Below are positions 1-64,000 of a stretch of 64,000 nucleotides of DNA, piece by piece (position 1 is the first letter of the stretch; each line of letters opens with the position of its first letter). Position numbers and translations under genes: made by a program. A model generated the notes under the pieces. It was given only the letters and a program-made list of their open reading frames with translations, was not told the origin of the DNA and ran no database searches. Source of the DNA: Synergistes jonesii (GTDB lineage: Bacteria; Synergistota; Synergistia; Synergistales; Synergistaceae); the NCBI RefSeq assembly GCF_000712295.1, contig NZ_JMKI01000031.1:62001-126000 (forward strand), read 5' to 3'.

Positions 1-895
1 GCACCGGCTGCACGAGCAGACCGATATAGGTGCAGAATGCGATGAGCCCGCCGGCCGTCAGCCTGCCGGCGATGACGCTGCGCCCGCCGCTCCAGAGGAT
101 TATCGCGAGCGCCGAAATGAGGATGACCTCGACGATTCCCTCAAGCACGCCGCGCACCTGCGTGCCCTTCATCACCGCCTTGAAGTGAAGGTCGCTCTCC
201 TCCTTGAAGCGCTTGTATTCCTCCTCTTCGGTGGCGAAGGAGCGGACTATCTTTATCGACGAGACCGCCTCCTGCGCGATCGCCGCGACCATCGCGAGCC
301 TGTCCTGTATCACCGCGCCGACGGAGCGCAGCTTCGACGAAGCCCTGTCTATCGCGAGCGCCGCCACGGGAATTATCAGAGATGTTACCAGCGTCAGCCG
401 CCAGTTGAGAAAGATCAGGAAGCCTATGATGCCGACGAAAGTGACGCCCTGCACGACAAAATCTATGACGGCCGACGCAAGGATGTTCTGAAGCGTCGCG
501 ACGTCGTTCGTGATGCGCGAGAGGAATTCGCCGGAGCGCCTGCTGTAGAGGGTCGCGAGCGAGAGCCTCTGCGTGCGGTCGTAGAGCTCGAGGCGGATAT
601 CTATCACGACCTTCTGCCCGACCCACGTCATAAGATAGAGGTTCGCATAGGCGAACGCCGCCTTCAGTATATAAAGAAACACCACGCTGACGCAGAGTAT
701 GTTCAGCAGCTGCGTCTGTTTTCTTATCAGGACGTCGTCGACGACGTTCTTTATCAGCCACGGCGGGATGATCGACGCGACGGCGGAAAGTATCATGCAG
801 ACGACCGCGTAGATCAGCCGCTTTTTATACGGTACGCAGTACTTAAGGACGCGGAAGTACGACGTCCACTCCTCTTTTTTTGCGAGCTTCAGCAT
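1..895 (-). CDS. msbA: ABC exporter, MsbA-like lipid A flippase (N-terminal part; 3' end outside window)
   Basis: This is the N-terminal transmembrane domain of a fused ABC exporter. The visible 298 residues start MLKLAKKEEWTSYFRVLKYC and contain the usual coupling-helix sequence (LYDRTQRLSLATLYSRRSGE) and about six hydrophobic helices. The Walker motifs lie beyond the left edge. The start ATG (893-895) overlaps the lpxB stop by 7 bases, so the two are translationally coupled. Next to lpxB and lpxI the likely job is flipping lipid A-core across the inner membrane. The family assignment is clear. The MsbA role is inferred from context, and a drug exporter is the alternative. Confidence 0.75.
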   Translation of the reverse strand, partial: MLKLAKKEEWTSYFRVLKYCVPYKKRLIYAVVCMILSAVASIIPPWLIKNVVDDVLIRKQTQLLNILCVSVVFLYILKAAFAYANLYLMTWVGQKVVIDIRLELYDRTQRLSLATLYSRRSGEFLSRITNDVATLQNILASAVIDFVVQGVTFVGIIGFLIFLNWRLTLVTSLIIPVAALAIDRASSKLRSVGAVIQDRLAMVAAIAQEAVSSIKIVRSFATEEEEYKRFKEESDLHFKAVMKGTQVRGVLEGIVEVILISALAIILWSGGRSVIAGRLTAGGLIAFCTYIGLLVQPV

Positions 896-2022
896 TTTCC
901 CGTTCCCTTCATTATCTCTTCGCTCCAGAAATCGTAGACGCCCTCTTCGCCGAGCGTCCTGCGCGCGCGTTCCATCGTCTCTTCTATCCCGCCGCGGAAC
1001 GCTTCATCGCCGTTCAGCCACGCAAGCGCGCTCTTCGTGATGTTCTCCGCGGTGGCGCTCTCCTGTAGCAGCTCCGGGAACATATCGCACCCCGCTAAGA
1101 TGTTCGCCATCGCGTAATGCCGCGTCTTTATCACGCGGCGCGCCACAAAGGCCGACAGCGGATTCAGCCTGTAGGTCACTACCATGTAGCAGCCGAGAAT
1201 CAGAGATTCGACCGTGATCGTGCCGCTCGCGCCTATCGCGCAGCGGGCCCGCGCCATCAGATCGCGCCCCTGGCCGGCGTAAAAGCGCACGCCGGAGCGC
1301 GTGAATTCCGAGATCATGTCGTCGTGTGCCGCCGGGTTGAGGCCGGGGGCGACGGAAAATACGGGGAGCCACCCCTCGCCGGCAAGGGCCTCCGCGCTCT
1401 CGCGCATTATCGGAAGAAGCTTTTTGATCTCGTTCCTCCTGCTGCCCGGCAGAAACGCGACCATTTTTTCAGAATCAGGAAGAGAATCGGCCGCCGCGGA
1501 GCCCGGCGCCTCTTTTCTGAACTCCTCGACGAGCGGATGCCCCATCCATTTGCTTTTGCATCCGCGCGAGAGCAGATATTCGTGCTCGAACTTAAAGAGA
1601 GGCAGACATTCGTCGACATAGCGGCGCAGAGCTTCGGCGCGGCCGCCGCGCCACGCCCACACCGAAGGCGGGGATATGTAAAATATCCGCCCACGGTAGC
1701 CGCGCCTGCGCAGCTTCGCTATAAGGTGCAGATGGAAGTCGGGGCTGTCGCAGACGACGACGGCCTCGGGCGCACGCTCGATGATGCGGCCGGACATCTC
1801 GGAGAGCAGCGAAAGTATCGACGGTATCGCCGACAGCACCTCGGTCAGCCCGAGCAGCTGAAGGCGCTCGCCCGGCCAACAAACGTCTATGCCGGCTTCG
1901 CGCGGCTCGATTCCGCCCATACCCCATATTTCGCCGTCGTAGCCTACTGCGCGCAGCTTTTTGGCGAGCGCCGCCGTATAGTGGTCGCCGGACGCTTCGC
2001 CGGAGCTTATAAAGAGCGACAA
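889..2022 (-). CDS. lpxB: Lipid-A-disaccharide synthase LpxB
   Basis: This GT19 glycosyltransferase condenses UDP-2,3-diacylglucosamine with lipid X to make the lipid A disaccharide at the inner membrane. The 377 residues have the family N-terminus (ISSGEASGDHYTAAL), a central PSVWAWRGGRA segment, the PGSRRNEI motif near residue 195 and GASGTITVESLI near 265, all typical of LpxB. Translation appears to begin at a TTG (2020-2022) preceded by a GGTGGA ribosome site, inside the end of lpxI. It sits between lpxI and the msbA-like gene in one operon and shows that the cell makes lipid A. Confidence 0.95.
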   Translation of the reverse strand: MSLFISSGEASGDHYTAALAKKLRAVGYDGEIWGMGGIEPREAGIDVCWPGERLQLLGLTEVLSAIPSILSLLSEMSGRIIERAPEAVVVCDSPDFHLHLIAKLRRRGYRGRIFYISPPSVWAWRGGRAEALRRYVDECLPLFKFEHEYLLSRGCKSKWMGHPLVEEFRKEAPGSAAADSLPDSEKMVAFLPGSRRNEIKKLLPIMRESAEALAGEGWLPVFSVAPGLNPAAHDDMISEFTRSGVRFYAGQGRDLMARARCAIGASGTITVESLILGCYMVVTYRLNPLSAFVARRVIKTRHYAMANILAGCDMFPELLQESATAENITKSALAWLNGDEAFRGGIEETMERARRTLGEEGVYDFWSEEIMKGTGKC

Positions 2023-2822
2023 ACTTCCACCCCGATCACCGAAATGTTTTTTTCCTCAGCGGCCTTGCGAAACTTTTCCGGCTCGACTATCAGAGTCCAG
2101 CCGGCGTGGAGCGCGAGGCAGGTCAGCTTCGCCTGCGCCATATGGTAAAGGGTCTCGGGGCCGACGGTCGGAATGTCGTAGCGCTCGTCCTGGTCGAGGC
2201 GCATCATCTTGGCGACGACGCCGCCCTTGCAGAGAGAGCCGGCGCGCAGAAGAGTGGCGTCCGTCCCCTCCATCGCCTCTACGGCGACGACGGAGCGCTT
2301 GTGCGTTATCACGGTCTGCCCGAAGGAGAGCGGCACGACCGCCTTGCATATCGAAAATCCGTACTCCGCGTCGTCAAGCTCTTCCTTGGTCGGCCTGCGC
2401 CCCGCTATGTGGCCGCTTTTGGCGAGCAGGTCCGGCACTATATCGCGGTAGCTGAGGACGTGAAAGCCCTCCTTTTCAAGAAAATCTACTATCGCGCCGA
2501 GGAGCGAATGGTCGTCGCGGAAGAGCAGCCCTGCGAGGAAGCGCTGCGTCGTGAGGTCGAAAAGCGACGGCTTGAATATCAGCGTCTTCGAGACTGTGCC
2601 CGCCATAATAACGTTCTTCACGCCGTGCTTCCTCATATCCTTTATCGTGAAGCCGAAATCGGGCTTTGTTATATTGACGACGTCAAGGGCATAACGCGAG
2701 AGCGCCCCGACGTTTTCCCTTATGGAATAGACGACGGGCGGCCTCCCCCTATCGGTGAGCCTGCTTGCTATCTCCACGGGAAGCGAGCCTTCCCCCGCAA
2801 TAAGCGCCGTCTGCTCTTCCAA
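2007..2822 (-). CDS. lpxI: UDP-2,3-diacylglucosamine pyrophosphatase LpxI
   Basis: LpxI (formerly DUF1009) hydrolyses UDP-2,3-diacylglucosamine to lipid X and UMP, the step before LpxB; it replaces LpxH in many non-enteric Gram-negatives. The protein opens LEEQTALIAGEGSLPVEIAS and has the conserved DFGFTIKDMRKHGVKNVIMAG and C-terminal PTVGPETLYHMAQAKLTCLA blocks. I chose the TTG at 2820-2822 because GGAGG lies eight bases upstream. The longer reading frame to 2930 adds residues unlike the family. The 271 aa length fits. It overlaps lpxB by 16 bases. Confidence 0.92.
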   Translation of the reverse strand: MEEQTALIAGEGSLPVEIASRLTDRGRPPVVYSIRENVGALSRYALDVVNITKPDFGFTIKDMRKHGVKNVIMAGTVSKTLIFKPSLFDLTTQRFLAGLLFRDDHSLLGAIVDFLEKEGFHVLSYRDIVPDLLAKSGHIAGRRPTKEELDDAEYGFSICKAVVPLSFGQTVITHKRSVVAVEAMEGTDATLLRAGSLCKGGVVAKMMRLDQDERYDIPTVGPETLYHMAQAKLTCLALHAGWTLIVEPEKFRKAAEEKNISVIGVEVCRSL

Positions 2823-2898
2823 AACGATTCCTCCCAAGCCGCCGGAGCGCTCCGGCGAAGGTTTCCGAATAATATTCTCACAGAAATAAACCATCTTA

Positions 2899-2939
2899 GG
2901 CATTTCAATAAAAAATGCCGCTCGCGCCAACTAAGTATA
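2899..2939 (-). promoter_or_regulatory. Possible lpxI promoter -10 and leader hairpin
   Basis: On the minus strand a TATACT -10-like hexamer lies at 2934-2939, about 110 bases before the lpxI start. The expected -35 position is poor. The leader then contains an AT-rich hairpin: GGCATTT at 2899-2905 pairs with AAATGCC at 2913-2919. The rest of the 2823-3136 gap holds a GC-rich hairpin near 2960-2985 and the hydrogenase operon terminator. Confidence 0.3.
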
Positions 2940-3014
2940 GCATAAAGGAGGTTGAAAAACGCGAAGCCGAGCGGCTCCGCGCGTCATAAGAAAGGGAAGG
3001 GCGGCTACGGAAAA

Positions 3015-3035
3015 GGCCGGTCCGTTGAACCGGCC
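3015..3035 (-). terminator. Rho-independent terminator of the hydrogenase operon
   Basis: GGCCGGT (3015-3021) pairs perfectly with ACCGGCC (3029-3035). On the minus strand the stem is followed by TTTT. It lies downstream of the last hydrogenase-operon gene and before the lpx operon. Confidence 0.7.
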
Positions 3036-3136
3036 GTCATCACGAAGGGCGCCTCGCTTAATCCAAGACAGAAAATTCCGCGCTCATATTTCGATGCGCT
3101 CGTTCCTGCCATTAACAGCTTATGCAGTTCGTATCT

Positions 3137-3382
3137 TCAAAGCCGCTTCAGTATCGTTCCTTCGAAAAATTCACGGGCGGACTCGGGGGATACGCTGTAT
3201 ATCTTTCCGTCCACCTCCACGGAGACGCCGTTTTCACAGTGCCCCATGCAGAAGGAGCCGCTGATCTCTATTTTGTCGTGCAGATCCCTCTCTTCAATTT
3301 CGTGCTGGAATAGCTGGAGCACGTTATATGCGCCTCTCAGGTGGCAGTAGGTTCCTATGCATATTTTGACGGCTACGGACAT
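3137..3382 (-). CDS. Small thioredoxin-like [2Fe-2S] ferredoxin (HndB-like hydrogenase accessory subunit)
   Basis: This 81-residue protein has the thioredoxin-like [2Fe-2S] cysteine pattern: C-IGTY-C near the N-terminus, then GSFCMGHCENGVSVEVDG. It resembles the small HndB or NuoE C-terminal domain. It is the fourth gene after hndA-hndC-hndD, beginning four bases past the hndD stop, with a GGGAGG ribosome site. The likely role is electron transfer within or to the hydrogenase complex. The family is clear, but the exact place in the complex is inferred from gene order. D. fructosovorans also has four Hnd subunits, in a different order. Confidence 0.85.
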   Translation of the reverse strand: MSVAVKICIGTYCHLRGAYNVLQLFQHEIEERDLHDKIEISGSFCMGHCENGVSVEVDGKIYSVSPESAREFFEGTILKRL

Positions 3383-3385
3383 AAT

Positions 3386-5083
3386 TTACGCCTCCCTTTC
3401 AGCGCTGTAGCGGACATGAAGAAGGTCGTGGACGCGCCCCTTCAGCACGCCGCTGTAGAGCGAGAGCATGAGCGGATTCTCCTCCGAACGTTTTATGCTC
3501 GACATCCTGTCGGCGGAGTAGAGCCCGTGGGCGCGGCTCTCCCTGCCCTCTCTAAGGACGAAGGGCTGTCCGGCGCCGCAGACGCAGCCGCCCGGGCAAG
3601 CCATCACTTCGACGAAGTCGTAGCGCTCGCCGTCCTTGATGCGCCTTATTATCTCACGCGCGTTGCCGAGCCCGCTGACGACGGCTATCTTAATTTCGCG
3701 CTCCCCGTATTTCACCGCGGCTTCTTTGATGCCTTCGCTGCCGCGGACGCCTCTGAAGGCTATCGACTGGAGCGCCGCCGGCGATTTGTTGCTGATTATT
3801 CTGCGCAGCACCGCCTCCGCCACGCCGCCTGTCACGCCGAAGATGACCCCGGCGCCGCTCATCGTGCCGAAAGGCATATCGACGGCCTCCGGTTCGAGTT
3901 CGGAGAAGACGAGGCCGGATTCTTTTATCATCTGTATAAGCTCCTGTGTCGTGATGACGTAGTCGACGTTAGGGCCGCCCGCGCCGCGGAATTCTTCGCG
4001 CGCGGCTTCGCCCTTTTTCGCCGTGCAGGGCATGACGGCGACATGTACGTGTTTTCTCGACGAATGTCGGTGGTGTTCTTTTATAACGGAGGCGAACATC
4101 TGCATAGGCGAATGGCAGGTAGAGAGGTTTTCCACCACCTCCGGCTCGTTTTTCTCGGCGTAGCTTACCCATGCGGGGCAGCAGGAGGTGAAGAGCGGCA
4201 TTCTGTGTTCGCCTTCGCCGAGGCGGGCTATGAATTCAGCAGACTCTTCAAGCACCGTAAGGTCGGCGCCTGTGGATGTGTCGAACACCTCGTTGAAGCC
4301 CATGCGGCGCAGCGCCGCTACGATGCGCCCCATGGCGTTTTCGCCGTCGCCGATGCCGAGTTCTTTTCCCAGGGCCACGCGAACGGCGGGAGCTATCTGC
4401 ACGGAGACGCGCGTGTCCTTTTCGTCGAGCGCCTTCCAGACTTTATCGCAGTCGTTCTTCACCATTATCGCGCCGGTAGGGCAGACGGCGGCGCATTGGC
4501 CGCAGCCTACGCAGCAGCTTTCGCTAATGGGGATGTCGAATACGGTGCTTATCGTCATCTTCGCGCCGCGCCGAGCGAAATCGATGGCGCCCACCTGCTG
4601 TATCTCGTTGCACATCCTCACGCAGTCGCCGCAGAGTATGCATCTATTGTGATCCCTCGTGATACACAGAGACGATTCGTCGCGTCGCGGCGTCTTCGCG
4701 CCGTTCGGGAAACGCACGTCCTCTATGTTGAAGCGCATTGCAAGTTCCTGCAGCCTGCACTTTCCGCTGTTGCCGCAGGTGGTGCAGTCGCGGCAGTGAT
4801 CGGCAAGCAGCAATTCGAGTATCATTTTACGGTACTTACGCAGGCGTTCTGTGTTCGTCCATATCTCCATGCCCTCCTTCGGTGGGGTCGAGCAGGCCGC
4901 GTCGAGAGAGCCCCGTTTGTTTTCCACCATGCACATGCGGCATGCTCCGTAGATGGACAGCTCCGAATAGTAACAGAACGTGGGTAGGCTTATCCCGGCC
5001 TTGCGTATGACCTCAAGTATGTTTTTTTCGCCGTTTATCTCGACGGGAATGCCGTCTATAGTCATATATTTTTTTGTTTCCAT
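3386..5083 (-). CDS. hndD: [FeFe] hydrogenase catalytic subunit, NAD(P)-dependent/bifurcating type
   Basis: This is the catalytic subunit interconverting H2 and protons plus electrons. In order: an N-terminal NuoG-like [2Fe-2S] domain (FCYYSELSIYGACRMCMVE), a His-Cys [4Fe-4S] site (DHCRDCTTCGNSGKC), two [4Fe-4S] motifs (CILCGDCVRMC, CCVGCGQCAAVC) and the H-cluster domain. All three H-cluster signatures are present: TSCCPAWV, MPCTAKKGEA and ACPGGCVCGAGQP. The length of 565 aa matches group A trimeric or tetrameric enzymes. It follows hndC closely, with AAGGAGG upstream. Together they should couple H2 production to NADH, perhaps with ferredoxin by electron bifurcation. Confidence 0.95.
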   Translation of the reverse strand: METKKYMTIDGIPVEINGEKNILEVIRKAGISLPTFCYYSELSIYGACRMCMVENKRGSLDAACSTPPKEGMEIWTNTERLRKYRKMILELLLADHCRDCTTCGNSGKCRLQELAMRFNIEDVRFPNGAKTPRRDESSLCITRDHNRCILCGDCVRMCNEIQQVGAIDFARRGAKMTISTVFDIPISESCCVGCGQCAAVCPTGAIMVKNDCDKVWKALDEKDTRVSVQIAPAVRVALGKELGIGDGENAMGRIVAALRRMGFNEVFDTSTGADLTVLEESAEFIARLGEGEHRMPLFTSCCPAWVSYAEKNEPEVVENLSTCHSPMQMFASVIKEHHRHSSRKHVHVAVMPCTAKKGEAAREEFRGAGGPNVDYVITTQELIQMIKESGLVFSELEPEAVDMPFGTMSGAGVIFGVTGGVAEAVLRRIISNKSPAALQSIAFRGVRGSEGIKEAAVKYGEREIKIAVVSGLGNAREIIRRIKDGERYDFVEVMACPGGCVCGAGQPFVLREGRESRAHGLYSADRMSSIKRSEENPLMLSLYSGVLKGRVHDLLHVRYSAEREA

Positions 5084-5089
5084 CTTCGC

Positions 5090-6964
5090 TCAGACCTCCT
5101 TGACCGCGTGGAAGGGACATGCGGCGACGCAGGCGCCGCATTTGACGCACTTTTCTTTATCTATCGCGAAAGGCTCCTTTATCTTGCCGACGATGGCTTT
5201 GACCGGGCAGCCGCGCGCGCACTTCGAGCAGCCTTTGCAGAGCGCCGGGTCTATCTCGAAGCTCTTGAGCTTGCTGCAGGCGCCCACCGGACAGTACTTT
5301 TTATTTATGTGCGCCTCGTATTCGCCGCGGAACTTTTTGACGGTGCTGACGACCGGCAGCGCCGCCGTTTTACCCAAGCCGCAGAGCGCGGTATGCGAGA
5401 TCATGTCGGCCAGCTCGAGCAGCAGGTCAATGTCGCCGGCGCGCCCCTCTCCGGCGACTATGCGCTCGAGTATGGCGAGCATCTGCTTTGTGCCGCCGCG
5501 GCACGGAACGCACTTGCCGCAGGATTCGTTCTGCGTGAAGTTCATAAAGAAGCGCGCCACCTCGACCATGCAGGTCCTGTTATCCATAACTACGAGCCCG
5601 CCCGAGCCGATCATCGCGCCGGCGGCCGCGAGCGAATCAAAGTCCAGCGGCAGGTCGAGGTCTCCCGCAGTGAGGCAGCCGCCGGAAGGGCCGCCTATCT
5701 GCACGGCTTTGAAGTCCGCGCCGCCGCGCATGCCGCCGCCGACCTCAAAGACGACATCCCGCAGCGTAGTGCCCATAGGGACCTCTATGAGCCCGGTGTT
5801 CTCTATATTTCCCGTGAGGGCGAAGGCCTTCGTGCCGGGGCTCTTCTCCGGCCCGAGCGACCTGAACCAGGCGACCCCTCTCTCGATTATGAGCGGTACG
5901 TTAGCGAAGGTTTCGACGTTGTTGAGCACTGTGGGGCTGTCAAAAAGGCCGTGTTCGACTGTGCGCGGCGGCTTGACGCGCGGCATGCCGCGCCTGCCTT
6001 CTATCGAGGCGGTTAGGGCGCTGCCCTCGCCGCAGACGAACGCTCCCGCGCCGCGGTTGATATGCAGATGGAAAGAAAAGCCGCTGCCGAGGATGTCGTC
6101 GCCGAGCAGCCCTATTTCCTCGGCCTGCGCTATCGCGGCGCGCAGCCGCGAGACCGCTATAGGGTATTCGGCGCGGACGTATACATAGCCGTTCCGCGCA
6201 CCGCAGGCGATGCCCGCGATCATCATGCCTTCAAGCATGCGGTGCGGGTCGCCCTCCATGATACTTCTATCCATGAACGCGCCCGGGTCGCCCTCGTCTC
6301 CGTTGCAGACAATGTACTTCTGCGCCGCTTTTTGGCGCTTCACCTGGCTCCACTTGCGCCCGGTCGGAAAGCCGCCGCCGCCGCGGCCGCGCAGCCCCGA
6401 TTGCTCTATCATCTCGACGATCTCTTCCGCCGTCATCTCAAAAAGCGCGCGCTCCAGAGCCTGATAGCCGCCGATCGCAAGATATTCATTTATCGAGGTT
6501 GCGTCGATGTGCCCGCAATGTTCGAGGACGCGGCGTGTCTGCTTCCTATAGAAGGGGATATCGTCCTGCCTGCTGAAGCTTTGTCCTTCCTTCGTATAGG
6601 CTAAGCGCGCGATCGGTTCGCCGCCGATTATCGTCTTCTCCACGATCTCCTCGCAGTCTTCCACGCCGACCTTGACGTAGAGCCACCCCTGGGGGTCGAT
6701 GCGTACGAGCGGCCCCATCTCGCAGAAACCGTGGCAGCCGGATTTTTTAAGGCCGACGGAGCGTCCGTGCGGCTCCTCGCGGAGTTCGACCGCGACGTTG
6801 AGGCCGCGCGCCTCCATTATCTTTTTCAATTCGTCGTATATCTCCAGCGATCCGCTTGAGATACAGCCTGTCCCGGCGCAGACGAGTATCCTCTTTTTCT
6901 CCCCCGCAAGGCTTGCCGCGCACATCCGGCGCAGCTCACGAAGTTCTTCGCGGTTTCCCGTCAT
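5090..6964 (-). CDS. hndC: NADH-dehydrogenase (NuoF-like) flavoprotein subunit of the [FeFe] hydrogenase
   Basis: This FMN/NAD(H) subunit passes electrons between pyridine nucleotide and the hydrogenase. Domains in order: an N-terminal thioredoxin-like [2Fe-2S] region (VCAGTGC and SGCHGFC), the NuoF FMN/NADH core (SGLRGRGGGGFPTGRKW near residue 190), the NuoF [4Fe-4S] motif ESCGKCVPCRGGT, and a C-terminal 2x[4Fe-4S] ferredoxin (CKGCSKCARGC, CVKCGACVAAC). The length of 624 aa matches HydB/HndC proteins. The start has AAGGAGG nine bases upstream and is one base from hndA. Confidence 0.95.
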   Translation of the reverse strand: MTGNREELRELRRMCAASLAGEKKRILVCAGTGCISSGSLEIYDELKKIMEARGLNVAVELREEPHGRSVGLKKSGCHGFCEMGPLVRIDPQGWLYVKVGVEDCEEIVEKTIIGGEPIARLAYTKEGQSFSRQDDIPFYRKQTRRVLEHCGHIDATSINEYLAIGGYQALERALFEMTAEEIVEMIEQSGLRGRGGGGFPTGRKWSQVKRQKAAQKYIVCNGDEGDPGAFMDRSIMEGDPHRMLEGMMIAGIACGARNGYVYVRAEYPIAVSRLRAAIAQAEEIGLLGDDILGSGFSFHLHINRGAGAFVCGEGSALTASIEGRRGMPRVKPPRTVEHGLFDSPTVLNNVETFANVPLIIERGVAWFRSLGPEKSPGTKAFALTGNIENTGLIEVPMGTTLRDVVFEVGGGMRGGADFKAVQIGGPSGGCLTAGDLDLPLDFDSLAAAGAMIGSGGLVVMDNRTCMVEVARFFMNFTQNESCGKCVPCRGGTKQMLAILERIVAGEGRAGDIDLLLELADMISHTALCGLGKTAALPVVSTVKKFRGEYEAHINKKYCPVGACSKLKSFEIDPALCKGCSKCARGCPVKAIVGKIKEPFAIDKEKCVKCGACVAACPFHAVKEV

Positions 6965-6965
6965 C

Positions 6966-7442
6966 TTAAAATTCCTCCTTAAGCGCCGCGACTAGTCTCG
7001 CGGCTTTGTCGGGGGTCATCGCAGGGTAAACCTTGTCGTTGACCGTGAGCACCGGCGCGAGGCCACAGGCTCCGAGACATGACACCGTCTCCAGGGTGAA
7101 GCTGAGATCGTCGGTCGTCACCTTACTGTCCGAGAGCGCGAGCTCCCGGCGCAGCCGCTCGAGTATGGGGATAGACCCGCGCACGTGGCAGGCCGTGCCG
7201 TCGCATACTTTTATTACGAACTTACCCTTAGGAGTGAGAGAAAAGTTTTCATAAAAGGTGGCGACGCTGTAGATGTGTGCTTGCGGGACTCCCAGCTGTT
7301 TCGAAATGTAGGGGAAAACCCACCTTGGCAGGTAACGGTAATGTTCCTGAATACCCTGCAACACCGCGATGACGGCCGTGCTCGACCTTCCGTGTTTGCC
7401 AATTAAATCGTCGATTAGAGCGTAGTCGAAACCTTCTGTCAC
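6966..7442 (-). CDS. hndA: NuoE-like [2Fe-2S] subunit of the [FeFe] hydrogenase
   Basis: This small electron-transfer subunit is of the NuoE/HydC/HndA type. It has the four-cysteine [2Fe-2S] thioredoxin-like pattern: VCDGTACHVRGS and later SCLGACGLAPVLTVND. I prefer the GTG start at 7440-7442 over the ATG at 7472, because GAGGGA lies six bases before the GTG while the ATG has no ribosome site. That gives 158 aa, close to T. maritima HydC. It is the first hydrogenase gene and follows rex by about 100 bases on the same strand. Confidence 0.92.
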   Translation of the reverse strand: MTEGFDYALIDDLIGKHGRSSTAVIAVLQGIQEHYRYLPRWVFPYISKQLGVPQAHIYSVATFYENFSLTPKGKFVIKVCDGTACHVRGSIPILERLRRELALSDSKVTTDDLSFTLETVSCLGACGLAPVLTVNDKVYPAMTPDKAARLVAALKEEF

Positions 7443-7548
7443 AATGCATCCCTCTTCTTTTTTATATGCCATTTTTCAGACAAAGCAAAATCGTTATCCC
7501 TGCAAATGTAGCGGGCCCCTGGATTGCCCCTTCCCGACGTTTCGGCTG

Positions 7549-8214
7549 CTAAAGCTTCGGAGCGTCTCTCTGCTGCCGCAGCCTTCCGGAGAGCGCTGCA
7601 AAAGAAGCGGCAAGGTTTTCGTTCGTTATTATTATGTCGTCCGGTATGTTGAGGTGTAGCGGCGCGAAGTTCCAAATAGCCTTGATGCCGCCTAAAAGCA
7701 TCGCATCGCACACTTCCTGTGCAGACGACGCCGGCGTCGTGATTATCCCGATGTGGACGCCGAATCGTCCGCAAAGCTCGGTGATCCGTGAAGCGCTGAA
7801 AATCTCCTTGCCGTGCACCGTGGTGCCCGCGACGGCGGGGTCGCTGTCAAATCCCGCTATGATGGACAAGCCGTAGCCGGCGAAATTTTTGTAAGAGAGC
7901 AGGGCGCGTCCGAGGTTGCCAACGCCGACCACCACAGCCTCATTAGCATTGTTGCAGCCGAGGAAATCCTCCATATCCTCTATAAGGCCCGCAAGCGCGA
8001 AGCCGATGCGCGGGTTCCCGTCGACGCTGGAGACGGCGGCGAGGTCTTTTCTTACCTGCACGGGATGGAGCCCCAGCTCTCCTGCGAGGAAGGCTGCGGA
8101 GACATGGCTCTTCCCCGCGGCGCGGAGTTTTTTGAGATTCTCAAGATAAATGGGCATGCGCTGAAGAGACTGCCTCGATATGCTGAGCGGTTTCGCATCG
8201 TCCATCGTCATCAA
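7549..8214 (-). CDS. rex: Redox-sensing transcriptional repressor Rex
   Basis: Rex is a dimeric repressor that senses the NADH/NAD+ ratio. The 221 residues show an N-terminal winged helix (SISRQSLQRMPIYLENL, then GLHPVQVRKDLAAVS) and a Rossmann domain with GVGNLG at about 97-102 and GFDSDP. The C-terminal helix that swaps between monomers is present. It lies directly upstream of the NADH-dependent hydrogenase on the same strand, so it probably controls that operon and itself. Rex control of NADH-linked fermentation and hydrogenase genes is established in other anaerobes. The target here is inferred. Confidence 0.95.
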   Translation of the reverse strand: MMTMDDAKPLSISRQSLQRMPIYLENLKKLRAAGKSHVSAAFLAGELGLHPVQVRKDLAAVSSVDGNPRIGFALAGLIEDMEDFLGCNNANEAVVVGVGNLGRALLSYKNFAGYGLSIIAGFDSDPAVAGTTVHGKEIFSASRITELCGRFGVHIGIITTPASSAQEVCDAMLLGGIKAIWNFAPLHLNIPDDIIITNENLAASFAALSGRLRQQRDAPKL

Positions 8215-8245
8215 ATTACCCCCTTTGCAGAAATAAATATTCTAT

Positions 8246-8281
8246 TATCGATAATGATATATCGATATTAATATTTTGCAA
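8246..8281 (-). promoter_or_regulatory. Candidate rex-hydrogenase promoter with paired TATCGATA boxes
   Basis: Read on the minus strand: TTGCAA (-35) at 8276-8281, a 16-base spacer, and TATCAT (-10) at 8254-8259. The -10 is flanked exactly by two copies of the palindrome TATCGATA (8246-8253 and 8260-8267), giving a 22-base symmetric cluster over the core promoter. I did not find the usual Rex consensus (TTGTGAA, four spacer bases, TTCACAA), so the bound protein is unknown. Confidence 0.4.
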
Positions 8282-8339
8282 CCCCTGTTTTAGAAAATAT
8301 TTTATTCAACATATTATCAAGATTGATTTGTGTCACAAC

Positions 8340-8382
8340 AACGAGAGAAGGGGCCCGGCATCGCCGGGCCCCTTCTCTCGTT
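8340..8382 (-). terminator. Long perfect hairpin terminator between the 8406 gene and rex
   Basis: A 20-base perfect inverted repeat with a three-base loop: 8340-8359 pairs with 8363-8382 around the core GGGGCCCGGC. The plus strand continues TTTTATT; on the minus strand the tail is only moderately T-rich (GTTGTG). It probably ends transcription of the 8406-9116 gene and insulates rex. Confidence 0.75.
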
Positions 8383-8405
8383 TTATTCGTCTGCGCGGAT
8401 ACGCT

Positions 8406-9116
8406 TTACTCCGCGACGTTTTCCCTTCTCCACAGGCAGACGGCGTAGCGCGGACATTCGGGGCAGAGCGAGCCGACCCTCTTATTTGCGTAATCCGGTC
8501 CTACGCCGATAATAAGAGAATCGGAAATGTGCGGGACGAGCATCGAGGACTCGTTGATCGAAAGCCCGAGCTGCTCGCCTTGGCAGAGGGCGAAGAGAGT
8601 CTTTTGTCCGGTCACAGCCCATCCCTCTACCGAGCCGGGCTGCATCAGCGGGCCGACGCCCCAGCCCCTCTCCTTCGCGCCCTCTTCGACATGCGCGCTT
8701 ACCTTCGCGGCGAGCTCGTCAAGCGCCTTGACCGCGAAAATGTCGAGGTAATACATCAAAATGTTTTCGCCTTCGGCGCCGTATTGATGAATTTTATCGG
8801 CGACCCTTCCGCCGGCCGTGCAGAGGGCGGCCGCTATCTCCTTAGCAGGCATGAGGAGCCCGGCAACGCGGGGGCCGACGTGGAACCTTTCGCCTACGCT
8901 TCCCCTTGCGATTTCCACAGACTCTCCCGATATGTCCCTTATAGGAAAAGTTTCGACGATGGCCTTCAATTCGACCAGACGCAGCGCTTCTTCGAAAGCC
9001 GCGTACGCGCCATTTTCCATGGCTTCGGGAAGCTTTTTCCCTTTGCGTTTTTCTTTTTCCTTCGCCAGAACCTCTTCGCAGCTGAAGCTGACTTTGTAGA
9101 GAGTGATGATTGCCAT
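8406..9116 (-). CDS. Stand-alone protein resembling the MetH (B12-dependent methionine synthase) activation domain
   Basis: The 236 residues resemble the reactivation region of cobalamin-dependent methionine synthase in the segments RGWGVGPLMQPGSVEGWAV and LGLSINESSMLVPHISDS. No methyltransferase or B12-binding domain is attached. The end carries a cysteine cluster (CPECPRYAVC) that could bind iron-sulfur or metal. Such lone proteins occur in anaerobes beside corrinoid methyltransferase systems, but no corrinoid protein is seen in this window. It follows the TetR gene on the same strand (59-base gap), so the two may be co-transcribed. The domain call is moderate and the function is unknown. 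Confidence 0.6.
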   Translation of the reverse strand: MAIITLYKVSFSCEEVLAKEKEKRKGKKLPEAMENGAYAAFEEALRLVELKAIVETFPIRDISGESVEIARGSVGERFHVGPRVAGLLMPAKEIAAALCTAGGRVADKIHQYGAEGENILMYYLDIFAVKALDELAAKVSAHVEEGAKERGWGVGPLMQPGSVEGWAVTGQKTLFALCQGEQLGLSINESSMLVPHISDSLIIGVGPDYANKRVGSLCPECPRYAVCLWRRENVAE

Positions 9117-9175
9117 GTTGCCGCCCCCTTCGTTTTTATTTTAATTACCCGCCGCAGAATTTTTATTTGCTAAAA

Positions 9176-9805
9176 CTATCTCGGCGTCAGCATGTTGCGC
9201 ATGAATTCCCACAGGACCCCGCCGTACTCCTTCCGCGGATCGAAGGAGCCGCGGCTCATGAACCATCTTTCGTCTATGCCGTTTGAGAAGAGCGCGACCG
9301 TAGAGAAGAGCTCCTCTACGCTCCTGTCGCGGCGGATCTCGCCCTTCTCCTGCCCCTCCGCTATAAGTTTTTTGCAGATGCGCGCGAAGGCCCTCTCTGG
9401 CGAAAGCATATACTCATAAGCGGGACGGGCGCTGTCGGCCCTCAGAATATAGGCCATCGCGATGCGCTGGAATTCTTCGCCTCCGGCGTCGGATATGTCG
9501 AGCGAAAAGAGAAGGAAGTCGTAAAGGCGGTCCATCGCCGGTTTGTCTTTTTCTTGAACGAGCTTGCCCCGTTCATAATCTTCGTAATATTTATTGGTGT
9601 AAGTGCTGAGGAACATTATTATCAGCTCCTCCTTGCACTTGAAATAATGATAAAAGGTTCCGACCGACGTTTTTGAAGCCTCGACTATATCGTCGACCGA
9701 AACGCTGTGGTAGCCGTACTGCTGAAACAGCCTTATGGCGTAGTCGAATATCGTTTGTTTGGTTTTCTCCGCCTTGATCTGCCTCGGGCTCTTTTTTGAT
9801 ACCAT
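9176..9805 (-). CDS. TetR/AcrR-family transcriptional regulator
   Basis: A 209-residue TetR-type repressor. The N-terminal helix-turn-helix covers about residues 10-60 (TKQTIFDYAIRLFQQYGYHS, then VDDIVEASKTSVGTFYHYFK), and the C-terminal ligand domain is all-alpha. The start ATG has AAGGAGA nine bases upstream. It precedes the MetH-activation-like gene in the same direction. Its ligand and targets cannot be read from the sequence. Confidence 0.93.
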   Translation of the reverse strand: MVSKKSPRQIKAEKTKQTIFDYAIRLFQQYGYHSVSVDDIVEASKTSVGTFYHYFKCKEELIIMFLSTYTNKYYEDYERGKLVQEKDKPAMDRLYDFLLFSLDISDAGGEEFQRIAMAYILRADSARPAYEYMLSPERAFARICKKLIAEGQEKGEIRRDRSVEELFSTVALFSNGIDERWFMSRGSFDPRKEYGGVLWEFMRNMLTPR

Positions 9806-10084
9806 AATCCCATCTCCTTATATGGCGCCTGCGCTGCGGCCAGCTTAAGCCGCAAAATAAATATAACCGTTTTTTGTCAGCATACTAATAGAACAGCCTC
9901 TGTGATTATAATATTGTTTCATCGCCTCCGTAAATATACAGTCTAAATTTAAATGGCTTAAATAAATCGAAACATTTCGCTCTATAACGCGCGGCTCGCT
10001 TTCATATCGCGGAGCGGGGGCGGCGGCGCCGAGTTTACGCTGCGCTTTCTTTCAAATCGGCGGTAATTTTTGCGTTAATTACGC

Positions 10085-10113
10085 TTGCAAGTTGCCAACC
10101 CTGATGGTAAAAT
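10085..10113 (+). promoter_or_regulatory. Sigma70-type promoter of the encapsulin operon
   Basis: TTGCAA (10085-10090), a 17-base spacer and TAAAAT (10108-10113). It lies about 130 bases before the ferritin-like gene, leaving a leader of about 120 bases. The remaining 9806-10240 gap is AT-rich TetR upstream sequence followed by a GC-rich stretch. I see no other gene in it. Confidence 0.55.
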
Positions 10114-10240
10114 CTAAAATGGTTTCAAATAAAAACAGCAGGCGCCTATACTCTCATCCGACGGAACAAGAGGACGGGAGGCCCGGCGCGGCAGCTAAAA
10201 CGCCTGTTCAAGGCAAAAAAATCGCAGGGGGGATATCTAT

Positions 10241-10588
10241 ATGGAAGCATACACGGAGCCTTACGGCCTGCTCGGCAAGCAGACCGTCGACGCGGCCCAG
10301 GCGCTCAAAAGCCTGCAGGAGGAGCTGGAGGCGATCAATTTTTACAACCAGCGCGCCGGCACCTGCACGAACGAAGATCTCAAGCGCATTATGGCGCACA
10401 ACCGCGACGAGGAGATAGAGCACGCTGCGATGCTCATCGGCTGGCTGAAGGTCTATATGGACGGCTGGGACAAAGAGATCGGCGACTATGTCGTCAACGC
10501 TCAGGCGGGGAATATGGGCGTCGACGGCGGAGAGGACGTCCCCGAAGAGAGCTCCGGCGATCAGGGGCTCGGCATAGGAAAGCTGTAA
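10241..10588 (+). CDS. Encapsulated ferritin-like protein (EncFtn), encapsulin cargo
   Basis: A 115-residue four-helix half-ferritin with the encapsulated-ferritin pattern: LQEELEAINFYNQRAG (about 25-40) and NRDEEIEHAAMLIGWLK (about 54-70) provide the Glu/Glu-His ferroxidase ligands. The last residues (about 109-115) form GLGIGKL, after an acidic flexible linker. This matches the short hydrophobic cargo-loading peptides that dock EncFtn inside encapsulin shells. The encapsulin gene begins 25 bases downstream. The likely role is oxidising and storing iron inside the compartment. GGGGGG lies eight bases before the ATG. Confidence 0.9.
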   Translation: MEAYTEPYGLLGKQTVDAAQALKSLQEELEAINFYNQRAGTCTNEDLKRIMAHNRDEEIEHAAMLIGWLKVYMDGWDKEIGDYVVNAQAGNMGVDGGEDVPEESSGDQGLGIGKL

Positions 10589-10613
10589 TACATAAAGCGA
10601 AGGGAGAATGAAC

Positions 10614-11414
10614 ATGGATATACTCAAAAGATCATTGGCGCCCGTCACAGGCGAGGCTTGGGCGGAGATAGACGCTCAGGCGGCGGACGTGCTTCGCGGC
10701 GTGCTTACGGGGCGCCGGGTGGCGGACGTATCCGACCCCAAGGGATGGCGCTGCGACTCTGTTTCCTCGGGAACGCTTTCTCTCGCGGAAGGCTCGCCGG
10801 TCGAAGGCGTAAACTACGGTATACGCGAAGTGCTGCCGCTCGTGGAAGTTCGCGTCCCCTTCTCTCTGCCGATGTGGGATCTTGACGACATCTCGCGCGG
10901 ATGCAGGACGACTGACTTCACGCCGCTGCAGGCGGCGGCGCGCCGGGCGGCCCTCTTTGAAGACACCGCGATATTCAAGGGGCTTGAAGAGGCCGGGATC
11001 CTCGGTATAGAGGCGGAAACCGACAACAGTCCCGTCGAAGCGGGGCTTGACGACGATTCGCTCATCAAAGCCGTCTACGCGGCGACGCATGTACTCTCGT
11101 CGCGCAACGTCGGTGGCCCATACGCGCTTGTCTGCTCAAAAAGAGTCTGGGAGAAAATCGCTACCTCCAACGCCGCCTACCCGCTGCGCAAGAGCCTGGG
11201 GAAGATCGTCGACAAGATCATAATTTCCAGGCAGTACGACGCCGACTTCGTCGCCTCGCTGCGCGGCGGCGACAGCGAGCTCGTGATCGGCCAGGATTTT
11301 TCCGTCGGCTACCAGTCGCATTCGACTACGGAGGTAAACTTCTACATCACCGAGACTTTCACCTTCCGCGTCGTCACGCCCGAGGCTTTCGTGCCGCTCG
11401 CAATAAGCGAATAA
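10614..11414 (+). CDS. Encapsulin nanocompartment shell protein (family 1)
   Basis: An HK97-fold shell protein of 266 residues that self-assembles into an icosahedral protein compartment. It starts MDILKRSLAPVTGEAWAEID, typical of family 1 encapsulins, and contains the conserved GVNYGIREVLPLVEVRVPF and E-loop region. The second ATG (10614) is chosen because GGGAGA is then about six bases upstream; the ATG at 10608 is too close. It is co-transcribed with the EncFtn cargo upstream, so it forms an iron-storage or detoxification organelle. No other cargo is visible nearby. Confidence 0.93.
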   Translation: MDILKRSLAPVTGEAWAEIDAQAADVLRGVLTGRRVADVSDPKGWRCDSVSSGTLSLAEGSPVEGVNYGIREVLPLVEVRVPFSLPMWDLDDISRGCRTTDFTPLQAAARRAALFEDTAIFKGLEEAGILGIEAETDNSPVEAGLDDDSLIKAVYAATHVLSSRNVGGPYALVCSKRVWEKIATSNAAYPLRKSLGKIVDKIIISRQYDADFVASLRGGDSELVIGQDFSVGYQSHSTTEVNFYITETFTFRVVTPEAFVPLAISE

Positions 11415-11518
11415 CGCACAAGATAATTGATAATTATGCGGGGAGATTCCACCTCCCCTCTTGCGCCGCCGTATGCCAGCATGGATACGGCGACCCTGTT
11501 TACATCCCAAACCGTGAA

Positions 11519-11727
11519 ATTTAAGCGGGGCCCCATATGTGCGTATGGAAGCCCCTGTGCATGGAGGTAAGTAAGGTCTCGGAGCGCGCCGATGTGTGGG
11601 GTCGGCGCGTTCCGCCTGTGAAGAGATCGCCGCGTTTGCGAGGTCAGCGGATTCCTATCCGGTTTTCAAAAGCCGGAGGCAGAGCTTTTCCGCCGCCTTA
11701 AGCCATTCAGGCGCTTTTAATTTTTAT
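11519..11727 (+). ncRNA. Candidate structured RNA, about 185-210 nt, rod-like (6S-like shape not proven)
   Basis: The 397-base gap 11415-11811 lacks a convincing gene but is strongly self-complementary. The apical hairpin pairs 11581-11592 with 11602-11613 (12 bp, loop TGTGTGGGG). GGTCTC (11575-11580) pairs with GAGATC (11623-11628). GGAAGC..CTG (11548-11558) pairs with CAGAGC..TTCC (11680-11691). TTTAAGCGG (11520-11528) pairs with CCGCCTTAA (11693-11701). A short GCC/GGC hairpin and TTTTAATTTTT follow (11703-11727), like a weak terminator. An alternative closing pair is 11511-11530 with 11772-11796. I could not match it to a known family by eye. Confidence 0.28.
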
Positions 11728-11811
11728 CTCGCCCGGCTGATGCGCTCCGGGGATGCATATCTCCACAAGCGTCCCCCTTTAAGGTATTTCAGTGACCGCT
11801 AACTAGAGAAG

Positions 11812-12900
11812 CTATAATTTTTTGCTTATAACTTTTTCTACGACGTCCATGCCGCGCTTCACGAGTTCGGCGTTTGCCTGGCTGCCCATGTGTCCGATGC
11901 GGAAGACTTTTCCCGCGAGCTTTCCCCAGCTTCCCCCGACAGCGAGCCCCTCTTTGCGGAACTCGGCGTCGAGCTCCTCCCACGTCCAACCGTCTGGAAT
12001 CATTATCGCCGTTACCGTCGGCGACGAGAGCTTTTCATCCTTCGCGTAGAGCGAAAGCCCCATCTCCTTCGCGCGGCGGCGGCAGAGCGCCGCGGCTTCC
12101 TCGTGGCGCCTGAATCCATTTTCCAGCCCCTCTTCGAGCGAATCTTTGAGAGAGAGGTTCATGGCCTTGTTGGCATGCCAGTTGTGCGTGTAGGGCATCG
12201 CTTTGGTTTTGAGGACGTTTTTCCACGGCAGGAGCGCGTCGTAGCCCGCGTAGTTTACCCTGGCCGCCCGTTTCCACGCGCGTTCGCTTACCGTGGTCGC
12301 GTGGATGTCCGGCAGGATCGAGAGGCATTTCTGACTGCCCAGGAGTCCTATGTCTATCCCCCATTCGTCGACGCGGACGTCCGCGCCGAGCGCGCTCGCG
12401 ACGAAGTCGACTATGAATATCGCTCCGCTTTCGGCGACGGCCGGCGCTATTTCGGCGAGAGGGTTGAGCAGTCCCGACGGCGTCTCGCAGTGGACCGCGG
12501 ATATGAAGTCCGGCCCGAATTCGGAAATTTTTCTGCGCGTCTGTTCCGCCGTTACGAATTCGCCGTCCGGCGCTTCGAGGTATTCGACGCGGGCTCCGAG
12601 CGCTTCCGCCATTTCGCCGAAGCCGTGCCCGAAGAGGCCGTTCGAGATCGTCAGGAATTTGTCGCCGGGCCCGACGAGGCTCTTCATGGCGCCCCACAGC
12701 GCCGACATCGCCTCGCCGGAGCCTATCGCGACGTCGTTTTTCGTTTTGAGCACGCGCCGCAGCAGCGAGATGTTATCGGAAAGCAGAGCGAAGAATTCGT
12801 CTTCGACGTCGCTGCTCCCGTAGTCCGTCAGATATGCTTCGCGGTATTTCTGCGGGACCGATACCGGCCCCGGGACGAGTGGAATTTTGTATGTCTGCAT
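11812..12900 (-). CDS. Class V PLP aminotransferase (alanine-glyoxylate/serine-pyruvate type)
   Basis: This 362-residue fold-type I aminotransferase resembles alanine-glyoxylate aminotransferases and related class V enzymes. It has the N-terminal PLVPGPVSVPQKYREAY, the GSGEAMSALWGAM loop that holds PLP phosphate, the DFVASALGADVRVDEW aspartate, and GSQKCLS with the Schiff-base lysine. The C-terminus FRIGHMGSQANAELVKRGM is typical. Substrate is not determinable; alanine, serine and glyoxylate are the usual ones. It stands alone between the structured region and the yqeY terminator. AAGGAGG precedes the ATG. Confidence 0.9.
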   Translation of the reverse strand: MQTYKIPLVPGPVSVPQKYREAYLTDYGSSDVEDEFFALLSDNISLLRRVLKTKNDVAIGSGEAMSALWGAMKSLVGPGDKFLTISNGLFGHGFGEMAEALGARVEYLEAPDGEFVTAEQTRRKISEFGPDFISAVHCETPSGLLNPLAEIAPAVAESGAIFIVDFVASALGADVRVDEWGIDIGLLGSQKCLSILPDIHATTVSERAWKRAARVNYAGYDALLPWKNVLKTKAMPYTHNWHANKAMNLSLKDSLEEGLENGFRRHEEAAALCRRRAKEMGLSLYAKDEKLSSPTVTAIMIPDGWTWEELDAEFRKEGLAVGGSWGKLAGKVFRIGHMGSQANAELVKRGMDVVEKVISKKL

Positions 12901-12922
12901 TTATTTGCCTCCTTGCGCGAAA

Positions 12923-12954
12923 AACGCCGGAGAAGCGTTGACCTCCGGCGTTTC
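12923..12954 (-). terminator. Rho-independent terminator of rpsU-yqeY
   Basis: AAACGCCGGAG (12923-12933) pairs with CTCCGGCGTTT (12944-12954). On the minus strand the stem is followed by TTTTT. It lies just after the yqeY stop. Confidence 0.88.
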
Positions 12955-12975
12955 TTGTTGCTTTCTGCTTTGAGT

Positions 12976-13440
12976 CTAATGCGCCGACTGTTCCAGATAC
13001 TTCTGGACCGCGGCCTTGACTCTGTTTCCGTCGGCTAGGCCTTTTACTGCCGCCATCGTTCTGCCCATCATTTTTCCCATGTCTTTCATGCCCGCGGCAT
13101 GCACTTCCGCGGCCGCTCTCTCGACCGCCTTCATTATTTCTTCGTCGGAAAGCTGCGTGGGCTGATATGCCTCGAGCACCTTGGCTTCTTCGAGCTCCCT
13201 CTGCGCCCGCTCCTCTGCGCCGCCCTTCCTGTATACTTCGGCGGCTTCGCTCCTTTGCTTGATGAGCCTTTTGACGAGCGTCAGGATGTCGTCGTCGGTC
13301 AGCTGCTTTTGCCTGCCCTTCTCCACCTGCGATAGCTGCATCGCGGCTTTGAGCATACGGAGGACGGAGAGCTTGAGCTCATCTTTATTTTTCATGGCGG
13401 CGACGAGATCGCTTTGGATTTTGCCTGCAAGATCGGACAT
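12976..13440 (-). CDS. yqeY: GatB/YqeY-domain protein
   Basis: A 154-residue helical protein homologous to the C-terminal tail domain of the GatB amidotransferase subunit. It has the family N-terminus (SDLAGKIQSDLVAAMKNKDE) and the long helical bundle EEARKVLEAYQPTQLSDEEI-like segment, ending in a small domain (GKMMGRTMAAVKGLADGN). It may interact with tRNA, but its molecular role is not established. The ATG at 13438-13440 is preferred over an in-frame TTG six bases earlier; the choice is not certain. It directly follows rpsU, an arrangement common in bacteria. Confidence 0.93.
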   Translation of the reverse strand: MSDLAGKIQSDLVAAMKNKDELKLSVLRMLKAAMQLSQVEKGRQKQLTDDDILTLVKRLIKQRSEAAEVYRKGGAEERAQRELEEAKVLEAYQPTQLSDEEIMKAVERAAAEVHAAGMKDMGKMMGRTMAAVKGLADGNRVKAAVQKYLEQSAH

Positions 13441-13442
13441 GA

Positions 13443-13631
13443 TCAATAATCGCCCCTCCTGCCTCTGTTACGTGCCATCTCGGCCTTCTTACGCTTCTTG
13501 ATTTCGCTGGGTTTTTCGTAATGTTCATGCCTCTTGGCCTCACGAAGCACACCAACCTTACGAATCTCTCTCTTGAAACGTTTAAGGGCGTCTTCGATCG
13601 ACTCATTGTCGCGTCTGGTTACGGTGGTCAT
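13443..13631 (-). CDS. rpsU: 30S ribosomal protein S21
   Basis: A 62-residue basic protein with the classic S21 sequence (NESIEDALKRFKREIRKVGV, then EAKRHEHYEKPSEIKKRKK). It binds near the anti-Shine-Dalgarno end of 16S rRNA. Three possible starts are close together. The second ATG (13629-13631) has the GGGGGG ribosome site eight bases upstream, while the first is only two bases away. A good promoter lies about 100 bases upstream, and yqeY follows almost without a gap. Confidence 0.96.
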   Translation of the reverse strand: MTTVTRRDNESIEDALKRFKREIRKVGVLREAKRHEHYEKPSEIKKRKKAEMARNRGRRGDY

Positions 13632-13736
13632 CAACATTCCCCCCTTTCAACCGGGGATAACACCTAAGCGAAAATTTCTTCACACTTTTGGAATATGCAC
13701 TCCGCCTGATGTCATTCGATATATTACTATCATTGT

Positions 13737-13766
13737 ATTATGGGGGATAGGAAGCCGTTTTGTCAA
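13737..13766 (-). promoter_or_regulatory. Sigma70-type promoter of rpsU-yqeY
   Basis: On the minus strand: TTGACA (13761-13766), an 18-base spacer and CATAAT (13737-13742). Transcription would start near 13730 and leave a leader of about 100 bases before rpsU. The mtaB stop is just upstream at 13790. Confidence 0.6.
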
Positions 13767-13789
13767 TAACGGTAAACGCGACAATTCAA

Positions 13790-15112
13790 TCAAATCACTG
13801 AAATATCTGAGCAAAGCGATGAACTCGCGGAGACGCCCTCAGTCGTGAGCCCTTCGCCGGCGTATCTCGACGGGACGACTGAAATCGTTTCGTTTACCGC
13901 TGCCGCCGCCTTCGCCGTTACGCGGATGTAGTTGCCGCTCAGTCCCTTGGCCGCGGCGCCGTCCGTTTCCTCAACGAGTATCGCAAGCTCCCTGCCTATC
14001 CAGCGCGAGCAGAATTTTTTATGCAGCTCCGAGGCGAGCGCGAGCGCCTCGGCGACGCGCGGACGGACTTCCGATTCTTCAAGCTGGGGCATCGCGGCCG
14101 CGTCGGTGCCTTCGCGCGGCGAGTATGGGAATACGTGGACCTTGCCGAACTCCTGTCCGCGCACGAATTCCATGCTGCGGCGGAACGCGCTTTCATCCTC
14201 CGATGGGAAGCCGACCATCAGGTCCGTGCTGACGTGCAGTTCGTCGCCGAGCATCGCGCGCGCACACTCGGCGGTCTTTGCGAAGTCGGCGGCCTTATAG
14301 CCGCGCCGCATCGCCGAAAGCACACCGTCGTCCCCCGACTGCAGCGGCATGTGCAGATGCCTGCAGAATGCCGGACATTCGACGAGCGCGGCGAGTAGCT
14401 TTTCGTCCACCGCGAAGGGCTCGATGGATCCGAAGCGGAGGCGCTTTATGTTCGGCAGAGCGCCGATGCGCCGCACGAGCAGCGGGAGGTCCTCGTAGAG
14501 GCCGAGGTGCACGCCGGTCAGCACGATCTCCGGGCAGCCGCCGTCGGTGACGCGCCGCGCCTCTTCTACGGCCTCCTCCATCGGGCGCGAGACGGGCCTG
14601 CCGCGCACCGACGGCACGATGCAGTAGGAGCAGCAGTGACTGCAGCCCTCCTGCACCTTTAGAAAAGCCCGCGTGTGGAGGCGCGGCCTGTCGAGCGACA
14701 GCGCGTCCCACGAGCCGTCCCTTCCGACGTCCGCGTTGGCCTCTACCGTCGGCGCGCCGCCGGCGAGCCTTGCCGCTATCAGGCGCGGCAGCTTGTGTTT
14801 GAGCCTGTTCCCGAGCGCTATGTCGACATCAAGCAGCGCGCGCTCCTCTTCGGAGAGCTTTTGCGCGTAGCATCCGCACAAGGCTATGACGGCGCACGGA
14901 TTTTCGCGTCTCGCGCGGCGGATGATTTTTCTGCATTTGCGGTCGGCCGTCGCGGTGACGGTGCAGCTGACTATCACGATTATGTCGGGCGCGTCGCCGC
15001 GGCGAAGCGCGCCCGCCGCTTCGAGCGCGGCGGCTATCGCTTCGCCTTCGTATTGGTTGGTGCGGCATCCCTGAACGTATATCGAAAATTTTTTGCCCTT
15101 TAATATTCCCAT
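13790..15112 (-). CDS. mtaB: tRNA t6A37 methylthiotransferase MtaB
   Basis: A radical-SAM methylthiotransferase that converts t6A37 to ms2t6A37 in tRNAs. The 440 residues carry the N-terminal UPF0004 domain with three cysteines (QGCRTNQ, SCTV, GCYAQ), the radical-SAM motif CSHCCSYC near residue 160, and a C-terminal TRAM-like domain. QGCRTN and ADRKCRK are characteristic of MtaB rather than MiaB. It stands between rpsU and the FGGY kinase gene, same strand. Confidence in the family is high. Confidence 0.92.
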   Translation of the reverse strand: MGILKGKKFSIYVQGCRTNQYEGEAIAAALEAAGALRRGDAPDIIVIVSCTVTATADRKCRKIIRRARRENPCAVIALCGCYAQKLSEEERALLDVDIALGNRLKHKLPRLIAARLAGGAPTVEANADVGRDGSWDALSLDRPRLHTRAFLKVQEGCSHCCSYCIVPSVRGRPVSRPMEEAVEEARRVTDGGCPEIVLTGVHLGLYEDLPLLVRRIGALPNIKRLRFGSIEPFAVDEKLLAALVECPAFCRHLHMPLQSGDDGVLSAMRRGYKAADFAKTAECARAMLGDELHVSTDLMVGFPSEDESAFRRSMEFVRGQEFGKVHVFPYSPREGTDAAAMPQLEESEVRPRVAEALALASELHKKFCSRWIGRELAILVEETDGAAAKGLSGNYIRVTAKAAAAVNETISVVPSRYAGEGLTTEGVSASSSLCSDISVI

Positions 15113-15118
15113 TTATCG

Positions 15119-15148
15119 GCTGCGCGGGGGCGAAGCGCCCCGCGCAGC
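15119..15148 (-). terminator. Strong GC hairpin after the FGGY kinase gene
   Basis: GCTGCGCGGGG.. (from 15119) pairs with ..CCCCGCGCAGC (to 15148) around a short GCGAAGC loop. No clear T-run follows on the minus strand, so termination may be factor-dependent. It separates the kinase gene from mtaB. Confidence 0.5.
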
Positions 15149-15163
15149 TTAAACTCCGTTTCG

Positions 15164-16699
15164 TTAGATGTTTCTGACCTTCGCGAGCCCGGCGAAGAGC
15201 TCTTTCATCGGTCCCGCAAGAAGGCGCTGGCGCTCGGCGAAAACTTTGCCGTATATTTCAGCGCTCTTAGCGTCCGGCTCGAAGCGCGCTCGGAAGGTTA
15301 CCCACCGCCGCATCGTCTCTTTGATGTCCTTTATGTCGCCGACGGCGTGCGCCGCGACGGCGACGTCGGCCATAAGCCCGCCCTCGCTCCTCGTCGGTAT
15401 GTTGTAAGCGCCACCTAAGATGTCGGCCTTTATCTGCGTCCACAGCGGGCTCTTGCTGCCGCCTTCGGTGCCGATTATCTCGTTCAGCGGGATCCCGCAT
15501 TCGCGGTAAATTTTTATCATCTGAGCGTATTCGAAGGCTATCGCTTCGAGTATCGAGCGCCACATCGCGGCCCTGTCGCTGACGCCGAAAAGCCCGGCGA
15601 AGACGCCGCAGGCGCCCGGCATGTCGGGACCTGCGCCCTGCAGGTACGGATAGAAGAGCAGTCCGCGCGAGCCGGCCGGAACGTCCCCCGCGAGCGTGTC
15701 CATCTCCGCGTAAAACATCGGGTCTCCGGCGCGGTTCGCGACGTTGTCGCGGAACCAGCGCAGCGAAAGCCCGCCCGCGCGTATCATGCTCCAATAGAAA
15801 TAAGCGTCCCGCAGCGTGCCCATCGCGAACATCATCCCGGGAGCCGCGGTTATCCTGCTGTCCGCCTCTTTGACGGCGACCGCGAATATCGACGCGGTGC
15901 CGGCGACATCCGTAGCGAGGCCAGGTTCGAGAAGCCCCGAGGCGAGCGCCGACTGCATCGTGTCGCCGGCGCCAGCGGCGATCGGGATGCCCGGCGGAAG
16001 TCCCATCTTCTCGGCCTCGGCTTTGCAGAGATATCCGACCACATCCCACGGCTTTACTACGCGCGGCAGCATCTCCATCGGGATGCCGAGCGCTTCTATC
16101 TGTTTGTGCGACCAGTCGCGCTTCTTGGCGTCGTAGCCTATCAGCCAGCCGGACATCGTTGCCCAGTCGAGGAAGGCGTCCTTCGCGGAGAGCCCCGCGA
16201 GCGTGCCGAGCACGAATGGGCCGTTGTTGACCACCTTGACCGCGCTTTCGCGGAAACCTTTATATTCGTTGAGGAACCAGCGGAGTATCATCGGCGGCAT
16301 AAATTCGTCTACGATGGCGTTGCCGCTCTCTTCGGTCCATACGGGCTCTACGTTTTCGCGCACCCACGCGGCTTCCCCGCTTGCGCGGTTGTCTAGGTAG
16401 GGGACGAAGGGCGTTACGGGGCGCCATTTTTCGTCTATCCCGACGATGCCGCATATTATGCCGCTCGCGGCTACGGCGCGCACCTCGGCCGGATTTATCC
16501 CGGATTTCGCGAGGCATTCGCGCACGCCGTCGCGCACGTTTTCGACGAAGCAGTTGGCGTCCATCTCGGCCCAGCCCGGGCGCGGATAGGAAATTTTATT
16601 TTCCCTGTAAGCCTCGGCGACGCGCGCCGAGTCGATGCCGTAGAGCGCCGTCTTCGTCCCCATCGTGCCGCAGTCGAACGCGATATAATACTTGCCCAT
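15164..16699 (-). CDS. FGGY-family carbohydrate kinase (xylulokinase-like)
   Basis: This 511-residue sugar kinase has the two-domain ASKHA fold. The N-terminal phosphate loop is FDCGTMGTKTALY (residues 8-20). The C-terminal nucleotide-binding part has PIAAGAGDTMQSALASG and GTEGGSKSPLWTQIKADILG. The PGWAEMD segment is common in xylulo- and glycerokinase relatives. It should phosphorylate a pentulose, polyol or related sugar, but the substrate cannot be assigned. It lies five bases after the C45 hydrolase gene and is probably co-transcribed with it. GGGAGGA precedes the ATG. Confidence 0.9.
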   Translation of the reverse strand: MGKYYIAFDCGTMGTKTALYGIDSARVAEAYRENKISYPRPGWAEMDANCFVENVRDGVRECLAKSGINPAEVRAVAASGIICGIVGIDEKWRPVTPFVPYLDNRASGEAAWVRENVEPVWTEESGNAIVDEFMPPMILRWFLNEYKGFRESAVKVVNNGPFVLGTLAGLSAKDAFLDWATMSGWLIGYDAKKRDWSHKQIEALGIPMEMLPRVVKPWDVVGYLCKAEAEKMGLPPGIPIAAGAGDTMQSALASGLLEPGLATDVAGTASIFAVAVKEADSRITAAPGMMFAMGTLRDAYFYWSMIRAGGLSLRWFRDNVANRAGDPMFYAEMDTLAGDVPAGSRGLLFYPYLQGAGPDMPGACGVFAGLFGVSDRAAMWRSILEAIAFEYAQMIKIYRECGIPLNEIIGTEGGSKSPLWTQIKADILGGAYNIPTRSEGGLMADVAVAAHAVGDIKDIKETMRRWVTFRARFEPDAKSAEIYGKVFAERQRLLAGPMKELFAGLAKVRNI

Positions 16700-16704
16700 T
16701 TGAA

Positions 16705-17802
16705 TCAGTCCTCCCTAGGCTTCAGAATCGACTTCATATCGATTTGAGTCCATTCCTGCTCTTCGGGTATCTTGAACCAGAGCTCATATCTTTCCGGCAC
16801 GGCCACGAGCTGGTAGAGGGTCTGCTCCGTCGTGGCGCCGAGCTCGTCGATCTTCGTGTCCATGATGTTTTTCATGACGGTCTCGTTTATCGTGCCTTTG
16901 AAGTGCTTCGCGAGGTTGAGGAGATTCTGGCGGCGCGTCCGCGTCATCCAGTATGTTTTGTCGTCGGGGCGCGGAAGCCCCCATGAAAATTCCGTAAAAT
17001 GGTTCGTCAGAACGGTGAGCCCGGGGCGCGAATGGGAGAGGCGCAGCTTTACGTCGAAGACCGGCCACTCGAAGCAGCGCGCGGTCTGGCCGTCCGCTAC
17101 GCCGACTATGTAGGCGAAGTTCGCCCTCGTCGTCTGGAAGGCGCTTTCGATCTCGTCGAGCGTGGAACAGTCGAACATAAAGCCGAAGAGCGCGGCGACG
17201 GCCGGTACGCGGCTGTCGTACCAGAGGGCGCCGCCCGACGGCATACCGTTGTTCAGCTCGAGGAAGAGCCCAGTTTCGTTCATCGCGTTCACGGCGTATA
17301 TCTCTCCCGCGTAGCCGAGCGCCGCCACCGAAAGCGAGCCGTCGGCGGGGTGGAAGGCGACGAGGGCGAGGTCTTCGCTGAGCTCCTTGAACCACGGCAA
17401 ATAATCGTAATTGCGCCCGTAGACGAGGGGGCCGGCAGAGTAGTCGCCCCACGCGGCGATGCCGGAGCACTGCGGCGAAACGAGCTCGGATGAGGCGATG
17501 ACCTCCAGCGCGTTTATAAGATTCAGATCTTCTGGAGAGAGCCCCGACGTCTCCGCCATGCCCCGCAGAATCTCTTTGAAGCGGAACGGGTAATTAGCGA
17601 CGAATTTTTCGGCTTTCTGGCAGACGAGTTGCCGGTCGGGCGCGTCGTTCAAAAGCTTCGTCATCGCGGCGTCGTAGATGTGGCGCAGCTCCGGCCGGGC
17701 GAGCGCGCCGTACTGGCGTCCCATCTCGCGCCATGTGCCGTACAGATCCAGTATGTTCAGTTTGCCGTTTTTTATCTTCGAGCCCTTTTCAAAAGTTTCC
17801 AT
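16705..17802 (-). CDS. C45-family Ntn-hydrolase/acyltransferase-like protein
   Basis: The 365-residue protein resembles peptidase C45 (acyl-CoA:6-aminopenicillanate acyltransferase) and choloylglycine-hydrolase-type Ntn hydrolases. The probable nucleophile is Cys112 in SPQCSGIAAWGDYS, which would become N-terminal after autocleavage. It is followed by GPLVYGRNYDYLPW with the conserved Asn-Asp region. No signal peptide is evident. The substrate is unknown; related enzymes cleave or transfer amide-linked acyl groups. It sits in an operon with the FGGY kinase, with GGGAGG eight bases before the ATG. Confidence 0.8.
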   Translation of the reverse strand: METFEKGSKIKNGKLNILDLYGTWREMGRQYGALARPELRHIYDAAMTKLLNDAPDRQLVCQKAEKFVANYPFRFKEILRGMAETSGLSPEDLNLINALEVIASSELVSPQCSGIAAWGDYSAGPLVYGRNYDYLPWFKELSEDLALVAFHPADGSLSVAALGYAGEIYAVNAMNETGLFLELNNGMPSGGALWYDSRVPAVAALFGFMFDCSTLDEIESAFQTTRANFAYIVGVADGQTARCFEWPVFDVKLRLSHSRPGLTVLTNHFTEFSWGLPRPDDKTYWMTRTRRQNLLNLAKHFKGTINETVMKNIMDTKIDELGATTEQTLYQLVAVPERYELWFKIPEEQEWTQIDMKSILKPRED

Positions 17803-17888
17803 AAGCCAGCCTCCCGTCGGTGCCTCTCGTGCTATTATTATACACGCGCGCTGTCATTTTATTATTATCACGCGAACGGGGAAATTTT

Positions 17889-18590
17889 ATGATGGAAAGC
17901 ATCGGCGTTGAAAAAATAAAGAAAATAGTTTCTGAAAACGAGGGGAAGCTGAGGCGCTACGTCGAACTTTTGATAAAGGCCAACGAGCTGGCGCGCCTCA
18001 CGGGGCCCTCCGACGAGGAGACGCTTTGGAACGCCCATATAATAGACTGCGCCTACGCCCTTCCGCTGCTGCCGGAGCGCGGCAGTGCGATAGACGTGGG
18101 CACCGGCGGCGGGCTGCCGGGAATCGTCTGGGCCGTCTGCCGGAAAGAGCTTAAAGTGACGCTGCTCGACAGCATATCGCGCAAATGCGCGCAGCTGGAG
18201 AGGATCGCCGGGCTTATGGCTCTGGGGAACGTGACCGTCGTCTGCTCGCGCTCGGAGGACTACGCGAAAAAGAGCGGCGCCAATTACGATGTCGCCGCGG
18301 CGCGCGCCCTCTGCTCCGCCGGGATACTTGCGGAGTATCTCGCGCCGTTCGTGAAGCGGAAGGGGCGTCTGATAGCGTTCAAGGGGCCCAAGGCCCGGGA
18401 AGAGCTCGATGCCGTCGGCGGAAAGTGGGGCAGGCTTGGGCTGTCGCAGCCGGAGCCCGTCCACTACAGGCTCGCCGACATGGACAGATATTTCGTGATA
18501 TGGGAGAAAGCTTCGCCTATGCCGAAAGGCTACCCGAGGCGCCCCGGCATGGCCGAAAAGTTCCCCTGGTATCTCGCCGGGAAAAAGTGA
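17889..18590 (+). CDS. rsmG: 16S rRNA (guanine527-N7)-methyltransferase RsmG
   Basis: A SAM-dependent methyltransferase acting on G527 of 16S rRNA. The 233 residues include the leading helix region (LIKANELARLTGPSDEETLW), the HIIDCAYALPLL segment and the SAM-binding motif AIDVGTGGGLPGIVWA. VAAARALCSAGILAEYLAPF follows the family. I start at the ATG 17889 because GGGGA lies eight bases upstream; the open frame to 17820 has no ribosome site. It is transcribed toward the convergent ilvD-type gene with about 55 bases between stops. Confidence 0.93.
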   Translation: MMESIGVEKIKKIVSENEGKLRRYVELLIKANELARLTGPSDEETLWNAHIIDCAYALPLLPERGSAIDVGTGGGLPGIVWAVCRKELKVTLLDSISRKCAQLERIAGLMALGNVTVVCSRSEDYAKKSGANYDVAAARALCSAGILAEYLAPFVKRKGRLIAFKGPKAREELDAVGGKWGRLGLSQPEPVHYRLADMDRYFVIWEKASPMPKGYPRRPGMAEKFPWYLAGKK

Positions 18591-18645
18591 ACGTTTCAGG
18601 CCTCGAGAGGCTGCCGTGCGGAGGGCTGAGCGCTCGGGGCGCTTA

Positions 18646-20328
18646 TTATCTTATTTTCATCACGGCGCCCTCCGCCGCCGAGGAGGCGAGCTTCGCGTAG
18701 ATCTCAAGCCAGCCGTGCGGAACGTCACGCGCGGGCGCGCGGCGCCCCCTGAGCCTTTCGGCGGTCTCCGCCGCGCTCAGCGCCGCCGATATTTCCTTCT
18801 TATCGATATCTATCGTGATCACGTCCCCGTCGCGCAGCGCGGCAAGCGGGCCGCCTTCCGCCGCCTCGGGAGATATGTGCCCCACGTAGCAGCCGCCGTT
18901 CGTACCGGAGAAGCGCCCGTCCGTTATCAGGGCGACCTTTTTCGCGAGCCCCATGCCGTAGAGGAATTTCATGGCGTGGAACATCTCGCGCATCCCCGGG
19001 CCGCCCTTAGGCCCCTCGTAACGCACGACGACGACGCAGCCCGGCTCGACCTCTCCGGCGAGTATCGCGTGGTTGGCCGCTTCCTCGCCGTCGAAGACGC
19101 GCGCCGGCCCCGTGAAGCGGAACATCGACGGGTCCATCGCGGCCGGCTTAGCGACGGCTCCCTCCGGAGCCAAGTTGCCGTGCAGTATGCACAGCCCCTT
19201 CTCTCTGCTGAACGGCTCCTTCGCGCTTTTTATCACGCGCCTGTCTACGCCGTAAGGGTTTTTGAATTTTTCAAGGTTTTTCGCAAGCGGCTCGCCGCTT
19301 ACGGTGAGGGTGCCGGCGTTCAGGAATTTTATTATCTCCTTCATGACCTGCGGTACCCCTCCGGCGCGGTAAAACGCCTCCATGTCGTATTCGGACGCCG
19401 GGTTGACCTTGGCGACGAGCGGGATTTTTTCACTCAGCGCGTCGATCGCGGCGAAAATTTTCTGCGGATCGAGCCCGGCCGCGTAAGCTATCGCGCAGAG
19501 GTGCATCACGCAGTTAGTCGACGCCCCCGTCGCGAGCATCACAGCGGCCGCGTTTTCGAGCGCCTCCTCCGTGATTATCTTCCGCGCCGTTATCCCTTTG
19601 TTTACGAGCTCGACGATTTTACGGCCGGTACTTTCGGAAGAACGAAGCCGCTCGGCGTACACCGCCGGGATGAGCGCCGAGCCGGAGAGGGACATGCCCA
19701 TGGCTTCGGAGAGCGCGCCCATGGAGTTAGCGGTGCCGTAAAAGGAGCAGGAGCCGCAAGTCGGACACGCCGTATCTTCGAGCCTTTCGAGCTCCTCCAT
19801 CCCGCACCTTCCCGCCTCGTACATTCCGACCGCTTCCGCCAGCGACGTGGAGTCGCTTTTGCGTCCGTCGAACTCCGCGCCGCCGAGCATAGGGCCGCTT
19901 ACGGCCATTATCGCCGGAATGTCGAGACGCGCCGCCGCCATAAGCATGCCGGGCACTATCTTGTCGCAGGCTCCGAGCATCACGAGGCCGTCCAAGTTGT
20001 GCGCGCGCGCCATCGTCTCTATGTCGCTCGCGATGAGCTCGCGCGAAGGCAGGATATACTTCATGCCGTCGTGCCCGGAGGCGAGGCCGTCGCACGCGCC
20101 TATAACGCCGAATTCGACGGCCGTGCCTCCGGCCCTGTAAACGCCCCTCTTTACGAATTCTGAGAGCTGTCTCAGGTTGAAATGCCCAGTTACGAGTTCG
20201 CTCCACGAATTCGCGACGCCGATCATCGGTCCCTTGAGGTCCGCGTCCGAGCGCCCCATCGATTTGTACAGCGCGCGCGTCTCTTTGAAGCTTAGTTCCT
20301 CTAAGAACTCGGCGCTTTTATATTTCAT
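18646..20328 (-). CDS. ilvD: IlvD/Edd-family dehydratase, dihydroxy-acid dehydratase type
   Basis: A 560-residue Fe-S dehydratase that removes water from 2,3-dihydroxy acids. The conserved cysteines are in GACDKIVPGML and TACPTCGSCSFYGTANSM. The latter is closer to dihydroxy-acid dehydratase than to sugar-acid dehydratases. GPKGGPGMREM and DGRFSGTNGG are also present. It overlaps the GntR regulator gene by 11 bases and is therefore probably in the regulated catabolic unit rather than in branched-chain synthesis, since no ilvC or ilvB is nearby. A sugar-acid or hydroxy-acid dehydratase role is a real alternative. Confidence 0.85.
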   Translation of the reverse strand: MKYKSAEFLEELSFKETRALYKSMGRSDADLKGPMIGVANSWSELVTGHFNLRQLSEFVKRGVYRAGGTAVEFGVIGACDGLASGHDGMKYILPSRELIASDIETMARAHNLDGLVMLGACDKIVPGMLMAAARLDIPAIMAVSGPMLGGAEFDGRKSDSTSLAEAVGMYEAGRCGMEELERLEDTACPTCGSCSFYGTANSMGALSEAMGMSLSGSALIPAVYAERLRSSESTGRKIVELVNKGITARKIITEEALENAAAVMLATGASTNCVMHLCAIAYAAGLDPQKIFAAIDALSEKIPLVAKVNPASEYDMEAFYRAGGVPQVMKEIIKFLNAGTLTVSGEPLAKNLEKFKNPYGVDRRVIKSAKEPFSREKGLCILHGNLAPEGAVAKPAAMDPSMFRFTGPARVFDGEEAANHAILAGEVEPGCVVVVRYEGPKGGPGMREMFHAMKFLYGMGLAKKVALITDGRFSGTNGGCYVGHISPEAAEGGPLAALRDGDVITIDIDKKEISAALSAAETAERLRGRRAPARDVPHGWLEIYAKLASSAAEGAVMKIR

Positions 20329-21016
20329 CTTTCGCGCTCTGCGCCGATGACCCGTGATGGAGGAAATAATCCCTTATTATATATCCCTCGCTGTTCACGA
20401 TATGCTCGTAAAGGCAGCTGCGGAGTTCCTCCGGATTCCTGCGCTTCATGCACTCTATTATCGCGAGATGCTGCTTTATCGAGTTCTGTATGTCCGCCAG
20501 GGACTGCACCGAAAGGTGCTGAAAGCGCTTTATCTGTACGTGGTAATTCATGAGTATTTCGCCGATACGCTTGTTTGTCGCGTATTTCGCGACGGTGAAG
20601 TGCAGCTTCAGGTCGCTGTCCGCAATAGAAGAGGAATCCAGAGCGCCCTTTTTCTTCGCCGCCTTTGCGAAGAGCTCCCACTCCTCCGACATCTCCGCGA
20701 TCTCGCCGCCGGGGATCCTCTTCGCCGCTGTGAGCGCCGCGAAGGGTTCGAGCAGCTTTCTTATTTCGCAGATCTCGTGCACGTCCTCCATCGATATTTC
20801 CGACACGAACGCGCCCTTCGACGGCACGATCTTCACATAGCCGTCCTGTTCGAGCATGCGCAGCGCCTCGCGCACGGGCGTGCGGCTCACGCCTATCTCC
20901 TCCGCGAGAAAAGTCTCGGGCAGAGTTTCTCCCATTTTTAACTCGCCGGAATCGATTTTCTCCGCTATCCAGCGATAGGCCTTCATCCAGCTCGCCCGAT
21001 CCTTATTTGAGCGCAT
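20318..21016 (-). CDS. GntR-family transcriptional regulator, FCD (FadR-like) subfamily
   Basis: A 232-residue repressor. The N-terminal winged helix has ETFLAEEIGVSRTPVREALR and QDGYVKIVPSKGAFV (about 28-65). The C-terminal FCD domain is helical, with the metal/ligand motif DLKLHFTVAKYATN. It is divergent from the larA-like/acnX operon and cotranscribed with the ilvD-type gene. The same 10-base operator, CTGTATACAT, lies just downstream of the -10 of both divergent promoters. It most likely represses both units until a pathway acid binds. The ligand is unknown. Confidence 0.93.
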   Translation of the reverse strand: MRSNKDRASWMKAYRWIAEKIDSGELKMGETLPETFLAEEIGVSRTPVREALRMLEQDGYVKIVPSKGAFVSEISMEDVHEICEIRKLLEPFAALTAAKRIPGGEIAEMSEEWELFAKAAKKKGALDSSSIADSDLKLHFTVAKYATNKRIGEILMNYHVQIKRFQHLSVQSLADIQNSIKQHLAIIECMKRRNPEELRSCLYEHIVNSEGYIIRDYFLHHGSSAQSAKDEI

Positions 21017-21066
21017 CTCTTTACCCCCGCATTCGAAATTCCCATGCCGAAAAACGGCCGTACCGT

Positions 21067-21076
21067 ATGTATACAG
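21067..21076 (-). promoter_or_regulatory. GntR-type operator O1 (CTGTATACAT on the minus strand)
   Basis: On the minus strand CTGTATACAT follows the -10 of the regulator promoter by about two bases. It is the exact reverse complement of the site at 21499-21508. The GTATAC core is typical of many FCD-type GntR operators. Confidence 0.6.
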
Positions 21077-21078
21077 AA

Positions 21079-21106
21079 ACTATAACGCAAAATAAAAATT
21101 TGTCCA
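21079..21106 (-). promoter_or_regulatory. Promoter of the gntR-ilvD unit
   Basis: On the minus strand: TGGACA (21101-21106), a 16-base spacer and TATAGT (21079-21084), followed at once by operator O1. The start would fall inside or just after the operator, fitting autorepression. Confidence 0.5.
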
Positions 21107-21312
21107 CATATTTTCATACGCGGGCGCAAATTGTTTTTCGCGGCTCTTTTTGCCGGGCAAGCGCCGTTTTTTGCGAGATTTTCCTTTCGCCGTCTTTTCG
21201 GCGGGCATAAAACGGTGGTTTTTGCGAGATCTCAACGGCAAAATGAGAACTTAAATATATAATATACTAATTTTATCACTTTTATTTATATTATTGCAGA
21301 TTAATTTTCTAA

Positions 21313-21322
21313 CAGTATACTG
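21313..21322. promoter_or_regulatory. Central perfect palindrome CAGTATACTG (possible third operator)
   Basis: A perfect 10-base palindrome with the same GTATAC core as O1 and O3. It lies in the middle of the 529-base divergent region (21017-21545), a position suited to looping or cooperative binding. The rest of that gap holds the listed promoters and operators plus a 12-base direct repeat TTTTTGCGAGAT at 21168 and 21219. Confidence 0.45.
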
Positions 21323-21390
21323 CAACGCATACGCCGCCGTGCTGCGAGCCGACGCGCGCCGGATGAGCCGAGTCCCCGATTTATCGCTTA

Positions 21391-21419
21391 TTGACAACAA
21401 TTTGAAAAGGTATTATCAT
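21391..21419 (+). promoter_or_regulatory. Upstream promoter P1 of the larA-like/acnX operon
   Basis: TTGACA (21391-21396), a 17-base spacer and TATCAT (21414-21419), close to the sigma70 consensus. It lies about 127 bases before the first gene, upstream of operator O3, so a repressor at O3 could act as a roadblock. Confidence 0.55.
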
Positions 21420-21468
21420 TGCACACGTAAGAAATAAAGGGGTTTTGTCCGGGCGCCGGCCGAGGATT

Positions 21469-21497
21469 TTGGCAGCAGAGATATTATTTTTTATTAT
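21469..21497 (+). promoter_or_regulatory. Proximal promoter P2 of the larA-like/acnX operon
   Basis: TTGGCA (21469-21474), a 17-base spacer and TATTAT (21492-21497). Operator O3 begins one base after the -10, mirroring the arrangement at the regulator's own promoter. Confidence 0.55.
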
Positions 21498-21498
21498 A

Positions 21499-21508
21499 CT
21501 GTATACAT
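21499..21508 (+). promoter_or_regulatory. GntR-type operator O3 (CTGTATACAT)
   Basis: Identical to O1 when each is read in its own transcription direction, and immediately downstream of the -10 of P2. This symmetry in both divergent promoters is the main evidence for control by the GntR/FCD protein. Confidence 0.6.
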
Positions 21509-21545
21509 AATACATACTTAGCCTTGCCATCGCGGAGAGATATAG

Positions 21546-22802
21546 ATGCCGTTGCTATTGAAAGAAGATATGGAAAGAAAGCTCCCGAAAATGTATGAGG
21601 TCCGTCAGATGTTCGAGCGCGAGAGGCTCGAAGATGTCGGCGGAGCCGTGCTAGACGAATTAAAAAAGCCGGAGATTCGAAACGCCGTCGCGCGCGGAGA
21701 AAAAATCGCGGTCGCGGTCGGGAGCCGCGGGATAAGGAATCTTCCCGTCATCGTCGGCGCCGTCGTCGACGGGCTTAAGGCGGCGGGGGCCGAGCCGTTC
21801 ATCGTCTCCGCGATGGGCAGCCACGGTGGCGGCAGCGAAGAGGGGCAGCGCGACGTGCTTTACGGCTACGGCGTCACGCCGGAGGCGATGGGCGCGCCGG
21901 TCGTGACCTCTGTGGATTCTCTTTTGATAGGACGGACCGAAAACGGCGTCCCCATCTATTTCGACGCTGCGGCGCTCAGCGCGGACGGGATCGTTCCCGT
22001 CAACCGAGTCAAGCTCCACACGGACTTCGTCGGGCCGATACAGAGTGGCCTCTGCAAGATGCTGACCGTCGGTCTCGGGAACCAGCGGGGCTGCTCGGCT
22101 ATACACGAGGTCGCCTCCGAAGATATGTCCTTTACGATCGAAAGCGCGGCTCGCGCGATAATTGAAAAGGCGCCGCTCCGCTTCGGCGTCGCGGTGCTGG
22201 AAAACGCCTACGACGAAACGGCCGCGGTCGAAGCGATAGCCGCGGAGAAAATTATTTCGCGCGAGAAGGAGCTACTGGAAATCGCGGCGAAGAATATGCC
22301 TTACATCATGCTGCCGGAGGCGGACGTAATAGTCTGCGAAAATATCGGCAAGGATATATCCGGCGCCGGCTTCGACCCGAATATCTTAGGCAGGAGCTCG
22401 GTGCTGAAGACGTTCGTCCTTCCGATCCCGCGCTATCAGCGCCTCGTGCTGCTCGGCGTGACGCCGGCGAGCCACGGCAACGGGATCGGGATAGGGCTCT
22501 TCGACGTGGTGACGAAAAAGGCGGTCTCCGCGCTCGACCTCGAGTCGATGTACGCGAACGCGATCGCGTGCCGCTGCATCGGCGACGCGAGCATCCCCTG
22601 CACCGCTGATGACGAAGAGACAGCCGTGCGGGTCGCCCTCAAATGCTGCCGCGGAATCGACAGGGATCATCCAAAGATCATAAAAATAAAAGACACCCTG
22701 CATCTGGAGACTATCGAAGTTTCCGAAGCTCTGCTCGACGAAGTTAAAGCAAATCCGAAAATGCAAATCACACAACAGAAAGGCGGACGGTCATGTTCTT
22801 AA
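21546..22802 (+). CDS. LarA-family (DUF2088) racemase/epimerase-like protein, paralog 1
   Basis: A 418-residue member of the nickel-pincer lactate racemase superfamily. Candidate cofactor and catalytic residues are His93 (SHGGG), His158 (KLHTD), Lys171 (LCKML, the usual pincer attachment) and His187 (SAIHE). The Lys-to-His spacing of 16 equals that of L. plantarum LarA, though the first pair is spaced 13 rather than 10. It begins the GntR-controlled operon and overlaps the aconitase X large-subunit gene by 10 bases. It probably epimerises a 2-hydroxy acid or similar substrate that AcnX then dehydrates. The substrate is unknown. Confidence 0.8.
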   Translation: MPLLLKEDMERKLPKMYEVRQMFERERLEDVGGAVLDELKKPEIRNAVARGEKIAVAVGSRGIRNLPVIVGAVVDGLKAAGAEPFIVSAMGSHGGGSEEGQRDVLYGYGVTPEAMGAPVVTSVDSLLIGRTENGVPIYFDAAALSADGIVPVNRVKLHTDFVGPIQSGLCKMLTVGLGNQRGCSAIHEVASEDMSFTIESAARAIIEKAPLRFGVAVLENAYDETAAVEAIAAEKIISREKELLEIAAKNMPYIMLPEADVIVCENIGKDISGAGFDPNILGRSSVLKTFVLPIPRYQRLVLLGVTPASHGNGIGIGLFDVVTKKAVSALDLESMYANAIACRCIGDASIPCTADDEETAVRVALKCCRGIDRDHPKIIKIKDTLHLETIEVSEALLDEVKANPKMQITQQKGGRSCS

Positions 22803-24010
22803 CAGATGAAGAAAAAAGTATCCTCGACGGCGAGAGGGGCGCGGGATACCAGAAGGCTATGGAGCTCATCTACGCCCTCGGCCTCACCTTCGACGCCGAA
22901 AAGCTGATTCCCATCAAGCGCGCGCACGTCGCGCTGAGCGGGCAGGAGGGGGACACATACTGGTGCGAGCTCCTCGTGAACGGCGGAGCCGTCTGCGCCG
23001 TACCCCCGACGACGAACCCTTATTGGGACACGGCGTATCTGACGAAGTTCTTCGACGTGACGCGGGAAGAGCTCGAGCTCGCGGAGCGCACCGGCGACGC
23101 CTACCGCAGGATAGGCGCGAAGCTGACCTATCACTGCGCGCCGGGGCTCGGCACAAACGTGCCCTTCTTCGGCGAGCACGTCGCCTTCTCGGAATCGAGC
23201 GCCACCCCCTACGTGAACGGTGCTCTCGGCGCCCGCTCGAACAGAGAGTCCTCCGTCAGCGCGCTGGCCGCGGCCGTCATAGGTAAGACGCCGCTCTACG
23301 GCTATCACCTCGACGAATGCCGCAGGGGGGATTTCCTCATCGACGTCGACGCCGATATGCCGGAGTGCTACGATTGGGGCATCCTCGGCCACTGCGTCGG
23401 AAAGATCGCCGGCTCGCGCAACCCGGTCCTCCGCTTTAAAAACACCCCGCGCCCCGGGCAGGAGGATTTTCTCTACTTCGGAGCCGAGGCGGCGACGAGC
23501 GGGGCGGTCGCGATGTACCACATGGTGGGCGTCACGCCCGAAGCTCCGACGCTTGAAGCGGCGTTCGGAGGTAGAAAGATACCTTCCGCTGAGTGCGTCA
23601 TAACGAACAAAGAGCTGAAGGCCGAGGAAGATTCGCTGACGCCGGCAACAGGAGAGATAAACCTCGTGATGCTCGGCTGTCCGCACTATACTTACAACCA
23701 GCTCCTCGAAGTTGAAAGGCTCTTCGCAGGCAGGCGCGTGAACGGCAGCACGGCCTTCTGGATACTCGCCGAGGCCGGCGCCGTAGAGCTCGCCGAGCGC
23801 TCGCATCTGCGCCAGCGCCTCGAGCTCCTCGGCGTGCGCATGGTCGGCGACACCTGCATCGACGAGCCGTGCTGGAAATCCTTCGAAGGGAGCCTCGGCG
23901 TCACCGACTCGCCGAAGTGCGCCTACTACAGAGAGCGCCGCGGGCAGCCCTTCGCGATACGCAGGCTGTCCGTGTGCGTCGAAGCGGCGGTCAAAGGGAG
24001 GCTTGACTGA
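22793..24010 (+). CDS. Aconitase X catalytic (large) subunit, DUF521
   Basis: The 405-residue protein matches the aconitase X large subunit: TYWCELLVNGGAVCAVPPTT, LTYHCAPGLGTNVPFFGEH, FSESSATPYVNGALGARSNR and VMLGCPHYTYNQLLEVERLF. Known bacterial AcnX enzymes include cis-3-hydroxy-L-proline dehydratase, while archaeal ones dehydrate phosphomevalonate. An Fe-S cluster held by conserved cysteines is expected. The small subunit gene follows with a one-base overlap. With a LarA-like protein and a GntR regulator, the context suggests catabolism of a hydroxylated acid or hydroxyproline-like compound. Confidence 0.88.
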   Translation: MFLTDEEKSILDGERGAGYQKAMELIYALGLTFDAEKLIPIKRAHVALSGQEGDTYWCELLVNGGAVCAVPPTTNPYWDTAYLTKFFDVTREELELAERTGDAYRRIGAKLTYHCAPGLGTNVPFFGEHVAFSESSATPYVNGALGARSNRESSVSALAAAVIGKTPLYGYHLDECRRGDFLIDVDADMPECYDWGILGHCVGKIAGSRNPVLRFKNTPRPGQEDFLYFGAEAATSGAVAMYHMVGVTPEAPTLEAAFGGRKIPSAECVITNKELKAEEDSLTPATGEINLVMLGCPHYTYNQLLEVERLFAGRRVNGSTAFWILAEAGAVELAERSHLRQRLELLGVRMVGDTCIDEPCWKSFEGSLGVTDSPKCAYYRERRGQPFAIRRLSVCVEAAVKGRLD

Positions 24011-24435
24011 TGGACAACGTGAAGGTTTACAAATGCCGTTCGATAGTCCGCGGCAGGGGAGAGGGAGAGGCGGTCGTTTCCAAAGACGCGATGTGCTTCT
24101 ACCTGACGGACCCGAAAACGGGAACGGTCATCGAGAGAAATCACGCGATACAGGGGAAGAGCATAGCCGGAAAGGTCCTCGTGGTGCAGTCCGGCAAAGG
24201 CAGCTCGGTCGTCCAGGTCGACGGCTTTTACCAGCTTTGGGTGAAGAACAACCTGCCTAAAGCCATCATCCTCAAAGAGACAGAGCCGGTGATAGTTTCA
24301 TCCGCGGTCATGACGGGCTGTACGATGGTGGACCAGATGGAAGTCGATCCCTACGAGGCAATCCACGACGGAGACTACGTCGAAGTCGACGCCGACAAGG
24401 GCGAGGTTAGGGTTAAAAAGAAGAAGCGCGAGTAG
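24010..24435 (+). CDS. Aconitase X swivel (small) subunit, DUF126
   Basis: A 141-residue swivelling domain that completes the aconitase X active site. GRGEGEAVVSKDAMCFYLTD and the internal GKSIAGKVLVVQSGKGSSVV carry the conserved serine region of DUF126 proteins. It starts on the last base of the large-subunit stop (ATG inside TGATGG), showing translational coupling. It is the last GC-rich gene before base composition drops sharply at about 24436. Confidence 0.9.
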   Translation: MDNVKVYKCRSIVRGRGEGEAVVSKDAMCFYLTDPKTGTVIERNHAIQGKSIAGKVLVVQSGKGSSVVQVDGFYQLWVKNNLPKAIILKETEPVIVSSAVMTGCTMVDQMEVDPYEAIHDGDYVEVDADKGEVRVKKKKRE

Positions 24436-24499
24436 CTATTTTCTTCTGTGACAACATTGTCTTAAAACGATGATCATATAGAAAAGCGGAGGAATGAGC

Positions 24500-24979
24500 A
24501 TGGAAGAGGTCTTCAAACCAATCTGCGTGGAAGTGAACGACGTTTCTTATCACCGTATGGTAAAAACATCTGTCTCTCTATTGGACTTTATTCGAGAGGA
24601 ACTTAAGCTAAAGGGAACAAAAAAAAGCTGTGACAACGGCGAATGCGGTGCTTGTACTGTTATCATGAACGATGAACTAGTGTACTCCTGCCAGATTTTA
24701 GCGGTGCAAGCTAATGGCGCCAAAATCACCACAATCGAAGGGATCGCCACTAATGCGAAATTGCATCCGATCCAAGAGGCCTTGATAGACGAAGGTGCCG
24801 TTCAGTGCGGTTTTTGCACGCCAGGCATGGTGCTGGCCATTAAGAAACTGCTTGAAGAATATCCTAACCCTACGGACGAGCAAATTCGTTATGGGTTGGC
24901 AGGAAACGTTTGCCGTTGCACTGGCTATGTGGCAATCGAGAAGGCAGTGAAAAAGGCAGCGGCTGTTCTTAGGGGGTAA
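24500..24979 (+). CDS. Molybdenum hydroxylase [2Fe-2S] subunit (xanthine dehydrogenase family, small)
   Basis: The iron-sulfur electron-transfer subunit. Plant-type [2Fe-2S] ligands are in CDNGECGACTVIMN and YSCQ. The second helical-domain cluster is in CGFCTPGM and CRCTGY. The length of 159 aa is normal. The ATG at 24500 is preferred because GGAGG is then spaced properly; the one at 24494 abuts it. It opens a low-GC operon whose next genes encode the Mo and FAD subunits, and the 64 bases upstream show no convincing promoter. Confidence 0.93.
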   Translation: MEEVFKPICVEVNDVSYHRMVKTSVSLLDFIREELKLKGTKKSCDNGECGACTVIMNDELVYSCQILAVQANGAKITTIEGIATNAKLHPIQEALIDEGAVQCGFCTPGMVLAIKKLLEEYPNPTDEQIRYGLAGNVCRCTGYVAIEKAVKKAAAVLRG

Positions 24980-24983
24980 TGAA

Positions 24984-27272
24984 ATGATGGATATTAATAA
25001 ATTAAGAGATCAGAAGAACGCCATCCGTCGTCTGGAATCTATCTCTAAAGTAACAGGCAGCACTTCTTACCTTGATGATATGGAGATGCAGGGTATGTCT
25101 TTTGGCAGTATTATAAGAAGTCCATACCCGCATGCGAAAGTATTATCCATAGATATCGAAGCGGCAAAAAAAATCCCTGGTGTTCTGGGCATTCTTTGTC
25201 CCAAAGACGTGTCTCATGTCAAATTCAACTGCTGCGGCTTCTTACCGGCCGACTCCCTGATTAAGGACGAGGAGATCCTGACAATGCATCCGCGCCATGA
25301 AGGGGATCGTATCGCAGCAGTAGTCGCTGAATCATATGAAATCTGTAAGAAAGCCATGAATGCTATCAAAATTGAATATGAAGTGCTGCCGGCTCAGATG
25401 ACAATTGACGAAGCGATGAAGGAAGGTGCCCCGTTAGTTAATCCTGACGTTTACGATACGAACTGCTTTTATCACAAGATCGGTGAAAGAGGCAAAATTG
25501 ACGACGGGTTTGAAAAGAGCGATTACATTTTTGAAGGTACTTACCGTACCCAGACGGTTCATCCAATTCCTATGGAGCCGATCTCCTGCATTGCCCACTG
25601 GACGCGCGATGAAAAACTGCTGATATGGGCAAATTCGCAGACTCCGTATCAAGATCGTCGTATATTAGCAGAAGAATTTGGTCTGCCAGAGTGTGATATT
25701 ATCCTTCATAGAGCGACTATCGGCGGCGGTTTTGGCCAAAGGGAAGAGCTGCACAATCAGGATGTAGCCTCTGCCCTTTCGCATCTGATTTACCGTCCGG
25801 TTAAGATTGTTAACGAGAGAAATGACGAGATGATCTCCACCGCTACAAGACACGCCTCTCTCTCCAAGGTTAAGATGGGCGTTAGTAAGGATGGCAAATT
25901 GATTGCCTATCAGCATACCATGTATACTAACGCAGGGGCTTACTGTACACACACTCCTCTTGTAACAGGCGCTCCGGACAGAAAGTGCCCATACCACATG
26001 CCGTATCTACGTTTCGATGGCATTGGCGTCCTCACCAACGGCCCCGTCTCAGGTGCTTTCAGAGGTTATGGGAACCCACAGGTCAGCTTTGCCAGGGAGT
26101 CTCTTATCAACGACTTATGCCGTAAAATGGGTTGGGATTCCGTTAAATTCCGCTACGATAACGTTTGCAAGCCAGGCGAAAAGATGCACGCGAACAAAAT
26201 TCTTAGCACCTTCCCTGCTGATCAATGTTTTGAAAACGGGCTGCGCATTCGTAAAGAGATAGACGCAAATGAAGGGCTTCGCGACGACGATGAAGTAAAA
26301 GAAGCCTGGGGTATGTCGCTTATCAGTCACACAAGCGCCGTTTCCTCTCTAGAGACGCTCTGTGCCTCCAGCATCATCTGCAATCCGGACGGCACGGTCA
26401 ATCTGATGTCCGGTACCGTAGATATGGGACAAGGAATCGAAACAGCTCTTGTGCAGGTAGTTGCTGAGAAATTTGGCATTAATGTAAAAGACATAACACA
26501 TGCAGCACTGGACACCACTTCAAGCCCCTATAACTACGGTAGTTTTTCCAGCGGGCAGGCCTTCCACTCCGGCAACGCCGTAGCCGCGGCTTGTGAGGAC
26601 GTCATAAGCAGGATTAGGACAGAGCTGGCAAATTTCTATCATGTCGACGAAGAAGACGTCAATTTTAGAGACAAAAAATTCCAGATCGTATGCAGAGGGC
26701 AGAACCTCGGTTTCAAAGAAGCGATTCAGATAATCGCCAACCGATGCCGAGGCACATTTATCATGGGCAACGCCGTAGTTGGACTGCAGGATGCACCAGA
26801 ACCATTCAGCCTTTGCTGGGCCAAGGTCGCCTACTACAAGAAAGAAAAAGCAATTAAAGTTACTCATGTTATCGAGAGCGTCGACATAGGTCGCGTAATC
26901 AACCCAATGATTGTAAAGGGGCAACTCGAAGGCGCCATCCAGATGGGCGTTGGGTTTTCTCTCATTGAAGACCTTGAAATAGACAAGTTAAGCAAGAAGG
27001 TTATCACCGCCGACCTGTTGAATTACAGGAACCCGTTAATCGTCGACATGCCGAAGATTCACTTATTTGTAGCTGACAGTTACGAACCTTACAGCGCCAA
27101 CGGCTGCAAGAGCGTAGGCGAACTTGGTGTCATCCCGGTCGCAGGGGCTATTGGCGATGCTGTAAGCAACGCTTGCGGGTGGGAAATTACCGAGATACCG
27201 TTAAGTCGTCAATTCTACGTCAAAAACTCCCGTTGCGACGGCTTTTTTGAAGGAGGGATACAGAAATGCTAA
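24984..27272 (+). CDS. Molybdopterin catalytic subunit of a molybdenum hydroxylase
   Basis: The 762-residue large subunit of the xanthine dehydrogenase family. It has the substrate and Moco loops TIGGGFGQREELHNQDVA, GAFRGYGNPQVSFARESL and TVDMGQGIETALVQV. The proposed active-site glutamate lies in CKSVGELGVIPVAGAIGDAV near the C-terminus. It starts four bases after the small subunit and overlaps the FAD subunit by seven. The substrate cannot be read off. Known relatives act on purines, N-heterocyclic carboxylates, aldehydes or 4-hydroxybenzoyl-CoA. The nearby YqeB homolog hints at a selenium-containing Mo site. Confidence 0.92.
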   Translation: MMDINKLRDQKNAIRRLESISKVTGSTSYLDDMEMQGMSFGSIIRSPYPHAKVLSIDIEAAKKIPGVLGILCPKDVSHVKFNCCGFLPADSLIKDEEILTMHPRHEGDRIAAVVAESYEICKKAMNAIKIEYEVLPAQMTIDEAMKEGAPLVNPDVYDTNCFYHKIGERGKIDDGFEKSDYIFEGTYRTQTVHPIPMEPISCIAHWTRDEKLLIWANSQTPYQDRRILAEEFGLPECDIILHRATIGGGFGQREELHNQDVASALSHLIYRPVKIVNERNDEMISTATRHASLSKVKMGVSKDGKLIAYQHTMYTNAGAYCTHTPLVTGAPDRKCPYHMPYLRFDGIGVLTNGPVSGAFRGYGNPQVSFARESLINDLCRKMGWDSVKFRYDNVCKPGEKMHANKILSTFPADQCFENGLRIRKEIDANEGLRDDDEVKEAWGMSLISHTSAVSSLETLCASSIICNPDGTVNLMSGTVDMGQGIETALVQVVAEKFGINVKDITHAALDTTSSPYNYGSFSSGQAFHSGNAVAAACEDVISRIRTELANFYHVDEEDVNFRDKKFQIVCRGQNLGFKEAIQIIANRCRGTFIMGNAVVGLQDAPEPFSLCWAKVAYYKKEKAIKVTHVIESVDIGRVINPMIVKGQLEGAIQMGVGFSLIEDLEIDKLSKKVITADLLNYRNPLIVDMPKIHLFVADSYEPYSANGCKSVGELGVIPVAGAIGDAVSNACGWEITEIPLSRQFYVKNSRCDGFFEGGIQKC

Positions 27273-28234
27273 TCTTGACAAATTTTGCCTACTATCAACC
27301 TACAACGACGGCCGATGTGCTGCCGTTAATAAAAGACGGAAATATAATCATTGCCGGTGGTTCGGACCTGATTCCCCAGCTGAAATGTGCTTCGATCCCC
27401 GCGCCGGAAGGCCTTGTCGATCTATCTGGCGTGGAAGAACTTCAAAAAATAGAAGAAAAAAATGACGGTATCCATATTGGAGCGATGACGACTTTAGCTC
27501 ATGCAGCTAAAAACGAGACAATTTCAGAGAAACTCCCGGCTGTCGCTCAGGCGGCAAGAAATGTTGCCGCGCCGCAAATCAGGAACAGGGGTACCATCGG
27601 CGGCAATGTCCTTCAGTCCAGACGTTGCTTCTATTATAACCAAACCAAGGAATGGCGGCAGGGTATCCCACGCTGTTACAAAGTCGGAGGCGACCGTTGT
27701 CTCCAGATCCAGAACTCACCCATATGCCGCGCTATCTACTATTCAGATATGGCTCCGGCATTGCTGGCATATAATGCTCAGGCTGTCGTCAATATCGACG
27801 GCAAAGACCAGACGCTTAGCTGCAAGGATCTCATTGAAGCACATTGTCAGGACCATGACGAAAAGAAAATGCTCATTAAGGAGTTCCTATTCTCCAAAAA
27901 CAGTTTCAGCGGCGTTTTTTCATCATTTGTCAAATACAGCCTCAGAGGCAGTATTGATTTTCCGGTCATCAATTTTGCCTATGTATGCGGGCCTGATACT
28001 TTGCGCATTTTTGTAGGAGGCATTGCCACACAAGTGATCGAACTTGCGGATACGGAAGCTTATCTGAAGGAACATGGGAAAGGTTTCACGGAATCGGCGG
28101 CTTTGGAAATTGCACTCTCAGAAATGAACAAAAAGAATCAAGTTATACGTGAATCCGGAATCTCTGTGCAGGTAAAACGTGGGACGTTCCGTTACATTGA
28201 AACAATATTGGCGGACATCAAACGTCATATCTAA
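27266..28234 (+). CDS. FAD subunit of the molybdenum hydroxylase with an extra four-cysteine loop
   Basis: The 322-residue FAD-binding medium subunit has IIAGGSDLIPQLK and RNRGTIGGNV as flavin motifs. Unlike ordinary xanthine dehydrogenase medium subunits it has Cys121, Cys137, Cys145 and Cys154, spaced 16, 8 and 9. As I recall them, the beta subunit of Thauera 4-hydroxybenzoyl-CoA reductase binds a [4Fe-4S] cluster through cysteines 122, 138, 146 and 155, the same spacing. The enzyme may therefore handle low-potential electrons and could work reductively. It overlaps the large subunit gene and precedes dctP. Confidence 0.9.
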   Translation: MLILTNFAYYQPTTTADVLPLIKDGNIIIAGGSDLIPQLKCASIPAPEGLVDLSGVEELQKIEEKNDGIHIGAMTTLAHAAKNETISEKLPAVAQAARNVAAPQIRNRGTIGGNVLQSRRCFYYNQTKEWRQGIPRCYKVGGDRCLQIQNSPICRAIYYSDMAPALLAYNAQAVVNIDGKDQTLSCKDLIEAHCQDHDEKKMLIKEFLFSKNSFSGVFSSFVKYSLRGSIDFPVINFAYVCGPDTLRIFVGGIATQVIELADTEAYLKEHGKGFTESAALEIALSEMNKKNQVIRESGISVQVKRGTFRYIETILADIKRHI

Positions 28235-28274
28235 TATGGGATTCCGGTTTGCGATAAATAAGGGAGGTTCTATC

Positions 28275-29285
28275 ATGAAAAAACTATTCGTACTGGTCGG
28301 TTTACTGGTTTGTCTTGTGTTGGCAATAAGTGGCGTTTCCTATGCCGCCGATATGCCGAAGGTGTCCGCAACGTTCTGCAATATGCTGGCACCTGATCAC
28401 CCGCAGAGCGCCGCAGCGAAGATTCTGGCTAATGAGGTTGCCAAGGAGACGAACGGCAATTTTACGATTGGGCTCCAGTTTAACGGCGCCCTTGGTTCGG
28501 ACGCTGAAACTGTAGAGGCAACGATTATGGGAACAATGAATATGACTGGCCCGTCGGCTGCTACGCTCGCCACAGTTGATCCTAACTGGTATATCCTTGA
28601 CGTACCTTATGTATTCCTTTCCAAGGAACAGGCAAGAAGAGCTCTTGACGGCGATTTGGGCAAATATCTGTCTGACAGCCTTGAGAAGTCTCACGGTCTT
28701 ATCTGCCTCGGCATCGGCGAATCAGGAATGCGCAACCTGTCGAACAACAAGAAAGGAATCAAGGCGGTATCCGATCTGTCAGGCATGAAAATCCGTGTGC
28801 TTGAGAACAAATACCACATTGCCACATTCAAAGCTCTAGGTGCCAATCCTACGGCTATGGCTTTTGCAGAGGTCTATACGGCATTGCAGACGCACCAAAT
28901 TGACGGTCAGGATAACCCAATTACCATCACTTGTACGAATAAGTTCTACGAAGTCCAGAAATTCTACACATTGACGCAGCATATGTTCTGTGCTAACACT
29001 GTCTGCGTTAATGCGAAATGGTTCCACTCTCTTCCGGCGTCCTATCAGAAGATCCTCCGCGACGCAGTAAAGCATATGATAGCAGAGCAGAGGAAACTGG
29101 TTGATAAGTCTGAATTAGCCAATATTAAAGAGATGCAATCCCACGGTTGCGAAATCAACGAGCTGACACCTGCTCAGAAGACACAATTTGTAAACGCCAC
29201 AAAAAAAGTCAGGGATGCTTTCGTAACTGAATATGGCAAAAAGGGACAAACGATGCTTGACCTCGCCGCAAAATACAAGAAATAA
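28275..29285 (+). CDS. dctP: TRAP transporter periplasmic substrate-binding protein DctP
   Basis: A 336-residue solute receptor with a cleavable signal peptide (MKKLFVLVGLLVCLVLAISG, cleavage after SYAA near residue 25). It has the DctP-family core, including GMKIRVLENKYHIATFKALG, whose Arg normally binds the substrate carboxylate, and AFAEVYTALQTHQIDGQDNP. It therefore probably captures an organic acid. The start ATG 28275 has AGGGAGG upstream. A stable hairpin follows, then dctQ and dctM. The substrate is likely that of the neighbouring molybdenum hydroxylase or LarA-like enzyme. Confidence 0.93.
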   Translation: MKKLFVLVGLLVCLVLAISGVSYAADMPKVSATFCNMLAPDHPQSAAAKILANEVAKETNGNFTIGLQFNGALGSDAETVEATIMGTMNMTGPSAATLATVDPNWYILDVPYVFLSKEQARRALDGDLGKYLSDSLEKSHGLICLGIGESGMRNLSNNKKGIKAVSDLSGMKIRVLENKYHIATFKALGANPTAMAFAEVYTALQTHQIDGQDNPITITCTNKFYEVQKFYTLTQHMFCANTVCVNAKWFHSLPASYQKILRDAVKHMIAEQRKLVDKSELANIKEMQSHGCEINELTPAQKTQFVNATKKVRDAFVTEYGKKGQTMLDLAAKYKK

Positions 29286-29311
29286 CTAAGGATTATTAGT
29301 TTGTATTACGG

Positions 29312-29345
29312 TGTTGAGGAAGATTTTCTCATATCTTCCTCAACA
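29312..29345 (+). repeat. Intercistronic hairpin between dctP and dctQ
   Basis: TGTTGAGGAAGAT (29312-29324) pairs perfectly with ATCTTCCTCAACA (29333-29345). No T-run follows, so it is more likely to stabilise the upstream dctP mRNA or attenuate readthrough than to terminate fully. It fits the higher demand for the binding protein over the membrane subunits. Confidence 0.65.
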
Positions 29346-29456
29346 CTGATGAAATTAGGTTCATTATGATGAAGGTAGGCATTTTTTGCGTTGATGCGTT
29401 GAGACGAATATGTATTTTTTATAGTTATGCGATCTATACATACGAGGTGTTTGTCT

Positions 29457-30005
29457 ATGAAAAGATTACTGACCTTTCTTAACAAATACATGGAAGAGAC
29501 GATATTAGTATTTGGCATTACCGTTATGATACTGGCCATTTTCTTCCAAGTAGTTACAAGATATTTCTTCAATTATTCTCTTGCCTGGTCCGAAGAACTA
29601 GCTAGATATATATTTATTTGGCAGGTCTGGCTCGCCGTACCCTATGCTGTAATCAAAGGACGCCACATTCGTCTTGATCTGCTTCCTGATATCGTAGGAT
29701 CTACAGGCAAGTTCGTCCTTCATATGATATTCTTTGCGGTTAGCGTAGGCTTTTTCGCGTTTCTGTCGTGGCAGTCGATATCCGTAGTTAAGGGGGTAAT
29801 GGCAATGAACCAGTTGACGCCTGTAATCCACATACCAAAATGGATCTGTTATTTATCCGTTCCTGTGGGAAGTCTCCTTGCCGTGCTTCGTTTCATTCAG
29901 TACGGAGCATTGCGCGTAATGCGCTTTATAAAGGATCCTAATGACTCAGCCTTATTTGTATTAGACGCAGAGGATAAAGAACTGATTGAGGAAGGAAGTT
30001 GTTAA
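29457..30005 (+). CDS. dctQ: TRAP transporter small membrane subunit DctQ
   Basis: A 182-residue inner-membrane protein with four transmembrane helices. It has the DctQ signature YSLAWSEELARYIFIWQVWL after the first helix and KGRHIRLDLLPD in the loop after the second. The ATG at 29457 follows ACGAGGTG; the frame extends 30 bases upstream without a better start. It sits four bases before dctM. Confidence 0.92.
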   Translation: MKRLLTFLNKYMEETILVFGITVMILAIFFQVVTRYFFNYSLAWSEELARYIFIWQVWLAVPYAVIKGRHIRLDLLPDIVGSTGKFVLHMIFFAVSVGFFAFLSWQSISVVKGVMAMNQLTPVIHIPKWICYLSVPVGSLLAVLRFIQYGALRVMRFIKDPNDSALFVLDAEDKELIEEGSC

Positions 30006-30008
30006 TAA

Positions 30009-31289
30009 ATGGACTTTTTGATTCTGTTTGGCTGTCTCTTTGGCCTTTTGGTTCTAGGTGTTCCTATCGGCGTTTGCCTCGGATGTGGCACACTTGCCGT
30101 TATGTTGCTAACAACTGATATGTCCGCTATGCTGTTGGCGCAAGCGTGTTTTACAGGTCTGGATTCCTTCACCCTGCTTGCAATCCCGTTCTTCGTCGTT
30201 GCCGGAGACTTCATGATGTATGGAGGAATTTCCCGTCGTTTGCTGAACCTTTTCAATGCTCTCATTGGACATGTTACCGGTGGACTTGCCGACGTTACTA
30301 CTGTCGCCTGCATGTTTTTTGCCGCCATTTCTGGTTCAGGGCCCGCGACCGTGTCGGCCATAGGTACCTTTATGATTCCTGAAATGGAAAACAAGAAATA
30401 CGACCCTGCTTTTGCTGCGGCTTTGACCGCGTGTGCCGGAGCAATTGGAGTAATTATTCCTCCAAGCATACCTTTCATCATTTACGCCGTTGCTGTCGGC
30501 AGTTCTGTCAGTGATTTGTTCTTGGCAGGCGCTATTCCCGGAATATTAATTGGTGTTCTGCTAATGGTAGTCAGTTATCTTATGGCGAAAAAAAATGGTT
30601 GGCATGGCAATGATAAAAGGGGCACCCGTCAAGAAGTATGGAAGGCCTTCAAGGATTCTATCCTGGCAATCCTTTCTCCTATTATCATCCTTGGTAGCAT
30701 CTACGCAGGTGTTTGCTCACCTACTGAGGCCGCCGTAACTGGTGTTGTGTATTCCTTCATCATAGGAGCCTTCGTATATCGTGAACTCAAATGGAAGCAC
30801 ATAGTCAAATCGATGATCGACGCAGCGCTTATCGACGGTTCCACTATTTTTATGGTCGGTATTACAACATGCCTTGGCAGGGTGCTCACGCTTAAGGCGA
30901 TACCCATCCGCCTCTGCGATTGGCTAGCGACCTTCACCAACAGTAACGCCGTTATCCTCTTGATGGTCGCAGCACTGTTGCTGATAGTCGGATGTTTTAT
31001 GGATAACATCTCAGCTACTATCATCCTAGCGCCTATCCTGTTGCCGACAGCTGTTAAGTGCGGGCTAACTCCTGTGCAGTTCGGCGTCGTTATGACAATG
31101 CTACTGGCAATCGGATTCATCACTCCACCTTATGGAATCAACCTCTTTGTGGCGAGTCAATTAAGCGGGGTGCCATTACTGAGAATAGCGAAACGGGCAG
31201 TGCCGTTGATGTTGGCTATGCTGGTGGCGTCTCTGTTCACTATATTCATTCCACAGATATCCATGGCTCTGGTATATCTAGCACATTAG
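30009..31289 (+). CDS. dctM: TRAP transporter large membrane subunit DctM
   Basis: The 426-residue multi-helix subunit of the ion-transporter superfamily, driving uptake with a sodium or proton gradient. It has the duplicated DctM features: PFFVVAGDFMMYGGISRRLL, AISGSGPATVSAIGTFMIPE, GVIIPPSIPFIIYAV and GFITPPYGINLFVASQLSGV. It completes a full TRAP system with dctP and dctQ, located between the molybdenum hydroxylase and the second LarA-family gene. Confidence 0.94.
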   Translation: MDFLILFGCLFGLLVLGVPIGVCLGCGTLAVMLLTTDMSAMLLAQACFTGLDSFTLLAIPFFVVAGDFMMYGGISRRLLNLFNALIGHVTGGLADVTTVACMFFAAISGSGPATVSAIGTFMIPEMENKKYDPAFAAALTACAGAIGVIIPPSIPFIIYAVAVGSSVSDLFLAGAIPGILIGVLLMVVSYLMAKKNGWHGNDKRGTRQEVWKAFKDSILAILSPIIILGSIYAGVCSPTEAAVTGVVYSFIIGAFVYRELKWKHIVKSMIDAALIDGSTIFMVGITTCLGRVLTLKAIPIRLCDWLATFTNSNAVILLMVAALLLIVGCFMDNISATIILAPILLPTAVKCGLTPVQFGVVMTMLLAIGFITPPYGINLFVASQLSGVPLLRIAKRAVPLMLAMLVASLFTIFIPQISMALVYLAH

Positions 31290-31311
31290 TGTTAGGGGAT
31301 TCATATGGTCT

Positions 31312-32595
31312 ATGAGAGAGTATGGCATTCCTTATTCAGATAAAATAATTCCAATTTCTTTGCCAGAAAATCAGGTAGACTTTGTAGGTGTCTTGCCAAC
31401 TGTCATGGAGATGCGTGGTTGGAATAAAGTACTCTCTCATATGCTGGATGAACCTACTGCTGGACCTGCTCTAAGTACGATGCTTCATCGTGGGAAACAT
31501 ATCGTCATCCTGGTTGAGGATAATACTAGGCATACTCCAGTGAAGGAGATCCTTCCGATTTTATGTCAATACCTTATTGCTAACGGATGTTCTTTGGAGC
31601 AAATAGAGATTCTTGTTGCTCCAGGTACTCACCGTATCCTCACAAATGAAGAACTATGGGATAAATTGGGAGCTTATGTACTGACCCAATTAAAAGTCAG
31701 CCAACATAACTACCTGGATGCAAATCAACTCAAACAGCTTGATGATGTTTTTATCGGTGACATGCGAGTTCCTATATTAGTCAACAAGATCGCCGTTGAA
31801 GCTGATTTACTTATCGGTCTAGGCAACATAATTCCCCATCCCAACGCAGGATATTCCGGCGGAGCTAAAATACTTGTCCCGGGCTGCTGCGGCGGGGAAA
31901 CTGTGTCAGCAATGCATACTGCGGCGGCATTGATGGGGTTTCTTCCTCTAGGTATGGAGAAAAATGCTTGCAGAGAGGGTCTGGAGAAAGTTGCAGACAA
32001 AGTTGGGTTGGATTTTATTATTAACGTGGTACTGAATGAAAAGAATCAGGTAGCCGACATAGTCACAGGACATTTTATTGCAGCTCATCGGGTCGGGGCC
32101 AAGAAAGCCCGCTACATTTTCGGCGTCCCCGTCAAAGAACCCGTTGATATCGTCATCAGCTGTTCCTATCCGTATGACATAGATTATTGGCAGTGTGAGA
32201 AAGCCGTCATTTCAGGATCTTTTGCCATAAAAAAGGGCGGCATCATGATTCTTGTGGCTCCGTGCTTGGAAGGCGTTGCACATAACCATGATGAGCTGTT
32301 GCAATGGATGAATTTCGATAGTAATGATTTGGAATGCCGTATCCGAAGAATCTGGGAAAATCATAGTTCAGGCGACCTAGTTGCAGCGGGCATTGCAATG
32401 GGGGCTGTACTGGCAAGAGAAAGAGCCAGCACCTATATGTACAGTAGTGGGCTTTCGATTACAGAAATCACCGGACTCGGCTATAAATGTTTTAATAATT
32501 TACAAGACGCCGTAGATACTGCCTTAAATATGATTCCCAATGGAAGAATTGGTATTTTGCCGCGCGGCGGAGATTGTTTGCCTTTTACTTTATAA
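31312..32595 (+). CDS. LarA-family nickel-pincer racemase/epimerase-like protein, paralog 2
   Basis: A 427-residue LarA homolog. All pincer-enzyme residues appear: EDNTRHTP at 69-76, His107 in APGTHR, His176 in IPHPNAGYSGGAK, Lys186 and His202 in SAMHTAA. The spacings His176-Lys186-His202 (10 and 16) equal those of L. plantarum LarA (174-184-200). It should bind the nickel-pincer nucleotide through Lys186 and racemise or epimerise a 2-hydroxy acid. It follows dctM closely, so the transported compound may be its substrate. larB, larE and a full larC are not in the window. Confidence 0.88.
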   Translation: MREYGIPYSDKIIPISLPENQVDFVGVLPTVMEMRGWNKVLSHMLDEPTAGPALSTMLHRGKHIVILVEDNTRHTPVKEILPILCQYLIANGCSLEQIEILVAPGTHRILTNEELWDKLGAYVLTQLKVSQHNYLDANQLKQLDDVFIGDMRVPILVNKIAVEADLLIGLGNIIPHPNAGYSGGAKILVPGCCGGETVSAMHTAAALMGFLPLGMEKNACREGLEKVADKVGLDFIINVVLNEKNQVADIVTGHFIAAHRVGAKKARYIFGVPVKEPVDIVISCSYPYDIDYWQCEKAVISGSFAIKKGGIMILVAPCLEGVAHNHDELLQWMNFDSNDLECRIRRIWENHSSGDLVAAGIAMGAVLARERASTYMYSSGLSITEITGLGYKCFNNLQDAVDTALNMIPNGRIGILPRGGDCLPFTL

Positions 32596-32629
32596 CTGTT
32601 TACATACAGATCGCAGGTGTATTTTTTAC

Positions 32630-33418
32630 GTGAAGAGAAATAATCTTGTAATCGTTCGTGGAGGAGGGGACCTGGCTACAGGCGTAATTTATCGCCTGTG
32701 GAAGGCAGGATTTGAGGTACTTTCCCTTGAAACAGCAAACCCTCTCGTAGTGCGCAGGACCGTATCCGTTGCTGAAGCTGTCTTTGAAGGACAATACGAA
32801 ATAGAAGATATGTGTGCTATGAAAATAAATTCCATAGATGAATGGAAAGACCGACACAAAGTAGCGGTATTGGTAGACCCTCACGGCGACTCTATAAAGG
32901 AACAATCTCCTATAATCGTTGTAGACGCAACTATGATGAAGCATTATACCGGCACGTACAAGGATATGGCTCCTTTAGTGCTTGCGCTTGGCCCCGGTTT
33001 CTCTGCGCCCGATCAAGTACATGGAGTAATAGAGACCAAAAGAGGACATTATTTAGGCAGATTGATAACTAACGGGTCAGCAATACCAAATACAGGAATC
33101 CCGGGCATGGAAATGGGGTACACAATGGAGAGGCTATTGCGGGCCCCGGCTAACGGCTACGTGAAACATATTCATGAGATTGGAGATCACGTGGAGCAGG
33201 AAGAACTTGTTGCAACCGTTGGCAAAGCTGAAGTGCGCGCTCAGATAAGTGGTATGCTGCGTGGCCTGATACATCCTAGCGTTAAGGTCCAGACGGGCTG
33301 CAAGATTGGTGACGTTGACCCGCGAAATATCAGAGACCATTGTTTTACTATTACAGACAAAGCATTAGCTATAGCGGGCGGTGTTCTCGAAGCAATTATG
33401 AGTTTTGGGTGCCGCTAA
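32630..33418 (+). CDS. yqeB: YqeB/EF2563-family selenium-dependent molybdenum hydroxylase accessory protein
   Basis: This 262-residue protein matches the EF2563/YqeB family: VIVRGGGDLATGVIYRLWKA at the start, LALGPGFSAPDQVHGVIETK and RLLRAPANGYVKHIHEIGD. It has been linked comparatively to selenium-dependent molybdenum hydroxylases that carry a labile selenium cofactor. The GTG at 32630 is favoured because AGGTG lies about ten bases upstream; the longer frame from 32540 would overlap the LarA-like gene by 56 bases. It ends the low-GC block and most likely matures the hydroxylase encoded at 24.5-28.2 kb. Confidence 0.85.
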   Translation: MKRNNLVIVRGGGDLATGVIYRLWKAGFEVLSLETANPLVVRRTVSVAEAVFEGQYEIEDMCAMKINSIDEWKDRHKVAVLVDPHGDSIKEQSPIIVVDATMMKHYTGTYKDMAPLVLALGPGFSAPDQVHGVIETKRGHYLGRLITNGSAIPNTGIPGMEMGYTMERLLRAPANGYVKHIHEIGDHVEQEELVATVGKAEVRAQISGMLRGLIHPSVKVQTGCKIGDVDPRNIRDHCFTITDKALAIAGGVLEAIMSFGCR

Positions 33419-33542
33419 ACACAGTTGCCTGCTGCTATTCACATACTTCCCGATATTCACGATGGGGCTGCTGGACCTGCTGAGATAGCCGCCCGCAAGA
33501 GGGGCTGACGCGCCAGACGAGATTATGTATCCCGATGGGGCC

Positions 33543-33560
33543 ACGGCGTCAGAACGCCGT
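33543..33560 (-). terminator. Hairpin at the end of the PII-like gene
   Basis: ACGGCGT (33543-33549) pairs with ACGCCGT (33554-33560), loop CAGA, touching the stop of the PII-like gene. No clear T-run follows. The 141-base gap between yqeB and this gene holds no clear gene. Confidence 0.4.
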
Positions 33561-34288
33561 CAGCCCTCTCGCGCGTCCGACTCGCCGCCTTTGCCGACGG
33601 CGTCCGGCTCGCTCTCTTCCAGCAGACGCAGACCAGCCATGCCGGAGACGGGCAGCGAAAAGGCTATAGCGTTGGCCTTCGTGCCTATCCCCGCCTTGCG
33701 CATAATAGACCCCATGATCGCGTTTTTCTGGGAAGTTTTTGTGACGATGAAAATGATCTCCTTCTCAGATGCGAGTGAAACGCCGAGAAACTTCTCGGCG
33801 TTCTTCATGCCGGTGCCTCGCGCATGGAGAACGGTGCCGCCGGCGGCCCCGGATTCCCGCGCGGCATTCATTACGGCCTCGTTATATCCCGGGTCGCTGA
33901 TGACGACAAGCAGCTCGTGCGCAGTTCCCTTCATCGTATGCTCTTCCCCCTTTTCAAATCCCTGCCCTTCGGTGAGAAAGGCCAGCTCGCGCTTCCCGCC
34001 GATGCTGCTCATCGGGATGATGAAAGCGATTCCCGTTCCCGGCACGTCTATGTGGACCTTATATTCCAGCCCTTTCTTGGCCGCCCTCCAGACCTCGCCC
34101 GTAACGACCGAGAAACACACGGCTTTTTCAGGCCGGTCGAGCCCGAAATAATTCAGCATCTCGCCTGTAGCCGTCCCGCGCCCGAGGGCTATCATATTGA
34201 TATTGATGGAGACGTCACGGTACAGGGATATGATCTCCGGCAGCCTCGCCCTGTTCGCGATCGTCACCATGAAATACAGATCACTCAT
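33560..34288 (-). CDS. PII-like (GlnB-superfamily) protein linked to a DUF1538 membrane protein
   Basis: The 242 residues appear to contain two PII-like ferredoxin-fold halves. The first is MSDLYFMVTIANRARLPEII followed by GRGTATGEMLNYFGL. The second is HELLVVISDPGYNEAVMNAA followed by GTVLHARGTGMKNAEKF. The G-(R/A)-G-T motif in each half resembles the T-loop region of nucleotide-binding PII proteins. It lies 14 bases after the DUF1538 gene on the same strand, a pairing also seen elsewhere. It probably senses an adenine nucleotide or other ligand and gates the membrane protein. Both roles are inferred. Confidence 0.8.
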   Translation of the reverse strand: MSDLYFMVTIANRARLPEIISLYRDVSININMIALGRGTATGEMLNYFGLDRPEKAVCFSVVTGEVWRAAKKGLEYKVHIDVPGTGIAFIIPMSSIGGKRELAFLTEGQGFEKGEEHTMKGTAHELLVVISDPGYNEAVMNAARESGAAGGTVLHARGTGMKNAEKFLGVSLASEKEIIFIVTKTSQKNAIMGSIMRKAGIGTKANAIAFSLPVSGMAGLRLLEESEPDAVGKGGESDAREG

Positions 34289-34302
34289 CTAAGCACGTCC
34301 CC

Positions 34303-35829
34303 TTACAGCTCGATAATCGCGTAGTCGTCGAGGTGCGCAAACGCGTCCCGCGGCGCCGCGACGATCGCCGCTTCCCGCGACTTCAGCTTATAGGCCATGC
34401 CGAGGCCCTGTATCGTGATAAGAGGCGTCATGGCGACCATCGCCACAACGCCGAATGCATCGGTGACGATATTGCCTCCGACGGCAAGGCAGGCGCCCAT
34501 AGCAAACGGCAGAAGGAATGTGGCGGTCATCGGGCCGGAGGCGACGCCGCCCGAGTCAAAGGCGATGGCCGTGAAAATCTTCGGCACGAAAAACGACATT
34601 ATCATAGCCAGCGCATAGCCGGGAAGCAGCAGCCACAAAATAGGGAGCCCTGTCAGCACGCGCATCATCGCAAGCCCTACGGAGAGCGCCACGCCGACGG
34701 AAAGGCTGTTCTGCATGGCCTTTCCGGAAATAGCACCGTTCGTCAGCTCCTCGACCTGCCTCATCAGGACATAGACCGCCGGTTCCGCCCTGATGATGAA
34801 AAAGCCTATCGTCATGCCTATCGGAATAATAATCCAGCTGAAATCCAGGACCGCCAGCATCTGGCCGAGCGCCGCTCCCGCCGGCATGAATCCCACATTA
34901 GCGCCGGTCAGGAAGAGCACGAGGCCGACATACGTGTAAAGAAGCCCTACGGCTATACGTATCAGCATCTCCGCGCCGAGTCTCAGCCTGACGATCTGGA
35001 AGAGTGCAAAAAAGAGCGCTATGGGCACAAGAGACGCCGCCATCTCATGCAGATACTTCGGAAAAGCGCTGAAAAAGAATCCGCCCATCTCCACGGAATG
35101 TTCAACTTTCAAAAGCCACGTGCTCGCATAATCTGTATTGTCCGGAGCGTAGATAAGCCCCAAAAGCAACACGGCTAAAATCGGGCCTATCGAACAAAGC
35201 GCCACCAGTCCGAAGCTGTCGTCGGCGGCGCGGCGGTCGCTGCGTATAGCTGAAATGCCTATGCCGAAAGCCATAATGAAGGGCACAGTCATAGGGCCCG
35301 TCGTGACTCCGCCGGAATCAAAAGCTACGGCCATAAAGCCGCTTGGCGTGAAATACGCCAGCACAAAAACGAGAATATAAAAACCGATAAGCATGATCTG
35401 CAAGGGTATGCCGAGAAACATGCGCAAAAGGGCCGCGACGAGGAAAACGCCGACCCCTGCGGCTACGGAGCTGATGAGGATAATGTTCGGTATAGACTGA
35501 ACCTGATTTGCCAGTACCTGAAGGTCGGGCTCTGAAACCGTGATCATAAAGCCCAGTAAAAAGCCTGCGAACAGCACTATACACAGATTGCGCGTCTTCG
35601 TTATGCCTGCGCCCAGACGCTCGCCGATTATCTCCATAGAGAGCTCCGCCCCGAGAGAGAAAAACATCATACCAAAAACAAGCAGCACGCTGCCCAGAAG
35701 GAACGCAAGAAGAGTCTCGAGCGTCATCGGCACTACGGTCAGAGAGAGCGTCATCACGATGAGAATAGTAGGCAAGACCGCGTTCGCAGACTCAGAAAGC
35801 TTTTTGCGCAGTTCCATCCAATAATACAC
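34303..35829 (-). CDS. DUF1538 integral membrane protein, internally duplicated
   Basis: A 508-residue polytopic protein with roughly twelve or more hydrophobic helices. Two halves repeat: VAFDSGGVTTGPMTVPFIMA near residue 168 and IAFDSGGVASGPMTATFLLP near 425, both followed by a glycine-rich helix. This DSGGV..GPMT pair is the family hallmark and suggests a two-fold transporter or channel core. The start is a GTG (35827-35829) with AGAGGA eight bases upstream. The transported solute is unknown; the adjacent PII-like gene suggests regulated transport. Confidence 0.87.
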   Translation of the reverse strand: MYYWMELRKKLSESANAVLPTILIVMTLSLTVVPMTLETLLAFLLGSVLLVFGMMFFSLGAELSMEIIGERLGAGITKTRNLCIVLFAGFLLGFMITVSEPDLQVLANQVQSIPNIILISSVAAGVGVFLVAALLRMFLGIPLQIMLIGFYILVFVLAYFTPSGFMAVAFDSGGVTTGPMTVPFIMAFGIGISAIRSDRRAADDSFGLVALCSIGPILAVLLLGLIYAPDNTDYASTWLLKVEHSVEMGGFFFSAFPKYLHEMAASLVPIALFFALFQIVRLRLGAEMLIRIAVGLLYTYVGLVLFLTGANVGFMPAGAALGQMLAVLDFSWIIIPIGMTIGFFIIRAEPAVYVLMRQVEELTNGAISGKAMQNSLSVGVALSVGLAMMRVLTGLPILWLLLPGYALAMIMSFFVPKIFTAIAFDSGGVASGPMTATFLLPFAMGACLAVGGNIVTDAFGVVAMVAMTPLITIQGLGMAYKLKSREAAIVAAPRDAFAHLDDYAIIEL

Positions 35830-36155
35830 CGCTCAGATCCTCTCCGTAATTCATTTCACTATCCCAGCCAAGAGCATAGCACAGAACAGGCCCATGCGCC
35901 ACGTAAAAAACGCGCGCCGTTCTGCGCGGATATACCTCCGGCGCCTCTCGCCGATTTGTGCGCGTGGGCGAACGGCGGAGCTGAATGCTGTTTTGCAGAA
36001 ATTGATGCAGTCTTTATGACCCAGGAAGCCCGGCTCAGCTTTACGGCCAGGACCCCGCTAAGGCGCCCCGGCAATGGGTTATACGTGGAAAAGCGTGATA
36101 TAACGTTCCTCATAAATATATAGATTTCATTCTATACTAAATAGATGTTGCGGAG

Positions 36156-36649
36156 ATGAGCATGAATTACCGTACGGTCAAAGAAACAGCTCTGCGCTGG
36201 CGGGTATCCGCCAGCTTATGTTTGCAGGCGCCGCATTTAAATTGGGGTAAGACGAGAATAGCAGAAAGCATCTGCTTTCGGCTGTACGCCTTGCAAAGCC
36301 ATACGGTATTTTGACACCATTTGCCGAGACTGACATATACTACGGTGAAACGCCGGAGTTTCTGCTCGGGAGGGAACGGCTCTCCGTGATGCCGCGCTTT
36401 CACACGATGGCGCAGACGATCACCGCCAGCTGGATCTGCGTGCATAATCACTACACAAGCGAAAACCTTACAACCATCCTCTCCCTGCCGGAATACCGGC
36501 TCGCCATCCTTTTGGTTTCGGGGTACACTTACAGTAAGATATCTGAGGAGCTGCACCTCTCCTTCGGCCGTGTGAAGAATATGATTTCCGAGCTGTACGG
36601 CAAGCTGCATATCGGCGGGCGCAGGGAGCTGAAGGCCCTTCTTTGGTGA
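36156..36649 (+). pseudogene. Broken LuxR-type regulator (with a possible HTH fragment fused at its 5' end)
   Basis: From 36311 to 36649 an open frame encodes the C-terminal LuxR helix-turn-helix (SGYTYSKISEELHLSFGRVK, then NMISELYGKLH) preceded by a helical piece (TPFAETDIYYGETPEFLLG). The same frame continues upstream as HLLSAVRLAKPYG but meets a TAA near 36257 and has no proper start. Another frame, beginning ATG at 36156, reads MSMNYRTVKETALRWRVSA, like an excisionase-type HTH cut short. The parts look like debris of one or two regulators. The rest of the 35830-36746 gap shows no other gene. Confidence 0.6.
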
Positions 36650-36746
36650 GGAAGCATCTTTTTTGAGATCGATTCGGCACTTGCGAGGCATCAGCCGATT
36701 CAATAAAATAACGTATAGCAATCGATCCGACGGAAGGAGATGACGG

Positions 36747-37766
36747 ATGAAGAAGAGCCAAAGGCTTCCCTACGTCAATAACGCGCTCGCGGTCGGAATC
36801 ACCACGCTGATCGCGGCGGTCTCTGTATTTGTTTTTCATCGCCGGGACGTTGTCTCGCTGCATGATATGCTCGTCGACGGCGCCATTTTTGGAATTACGA
36901 CCATGTTGATCGATACGGCGATAATCTATCCACAGATGAAGAGCAGGTATCAAAAGGGAATTCTTCCCGCAGAGGCGCCGCGTTCCGTCATCCTGAAGCG
37001 TATGCCCCGCAATCCGGCGCTTTTCGCGCTGCTCGTGGGCTTATTTTTTGCCGCCCTAATGCCTGCGTTCAACTATATTTTTATGCGGTTTTACGAGCTT
37101 GACGCGCTGGCTTTTGCCTCCTTCCTGTTTTGGCGCGTTGTTTACGCTGTGCCGGCGTCGGTTTATATGGCCCGCCTCATCATCTTCCGTTATGTTCAGC
37201 CGGGAGCCTTCGCGGGTGAAGTAGCACAGCACGGCGACGCGAAGGTGAGCGCGGTGTTGCCGCGGATCTCGACGCTCAAAGAGCAGTACCGCGCGGCGCT
37301 TTCAGATTTTGGCATGAACATGGTCCTGGGGGTTATTTTAGGCGGCGCCCGCGTCGGCATGGATTTGGGGCTGCAAGCCGACGAGAGCAAGTGGCTCTTC
37401 ATTTTTCCGGCTTATCGCTCCGGCCTGCCTCTATCCTCGCTGATTTACGCGGTCATTGTCTTCTTTATGATGGCGGTGCCGGTTGCGCAAAACATCCTTC
37501 GGTTGCGCGAGGGGGGGACCCTCCCACAGGCGGAGAAAGAGAACCGCTTCTTCTCTCATCTGCCGTGGAATCCGTGGCTCTTCAGCGCTGTCTGGTTTGT
37601 CCCGATGCTGTTGTGCACCTACGCTTTTCTGTGGGGCATAATGACCGTAATGCGCTTTGAGGTCCTCAACTTTTTCCAGTACTTTGTGCTCAGGCTGATT
37701 CTGATCACGCTGCTGTCCAAAGGAATGGCCGCGCTGTCCGCCATTCGATATATACAGCCCATATAA
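36747..37766 (+). CDS. Multi-pass membrane protein of unknown function
   Basis: I do not recognise this 339-residue protein. It has about seven or eight hydrophobic segments, for example NALAVGITTLIAAVSVFVFH, NPALFALLVGLFFAALMPAF and SSLIYAVIVFFMMAVPVAQN, joined by short charged loops. There is no signal peptide and no known motif. GGAAGGAG lies upstream of the ATG. It follows a LuxR-type remnant and is 22 bases before the SDR gene, so it is probably co-transcribed with the SDR and the acetoacetate-decarboxylase-like gene. A permease for their substrate is one guess. Confidence 0.8.
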   Translation: MKKSQRLPYVNNALAVGITTLIAAVSVFVFHRRDVVSLHDMLVDGAIFGITTMLIDTAIIYPQMKSRYQKGILPAEAPRSVILKRMPRNPALFALLVGLFFAALMPAFNYIFMRFYELDALAFASFLFWRVVYAVPASVYMARLIIFRYVQPGAFAGEVAQHGDAKVSAVLPRISTLKEQYRAALSDFGMNMVLGVILGGARVGMDLGLQADESKWLFIFPAYRSGLPLSSLIYAVIVFFMMAVPVAQNILRLREGGTLPQAEKENRFFSHLPWNPWLFSAVWFVPMLLCTYAFLWGIMTVMRFEVLNFFQYFVLRLILITLLSKGMAALSAIRYIQPI

Positions 37767-37788
37767 AATACAACAGGAGGAGAGGAAA

Positions 37789-38700
37789 ATGTCTGATATG
37801 TTTGAAGGAAAAGTCGCGCTTGTCACTGGCGCCGCATCAGGATTCGGCTTGGGGATATGCAAACGGCTTTTACTTGAAGGCGCCAAAGCGGTGTGGATCA
37901 CCGACTATATTCAGCGGGATTTGGATTTGGCCGCGCGCGAACTGGAAGCGGAATATCCCGGCAGGGTGTTTTCCATGCTGGTGGACGTAGGCGAAAAAGG
38001 CGCCATAGAGAAAGCTATCGAAAATGCCGCTGCTGACAGCGGCAGGCTGGACTTCCTTTTTAATAACGCCGGCAGGCCGATGACGAAGCCGGCTCTGGAT
38101 ATCGAACCGGAGGATTTCCGAAGGCTTATCGATGTGAACTATGTCGGCGTGGTAATGGGAACGCTTGCCGCGCTTAAGGTAATGGAAGGGCAGGGCGGCG
38201 GATACGTCGTCAACGCCGCTTCGCTCGCCGGACTTGTCCCCGCTCCCTTCCAGTGCGCCTACGCCTCCACGAAGGCGGCCGTGATCGCCTTTACCAGGAG
38301 CCTCGCGTACGAGTATGCGGATACGGACATTCATTTCTCCCAGTATGCTCCGGCGAATGTCGCCACCAGCATCTTCTCGGCGGAATACTCTGAGTCGCTG
38401 AGGAAAAAGGGTCTCTCCGAAGAGGAGATCGCCGAGAAGATAAAGGACGTCAAGCCTCCGAAGGGCGCTGTGCCTCTTGAGAAAGCTCTGGACATTCTTT
38501 TTGAGGGAATCGAAAATTATCGGACGGATATCCCCGTGGGAGATGACGCGCTGTTCTTGGACGAAATGTTTTGCAAGGACCGGAAAGCCTTTGAAAAAAC
38601 CGTGCTGGAGCTCGGAGCCAAGAGAAGGGCGTTTTATCGGACAGTCAGGGAACTTGAGTCCCGCGGAGAATCCGCGGCGGGTGTCCCCTTTCCGGGCTGA
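37789..38700 (+). CDS. Short-chain dehydrogenase/reductase (SDR)
   Basis: A 303-residue NAD(P)-dependent SDR. It has the nucleotide motif VTGAASGFGLGI (about residues 11-22), NNAGRP near 90, the catalytic Ser region (VNAASLAGLVPAPFQCAYAS) and YASTK with the catalytic Tyr and Lys. A C-terminal extension of roughly 60 residues is longer than in minimal SDRs. AGGAGG lies upstream. It is followed by an acetoacetate-decarboxylase-like gene, so it may reduce or oxidise a keto or hydroxy acid intermediate. Confidence 0.92.
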   Translation: MSDMFEGKVALVTGAASGFGLGICKRLLLEGAKAVWITDYIQRDLDLAARELEAEYPGRVFSMLVDVGEKGAIEKAIENAAADSGRLDFLFNNAGRPMTKPALDIEPEDFRRLIDVNYVGVVMGTLAALKVMEGQGGGYVVNAASLAGLVPAPFQCAYASTKAAVIAFTRSLAYEYADTDIHFSQYAPANVATSIFSAEYSESLRKKGLSEEEIAEKIKDVKPPKGAVPLEKALDILFEGIENYRTDIPVGDDALFLDEMFCKDRKAFEKTVLELGAKRRAFYRTVRELESRGESAAGVPFPG

Positions 38701-38737
38701 TCGCTTGGGGTATGGAAATGGAAGAGGAGATTTCTTT

Positions 38738-39541
38738 ATGAGAGGTCAATTTAGATTCAAGGATGGTTATACCTATCGCATGCCGGCAGTATTCAGGAAT
38801 TATCCTTTTAAGCGGGATGTGCGGGTGGTTTACGACGATTGTCGTATGATCTGCGTCGAGCAGCGGACGGAAGAAGAAGCGCTGGCTCAATATATACCGG
38901 AGGATTTTGAAATCGCCGCGCCGGTCGTCAACTGGTCGTATACGAACTGCCGCGGGGTAGACTTCATGATGGGCGGCGAGTACCGGATCATGCAGGCGTC
39001 GGCGCCCGTCAGGTACTGCGGCGGAAAAGAGAGCATTGACGGCTGTTATCCGCTGGTTATTTTCGAAAACAACGCCGTGCCGGTGCTGGGCGGCAGGGAA
39101 GAGGACGGCATGCCTAAGGTCGTCTGCGATATTTCGTTGGACAGGCACTTCGAAAACCACTGGTTCGCCGCGCTCTCATCCGATTGTGAAACGATTATGC
39201 GGATGAATTTCCGTCAGGAAGCCGAAATGGCCCCGTCGGCTGTAGAAGCTTACAACAAAGGCGCCAAGATGGCGGCTTTTGGTAATCGCTGCCTCCCCTC
39301 CGTGGATCGCGCGGGTTGCGATTATCAAGATTATATCCTCTACCCGCAGGAGATCGCGGCGGAACGGATCTTTACGGGGAGGGGCAGCGTCGAAGTGATA
39401 GCGCCCGCCGAGTGGTATATACAGCCCTATTTTTCTCAGACGCTTTATGCGCTGAGCGGATTGCCGAACCTTGGGTTTGAAAATGCGCTGCGCATCGAAG
39501 GGCGCCTTCGTCTATACGTTTCCGAATCGCGTCCGCTCTGA
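38738..39541 (+). CDS. Acetoacetate decarboxylase-family protein
   Basis: A 267-residue ADC-fold protein. GREEDGMPKVVCDI near residue 125 matches the GRE..G.PK block that contains the Schiff-base lysine of acetoacetate decarboxylase. YPLVIFENNAVPVLGGREED and the C-terminal YFSQTLYALSGLP are consistent. ADC relatives also include enzymes that cyclise or hydrate keto compounds, so the reaction is open. GAAGAGGAGA lies upstream of the ATG at 38738. It is the last gene of a three-gene cluster with the membrane protein and SDR. Confidence 0.85.
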   Translation: MRGQFRFKDGYTYRMPAVFRNYPFKRDVRVVYDDCRMICVEQRTEEEALAQYIPEDFEIAAPVVNWSYTNCRGVDFMMGGEYRIMQASAPVRYCGGKESIDGCYPLVIFENNAVPVLGGREEDGMPKVVCDISLDRHFENHWFAALSSDCETIMRMNFRQEAEMAPSAVEAYNKGAKMAAFGNRCLPSVDRAGCDYQDYILYPQEIAAERIFTGRGSVEVIAPAEWYIQPYFSQTLYALSGLPNLGFENALRIEGRLRLYVSESRPL

Positions 39542-39588
39542 ACCTGCTACGCTCTCTGAGCTCACCGCGGCGTGGGCGGGCGGGGCGC

Positions 39589-39610
39589 AGGGCCCGCCGA
39601 TGCGGGCCCT
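39589..39610 (+). terminator. GC hairpin after the ADC-like gene
   Basis: AGGGCCCGC (39589-39597) pairs with GCGGGCCCT (39602-39610), loop CGAT. The downstream sequence is pyrimidine-rich but lacks a pure T-run. It likely ends the membrane protein/SDR/ADC-like operon. Confidence 0.5.
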
Positions 39611-39706
39611 CGCCATGCGCTTCACGCCCTTCTTTCTTTAATAATCCGCCGCGTTATGTTAAAATCCACACTATGCTGAATAACTTGCGACTGGGAGTGG
39701 CGGATA

Positions 39707-40939
39707 ATGAGAGCTTGTTTTTCTTCTTCTGATATAATGCTTCCGCGGAAAGCCACGGCTGAGGACGCGTGGGCCGTGGTCGCCTGCGACCAGTATACGA
39801 GCCAGCCTGAGTACTGGGAGGACGTCGAGCGCATCGTGGAGGGGAAGCCGTCGACTCTCAATATAATTTTCCCCGAGGTCTGCCTTCCTGAGATAGACGA
39901 GCGCATCACCAGGATACGCGCAAACATGGAGGATTATCTGAAAGAAAACATCCTTTCCGAAGCGGTGCACGACGGCTTCGTGCTCGTCGAGAGGACGACG
40001 GAATCCGGCACGCGCCTCGGGCTCGTCGGCAAGGTAGACCTTGAGAGCTACGACTTCACGCCGGGCAACGGCGCTCTGATACGCGCGACGGAGGGCACGG
40101 TCACGTCGCGCATCCCGCCGCGCGTGCGCATACGCAGCGGCGCGATAATAGAATCTCCGCACGTCATGATGCTGATAGACGACCGCGAGAAAAAGCTCAT
40201 AGAGCCGCTTTATGAGAAAAGAAGCGGATTTGCGGCGCTCTACGACGCGACGCTGATGAAGGGCGGCGGCAGGGTAAGGGGGTACGCGATAGAGGGCGAA
40301 GAGGCGGAGGCTGTGAACGCGCTGCTGCTCGACATGCAGCGCGCTTCCGGGGGCTTCTTCATCTCTGTGGGCGACGGCAACCACTCTCTCGTAACGGCGA
40401 AGAGCTGGTGGGACGAGCTGAAAGAACGCCTGAGCCCCGAGGAGAGGGAAGGCCATCCGGCAAGATACGCCCTCGCGGAGCTGGTGAATCTTCACAGCCC
40501 GGCGCTCCGCTTCGAGCCGGTGCACCGCGTGCTCTTCGGAGTCGACGCCGGCGCGCTTTACCGCGGCTTTATAGCGTACTGCGGGGGGCTCGGCGTAAAG
40601 GCCGTCGGCGGAGACGACCTGACCTTCAAAGGACGCGGCCTGAACGAGAGCTTCTCTCTCGAAGGCGCGAAGGGGCGTCTGCCCGTCGACATACTGCAGG
40701 GCTATCTCGACGGCTTCCTCGCTGAGAATGAAAAAGCCTGCGTCGACTATATCCACGGAGAAGAGACCCCGCTTGTGCTCTCGGAAGAAAGAGGCAACTG
40801 CGCGATATTCCTCAAGAGCTTAGACAAAAGGGCGCTCTTCCCGGCGATCGCGGCGGGCGGCGTGCTTCCGCGCAAAACCTTCTCGATGGGAGAGGCGCAC
40901 GAGAAGCGTTACTACATGGAGTGCAGAAAGATTCGATAG
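39707..40939 (+). CDS. DUF1015-family protein
   Basis: The 410-residue protein belongs to DUF1015: AWAVVACDQYTSQPEYWEDV near the N-terminus, ISVGDGNHSLVTAKSWW near residue 225 and a C-terminal FSMGEAHEKRYYMECRKI. Relatives are ParB/Srx-like, and some archaeal family members are reported as serine kinases, so phosphorylation of free serine is a possible role. I cannot confirm the needed residues. It is a single gene between two hairpins and is probably expressed alone. Confidence 0.87.
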   Translation: MRACFSSSDIMLPRKATAEDAWAVVACDQYTSQPEYWEDVERIVEGKPSTLNIIFPEVCLPEIDERITRIRANMEDYLKENILSEAVHDGFVLVERTTESGTRLGLVGKVDLESYDFTPGNGALIRATEGTVTSRIPPRVRIRSGAIIESPHVMMLIDDREKKLIEPLYEKRSGFAALYDATLMKGGGRVRGYAIEGEEAEAVNALLLDMQRASGGFFISVGDGNHSLVTAKSWWDELKERLSPEEREGHPARYALAELVNLHSPALRFEPVHRVLFGVDAGALYRGFIAYCGGLGVKAVGGDDLTFKGRGLNESFSLEGAKGRLPVDILQGYLDGFLAENEKACVDYIHGEETPLVLSEERGNCAIFLKSLDKRALFPAIAAGGVLPRKTFSMGEAHEKRYYMECRKIR

Positions 40940-40972
40940 CCCGAAGGAATCGTCGTAAGAACATACCGAAGA

Positions 40973-41015
40973 GGCCGCCGCGCGGCAGGATTCTCGCAGC
41001 ACGGCGGCCCTTTTT
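40973..41015 (+). terminator. Rho-independent terminator of the DUF1015 gene
   Basis: GGCCGCCG (40973-40980) pairs with CGGCGGCC (41002-41009), followed by TTTTT at 41011-41015. The stem has an inner GC-rich loop. The rest of the 40940-41258 gap is AT-rich promoter sequence for the next gene. Confidence 0.82.
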
Positions 41016-41179
41016 ATAACCTATTCCCGGCGCGACGCGCCTTCTTTTTTAGTCAAATGAATAATTATTTTTATATTTCACAAATTGTAACAGGGCATAA
41101 ACTTATCGACGTTTTTTTGCTCTAAAAATGGCTGTACCAATAAAGTTTTGGATAGAACAGCAAAAATGATTTTTCCCGC

Positions 41180-41208
41180 TTGCGCTGATGATAAATTTAC
41201 GATATTGT
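41180..41208 (+). promoter_or_regulatory. Promoter of the YkvI-type transporter gene
   Basis: TTGCGC (41180-41185), a 17-base spacer and TATTGT (41203-41208). Transcription would start about 45 bases before the gene. Confidence 0.45.
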
Positions 41209-41258
41209 GCAGCTGTTGAAAAACAATCTCGCCTTACGGAGAAAGGTCTGATATTTTT

Positions 41259-42347
41259 ATGAACGAAAATAAAGTAAGTTGGGGCAACGTTTTGAAATTC
41301 GCCGGCGCGTTCATCGCCTACCTTATAGGCGCGGGCTTCGCGACGGGGCAGGAAGTGCTTCAGTACTTCGCCTCATACGGCTATCAGGGGCTTCTCGTCG
41401 CCGCCTTCGTGCTTTTGTGCTTCGTCTATGTCGGATACGAGTTCATCGTGACCGGCTACAGCGAGCGCTTTGCCAACACGAACGACATCTACAGGCATTA
41501 CTGCGGAAAATACATCGGCGGCTTCTATGATTACTTTTCTATCGCGTTTATCTTCATGTCGTATATCGTAATGCTCGGCGGAGCCGGCGCGACCGTCAAC
41601 CAGTATTATCATCTCTCTCCCGTGATCGGATCGATAGTCATGATGATTCTTTCCGTCGTAACGGTCGTTTGCGGGCTCGGCAGAATCGTCGAGGTCATAG
41701 GCTCGATAGGCCCGCTGATCGTCGTGATAGCGATAGGCGTGGGCCTCGGCGGCATCGTCAAGAACCCGGCCGGGATATCCGAAGGCGCCGCGCTCGTCTC
41801 CTCGGGCGCGCTTGAAATAACCAAGGTCGGCAGCAACTGGCTGATGTCCGGCACCTCCTACGTAGGCTTTTGCATGCTGTGGCTCGCCGCGTTCCTCGCG
41901 GCCATGGGCACGAAGGCGAATAGCAAAGAAGAAGCGGCGCTCGGCACGACCTTCGGAGCGATAGCCTTCGTCGGCGGCGCGGTCGTCCTCATGTTCGGGC
42001 TGCTTACCTGCTTCAAAGACCTCTACGCGTCGGACATCCCCTCGCTGATAATTGCGGAAAAGCTTTGGCCGCCGCTCGCGTCGGTCTTCTCGGCGATAAT
42101 TTTGGCCGGCATCTATACCACGGCTGTGCCGCTCCTCTGGTCCGTGTCGGCGCGCTTCGCGCAGGAAAAGACGACGAAATTCTACGGCCTGACGGCCGCG
42201 CTGGCCGCCGTCGCCTGCTTCGTCGCGCTTAAGCTGCCCTTCCGCCAGATCGTCAACGTCATCTACGGGATAAACGGCTACGTCGGCATACTGCTGATAC
42301 TCTTCATGCTCGCGAAGACCTTCAGGCTGGCGAAGAAAATGAGGTAA
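41259..42347 (+). CDS. YkvI-family inner-membrane transporter-like protein
   Basis: A 362-residue membrane protein with about ten hydrophobic segments. The N-terminal FAGAFIAYLIGAGFATGQEV has a glycine-rich unwound first helix typical of LeuT/APC-fold transporters, and the whole chain resembles the YkvI family. It probably moves an amino acid or small cation-coupled solute, but none is known. GAGAAAGG precedes the ATG. It stands alone and faces the alpha/beta hydrolase gene. Confidence 0.82.
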   Translation: MNENKVSWGNVLKFAGAFIAYLIGAGFATGQEVLQYFASYGYQGLLVAAFVLLCFVYVGYEFIVTGYSERFANTNDIYRHYCGKYIGGFYDYFSIAFIFMSYIVMLGGAGATVNQYYHLSPVIGSIVMMILSVVTVVCGLGRIVEVIGSIGPLIVVIAIGVGLGGIVKNPAGISEGAALVSSGALEITKVGSNWLMSGTSYVGFCMLWLAAFLAAMGTKANSKEEAALGTTFGAIAFVGGAVVLMFGLLTCFKDLYASDIPSLIIAEKLWPPLASVFSAIILAGIYTTAVPLLWSVSARFAQEKTTKFYGLTAALAAVACFVALKLPFRQIVNVIYGINGYVGILLILFMLAKTFRLAKKMR

Positions 42348-42366
42348 ATCCATACAAAGGCCGAAT

Positions 42367-42415
42367 GAACGACGACGCGGCGGAAGCTCAAGCGGCTCCG
42401 CCGCGCGCTTCGTTC
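42367..42415. terminator. Bidirectional hairpin between convergent genes
   Basis: GAACGA (from 42367) pairs with TCGTTC (to 42415), and inside it GCGGCGGA (42377-42384) pairs with TCCGCCGC (42397-42404). It sits between the transporter stop and the hydrolase stop, overlapping the latter. Confidence 0.55.
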
Positions 42416-43310
42416 AGAAACATTCGTAGAAGTTTTTCAGCGTCCAATAGAAAATATTGGGCTCTTCGAGATACGAGGTCTGCGACGCGTCTGGGATGAC
42501 CGCGATGCGCGCCCCCGGTATCAGCGAGCGGTAATATTCGCAGGTGCTCTGGCGCACCTGGTCGAATTCGCCGCAGATCAGCAGCACCGATATCTTTATC
42601 TCGTGCAGCCTGTCCGTTATGTCTATGTCCTTAAGATTCCCGCGGCAGGTGAACTCGCTCGGTCCCCACATGTGGCGGTAGACCGCCATGCCGGATGCGG
42701 TCTTCGGCTTCAGCGGCGTCGCGAAATGCCCCTCGCGCTTCACGGTCGCGACGCGGTAGCGGAAATTGTCGTTGTATCTTTCGATTATCTCTTTGTACCA
42801 GCGCCCGTCGAAGTGATTGTCGCGCTCGCACTGCTCGACCATTTCAAGACAGTCTTTGCCTAATTCCGCGACGCGGCTCTTCGCGTCGTCGATCCACCGC
42901 TTCGTGCTGAGGAACGGGCTTATCATCGTGACGGAGATCGCCGGGGATTTCGGCGTGCCGAGAAGGTGCTCCGCCGCGAGATACGCGCCCCACGAACGCC
43001 CGATGAGGTGAATCTTCGGCGCCCCTATCGCCGAGATGACGCCGTCGAGCGCTTCGACATAGCGTTCCGGCGTCCACAGCGACTCTTCGCCGGTGTGCGA
43101 ACTTTCGTCGCAGCCGAGCTGGTTGTAAAGATAAACGGCGTGATCCGCGGCGAGCCTTTCTGCCATCGGACGGAAAGATTCGATATTTCCGCCGGGGCCT
43201 CCGTGGATGTAGAGGATGGGTATAGCCGATTTGTTGTTCGCTCCGTAAATGTTGAGGCAGACAAATCCGCCGGGTACGTTGACATACTCCTGCTTCAGGC
43301 TGACGGTCAT
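42414..43310 (-). CDS. Alpha/beta hydrolase, proline-iminopeptidase-like, catalytic His replaced
   Basis: A 298-residue alpha/beta hydrolase close to prolyl aminopeptidases. HGGPGGN (36-42) is the oxyanion motif, GRSWGAYLA has the nucleophile Ser106 and CGEFDQ supplies Asp250. The expected catalytic His, normally in an SSH..xxEEP motif, reads DASQTSYLEEP, so residue 277 is Gln (codon CAG). It may therefore be inactive as a peptidase, or use another His. It is probably cytosolic, as there is no signal peptide. It stands alone. Confidence 0.85.
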   Translation of the reverse strand: MTVSLKQEYVNVPGGFVCLNIYGANNKSAIPILYIHGGPGGNIESFRPMAERLAADHAVYLYNQLGCDESSHTGEESLWTPERYVEALDGVISAIGAPKIHLIGRSWGAYLAAEHLLGTPKSPAISVTMISPFLSTKRWIDDAKSRVAELGKDCLEMVEQCERDNHFDGRWYKEIIERYNDNFRYRVATVKREGHFATPLKPKTASGMAVYRHMWGPSEFTCRGNLKDIDITDRLHEIKISVLLICGEFDQVRQSTCEYYRSLIPGARIAVIPDASQTSYLEEPNIFYWTLKNFYECF

Positions 43311-43425
43311 TAGAATCGCCCCTTTCTAGCTTTATCCTTACAAAAATTATAGCATAATATTCCGCTAATATTAAACTAAAATTTTACAATAATAAATTAA
43401 ATATGAATAAAATAATTTTATAACG

Positions 43426-43899
43426 CTATTTGACAAGGCCGGAATGTTTCAGGGCGAAAACGAGGGGGACGCCGAGGCAGAAGCATACGGCCGCCTGTCC
43501 GGCGCCGATGTAGAATACGGAAAAAACCATCGGGGTCGAAGAGAGGAGCGAGATGTAGCAGCCGACGACGAGCGCGTTTATAACGACGGGGGGAAGGGCC
43601 GCCAGCCAGACGTTCGGCATCTTCGCCGTGGCGCGCGCGGCGGCGTAGGTCGCCGCGCTTCCGAAAATTATATCTACCGGACCGTAGCCTCCCATCACAT
43701 TCGAGATGAAACAGCCGACGAAGAGCCCCGGCGCGGTCTGCGGCAGGCAGAAGGGCAGCAACGCAAGCGCCTCCGATACGCGGAACTGCACGGGGCCGAA
43801 AGATACCGGCGCGAACGCGAAAGCGAGCACCGCATAAAGCGCGGCGACCATCGCCGAAAGAGTGACGTCGCGGACGCTGAAAGAAGATATGCTTTTCAT
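43426..43899 (-). CDS. queT: QueT-family queuosine-precursor transporter
   Basis: A 157-residue membrane protein of the QueT family, the S-component of an ECF-type uptake system for queuosine precursors. It has about five helices and the family pattern VRDVTLSAMVAALYAVLAFA, FRVSEALALLPF and GCFISNVMGGYGPVDIIFGS. No ribosome site precedes the ATG. A TATAAT lies only eight bases upstream, so the mRNA may be leaderless. I looked for a preQ1 riboswitch upstream and found none. ECF ATPases must be encoded elsewhere. Confidence 0.88.
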   Translation of the reverse strand: MKSISSFSVRDVTLSAMVAALYAVLAFAFAPVSFGPVQFRVSEALALLPFCLPQTAPGLFVGCFISNVMGGYGPVDIIFGSAATYAAARATAKMPNVWLAALPPVVINALVVGCYISLLSSTPMVFSVFYIGAGQAAVCFCLGVPLVFALKHSGLVK

Positions 43900-43907
43900 G
43901 GGTATAT

Positions 43908-43913
43908 ATTATA
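43908..43913 (-). promoter_or_regulatory. -10 element of queT
   Basis: TATAAT on the minus strand, eight bases before the queT start codon. There is no good -35. Transcription would begin within one or two bases of the ATG. Confidence 0.4.
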
Positions 43914-44011
43914 CTATTAAAGAAGTGCGCCGCGCGTCCGCGAAGGCTTCTGCGCGCTATAATAAAAAAGCCCGCCGCGGCGGCAAAGAAATCTGACGGG
44001 GGGAAGACGAT

Positions 44012-45007
44012 TTGAAGATAACGATCCTGGGGGCCGGCAGCTTCGGAACGGCTTTTGCCGCGCACCTCGCCCTCTTTGGCCACGAAGTGAAGATGTGGAC
44101 GAGGAACTGCGAGCGCGCGGAATACATAAACAAATTCCACAAAAACAGATCCTGCTTCAGCGAGACGGATCTGCCCCACGCCGTCAGCGCGGCGTCCGAC
44201 ATAGCGGAGGCGCTCGCCTTTTCGCAGCACGTCGTGATGGCGATACCGACGCAGTCGCAGCGGGAGGTCTGCGGAAAAATCGCGCCGCTCGCAAAAGAGG
44301 GCGTTCATATGCTGAACCTTGCGAAGGGCATAGAAATATCGACGGGCTCCCTGCTGCACCAGCTCCACAAAGAGCTCTGCCCGCAGATCGTTTACTCAGC
44401 GCTGTCCGGCCCGAGCCACGCCGAGGAACTCCTTCTCGACATGCCCACGACGGTCGTCGTCGCGTCGAAGGAGGAGAGCGAAGCGCGCATGTGGCAGAAG
44501 ATCGTCAGCGCCGGCAGCTTCCGGGTATACGCGGGGACGGACGTTATAGGGCTTGAAGTCGGGGGCGCGACGAAAAACATCTACGCGATAGCGGCCGGCA
44601 TCTCGAGAGCGCTGAAGCTCGGAGACAACGCGTCGGCCGCGCTCGCCTGCCGCGGCCTCGCGGAGATCATGCGCTTCGGCGCGAAGCTCGGAGCCAATCC
44701 CCTCACGCTCTCGGGGCTCGCCGGAGTAGGGGACCTCATAGTCACCTGCTACAGCATCCATTCGCGCAACTTCAGGCTCGGCCTTGGCATCGGAAGCGGC
44801 AAAACGCTTAAAGAAGCGTCCGAAGAGCTCGGCCAGGTCGCCGAAGGCGCATACACCGTGCGCGCCGTCGTGGAAAACGCGCAGAAATTCGACGTGGAAA
44901 TGCCGCTCGCGGAAGCCGTCTACAGAGTCCTCTACAAAAACGAGAGCCCCACGAAGCTGATAAAAGAGCTTTTCGCCAGGCCGCTCAAAGCTGAGATGAG
45001 GTTTTGA
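44012..45007 (+). CDS. gpsA: NAD(P)H-dependent glycerol-3-phosphate dehydrogenase
   Basis: GpsA reduces dihydroxyacetone phosphate to sn-glycerol-3-phosphate for phospholipid synthesis. The 331 residues begin with ITILGAGSFGTAFAAHLA (nucleotide-binding), and have NLAKGIEI, SGPSHAEEL, GATKNIYAIAAGI with the catalytic lysine, and AEIMRFGAKLGANPLTLSGL. The start is a TTG preceded by GGGGGGAAG. A strong hairpin follows at 45065-45102. It is divergent from queT and has no obvious partner gene. Confidence 0.95.
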   Translation: MKITILGAGSFGTAFAAHLALFGHEVKMWTRNCERAEYINKFHKNRSCFSETDLPHAVSAASDIAEALAFSQHVVMAIPTQSQREVCGKIAPLAKEGVHMLNLAKGIEISTGSLLHQLHKELCPQIVYSALSGPSHAEELLLDMPTTVVVASKEESEARMWQKIVSAGSFRVYAGTDVIGLEVGGATKNIYAIAAGISRALKLGDNASAALACRGLAEIMRFGAKLGANPLTLSGLAGVGDLIVTCYSIHSRNFRLGLGIGSGKTLKEASEELGQVAEGAYTVRAVVENAQKFDVEMPLAEAVYRVLYKNESPTKLIKELFARPLKAEMRF

Positions 45008-45064
45008 AATAATAGACTGGGATCGTTCGCTTCGATCATAAAGCCTGAAAAGGAACTTATTGCG

Positions 45065-45102
45065 CGATAAGGCCGTGCGTTTTTCAGCGCGCGGCCTTAT
45101 CG
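45065..45102. terminator. 15-bp hairpin between convergent gpsA and sirtuin genes
   Basis: CGATAAGGCCGTGCG (45065-45079) pairs with CGCGCGGCCTTATCG (45088-45102) with one G-U pair and a TTTTTCAG loop. It probably serves as a terminator for both convergent genes, although flanking T-runs are weak. Confidence 0.6.
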
Positions 45103-45135
45103 TTAGTGTGCCGTATCTGAAATCGCCGGCGGTCC

Positions 45136-45870
45136 TTACTGCTGTCGCATATATTTTTCGGTATCCGAGAGGAAAGCGCCTATTCCTTCGTGCACCGTTA
45201 TGTCGGCGATGCCGTCGAGCGGCGTCTCCTCAAGGTTGACGATCGCGAGCTTGGCGCCGTGCATCTTGGCCTGCCTCGGGAAGTAGTTGGCCGGCGAGAC
45301 GACGAGCGAAGAGCCGAGCACGATGAAGGTCTTGCAGGAGCCGGAAAGCTCGTCCGCCGCTTCGAGCGCCCTCTGCGGCAGCATTTCGCCGAAGAGGACG
45401 ACGCTCGGGCGCAGATGTCCGCCGCAGTATTTGCACGGCGTTCCGGCGAGGAAGTCCTCATTGCTGCCGGGCTTGCCGCAGCTGTGGCATTTTATCGGCT
45501 CGAGGCTCCCGTGCAGCTCCCAAACGTTCACGGAGCCGGCCCGCTGGTGCAGCCGATCGATGTTCTGGGTTATGACGCCCTTGACGCAGCCTTCCTTTTC
45601 CCACTTAGCGACTATCTTGTGCCCTATGTTCGGCTTGACCTCGTCAGGCACGTAGAGGCGCGCTTTATAGAATTCGAGAAATTCGTCGTAGTTGCATTCG
45701 AGCGCTCCTACCGACGCGAGGCGCGCGGGGTCGGCGTGCGCCCATATGCCGTTCTTCGAGCGGAAGTCCTGAAGTCCCGACTCGGTGCTCAGTCCCGCTC
45801 CGCTGAATATCACAACGTCTCCGGCGCGCACGAGGCGCGCGAGCTCTTTGGCTTTTTCTTCGTAGTTCAC
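45136..45870 (-). CDS. NAD-dependent protein deacylase (Sir2 family)
   Basis: A 244-residue sirtuin that removes acyl groups from lysines using NAD+. It has IFSGAGLSTESGLQDFRS, TQNIDRLHQRAG and the catalytic His in ELHGSLEP. Four zinc cysteines form CHSC and CKYC pairs. GSSLVVSPAN follows the family. I start at the GTG 45868-45870, because AAGGAGG lies seven bases upstream; the longer frame has no ribosome site. Its targets are unknown. Confidence 0.93.
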   Translation of the reverse strand: MNYEEKAKELARLVRAGDVVIFSGAGLSTESGLQDFRSKNGIWAHADPARLASVGALECNYDEFLEFYKARLYVPDEVKPNIGHKIVAKWEKEGCVKGVITQNIDRLHQRAGSVNVWELHGSLEPIKCHSCGKPGSNEDFLAGTPCKYCGGHLRPSVVLFGEMLPQRALEAADELSGSCKTFIVLGSSLVVSPANYFPRQAKMHGAKLAIVNLEETPLDGIADITVHEGIGAFLSDTEKYMRQQ

Positions 45871-45934
45871 CTTTATTCCTCCTTCTTTCTCCCGGCGAAT
45901 CAAGAAATTCCGCGTTCGTCTGCTTTCTTGTTAA

Positions 45935-46441
45935 TTATACTCCGGCCGGCGGCGGGGCCGCGTCGGCGCGCTGAGATTTTTCGTCCTCTTCGGCGCCCTT
46001 TCTGATTTCGCCTGTCGGCAGCCCTGTCTCGCGTGAAATTTTTTTTATGTCGTCGAACTCGGGCATCGATTTTATGACGCGCCCTCCGAGAAGGCCCTCT
46101 TTGAATCGCACCGGGCCGAAGCGCGTTTCAACGTTTTTTACGCGCCTCTCGAGCGTCGCGCGCTCCACTTCGCGCATGCGCACGCCGAGCGTCGTCGTAT
46201 GGCGGAGCATGAGCTCCGCCATACGACCTTTCTCTTCGGGGCGCGCGAGCAGAGACAATTTTACTGCGGGGCGATTCTTCTTCATCTGTATATGTTCGAA
46301 CCAGACGTCGAGCGCGCCTGCGCCGAGAAGGACGTCCATCGCGGCGCTCAGGTCCTCGGCAGTCATATCGTCGATGTTCGCGCACATTTCCAGCGCTTTT
46401 TCGGAGGCGCCCGCGCCGTTTTTTCCTTCGAAGCCGCACAT
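45935..46441 (-). CDS. Stand-alone LarC C-terminal domain (LarC2-like), nickel-pincer cofactor biosynthesis
   Basis: The 168 residues match the C-terminal part of LarC, the CTP-dependent enzyme that inserts nickel into the pincer nucleotide. Diagnostic segments are CANIDDMTAEDLSAAMDVLL, GALDVWFEHIQMKKNRPAVK, HTTTLGVRMREVERATLERR and the VETRFGPVRFKEGLLGGRVI block. The usual N-terminal LarC1 domain is absent: upstream is a short gap and then a divergent gene. In L. plantarum the two halves are joined by frameshifting; here they are physically separate. It may serve the two LarA-like proteins in this window. Confidence 0.8.
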   Translation of the reverse strand: MCGFEGKNGAGASEKALEMCANIDDMTAEDLSAAMDVLLGAGALDVWFEHIQMKKNRPAVKLSLLARPEEKGRMAELMLRHTTTLGVRMREVERATLERRVKNVETRFGPVRFKEGLLGGRVIKSMPEFDDIKKISRETGLPTGEIRKGAEEDEKSQRADAAPPPAGV

Positions 46442-46550
46442 TATAAATTCCTCCCGCTTGTTTTCGGCGTTTTCGCCTTTATTGTAGCGCAAAAATGTAA
46501 TAAAATATGGTCGGTGACAAAATACATTGTCCAAGGGGTGTAACGTAAAA

Positions 46551-48326
46551 ATGAAGAAATTTGCAGCAGTTCTTTCAATATTCGCGGCGGCGTTTCTATT
46601 TCTCTGCCCGTCCGCGGACGCGGCGCTGACGCTGAAGGCCGAGTCTCTCGTCTTCAACGGCGCGCAGGAGGATCTGAGGGGGGCTGGAACGGCTGCGACG
46701 CCCGACGGCAAGCAGGACGCCGTCTTCACACTCTACCTGACGGGCGCCCAGGCTATTCGCGACATAACTCTGAAGAACGAGACGACCGGCGTGACGTGGA
46801 GCGCTTCGAGCCAGTCGAACTTCCTCGCCGTAAAATCATCCAGCGGGGAGCTCGTCAACGCCTCCGGCAGGATGCCGATAACGCCGGTGCTTCTCGCGGG
46901 GCAGTTCACGCTTATTTTGAACGACGCGGCGAACGCGATTCCCAAGGATTCGAAATTCACCGCCACGGCCATCCTGATCGATGGAGCGACGACTTCGGCG
47001 TCGACGACGGCCGCGGCGGAGAAGAAGGCGCCCGCACCCGAAGAAAAGAAGCCCGCGGGCGCGGCCCCCGCGGGAGGCGCTGCGAAGGATGAGATCGTCC
47101 TCTTCGAGAGCCGCAGCGAGTCCGATCTCGACCTCGCCGGCGCTGGCGAGGCGGTCGGCGCCAACTCTCACAGGGACTTCCGCTTCGACGCGGTCATCCG
47201 CCTTACAAAGGGCATGCAGGCGAGAGGCGTCAAGATAACGGCCGAGAACGGCGGCGATAGGGCGCAGTGGGATACGGTGCCCGGCAACGGAACGCCGGTC
47301 GTCGTGCTCGTCGATCCGGCGAAGACCATCATCAACAAATCCGACGGCAGCGTCGTATTCACGGACGAAATCAGATGCGCGATGCTCGTAGACGACAAGA
47401 CCGGCATCTTGAGCAGGCAGGGAACGAAGGCGAGGCTCACCATCACGCTTTCCGACGGAAAGATGATGGAGAAGGAGGCGACGGCCGGCAAGAGGATCGT
47501 CGCTCGGAACTCCGTTGCCGTCGAATTCAGGGGGACCGGCAGCTACGACTTCGTCGGACAGAACAAAAAACTACAGTCCAACATGAACCCCGACAGCTTT
47601 GTCAAGGCCACGGTCAACGCGAAGGGCAGGATCACCGGAGTCCGCGTGACTAACACGAAGAACGGCGCCAGCTGGGACACGGCGCCCGGCAGCGGCAGCC
47701 CTCTCGCGGCCATCATCGCTCCGGACAGAAAGAAACTCAACAACTCGGACGGCTCCGTAGCCTTCGATATCGACGGGACGGAGGAGTTCAATGTCGCCTT
47801 CGACGAAGCGAAGGATGTCGGCACGGGCCCCTACAAAATCACGATAGTCTTCTCTGACGGCAGGTTGCTGGAAGGCCTGACGGCCGGCAAGGCGGCGGCC
47901 GAGCCCGCGACGACGGCGGCCCCGGCGGAGCGCGCGCTGCTCTTCGTTTCAGCGAAGCCCGAGTCCGTTCCAGTCGACCTCGTAGGCAAGAACAAGAACT
48001 GCAAGCCCGACGGCACGAAGGATATGTCTCTCATCGTCAGGGCGACCGTCAAAGACGTGATCCGCGCGCTCGTCCTAACCGACGACTCCGGCAAGGGGTG
48101 GGATACTATCCCGTCGAACAACGGCAGATGGCTGATCGGCGTGCGCGACGGCGGCAAGCTGCTGAACAGCGCGAAGAACGGCTCGGTCAGGATAGAGACG
48201 GCGCCGGGCAAGGAATACCAGCTTCTCGTGCAGAACAACGGCAAGCTGAACCTCGGCTACGGAAAGCTCCTCCTCAGCGTGACGTGGGGCGACGGCTCGG
48301 TGACGGAAACGACGCTCAAGTGGTAG
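46551..48326 (+). CDS. Secreted protein with four tandem ~120-residue repeats, function unknown
   Basis: A 591-residue exported protein: signal peptide residues 1-24 (hydrophobic core, cleavage after PSADA), then four diverged repeats. Each has an F/V-F-x-G-x-x-x-x-D-L-x-G start, a G-x-x-WDT-x-PG-x-G segment (WDTVPGNG, WDTAPGSG, WDTIPSNN), an LNNSDGSV-like segment and a final F-x-D-G-x turn. Ala/Pro/Lys-rich linkers separate repeat 1 from 2 and repeat 3 from 4. Repeat 1 has WSASS instead of WDT. No enzyme motif is evident. The folds look beta-rich, suggesting a surface or periplasmic binding protein. Confidence 0.85.
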   Translation: MKKFAAVLSIFAAAFLFLCPSADAALTLKAESLVFNGAQEDLRGAGTAATPDGKQDAVFTLYLTGAQAIRDITLKNETTGVTWSASSQSNFLAVKSSSGELVNASGRMPITPVLLAGQFTLILNDAANAIPKDSKFTATAILIDGATTSASTTAAAEKKAPAPEEKKPAGAAPAGGAAKDEIVLFESRSESDLDLAGAGEAVGANSHRDFRFDAVIRLTKGMQARGVKITAENGGDRAQWDTVPGNGTPVVVLVDPAKTIINKSDGSVVFTDEIRCAMLVDDKTGILSRQGTKARLTITLSDGKMMEKEATAGKRIVARNSVAVEFRGTGSYDFVGQNKKLQSNMNPDSFVKATVNAKGRITGVRVTNTKNGASWDTAPGSGSPLAAIIAPDRKKLNNSDGSVAFDIDGTEEFNVAFDEAKDVGTGPYKITIVFSDGRLLEGLTAGKAAAEPATTAAPAERALLFVSAKPESVPVDLVGKNKNCKPDGTKDMSLIVRATVKDVIRALVLTDDSGKGWDTIPSNNGRWLIGVRDGGKLLNSAKNGSVRIETAPGKEYQLLVQNNGKLNLGYGKLLLSVTWGDGSVTETTLKW

Positions 48327-48356
48327 GCGGCGCGGAAGCTTAAAGGGTTAAGACGG

Positions 48357-48394
48357 AAAAGGGCGGGGCGGACTTTCCATCCGTCCCGCCCTTT
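48357..48394 (+). terminator. Terminator between the repeat protein and iorB (convergent)
   Basis: AAAAGGGCGGGGCGGA (48357-48372) pairs with TCCGTCCCGCCCTTT (48380-48394). Stems end in A/T runs on both sides, so it can work in both directions. Confidence 0.85.
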
Positions 48395-48410
48395 CATACC
48401 GCCGATATTT

Positions 48411-48992
48411 TTACTGCGACAGGCCGGCGTCGAAGGCTTTTAAATTAAGATCGAGCAGCTTAGCGGGAACCGTTTCCTTTATCACGGACTTCCAGTCCGG
48501 CCCTTCGAGTCCCAGCGCCTTGACGAGGGCGCCGAGAAGCACGACGTTCTGCGCCCTTATGTTGCCGAGCTCTTCGGCGAGGCGCGCGGCGTCCACGCAT
48601 TTTATCTTTTGGACTTTCTCCTTGAGCCTCTCGATGATTCCTTCGGGGTATTCGGCCGCGCCGGTCAGCACCGGCAGCGAGTAGATCTCGAAGTCGTTGA
48701 CGACGAGGGCGCCGTCCTTTTTGAGGTAGTGCAGCCAGCGCGCCGCTTCGGCCTTTTCGAAGGCGACGAGCACGTCCGCGCAGCCCTCGGGCACGACTGG
48801 GGAAGCCACCTTTTCGCCGTAGCGTACGTGCGTGCTTACGCTGCCGCCGCGCTGGCTCATGCCGTGTATCTCCGACATCTTGACGTCGTAGCCCCTGCGG
48901 AGCAGCCCCTCGGAGAGAATCTTCGACGCGAGTATCGTTCCCTGCCCGCCGACTCCGACGAGCAGGATGTTTTTCGTTCCGTTGTCTCTCAT
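48411..48992 (-). CDS. iorB: Indolepyruvate:ferredoxin oxidoreductase beta subunit
   Basis: The 193-residue gamma-domain subunit of IOR: NILLVGVGGQGTILASKILS at the N-terminus, MSEIHGMSQRGGSVSTHVR and PEGCADVLVAFEKAEAARWL are typical. With IorA it converts aryl pyruvates from Trp, Phe and Tyr transamination to aryl-acetyl-CoA while reducing ferredoxin. It follows iorA with a one-base gap. This fits an amino-acid-fermenting anaerobe. Confidence 0.95.
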   Translation of the reverse strand: MRDNGTKNILLVGVGGQGTILASKILSEGLLRRGYDVKMSEIHGMSQRGGSVSTHVRYGEKVASPVVPEGCADVLVAFEKAEAARWLHYLKKDGALVVNDFEIYSLPVLTGAAEYPEGIIERLKEKVQKIKCVDAARLAEELGNIRAQNVVLLGALVKALGLEGPDWKSVIKETVPAKLLDLNLKAFDAGLSQ

Positions 48993-48993
48993 C

Positions 48994-50754
48994 TCATTCG
49001 CCCTCCCTCAAAATCGCCTTTTTCGGGCATATCTGCATGCAGACGGCGCAGCCGTTGCACGTCGCTCGGTCGATGTAGACGCGCCCGCCGCGGAAGTTGA
49101 GCGCGGGGCAGCCGGCCTTCAAACAGAGCTTGCATTTGACGCACTTATCCTCGTCGACCCTGCATTTCATATTCGCGCGGCACTTCATGACTTCCTTTAT
49201 TAGCGCGCAGGGGCGCGTCGTTATGATTACGAAGGGCTCCGCCGCGTCGTGCCCGGCGCGGATCGCCTCGCGCGTTGCGGTCAAGTCGTAGGGGTCGATC
49301 GTACGGATGTTTTCTTCCTTCACGCCGCACGCGGCGCAGAGCGCCCTTAGGTCCACCTGATGCGTCGGCTCACCCATAAGCGTGCGCCCGGTGCCCGGGT
49401 TCTCCTGATGTCCGGTCATAGCCGTTATCCTGTTGTCCAATATGTTCACGACGATCGGCGCCTTGTTGACTATCGCGTCGATGAGCCCGGTGATGCCGGA
49501 GTGGAAGAAGGTAGAGTCGCCTATCACGGCGAAGACCTTTTCGCCGCGCCCCGCCCTCTCGGCCGCTTTGCTGAAGCCGACGCCCATCGAAACGCTCGCG
49601 CCCATGCAGACGACTGAATCGGTTACGGAAAGCGGCGGCACCGTGCCGAGGGTGTAGCAGCCGATGTCCCCCGTCACGACGACGTCCCCGTACTTGCCGA
49701 GCTCATAGAAGAAGCCTCTGTGGGTGCAGCCGGCGCAGAGCACGGGCGGGCGCGGCGGCACGTTTATATCAGCTCCGCCGCTGGGCTCCCCCTCTTCGCC
49801 GAAGAAGGCGCGCCGCACGCGTTCGGGCGTCAGCTCGTCTATCCACGGCAGCTTCTCGCGCCCAGTGCAGGCTATGCCGAGAGACTTGACGAAGTCCTCA
49901 AGGTAGGGCTCGTTTTCTTCGATGACGTAAAGCGTCTTCACCGACGCGGCGAAGGCGCGTATCTTTTTCTCTGGCATAGGCCAGCTGAAGCCGAGCTTGA
50001 GGTAAGATGCGCCGTCGCCGAATACCTCCCTGGCGTGGCAATAGGAGACGCCGCTCGTGATGATGCCGATGTCGCCGCTGCCGCGCTCTACTCTGTTGAG
50101 AGGCGTCTCTTCGGAGAATTCCTTCATCGCGGCGATCCTCTCCGTCATCACGCCCTTGCGCTTTTTCGCGTTGGCCGGTGCCATGACGTACTTCGCACAA
50201 TCCTTCGAGTAGGGCCTGACGGCGACCTCCCTGCGCTCCCCTTCCACGACGAGGGTCTTGCTGTGGCATATGCGCGTCGAGACGCGGAAGAGCAGCGGCG
50301 TGTCGAAGCGCTCGGAAAGCTCGAAGGCCTCCTTAACGAAGTCAAGGCACTCCTGGCTGTCCGATGGCTCTATCATCGGCAGCTTCGCGTGCGAAGCGTA
50401 GAATCTGTTGTCCTGTTCGTTCTGCGAGCTGAAGAGCCCCGGGTCGTCCGCCGTAACGACGACGAGCCCGCCGCCGACGCCGGTGTAGGCGAGAGTGAAG
50501 AGCGGGTCCGCCGCGACGTTGAGCCCGACGTGCTTCATCGCGCAGAGCGCGCGGGCGCCTCCCATCGAAGCGCCCGCTGCCACTTCGAGGGCTACCTTTT
50601 CGTTCGTCGCCCATTCGGAGTAGACCTCTTTGTATGCCGCCAGATTTTCAAGAATCTCGGTCGACGGCGTCCCGGGGTAGGCGGCCGCGACGTGCAGCCC
50701 TGCCTCCCAGGCGCCGCGGGCGATGGCCTCGTTGCCTGTCATAAGTTTTTTCAT
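48994..50754 (-). CDS. iorA: Indolepyruvate:ferredoxin oxidoreductase alpha subunit
   Basis: The 586-residue TPP-binding catalytic subunit. It has NEAIARGAWEAGLHVAAAYP at the pyrimidine-binding domain, the TPP motif GDIGCYTLG followed later by VIGDSTFFHSGITGLIDAIV, and two C-terminal [4Fe-4S] clusters (CVKCKLCLKAGCP and CNGCAVCMQICP). The start ATG 50754 is preferred because AAAGGGGA lies upstream; a longer frame adds seven residues. Reduced ferredoxin from this enzyme could feed the hydrogenase encoded near 4 kb. Confidence 0.96.
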   Translation of the reverse strand: MKKLMTGNEAIARGAWEAGLHVAAAYPGTPSTEILENLAAYKEVYSEWATNEKVALEVAAGASMGGARALCAMKHVGLNVAADPLFTLAYTGVGGGLVVVTADDPGLFSSQNEQDNRFYASHAKLPMIEPSDSQECLDFVKEAFELSERFDTPLLFRVSTRICHSKTLVVEGERREVAVRPYSKDCAKYVMAPANAKKRKGVMTERIAAMKEFSEETPLNRVERGSGDIGIITSGVSYCHAREVFGDGASYLKLGFSWPMPEKKIRAFAASVKTLYVIEENEPYLEDFVKSLGIACTGREKLPWIDELTPERVRRAFFGEEGEPSGGADINVPPRPPVLCAGCTHRGFFYELGKYGDVVVTGDIGCYTLGTVPPLSVTDSVVCMGASVSMGVGFSKAAERAGRGEKVFAVIGDSTFFHSGITGLIDAIVNKAPIVVNILDNRITAMTGHQENPGTGRTLMGEPTHQVDLRALCAACGVKEENIRTIDPYDLTATREAIRAGHDAAEPFVIITTRPCALIKEVMKCRANMKCRVDEDKCVKCKLCLKAGCPALNFRGGRVYIDRATCNGCAVCMQICPKKAILREGE

Positions 50755-50819
50755 CGAATTTCCCCTTTGCCTCAAAAAGTGTATATTTTGAATTTCCGTT
50801 TCGCGCTGCTATTAAAAAA

Positions 50820-50847
50820 ACCGGCTTTGCAAAACAGCGAAGCCGGT
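50820..50847 (-). terminator. Rho-independent terminator of gyrA-psd-pssA
   Basis: ACCGGCTT (50820-50827) pairs with AAGCCGGT (50840-50847). On the minus strand seven T residues follow. It is just past the pssA stop. Confidence 0.88.
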
Positions 50848-50881
50848 CCTTTCTTTCATTTTGCAGGCTGTGCGCTGCCGC

Positions 50882-51625
50882 CTATTCTTTTTCCTCCGCG
50901 GGGCTTTCTCCGCCCTCGTCGAGCATCACCCATTCGGCCGCGTCAAACCTTACGAGGCCGCTTACTATATAAATCGCGGCGAACGCGAGAAAGGCCTTCT
51001 CGCGCATGATGATGAAGCATAAGCATACGAACGCCATAAGGCTGTAAAACTTCACGCGGTTGACGTTCGTTTTTTTCAGCCTTTTGGCGTTGCAGTAAGG
51101 CACCGAGCTTACCATCAGAGCGCCGGTGAAGCACATCGCCGCCATGGCGGCAAGCGGCGTCATCGGCAGGCGCGCTATTACGATGGAGACGAGCGCCAGG
51201 CCGCCGGCGGGAATCGGGAGCCCCTGGAAGGGGCCCGTCGGAACGTGCGTGACGTTGAAGCGCGCGAGGCGCAGCACGCCGCAGAGCGTGAAGAAGGCCG
51301 CGCTCACCGGGCCGAACAATCCGGCCTCGGGGCCTATGTAGGCGTTATATATAAGGAAAGCCGGCGCGACTCCAAAACTTATCGCGTCGGCAAGGCTGTC
51401 GAGCTCTTCACCGAACGCGCTGCCGCCGCCCAGGCTGCGAGCGACGCGCCCGTCCATCACGTCGAAAAATACCGCAAAGCAGACCAGTAGCGCCGCGGGG
51501 ATAAAGCGTTCATGAGCCGTGAGTATCAGCGACGAAACTCCGCAGAAGACGCTGCCGCTCGTTATCATGTTGGGGATTATCGTTCTGAGCGGAATGCCGT
51601 TCATCTTCTTTTTCGTATTCTTCAT
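50882..51625 (-). CDS. pssA: CDP-diacylglycerol-serine O-phosphatidyltransferase
   Basis: PssA makes phosphatidylserine from CDP-diacylglycerol and serine in the inner membrane. The CDP-alcohol phosphotransferase motif is complete: DVMDGRVARSLGGGSAFGEE then LDSLADAISF. There are about seven hydrophobic segments in 247 residues. Its start overlaps the psd stop by four bases, so the two enzymes for phosphatidylethanolamine are coupled. Confidence 0.94.
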   Translation of the reverse strand: MKNTKKKMNGIPLRTIIPNMITSGSVFCGVSSLILTAHERFIPAALLVCFAVFFDVMDGRVARSLGGGSAFGEELDSLADAISFGVAPAFLIYNAYIGPEAGLFGPVSAAFFTLCGVLRLARFNVTHVPTGPFQGLPIPAGGLALVSIVIARLPMTPLAAMAAMCFTGALMVSSVPYCNAKRLKKTNVNRVKFYSLMAFVCLCFIIMREKAFLAFAAIYIVSGLVRFDAAEWVMLDEGGESPAEEKE

Positions 51626-52251
51626 ACTTTTCTGTACACTCCTATTATCGTATGTCCGGCAAGGACCCTGTCTCCTATCTTGACATTCGGCGCTATATCC
51701 GGCGGAAGGTAAATATCGACCTTCGAGCCAAGCTTAATCATACCATATCTTTCGCCTGTTGACACTACGTCGTTTATTTTCACGCGCGGCGCTATCCTCC
51801 GCGCCATGATGCCGGCTATCTGCACGAGGAGGAAGCGCCCGTAACCACTCCTCGCCCCGACGTAGAAGCGTTCGTTTATCTCAGAGGCCTTCGGCGCTAT
51901 CGCGAACCATTTTTTGCCTGGGATGTACTCCGTGAACTCGACGGTGCCCCTCATAGGGAAGCGGTTGACGTGTACATCGAAGCCGCTCATGAAGATGCCG
52001 ATCTTCGCCGCGCGCCCAGTGTACGGATGCTCGGCCTCTTCTATCTCGACGACCCTGCCGTCGGCGGGGCTCAGAAAATCGCCGGGCTTCATTTCGCGCT
52101 CCGGCTCCCTCTCCGGGTCGCGGAAAAACCAGAGCGCGAAGCAGAGCGGAAAGGCCAGGCAGAGGGATATCCATGGCGATATGAAGGCACCGCCCGCCGT
52201 CATGAAGAGCAACGCGGCGATCGTCGGATAGCCGTCACGCGCTACGCCCAT
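51622..52251 (-). CDS. psd: Phosphatidylserine decarboxylase proenzyme
   Basis: A 209-residue Psd of the short (Bacillus/Synergistes-like) type with one or two N-terminal hydrophobic segments. Self-cleavage at Gly175-Ser176 in IKLGSKVDIYLP would create the pyruvoyl cofactor. FLSPADGRVVEI and GFDVHVNRFPMRG are conserved. It produces phosphatidylethanolamine from the PssA product. It starts three bases after the gyrA stop and is read with gyrA. Confidence 0.94.
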   Translation of the reverse strand: MGVARDGYPTIAALLFMTAGGAFISPWISLCLAFPLCFALWFFRDPEREPEREMKPGDFLSPADGRVVEIEEAEHPYTGRAAKIGIFMSGFDVHVNRFPMRGTVEFTEYIPGKKWFAIAPKASEINERFYVGARSGYGRFLLVQIAGIMARRIAPRVKINDVVSTGERYGMIKLGSKVDIYLPPDIAPNVKIGDRVLAGHTIIGVYRKV

Positions 52252-52254
52252 TTT

Positions 52255-54714
52255 TTATCCCTCCGCGCCCTCATCGTCTTTTTTGACGATGCTGATGTCC
52301 GCCACCGTGTCGCCGTCGTCCAGCGTGACTATCATATAGCCCGTGGCGGAGCGCGATAGCGAGGAAATTTCCTTCGCGCCGATCCTGACCATGCGTCCCT
52401 TGCCGGTGATCACAATTATCTCTTCGTCCTCCTGTACGCCCCACGCTCCGACGAGCGGCCCAGTCTTTTCTGAGAGCTTCATGGCGCGCACGCCGTAGCC
52501 CCCTCTGTGGTGCTGCGTGAATTCGTCGTAGGAGGTGCGCTTGCCGATGCCGCCTTCGCTGATGAAGAGCACCTGGCGTCCCTCGGCCACGACGTCGCAG
52601 CCGACGACCGCGTCCCCGTCGTCGAGGCGTATGCCACGCATTCCCTGGGCCTGGCGCCCCTGAGGGCGGAACTCTTCTTCATTCACGCGCAGCGTCTGCC
52701 CCGTCGCGGTCGTCAAAAGCAGGTCGCAGCCGCCGCTCGTGAAGCGGACGCGCGCTATGTCGTCCCCTTCGGATATTCCGAGCACGCGCCGGCCGGCCCG
52801 CGTGAGCCCTTCGAGCTCTTCAACCGGCAGGCGCTTCGCGGTGCCCTGCTTCGTGACGAAGAATACGAACTTCTCGCCGCCCAGGTTGCTGTCCTTTATC
52901 GCGACGGCCTTTTCGTCCTTTTCGAGCGTTATTATCGTGCCGACGAGCTTTCCCTTGCCGGTCTTCGGCTCCGGCAGCGAAAAGCCGCGCACGCCGAAAA
53001 CGCGACCCTTGTTAGTGAATAGGTAGAGGGTCCTGTGCGTCGTCGTCGTCGCGATGATGGCTATCTCGTCCTCGGCCTTCGTGGCGACTCCCTTCACGCC
53101 TTTGCCGCCGCGCTGCTGCACGCGGTAATCCTGGAGCGGCATGCGGCGGATGTAGCCGTCGCGCGACAGCGCCACGACGATATCCTCCTCGGGGATCAGG
53201 TCCTCGTCCGCGACCTCGCCGACGGCTTCTTCTATGTCCGTGCGGCGCTTGTCCGCGAAGCTCTTCTTCACCTCGATCAGTTCGTCTTTGACTACGGAGT
53301 CGAGGATCAGCGGGCTGGAGAGTATGCTGTTGTAGCGTTCGATATCCATCAATAGCTGCGCGAGCTCCGAATCGAGCTTCTCGCGTTCGAGGCCGGTAAG
53401 CCTCTGCAAGCGCATGTCGAGGATCGCCTGCGCCTGAATCTCGCTGAAGCCGAGCTCCTCCATCAAAGCGCCGCGGGCCGTCGCCGCGTTGTCGGAGCCT
53501 CTGATTATCTGGATGACCCTGTCTATCATGTCCAGCGCGCGCAGCAGCCCTTCGACTATATGGCGGCGCTCCTCGGCCTTGCGCAGGCGGAACTCAGTGC
53601 GGCGGCGCACGACGTCGCGGCGGTGGTTCAGGAATATCGCCACGAGCTCCTTGAGCGGCAGCTCCCTCGTCTCGCCGCCGACGATCGCCAGGTTTATCAC
53701 GCCGAAAGTGCTCTGAAGCTGCGTGCGCGTGTAGAGCTGGCGCAGCACGAGGTTGGGGTCGGAGTCGCGCTGAAGCTCGACTACGATGCGCATGCCCTTC
53801 CTGTCGGATTCGTCGCGCAGGTCGGAAATCCCGTCGATCATCCCGCTCTGCGCGCCCTTCGCGATAGTCTCTATCAGGTTGGTCTTGTTGACCATATAGG
53901 GAATTTCGGTGATGATTATCGAACGCTTGCCCTTGCGGCCGTCCTCTACGCCGACGCGCCCGCGGATGACGATGCGCCCGCGCCCCGTGCGGTAAGCGTC
54001 GATGATCCCTTCGCGTCCGAGTATGATGCCGCCGGTGGGGAAGTCCGGCCCCGGCATGAGGCTCATCAGCTCGCCGAGCTCGACCTCCGGGTTGTCGAGC
54101 ACGGCGCAGCATACGTCGACCGCTTCGCCGAGGTTGTGCGGCGGCATGTTCGTCGCCATGCCGACCGCGATGCCGGTGCTGCCGTTGACGAGCAGGTTGG
54201 GGATGCGCGACGGCAGGACGAGGGGCTCCTGCAGAGATTCGTCGAAGTTCGGGCCCCAGTCCACCGTTTCTTCGTTTATATCGGCGAGCATCTCCTCGCC
54301 CATTGCGTGCAGGCGCGCTTCCGTGTAGCGCATCGCCGCGGGCGGGTCTCCGTCTATCGAGCCGAAGTTCCCCTGCCCGTCGACGAGCGGGTAGCGCATG
54401 CTGAAATCCTGCGACAGGCGCGCCATCGTGTCGTATATCGCGGCGTCGCCGTGCGGGTGGTACTTGCCCATCGCTTCGCCGACGATGCGCGCCGACTTTT
54501 TGAAAGACTGGGTATGGCGCAGGCCGAGTTCGAGCATGGCGTAAAGGACCCGCCTCTGCACGGGCTTCAGGCCGTCGCGCGCATCCGGCAGCGCGCGGCC
54601 GACGATGACGCTCATCGCGTAATTTAGATAGCTCTGCTTTATTTCGTCTTCCAGCGGCAGAGGTATGACCTTGTTTACCTCGAACAGGCTGCTCTGCTTT
54701 GTGTTGTGATCCAT
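52255..54714 (-). CDS. gyrA: DNA gyrase subunit A
   Basis: The 819-residue breakage-reunion subunit. It has [20 protein letters not shown], the catalytic Tyr130 in [10 protein letters not shown] and, in the C-terminal wrapping domain, the GyrA-box [10 protein letters not shown] that separates it from ParC. The residue aligned with E. coli Ser83 is Ala91 (HGDAAIYD), while the Asp87 equivalent (Asp95) is kept. gyrB is not adjacent. It heads a tight operon with psd and pssA, which is unusual for gyrA. Confidence 0.96.
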
Positions 54715-54759
54715 TTATATACCTCCGTGCTGCCTAAGGCCGGAATTTTTTCAACAATA

Positions 54760-54780
54760 AAGCGGCGATCGACGCCGCTT
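54760..54780 (-). terminator. Hairpin between the Lrp-type gene and gyrA
   Basis: AAGCGGCG (54760-54767) pairs with CGCCGCTT (54773-54780). On the minus strand TTATTGTTG follows. It probably ends the Lrp transcript. Confidence 0.6.
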
Positions 54781-54835
54781 ATTTCCACTCTGTACATTTT
54801 ACCATAAGAGGGCGCGAGGCGTAACGGGAGAACCT

Positions 54836-55318
54836 CTACTGCCCCTGCGTCTGCTGCTGACGTATCGGGTCTATCGGACGCGAAGTCACAGGCGACGAGA
54901 GGACGATCGCCGTAGTAGTCATGCCGCAGGCCCCCATTTTGCTTATGACCTCTTCTAAATGCCCAACCGACGAGACTATGACCTTAAGGATGACGCCGTC
55001 GCTGCCGGTGAGGTGATGGCATTCGAGGACCTCGGGAATCGATTTCGCGAGGTTGTCCGCCTGCGCTAAATATGAGACGGGGATGGCGATGCGGATGTAA
55101 GCCATTATCGGATAGCCGACCTGAGCCTGGTCGACGACCGCGCGATAGCCCAAAATGATGCCCGCCTCCTCCATGCGGCGCACGCGCTCGGCGACGGCCG
55201 GCGAAGAGAGCCCTACCTTTCTGCCGAGCTCGTTAAAAGAAATCCTGCCGTCCTCCTGAAGAATCTTCAAAATTTCCCTTCCAATGTCATCAAGCAGTTT
55301 GCTCCCCAACATAGGCAC
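54836..55318 (-). CDS. Lrp/AsnC-family transcriptional regulator
   Basis: A 160-residue feast/famine regulator. The N-terminal helix-turn-helix is ILKILQEDGRISFNELGRKV followed by GLSSPAVAERVRRMEEAGII (about 14-52). The C-terminal RAM ligand domain includes GYPIMAYIRIAI and HHLTGSDGVILKVIV. It probably senses an amino acid. It is monocistronic, between gyrA and the iron-transport operon. The 246 bases upstream hold its promoter region and the terminator of that operon. Confidence 0.94.
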   Translation of the reverse strand: MPMLGSKLLDDIGREILKILQEDGRISFNELGRKVGLSSPAVAERVRRMEEAGIILGYRAVVDQAQVGYPIMAYIRIAIPVSYLAQADNLAKSIPEVLECHHLTGSDGVILKVIVSSVGHLEEVISKMGACGMTTTAIVLSSPVTSRPIDPIRQQQTQGQ

Positions 55319-55482
55319 TCCCCCTCAGATCTGATAAAAAAGGTTTTTAAACAAATCTGCTAATATAATAAGCTATTTTTAACAAAAATGGAATAGGATA
55401 GATAAAAAAATTATCAAATAATGAAAAGAAGATGGCGGAAGGGGCCCTGCCCGATCGTCGAGTGGTGGTTTAAATATAAAGG

Positions 55483-55506
55483 GCGCCGCAAGGCGACCTG
55501 CGGCGC
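55483..55506 (-). terminator. Terminator of the iron-transport operon
   Basis: GCGCCGCA (55483-55490) pairs with TGCGGCGC (55499-55506). On the minus strand CCCTTTATATTT follows, giving a plausible intrinsic terminator about 60 bases past the last ABC ATPase gene. Confidence 0.7.
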
Positions 55507-55564
55507 GGATGCTCGTTGGTCGAGGCGCGCTTGCCCGCTCGGGGCGCGGCGTTCCGGCGCCGGC

Positions 55565-56251
55565 TCACAGAGCCAGCCGGTTGCCCTCCGCCAGCCGCCC
55601 CTCGCTCATCGTGTAGACCCTTTTGCCGTACTTCAACGCGTCGAGGTCGTGCGAGACGATCAGCAGCGTCGTGCCGTCGGCGTTCAGCTTCGCGAAGGCC
55701 TCCATGACGTCGCGTGTCGACCTCACGTCGAGGTCCGAAGTCGGCTCGTCCGCTATGACGATCTGCGGCCGGTTGATCAACGCGCGCGCGATCAGCACGC
55801 GGCGCAGCTCGCCGCCTGATAGCTCGCCCGGCCAAGCGTCAGCCAGATCGGCGACGCCGAAGCGGTCGAGCAGCAGCCGGGCGTAGCCCTCACCGTCGCC
55901 GTCGTGCGGATAGAGGCAGAAAGGCAGCATCACGTTCTCCAGCACTGTGAGGGCCGGCAGCGCCGACACGCCCTGCGGGATGAAGCCGATACCGTCGTTG
56001 CGGATGCGCGAAAGCTCCGCGTCGTCCTTCCCCGTCAGTGACACGCCGCCCAGCTCCGCCACGCCCGAAGTCGGCGGCAGCATCCCGGCCGCTATGTTCA
56101 GCAGTGTCGATTTGCCGCTGCCGGAGCGTCCTATGATATTGACGTAGCCGCCGGGCTCGACCTCGAGGCTGGCGTGGTCGACGGCGAAGAAGGGCGCGCC
56201 GCCGCGCCTGTACTCTTTGCAGATGTCTTTCAGCTTCAATACGGGCTCCAT
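55565..56251 (-). CDS. ABC transporter ATPase (MacB/LolD type)
   Basis: A 228-residue nucleotide-binding subunit: Walker A IIGRSGSGKSTLLN, signature LSGGELRRVLIARAL, Walker B IVIADEPTSDLD and the switch His in IVSHD. Its family pairs with FtsX-like permeases rather than with importers. It begins one base after the permease gene at 56253 and is the last gene of the P19/FTR1 iron operon. Confidence 0.93.
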   Translation of the reverse strand: MEPVLKLKDICKEYRRGGAPFFAVDHASLEVEPGGYVNIIGRSGSGKSTLLNIAAGMLPPTSGVAELGGVSLTGKDDAELSRIRNDGIGFIPQGVSALPALTVLENVMLPFCLYPHDGDGEGYARLLLDRFGVADLADAWPGELSGGELRRVLIARALINRPQIVIADEPTSDLDVRSTRDVMEAFAKLNADGTTLLIVSHDLDALKYGKRVYTMSEGRLAEGNRLAL

Positions 56252-56252
56252 C

Positions 56253-57461
56253 TCATGCCTCCCTCATCGCGTCGCTGATGGCGCTTTTCGCCGCGCGCAC
56301 GGCCGAAAACAGCGCCGCCGACAGTCCCGTCAGCAGCGAGGCCGCCGCCGCGCCGAGCGCGAGGAAAATCAGCGTCGGCCACGCCGGCAGCAGGAAGGGC
56401 ATACGCAGCGCCTCCGTCACGAAGGGGCCGCCCGCCGCGACCGCGGCGGCGCCGAGCGCCACGCCGAGCGCCGCGCCGTAAAGGCTCACGAGAAACGCCT
56501 CCGTCAGCGCCATGCGTATCAGCTTGCCGCGGCTGGCTCCGAGCGCGCGCAGCACGCCCATCTCCCTGCGCCGCTCCGCAAGGCTCATCGCAAAGAGCAG
56601 CGCGATCACGACGAGCGCCAGCAGCCAGAGGAAGAACAGGCCGCCGCGCACCATCCACGAGACCGTCTTGAGGCTGGCGGAGATCGAATTGACGAACTTC
56701 TTGCTGAAAAGCGCGTAGATGCCGTCGCCGTTGAGGGCGCTGTTCATCTCGCGCGCCGTCTGCACGGAATCTTCGCCGGGCTTCAACTTGATCATTACCG
56801 TGGAGATCAGGCTGCCGTCGGCGGCCAGCGGGTGTTTGATGATGCGCTCGGCCTCCTTGGCGAGCATCGCGATCGTCGGACGGTTAAGGAAGACGGCGGC
56901 GTCGAAGCCCATGCCGGTCTGCTCCAGCCTGCCGACGACGGTAAGCTCCTTACCGAAAAACTTTATCTTGTCGCCGGGCTCGCCCGTCACGCGGTAGCCG
57001 ACGATCAGCTCGCCGTCTTTCAATTCGCGGCGCAGCGTCGCGTCGAGCCACGGCTTGACGAGGAAGTCGCTGTCAAAGTCGATGCCCATCAACTGCACCG
57101 GATAAGAACAGCAGGAGGCGCTCAGCGTCGCAAGAAAAGTCTGCGGCGACATCCGCTCGATGCCCTCGAAGCGGCTCAGGCGTTCGAGCGTGTCGACCGG
57201 AAGGTAAAAATTCGACGGCTTGCCCGAGAGCAGGATGCTGTCGATATGCGGGTCGTAACCGGCGGGCACGATCATCACGTCCGCGCCCAGGCGGTTGGCC
57301 ATGCTTTCGGCGCCGCTTGAAAGGCTCAGCGTCAGCACGCTTCCAGCGAAGAGCGCGAAGGAAAAGAGCAGCACTACGAAGATAAGGCAGAAGCTTCGCC
57401 AGGGGCGCCTCTGTATGCTGCGCTTTGCGACGGCGGCCGCGGTCAGGCGCACGTGCCCCAT
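56253..57461 (-). CDS. FtsX/MacB-type ABC permease
   Basis: A 402-residue permease with one N-terminal helix, a large periplasmic domain (about residues 50-270) and three C-terminal helices (GGLFFLWLLALVVIALLFAM and following), the standard MacB/FtsX layout. It contains ERRREMGVLRALGASRGKLI, typical of the coupling region. It pairs with the following ATPase gene. Its substrate is not known. In the Campylobacter P19 locus related permeases are linked to iron uptake. Confidence 0.92.
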   Translation of the reverse strand: MGHVRLTAAAVAKRSIQRRPWRSFCLIFVVLLFSFALFAGSVLTLSLSSGAESMANRLGADVMIVPAGYDPHIDSILLSGKPSNFYLPVDTLERLSRFEGIERMSPQTFLATLSASCCSYPVQLMGIDFDSDFLVKPWLDATLRRELKDGELIVGYRVTGEPGDKIKFFGKELTVVGRLEQTGMGFDAAVFLNRPTIAMLAKEAERIIKHPLAADGSLISTVMIKLKPGEDSVQTAREMNSALNGDGIYALFSKKFVNSISASLKTVSWMVRGGLFFLWLLALVVIALLFAMSLAERRREMGVLRALGASRGKLIRMALTEAFLVSLYGAALGVALGAAAVAAGGPFVTEALRMPFLLPAWPTLIFLALGAAAASLLTGLSAALFSAVRAAKSAISDAMREA

Positions 57462-57462
57462 T

Positions 57463-57885
57463 TCAGCGCCCGTCCCGGCGAAGGAAGCCCGCGATGAGCC
57501 CCAGGACGCCGACGAGCACCGTGCCTGCGACGAGCTTGCCTACGGCGGGCATAGTCACGGTGTTGCAGGCGTGAGAGGCGTCGCCGCAGAGGCCGGCCCT
57601 CCAGCCGTCGCCGGAGATCGGGACGACACCGTTGGGCACCAGCCAGCAGAGCAGCGCCGCCGCGGCCGCGACGGCGAAGGCCGGCGCGACGAGCCGCCCG
57701 CGCCACGCGCACAGCGCCGCCGCTATGACGACGACGCCCATTGCGGTGATGAAGAGGCCGCTGTACCAGCACTTCATATGTCCGCCGCCGGCCGCCGCCG
57801 CGGTACAGACGGGAAACAGAACGAAGGGGGAGAGCGCCAGCGCCGCCCCCAGCAGCGCCGTCAGCGCGGAGAAAGGCCGCCTCAT
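57463..57885 (-). CDS. DUF4418-family small membrane protein
   Basis: A 140-residue protein with four hydrophobic segments. HMKCWYSGLFITAMGVVV and the paired cysteines in LCGDASHACNTVTMP place it in DUF4418. Members lie beside FMN-binding and FtsX-like ABC genes, as here. The cysteines may form a disulfide or bind metal outside the membrane. Its start overlaps the stop of the FMN-binding gene. The function is unknown. Confidence 0.8.
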   Translation of the reverse strand: MRRPFSALTALLGAALALSPFVLFPVCTAAAAGGGHMKCWYSGLFITAMGVVVIAAALCAWRGRLVAPAFAVAAAAALLCWLVPNGVVPISGDGWRAGLCGDASHACNTVTMPAVGKLVAGTVLVGVLGLIAGFLRRDGR

Positions 57886-58304
57886 TACTTTGAGGCCTCC
57901 GCCAGCGCCTGATGGACCGCCGCCTGGAACTCCCTGAACGTCACGGTGGCGCCGGAAACGGCGTCCATCTTGTCGACGTTTTGCATCTCTATCAGCATTT
58001 GCGGATATTTCGCCATTCCCTGCAACGCGTACTGGGCGAGCTGGTAATCGGCGTCGGTACCGCCTCTGCCGTAATTCTCATCCTTCGGATTCCCCAGCTT
58101 GTCGACGTTTTCCATGCGGCAGGCGATGATCTTCCCTCCCGAGATGGTGACCGTGACCTTCGTGTCGCCGAAAGCCCCGCCGACCGCCTCTCCGCTGTAG
58201 GAGCCGTCCTTGTAGGAGGCGGGGGTGCTGCTCGCTATATAGAGGACAGCCGCGGCGGCTATAGCGATGACGACGACCGCGATGATTATTGAACGGTTTT
58301 TCAT
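57885..58304 (-). CDS. FMN-binding domain protein, membrane-anchored
   Basis: A 139-residue protein with an N-terminal hydrophobic anchor (IIIAVVVIAIAAAAVLYIAS) and one FMN-binding domain. DAVSGATVTF near the C-terminus matches the (D)xxSGAT motif to which FMN is covalently attached on Thr in NqrC/RnfG-like proteins. It faces the periplasm and probably passes electrons to iron or to the DUF2318 protein, helping Fe3+ reduction. That role is inferred from the operon. Confidence 0.88.
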   Translation of the reverse strand: MKNRSIIIAVVVIAIAAAAVLYIASSTPASYKDGSYSGEAVGGAFGDTKVTVTISGGKIIACRMENVDKLGNPKDENYGRGGTDADYQLAQYALQGMAKYPQMLIEMQNVDKMDAVSGATVTFREFQAAVHQALAEASK

Positions 58305-58405
58305 TATAACACCTTCTTCTAAATATTATAGAAAGCCCCGCCGGCCCTTTCGCCAGACTTCCCGGCCCCGCTCCAGCCGGAAAGAGAAATGGCCGCCGCA
58401 GCTCA

Positions 58406-59122
58406 TTATTGTCTTGTCTTCAGCTTCAGGGCCCGCCCGAAAGTGGCGCTCTGGTCGATGTCGTCTACGATCTTGCCGTGATCCAGCACGATCTTGCGCT
58501 GTGCGACGTCGCCGACCTCCGGGTCGTGCGTCACGACGATGATAGTGGCGCCCTCCTCGTGCAGGCGGCGGAAGGTGTCCACGACTATCCCCTCGTTTTC
58601 CTCGTCGAGGTTGCCTGTGGGCTCGTCGCCCAGCAGTATCTCGGGGGAATTGATCAGCGCGCGCGCTATACAGACCCTCTGCTGTTCGCCGCCCGACAGC
58701 TGCGCCGGCAGATGTTTGGCGCGCGAAGCGAGCCCGACCTTCTTCAGCGCCTCCATGGCCTCCTCCTCGTCTGGCATGCTGTGGTAATACTGAGCCACCA
58801 TCACGTTCTCCACGGCGGTCAAGTAGCTGATGAGGTGGAACTGCTGGAAGATGAGCCCGATCTTGTCGCGCCGTATCTTCGTCAGGCTGGCGGCGCTCTC
58901 GCGGCTGATGTCGACCCCGCCCAGGACGACGCTCCCCTCTGAGGGCGTGTCCATGCAGCCGATGATGTTGATCATCGTCGTCTTGCCAGAGCCCGAGGGC
59001 CCCATTATGGAGAGCCAGTCGCCGGCGTTGACCGTCAGGTTGATGTTCGAGAGCGCGTGCAGCTCCCCGTAAATCTTTGAGACGTTCTTTAATTCCAATA
59101 TCTTATTTCCCAACTTATTCAC
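58406..59122 (-). CDS. ABC transporter ATPase (MacB/LolD type), second set
   Basis: A 238-residue ATP-binding subunit: Walker A IMGPSGSGKTTMIN, signature LSGGEQQRVCIARALI, Walker B ILLGDEPTGNLD and IVVTHD. It overlaps the permease gene at 59115 by eight bases, giving a unit of one ATPase and two permeases as in the Campylobacter Cj1661-Cj1663 part of the P19 locus. Confidence 0.93.
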   Translation of the reverse strand: MNKLGNKILELKNVSKIYGELHALSNINLTVNAGDWLSIMGPSGSGKTTMINIIGCMDTPSEGSVVLGGVDISRESAASLTKIRRDKIGLIFQQFHLISYLTAVENVMVAQYYHSMPDEEEAMEALKKVGLASRAKHLPAQLSGGEQQRVCIARALINSPEILLGDEPTGNLDEENEGIVVDTFRRLHEEGATIIVVTHDPEVGDVAQRKIVLDHGKIVDDIDQSATFGRALKLKTRQ

Positions 59123-60338
59123 CTCTGAGTACGATTGCCGGATGGATGTCCATCACCCTGCGCACCGGCAGTATCGACGCCAGCACTGTTATGGCGATGA
59201 AGACCGCTATAGTTATGGGGACGAGCAGCCACTGGAAGTGGATCGCCCTGCCGAAAACGTTCAGGCTCACCTGCTGGGCGAATTCAAAACCCAGTCCGAC
59301 TCCGAGCGCGCCGCCGATCAAGCCCAGCAGCACGCCCTCGCCGAGCAGCTCGCCCATCACGAGCCCGTTCTCGGCACCCAGCGCCTTCTTTAGTGCGATC
59401 TCGTGCCGCCGCTCGGCCACCATCGCCATCATCGTCGTGTAGACGGATATCATCGTGATGATCAGCACGACTACCGTGACCAGCAGCACCAGCGCCTGCA
59501 GCTTTCCGAGGACTATATCCTGCGACTGCGTAAGGCGGCGCACCGCGCGCGGCTGGACGTCTCCGAGCTCATCTTTCAGCGTCTCCGACAGCTCCGCAAG
59601 CTGCGCCGCGTCGGCGACTACGCTGCATTCCACGACGTCGCCGCGGAAGCTGTCGCCCACCAGTTCGTCGAGCATGTCGATATCGGCGAAGATGAACCCC
59701 TCTTCGGCGCCGCCCGTCGTGACTATGCCGCAGACGGAGAGCTTCCTGCTGAAGTTCTGGCTCGCTACGTCGCGCGCGAGATTCTCTTTGGCGCTCAGCA
59801 GCTGCGCCGAGGCCACGGCCCGCTGGCCGTAGCGGACGCCTTGCACCGTGAAGGCGTCGCCTATGCCTATGTTCAGCGTCTCGGCGATCTGCTTGCCGAC
59901 CATCACGCTCTCCGGCTTTTCCTTGGAGCCCCACTTGCCCTCTACATACCAGAAGGGGCTGTTCTTTTCCGCCTCCGGCAGCTCGGTGCCGGCTATGATG
60001 TAGGGCTGTTCGTTGATCTTCACCGTCTGATAGCGGTACGGCGCCATGCCCACGACGCGCTCCGCGCCTATGACGCCGCGCGCCCGCCGCAGCTGTTCGC
60101 GCGTGATCTTCGAATCTCCCGTCGGCAGTATGATCAGGTTGGCGCCGTAGGAGCGGAACTCGCGCCCGAGCTGTCGCGGGATGTCGTAATAGATGGTTAC
60201 GAGCCCCGAGAGGATGGTGGCGCCGATAGCGATCGCAAGCACCGCGATGATCAGCCGCGAGGCGCGGCGAATCAGCGAGCTCGCCACCATCTTCGTATAC
60301 ATGCTCCTCCTGCCGCCGCGTCTTTCGTTATTTGCCAT
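59115..60338 (-). CDS. FtsX-type ABC permease, iron operon
   Basis: A 407-residue permease with an N-terminal helix (RLIIAVLAIAIGATILSGLV), a periplasmic domain of about 230 residues and three C-terminal helices. ERRHEIALKKALGAENGLVM is the coupling region. It overlaps both neighbouring genes by about ten bases, showing tight coupling. It probably forms a heterodimer with the next permease. Confidence 0.92.
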   Translation of the reverse strand: MANNERRGGRRSMYTKMVASSLIRRASRLIIAVLAIAIGATILSGLVTIYYDIPRQLGREFRSYGANLIILPTGDSKITREQLRRARGVIGAERVVGMAPYRYQTVKINEQPYIIAGTELPEAEKNSPFWYVEGKWGSKEKPESVMVGKQIAETLNIGIGDAFTVQGVRYGQRAVASAQLLSAKENLARDVASQNFSRKLSVCGIVTTGGAEEGFIFADIDMLDELVGDSFRGDVVECSVVADAAQLAELSETLKDELGDVQPRAVRRLTQSQDIVLGKLQALVLLVTVVVLIITMISVYTTMMAMVAERRHEIALKKALGAENGLVMGELLGEGVLLGLIGGALGVGLGFEFAQQVSLNVFGRAIHFQWLLVPITIAVFIAITVLASILPVRRVMDIHPAIVLRGE

Positions 60339-61614
60339 GAAGCACCTCCGTAGGCTTGAGAGCCATCAGGTAGCGGATGGCCGGGATGCTGCCGAAGAGC
60401 GTGACGAAGAAGAGTATCACGCCCAATATCGGTATGACCATCTGCGCGATCTCGATGTAGGAGCCGAAGACCGTCTGCCCTATCACCTGTGCGAAGCCGA
60501 TGCCGAGGAAATACCCCAGCACGCCGCCGAAGAGACCGGTCAGCATGACCTCGACGAGCACCAGCAGGCTGATCTGCCAGTTGTGCGCGCCCAGCGCCTT
60601 GAGCAGCCCCAGCTCCTGGCTGCGCTCGATGACGCTCGCCGTGATCAGGTTCGAAATGGCCAGCGCCGAGCCGATCGAGCTCAAAATCGTGATCAGTATC
60701 ATCAGCAGCGTCGTCTTGTTGAGGATCGTGCCCTCCGACTCGGCCACCTGCCGCACCGGTTTGGCCACTCCGTTGCGCACGACCTCCTGTATCTGATGGC
60801 ATATCGCGCTTACGTATGCCGTGCAGTACCAAGTCTCATACTCCTCGGGGGAGAGGCTCTTCGGGTCCTGCGCCGCCTTGCGCGCCAGGTCGTTGTCGGG
60901 CGTCGTGAGCGCCGAGACCTCGATGTTCGAGACCTTGCCCGGCAGCATCATCATCTCCTGCACCATGCGCAGCGTGCCGAATATCTGTTCGTCGGCCGCG
61001 CCGCCGTCGTTGAAGACGCCCTTCACCGTCACCTCCCGCGTGCGGCCGTGCCAGAAGAGCGAGATTTTGTCGCCGACCTTGATGTTCGCGCGGCCGGCCA
61101 GCAGGCTGCCGACCATCACGTAATCGTCGTCCCTCTCGCCGATCCAGTCGCCCTTGAGGTCGATCTGCCACCAGTTGCGCAGCGCCCGCAGCCCCGTGTC
61201 GACCGCCTCGCCGGTATTGAGGTCGGCGTGCTTCGCCATCCACGTGCCGATCAGCGGCACGGGCCCGATTCCGTCGATAGCGGCGCGCCCCTCCAGTATC
61301 GGTGCGAAGTCGACGATGTTGAAGCCCCAGAAGATCGACTTGAGCTTGAGCACGTCCTCCTCGAAGAGGAACTTGTCCATGACGCCGAGCCCCTCGCTGA
61401 GCCCGTAGAGATCGTTCATCAGAGCGGCCTCCTTGTGCCGCACGTTGATATTGGCGCCGTAGACCTTGAGCTCGCGGTTGACCTTGTCACCAACGCCCAG
61501 CATGACGTTCATCATAGCCGTGGAGAGGGAGACGCCGAGGACTATGGTGAAGGCGATCATCAACATCTTGCCTTTCTGGCGGACCAGAGTCCGCGCTATC
61601 ATTCTCCAGAACAT
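60328..61614 (-). CDS. FtsX-type ABC permease, iron operon
   Basis: A 428-residue permease starting MFWRMIARTLVRQKGKMLMI. The ATG at 61612-61614 has AAGGAGG seven bases upstream; the open frame extends 81 bases further without a ribosome site. The architecture is one N-terminal helix, a large periplasmic domain and three terminal helices, with ERSQELGLLKALGAHNWQIS as the coupling segment. It is the partner of the permease at 59115. Confidence 0.92.
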   Translation of the reverse strand: MFWRMIARTLVRQKGKMLMIAFTIVLGVSLSTAMMNVMLGVGDKVNRELKVYGANINVRHKEAALMNDLYGLSEGLGVMDKFLFEEDVLKLKSIFWGFNIVDFAPILEGRAAIDGIGPVPLIGTWMAKHADLNTGEAVDTGLRALRNWWQIDLKGDWIGERDDDYVMVGSLLAGRANIKVGDKISLFWHGRTREVTVKGVFNDGGAADEQIFGTLRMVQEMMMLPGKVSNIEVSALTTPDNDLARKAAQDPKSLSPEEYETWYCTAYVSAICHQIQEVVRNGVAKPVRQVAESEGTILNKTTLLMILITILSSIGSALAISNLITASVIERSQELGLLKALGAHNWQISLLVLVEVMLTGLFGGVLGYFLGIGFAQVIGQTVFGSYIEIAQMVIPILGVILFFVTLFGSIPAIRYLMALKPTEVLHGK

Positions 61615-61695
61615 TCGTTCGCCTCCTTGAACGCGGCGGGGAGAGGGGGGCGGGGCGGCGCCCCGCACCGCCGGCTCCGGCCCCCTGCGCCGCAT

Positions 61696-62970
61696 CTACC
61701 TGAACCGTTTCTCATTGGCCTCCAGATCCTTGACGTTGATGAAGATATTCGACTCGCGGATCTCATATGGGAAGGGGATGGGGTTGCAGCCCCCGTGGAA
61801 GCCGATAGTGTTCTTATTCATCACGACGTCGCAGCGGCGGCAGACGATCTCCTCTTCGCCGCGCTCATAATAGCCGGCGATGCCGCAGATCTCACAGGCG
61901 TCGAGCCCTAATCCGTAGGCCGTGCCTATCGGCTTCTTAACGACGAGGAAGCGCACCTCATAGCCGTTCGGCGTCTTATATGAGAACTTATGCAGGTGTC
62001 CGTCGGAGACCTGTTCGAGCGGTATAGTGATGATGCCGTTCTCCAGCGCGTACCCCTCGGGCGTTACCTCCGCCGGCGGCCGCGTGTCGAGATAGTGCAG
62101 CACGACTACGACGAAAATCACGGCGACGCCCCAGGCGAGCAGGCTCCAGGACCAGCGGCGGCAGTTGCGCAGCCGCGCCTTTTCTTTGCGCAGCAGAGCC
62201 TTGTTCGCAAACTCTCCCGTCGGCTTCTGATGCGTCATTACGACCCAGGCCAGCATGACGAGGGCCAGCGCCAGCTGTGCGAAGATGAAGGCGTTCTTGT
62301 GAGAGTCGCCGAAGATCATGACCTTAAACACGAAATCCGTGAGCGGTATCGCCTTCAGCCGCTGCAGCGCCGCCACGGCGGCGACTCCGTATTCGAGGAA
62401 GAATAAGAGGACGGAGCCGAACAAAAACAAAAGCCCTCCGCGGCCGTTCAGCGCGCGGTGGACCTGGAAGGAGCTCAGAGACAAAAGCAGGCACAACGCC
62501 ACGCCGAGGGTGAAGCCGATGGCCCTCAGCAGCACGTTGGTGCTGACGCCGCTCTCTCCGAAATAGACGAATTCCTGCGTGAACTGAATCACCGGCGACG
62601 TAAGGTACATCAGCGAGAGAGCCGCCAAAGCCGACAGGAGCAGCAGGTCGGCCGATCCCCGGCGGCGCGCCGTGCGCCGCGCGGTCAGCAGGAAGAGTGT
62701 GGACAGCGCGGCGACCGCGGCTATGGCCACCACGACCCAGCGGTTGAAGCTCATAAGTATGAGGTTCATGCCTTTGGGATCCCACATCCTGACCCCGAAT
62801 AGCGCGCACCCCAGAAGAAATCCGCACGCCGCCCCCGCCCAGACGATCCGCCGGCCGGCTTTTCCCTCGGCCTGTGCGGCGAAGCTGAGGATAATGCCGG
62901 TCAGCAGGGCGAGCGTGGCAAGATGGTCCGTGACCGCTACAAGATACTTAAAAATAGGGCTGACCTCCAA
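61696..62970 (-). CDS. DUF2318 membrane Fe-S protein
   Basis: A 424-residue protein with about nine transmembrane helices and a C-terminal DUF2318 domain. The domain has CEICGIAGYYERGEEEIVCR and a later RCDVVMNKNTIGFHGGCNPI, whose four or five cysteines probably bind an Fe-S cluster or iron. It matches proteins next to P19 in Campylobacter (Cj1660) and in the FetMP-type loci. It likely takes part in reducing or handing over iron. The start appears to be a TTG with a weak ribosome site, so the exact N-terminus is uncertain. Confidence 0.85.
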   Translation of the reverse strand: MEVSPIFKYLVAVTDHLATLALLTGIILSFAAQAEGKAGRRIVWAGAACGFLLGCALFGVRMWDPKGMNLILMSFNRWVVVAIAAVAALSTLFLLTARRTARRRGSADLLLLSALAALSLMYLTSPVIQFTQEFVYFGESGVSTNVLLRAIGFTLGVALCLLLSLSSFQVHRALNGRGGLLFLFGSVLLFFLEYGVAAVAALQRLKAIPLTDFVFKVMIFGDSHKNAFIFAQLALALVMLAWVVMTHQKPTGEFANKALLRKEKARLRNCRRWSWSLLAWGVAVIFVVVVLHYLDTRPPAEVTPEGYALENGIITIPLEQVSDGHLHKFSYKTPNGYEVRFLVVKKPIGTAYGLGLDACEICGIAGYYERGEEEIVCRRCDVVMNKNTIGFHGGCNPIPFPYEIRESNIFINVKDLEANEKRFR

Positions 62971-63168
62971 TCATATTCCGCAGAATCCCGTTGCGAAGCG
63001 GCGTATCCACCTGCGGGAGCCTGCGGAAAACGAAAGTTTGCGGGGCATTCTATACGCCGCCAGCCGGCTGCGCACGATGACCCCGCAGAAAAATCGCCTG
63101 GTTTTAAAAATAGCCAAGGCGCCAGTTCCGCCCTCCGCCGATACGATCGACGGAAGCAAAGCAGAGGA

Positions 63169-63209
63169 GCTGCGGCCCTACGAGGGCTTGACGCGCCCTC
63201 CTCCGCAGC
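63169..63209 (-). terminator. Branched hairpin after the P19 gene
   Basis: GCTGCGG (63169-63175) pairs with CCGCAGC (63203-63209), and inside it GAGGGC (63182-63187) pairs with GCCCTC (63195-63200). It may reduce readthrough from P19 into the 256-base gap and the membrane genes. No strong T-run is present. Confidence 0.5.
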
Positions 63210-63226
63210 CCCGCTGTATCGACCGC

Positions 63227-63823
63227 CTACTTGTTCTGCAGCTGCTCGCCGGTATAGTTCCAGTTGAACTCCGCCGTGTGGGTCTTGAAGTAGTTCTTCG
63301 CGTCGCCCTTAGCTGGGACGCCGGTCTCAGGGTCGGTGTGAAGCAGGTAGTCGGTCGGGGGCTCGATGATGAAGCGCAGCTTGTATGCTCCGACCTTCAG
63401 CCCCTTAGAGATGTTGGCGCCGTAGTGGGGGCCGTCGTCGGCGTTCATAGGCATGAAGCTGCCCTCCTTGGCCACCTTGCCGCCCTTGTCGATTATCTGA
63501 TACTTCACGGTCAGGTAGGCCGGCCAGATGTTCTCGCCGGAGCCGAAGCCATAGGCGACGGCGAACTTCGGCTGCAGATGGATGTCCGCCTCAAGGTGCA
63601 TATCGGAATCCTCTTTTGAGGGGTTCTTGCCGGCGGGGTACATATCGACGGCCTGGAAATAGACGGCCGCGACGTTATACGGGCCTACCTGGATCTCTTC
63701 GCCGATGGGTATCTCGACAAATCCGCTCTCCCCCGGCTTCTCCGCCGCCGGAGCGGCGAACGACGCACCGGCCAGCATCAGCGACATAGCGATGACCAGT
63801 ACTGCAACAAATGATTTCTTCAC
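63227..63823 (-). CDS. P19/Tp34-family periplasmic iron-binding protein
   Basis: A 198-residue periplasmic protein with signal peptide (MKKSFVAVLVIAMSLMLAGA, cleavage near SFA-A). It has the P19 pattern: GPYNVAAVYFQAVDMYP, DMHLEADIH (Met75, His76, His82) and DDGPHYGANI (His133), the copper/iron ligand regions. P19 binds iron with copper and feeds an FTR1-type permease in Campylobacter and E. coli FetMP. Here it follows the C-terminus of a membrane protein that is probably FTR1, and precedes the DUF2318 and ABC genes. Confidence 0.92.
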   Translation of the reverse strand: MKKSFVAVLVIAMSLMLAGASFAAPAAEKPGESGFVEIPIGEEIQVGPYNVAAVYFQAVDMYPAGKNPSKEDSDMHLEADIHLQPKFAVAYGFGSGENIWPAYLTVKYQIIDKGGKVAKEGSFMPMNADDGPHYGANISKGLKVGAYKLRFIIEPPTDYLLHTDPETGVPAKGDAKNYFKTHTAEFNWNYTGEQLQNK

Positions 63824-63856
63824 ACAAATTCCTCCCAGTTAGAGAATTTATAAAGT

Positions 63857-63880
63857 CCCCGCGATTTCTGCGCCGCGGGG
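63857..63880 (-). terminator. Intercistronic hairpin between the FTR1-like gene and the P19 gene
   Basis: CCCCGCG (63857-63863) pairs with CGCGGGG (63874-63880), followed on the minus strand by ACTTTAT. It may partly terminate, setting the ratio of permease to binding protein. Confidence 0.5.
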
Positions 63881-63896
63881 TTCTTTATCGAATTGA

Positions 63897-64000
63897 TTAG
63901 CGCTGCGGGGCCGGCTTCTGTCTTGTCTCCTTCTTCCTCTTGGGGAAGAGGTGGGGCAGCGTGACCCATATTGCCGCGATGACCAGCATGATCTGCGGGA
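63897..64000 (-). CDS. C-terminal end of a membrane protein, probably FTR1-type iron permease (start outside window)
   Basis: The minus strand reads a hydrophobic helix (QIMLVIAAIWVTLPHLF) and a basic tail (PKRKKETRQKPAPQR) before TAA at 63897-63899. Only about 34 residues are visible. Position directly upstream of the P19 gene is where FTR1 (FetM, Cj1658) is found in related loci. The identification rests on context alone. Confidence 0.5.
   Translation of the reverse strand, partial: PQIMLVIAAIWVTLPHLFPKRKKETRQKPAPQR

Follow-up and report, generated by a model that had tools for sequence, protein, structure and literature searches.

Reductive enzymes of the xanthine oxidase family are a recent and expanding theme in the metabolism of dietary compounds in the gut, represented by 4-hydroxybenzoyl-CoA reductase (4-HBCR), urolithin C dehydroxylase and an ergothioneine enzyme. 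In ergothioneine catabolism, a gut enzyme of this family breaks an aromatic C-S bond (PMC12771579), and a Mo-dependent thiourocanate desulfhydrase has been described for the same catabolism (PMC13405746). Among aconitase X (AcnX) enzymes, those of the bacterial subclasses IIc-IIf still lack an assigned reaction (PMC8184944).

We analysed a 64-kb stretch of the Synergistes jonesii genome (the window) in which genes for a molybdenum enzyme (MoGAB), two LarA homologues, AcnX and a TRAP transporter lie together. Like 4-HBCR of Thauera aromatica (1rm6), MoGAB is a three-subunit enzyme of the xanthine oxidase family whose beta subunit has an insert with the same four Cys at the same spacing, and 4-HBCR is the best PDB match and nearest solved relative of both MoA and MoB. 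However, the window enzyme falls far under the 4-HBCR equivalog cut-offs, comes without a CoA ligase and is linked to LarA, AcnX and TRAP genes. With the gut ergothioneine pathway the locus shares a MoA that belongs to a supported clade of Mo enzymes beside ergothionase-type lyases, including an S. jonesii paralogue, the published thiourocanate desulfhydrase being compared with MoA by description and not by sequence. It differs in that MoA, at about 41-43% identity, sits on a separate deep branch, and in having the LarA/AcnX/TRAP set instead of an ergothionase and a betaine transporter.

LarA1 and LarA2 both keep the cofactor Lys, the Ni-ligand His and the catalytic His pair of the LarA superfamily, and LarA1 passes the group 22 model. 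In contrast, LarA2 lies under the cut-off of every characterised subgroup, and here two LarA homologues share an operon with AcnX. AcnX has the split large and small subunits of described aconitase X enzymes (cis-3-hydroxy-L-proline and mevalonate-5-phosphate dehydratases), and C115, C296 and C355 of its large subunit match the three cysteines that hold the Fe-S cluster in TkAcnX, an archaeal enzyme of type II; it nevertheless scores under the hydroxyproline-dehydratase model (203/700 bits).

Each of these enzyme families is already known, and it is the combination and its cross-phylum conservation that are new, as far as we have seen. The author of an earlier note on this DNA knew of no described pathway with the combination listed there, and our literature search, which reached few subscription papers, likewise found none with this gene set. 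Two families with no reaction assigned, bacterial AcnX of types IIc-f and nickel-pincer (NPN) group 22, share an operon with a probably reductive Mo enzyme, the gene order is kept across two phyla of anaerobes, and the substrates are testable with one purified set.

Extent of the operon and its control region

The earlier note had described a compact unit of eight same-strand genes. This run was confirmed at 24494-33418 with the gene identities as given there (MoG, MoA, MoB, DctP, DctQ, DctM, LarA and YqeB), but it was not the full unit. Three further plus-strand genes lie upstream, LarA1 (21546), AcnX-L (22793) and AcnX-S (24010), whose reading frames overlap successively, and a 58-bp gap then separates AcnX-S from MoG. 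Since AcnX and LarA1 run straight into MoG, the unit starts at 21546 and not at 24436. From this arrangement we infer an operon of 11 genes (21546-33418) read as a single transcript, in the order LarA1-AcnXL-AcnXS-MoG-MoA-MoB-DctP-DctQ-DctM-LarA2-YqeB. The earlier note had not recognised the additional NPN enzyme (LarA1), the two AcnX genes, the divergently oriented regulator or the 4-HBCR-type [4Fe-4S] insert. The features are as follows.

18646..20328, minus strand: IlvD/EDD-family dehydratase, overlapping the GntR gene (NCBIfam ilvD, 636 bits, cut-off 618)
20318..21016, minus strand: GntR/FCD transcriptional regulator, divergent (Pfam GntR and FCD)
21068..21075, plus strand: operator-like palindrome TGTATACA, regulator side (8-mer common to regulator-operon gaps)
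21391..21419, plus strand: promoter-like TTGACA-17-TATCAT (11/12 consensus positions; a consensus match alone)
21500..21507, plus strand: operator-like palindrome TGTATACA, operon side
21546..22802, plus strand: LarA1, nickel-pincer cofactor-dependent isomerase of group 22 (NF052515, 494 bits, cut-off 400)
22793..24010, plus strand: AcnX large subunit, type II (PF04412, E 3.6e-116)
24010..24435, plus strand: AcnX small (swivel) subunit (PF01989)
24494..24979, plus strand: Mo hydroxylase gamma subunit (MoG), two [2Fe-2S] (PF01799, PF00111)
24984..27272, plus strand: Mo hydroxylase alpha subunit (MoA), xanthine oxidase family (PF02738, PF20256, PF01315)
27266..28234, plus strand: Mo hydroxylase beta (FAD) subunit (MoB) with 4-HBCR-type [4Fe-4S] insert (alignment of insert Cys with 1rm6_B)
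28275..29285, plus strand: DctP, TRAP solute-binding protein (PF03480; start placed downstream of the listed ORF start)
29309..29348, plus strand: strong stem-loop in the dctP/dctQ gap (z -4.2 against shuffles for 29286-29426)
29457..30005, plus strand: DctQ (PF04290; start shifted downstream after comparison with Cuneatibacter)
30009..31289, plus strand: DctM (PF06808, E 2e-113)
31312..32595, plus strand: LarA2, LarA-family NPN enzyme (PF09861)
32630..33418, plus strand: YqeB, selenium-dependent Mo cofactor maturation protein (TIGR03309, 340 bits, cut-off 220; GTG start proposed)

The IlvD/EDD-family gene, being on the minus strand, is associated with the plus-strand operon but lies outside it. 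A homologue of the regulator was present at 11 other AcnX loci, and in 4 relatives (cluster 7), as in the window, an IlvD homologue adjoins the regulator gene.

The regulator gene and LarA1 are separated by 529 bp (21017-21545). Both copies of TGTATACA found in the whole window lie in this gap, against 0.16 expected, and the 8-mer recurred in 7 of the 12 regulator-operon intergenic regions (the window and six relatives). It was not found in the Cuneatibacter cluster described below, and the operator would thus be lineage-specific. Control of the operon probably resides in 21017-21545, through these candidate operator sites.

Base composition and mosaic origin

The eight-gene block had a GC content of 0.461, and the remainder of the window one of 0.591. 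The G/C counts on which the earlier note had based a contrast with the flanks were exact (19/60 in 31321-31380 and 41/60 in 23041-23100), and the contrast itself held; however, the line chosen for comparison, 23041-23100, sits within AcnX of the same operon, and the GC step falls inside the 11-gene operon. Codon usage placed all eight genes in the lowest 0-8% relative to 133 background genes of the same genome, so the claim of transfer stood, and in the same comparison LarA1, AcnXL and AcnXS were typical. As had been noted for the borders, there were no tRNA genes in the window and no integrase, transposase or mobility genes among the annotated flanking genes, and no direct or border repeats were found around the block. 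A search for an empty site with the downstream DUF1538 gene yielded no clean one, as this gene is missing from both same-genus genomes.

The closest AcnXL homologues in other Synergistota reached 90% identity, and the tree placed AcnXL among sequences of this phylum (100/100). The usual module of Synergistota relatives consists of a regulator, a LarA-type gene, AcnXL, AcnXS and DctP-DctQ-DctM. In two relatives (L081 and L084) a LarA1 homologue lies near AcnX and replaces the LarA2-like gene, and in nine others LarA1 adjoins a different AcnX subtype, 62-63% identical to the AcnX of Cuneatibacter. YqeB also has its closest homologues in Synergistota (66%) despite its atypical composition.

For MoA, there was no match above 41% among 187 other Synergistota; the close relatives are without the Mo enzyme, which again left the transfer claim standing. 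The closest match of MoA was in Cuneatibacter sp. NSJ-177 (Lachnospiraceae), with 66% identity, followed by matches of 46% and below; it was recovered by a contig scan with an alignment as query, while a query with a single MoA sequence gave no match. Close MoA was limited to Cuneatibacter among 397 genomes searched from its family.

The Cuneatibacter cluster shares the order AcnXL-AcnXS-MoG-MoA-MoB-DctP-DctQ-DctM-LarA2, and continues after LarA2 with a second Mo hydroxylase and then, at the far end, LarA1 and a GntR gene. Identities to the window were 46% for AcnXL, 51% for AcnXS, 75% for MoG, 66% for MoA, 59% for MoB, 70% for DctP, 57% for DctQ, 78% for DctM, 65% for LarA2 and 58% for LarA1. 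In trees, DctP, DctM, LarA2 and MoA each paired with Cuneatibacter (100/100), and the GC content of the Cuneatibacter copies (0.49-0.57) was above that of the window copies. Of the eight-gene order, the seven genes from MoG to LarA2 were found elsewhere, with the AcnX pair as part of the shared order and YqeB of Synergistota type. An inverted repeat, judged by eye, occupies the place in the Cuneatibacter dctP/dctQ gap equivalent to that of the stem-loop in the window.

Atypical composition and phylogenetic conflict hold for MoG-LarA2 and not for AcnX. Because AcnX and YqeB are of Synergistota type and the seven genes between them of Cuneatibacter type, the operon is a mosaic and not a single imported block. 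Judged from sequence, the seven-gene MoG-to-LarA2 stretch is not native whereas AcnX is, and the Cuneatibacter-type stretch is joined to a resident Synergistota module of LarA-AcnX-TRAP type. The transfer proposed earlier thus applies to most of the low-GC genes, and a single imported eight-gene island was rejected in view of the Synergistota-type YqeB and the operon's Synergistota-type AcnX.

The molybdenum enzyme and AcnX in their genomic context

The domain search identified MoGAB as alpha, beta and gamma subunits with Mo, FAD and 2x[2Fe-2S] domains. Cys121, 137, 145 and 154 of MoB align with all four insert Cys of 1rm6_B at identical spacing (C-X15-C-X7-C-X8-C), and the catalytic Glu of MoA aligned at position 713. 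The [4Fe-4S] insert marks the Mo enzyme as 4-HBCR-like and, by analogy, the enzyme probably works reductively. An insert with other spacing occurs too in oxidative enzymes of the PaoABC type, so the insert does not prove the direction of the reaction. All three subunits scored under the cut-offs of the 4-HBCR equivalogs TIGR03193/4/5 (412/995 and 172/405 bits for two of them), neither the operon nor its annotated neighbours included an aryl-CoA ligase, and identification as a canonical xanthine dehydrogenase or 4-HBCR was rejected on the missed equivalog cut-offs.

The clade of MoA comprised 24 rows (support 100/100), with the MoA of the window and of Cuneatibacter as a separate deep branch. 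This branch falls outside the subclade with most of the ergothionase-linked enzymes, and its substrate may therefore differ. A lyase of the histidine ammonia-lyase (HAL)/ergothionase family was encoded at 17 of 27 loci of the MoA clade and at none of 50 other Mo-hydroxylase loci from the same scan (Fisher, p = 1.7e-10, which gives the strength of this link at most, since the clade loci are related and not independent). The two lyases tested, L095 from the S. jonesii genome itself and L118 from Blautia parvula, matched ergothionase best in the PDB (480 vs 244 and 545 vs 223 bits, the second figure being for HAL). Several of the clade-linked lyases are without the MIO triad; others carry it in the form ACG or ASG, and these may be true ammonia-lyases. 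In the L095 cluster, the MoA paralogue lies beside the ergothionase-type lyase together with a BCCT betaine-type transporter.

The S. jonesii genome gave about a dozen Mo hydroxylase matches. SelD in the genome and YqeB in the operon are markers of a selenium-dependent Mo hydroxylase system, and LarC, also in the genome, was counted as host capacity for NPN cofactor synthesis. The earlier description of a catabolic-looking unit with unusual cofactors is supported by the gene content, and with LarC and SelD present its remark that each enzyme needs a rare cofactor was fair.

Urocanate-handling genes neighbour AcnX modules of three subtypes, both in the S. jonesii genome and in several Synergistota. 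HutU and HutI lie beside the module in L089 (which has FtcD, FchA and FTHFS as well), L090 and L105; L211, from the S. jonesii genome, has HutU and a HAL-type lyase; L213 has HutU, HutI and FtcD; and in L225 and L226 an ergothionase is near AcnX. By association, the AcnX module and the Mo enzyme each independently point to imidazole acrylates. However, histidine genes are missing from many of the native AcnX loci (L076-L088), and the IlvD or aminotransferase genes close to AcnX there would fit a 2,3-dihydroxy acid as substrate.

Proposed pathway and its alternatives

Our preferred reading, to which we give a little less than an even chance, is an operon of 11 genes, governed by the divergent GntR regulator, in which the resident LarA/AcnX/TRAP module and the Cuneatibacter-type cassette together convert what we infer to be a 2-hydroxy acid into an acrylate, possibly of imidazole type, for reduction by the Mo enzyme. 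DctPQM would bring in a small carboxylic acid, in this model the 2-hydroxy acid, and DctP keeps the Arg, Arg and Asn carboxylate-binding residues. LarA1 and LarA2 would invert the C2 hydroxyl through nickel-pincer hydride transfer. AcnX would then remove water, with its Fe-S cluster as Lewis acid, to give a conjugated acrylate, probably of imidazole or thioimidazole type, the same kind of intermediate that is made by ergothionase or HAL in related clusters; AcnX could instead run in reverse, as a hydratase. Electrons at low potential would reach the Mo enzyme via the [4Fe-4S], FAD and [2Fe-2S] centres, and MoGAB would reductively take off a ring substituent, as 4-HBCR does with OH and the gut thiourocanate desulfhydrase with S. 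YqeB may, optionally, install a labile selenium at the Mo centre.

It is possible, though doubtful, that the operon encodes a new anaerobic route without the ammonia- or trimethylamine-lyase step, in whose place a nickel-pincer racemase and AcnX would turn a 2-hydroxy acid into a (thio)imidazole acrylate for a reductive, possibly seleno-, Mo enzyme. If true, NPN group 22 and those bacterial AcnX subclasses that are still uncharacterised would gain a common function. Besides the deep branch of MoA, the native AcnX loci that have no histidine genes and the occurrence of a [4Fe-4S] insert in oxidative enzymes, two observations count against the preferred reading. Ergothionase, HAL, HutU, HutI and a betaine transporter are all absent from the window operon, and ergothionase and the betaine transporter are absent from the Cuneatibacter cluster too. 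To our knowledge, known AcnX enzymes eliminate a beta-OH and not the alpha-OH of an aryl-lactate.

The loss of a beta-OH agrees with the strongest rival, in which the TRAP transporter imports a sugar-acid-like 2,3-dihydroxy acid, LarA epimerises C2, AcnX (with the neighbouring IlvD) forms a 2-oxo acid by dehydration, and the Mo enzyme works upstream, oxidising an aldehyde to the acid. The known AcnX chemistry, the IlvD gene beside the regulator and the aminotransferases near AcnX in relatives give it this rank, and D-2-hydroxyacid dehydrogenase and GlcD-type oxidase genes are also found near AcnX there. Among the closest solved relatives of DctP are TRAP proteins from a set whose ligands are pantoate, erythronate or keto-deoxygluconate (4p9k and 4pak, which we take to correspond to these ligands), but at the distance of DctP the specificity of TRAP binding proteins is not transferable. 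We nevertheless consider this rival rather unlikely, as it leaves unexplained both the link of the Mo clade to ergothionase-type lyases and that of AcnX to Hut genes.

LarA2 brings in a malate-type dicarboxylate as another candidate, since among PDB entries it matches the malate racemase Mar2 best, and among NCBIfam models the LarAH6 malate racemase scores highest. LarA2 would then be a racemase of malate or a substituted malate, AcnX a malate-type dehydratase and the Mo enzyme active on an unrelated co-substrate; hydratases of the aconitase superfamily act on malate-like acids. However, LarA2 reached only 272 bits against the LarAH6 equivalog cut-off of 500, and the conserved neighbourhood contained neither a malic enzyme nor another dicarboxylate gene, making this explanation improbable.

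Degradation of the mimosine-derived pyridinediol DHP is the least likely candidate and very improbable: S. jonesii converts 3,4-DHP to 2,3-DHP by isomerisation (PMC12366334), and a 4-HBCR-like Mo enzyme that is absent from relatives could shift or remove the ring hydroxyls of 3,4-DHP, but the same cassette occurs in Cuneatibacter, which has no known DHP link, the dozen or so Mo hydroxylase matches of the genome weigh against assigning this one, and the evidence from gene context favours imidazoles.

AcnX and LarA1 pairs and neighbouring genes

The AcnX (aconitase X) gene was tightly paired with that of LarA1 (nickel-pincer isomerase group 22) in nine Synergistota genomes (loci L212, L215-L219, L221, L222, and L224). 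The paired AcnX of these genomes matched Cuneatibacter AcnX at 62-63%, and the adjoining LarA1 gave values of 54-59%.

Downstream of the window operon we recorded two adjoining genes:
33560-34288, P-II-like gene
34303-35829, - strand, DUF1538 protein, single chain with UmpA/UmpB-like similarity

The genome of the window carried a second AcnX-TRAP cluster (L211, G000:C8:8001-28000), which was adjoined by a HAL-family lyase and a urocanase gene (76% to HutU of the AcnX locus L105).

Mo hydroxylases, lyases and selenium

Across the 2.7-Mb genome, Mo-hydroxylase alpha subunits gave about 12 matches, several of which were accompanied by their own YqeB (4 copies in all). The SelD gene (L194, G000:C37:117040-117969) contained an in-frame TGA, and therefore SelD of this genome is itself probably a selenoprotein.

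HAL-family lyases adjoining Mo enzymes had ACG instead of ASG as the MIO triad at seven loci (L125, L129, L131, L132, L133, L135, and L139).

Apart from the window operon, the same genome held an ergothioneine-type cluster (L095, G000:C2:138001-158000) that encoded two Mo hydroxylases together with an ergothionase-like lyase and a BCCT transporter, all four of which were also kept in genomes G016 and G022. A formimidoylglutamase-like gene belonged to the L095 cluster as well.
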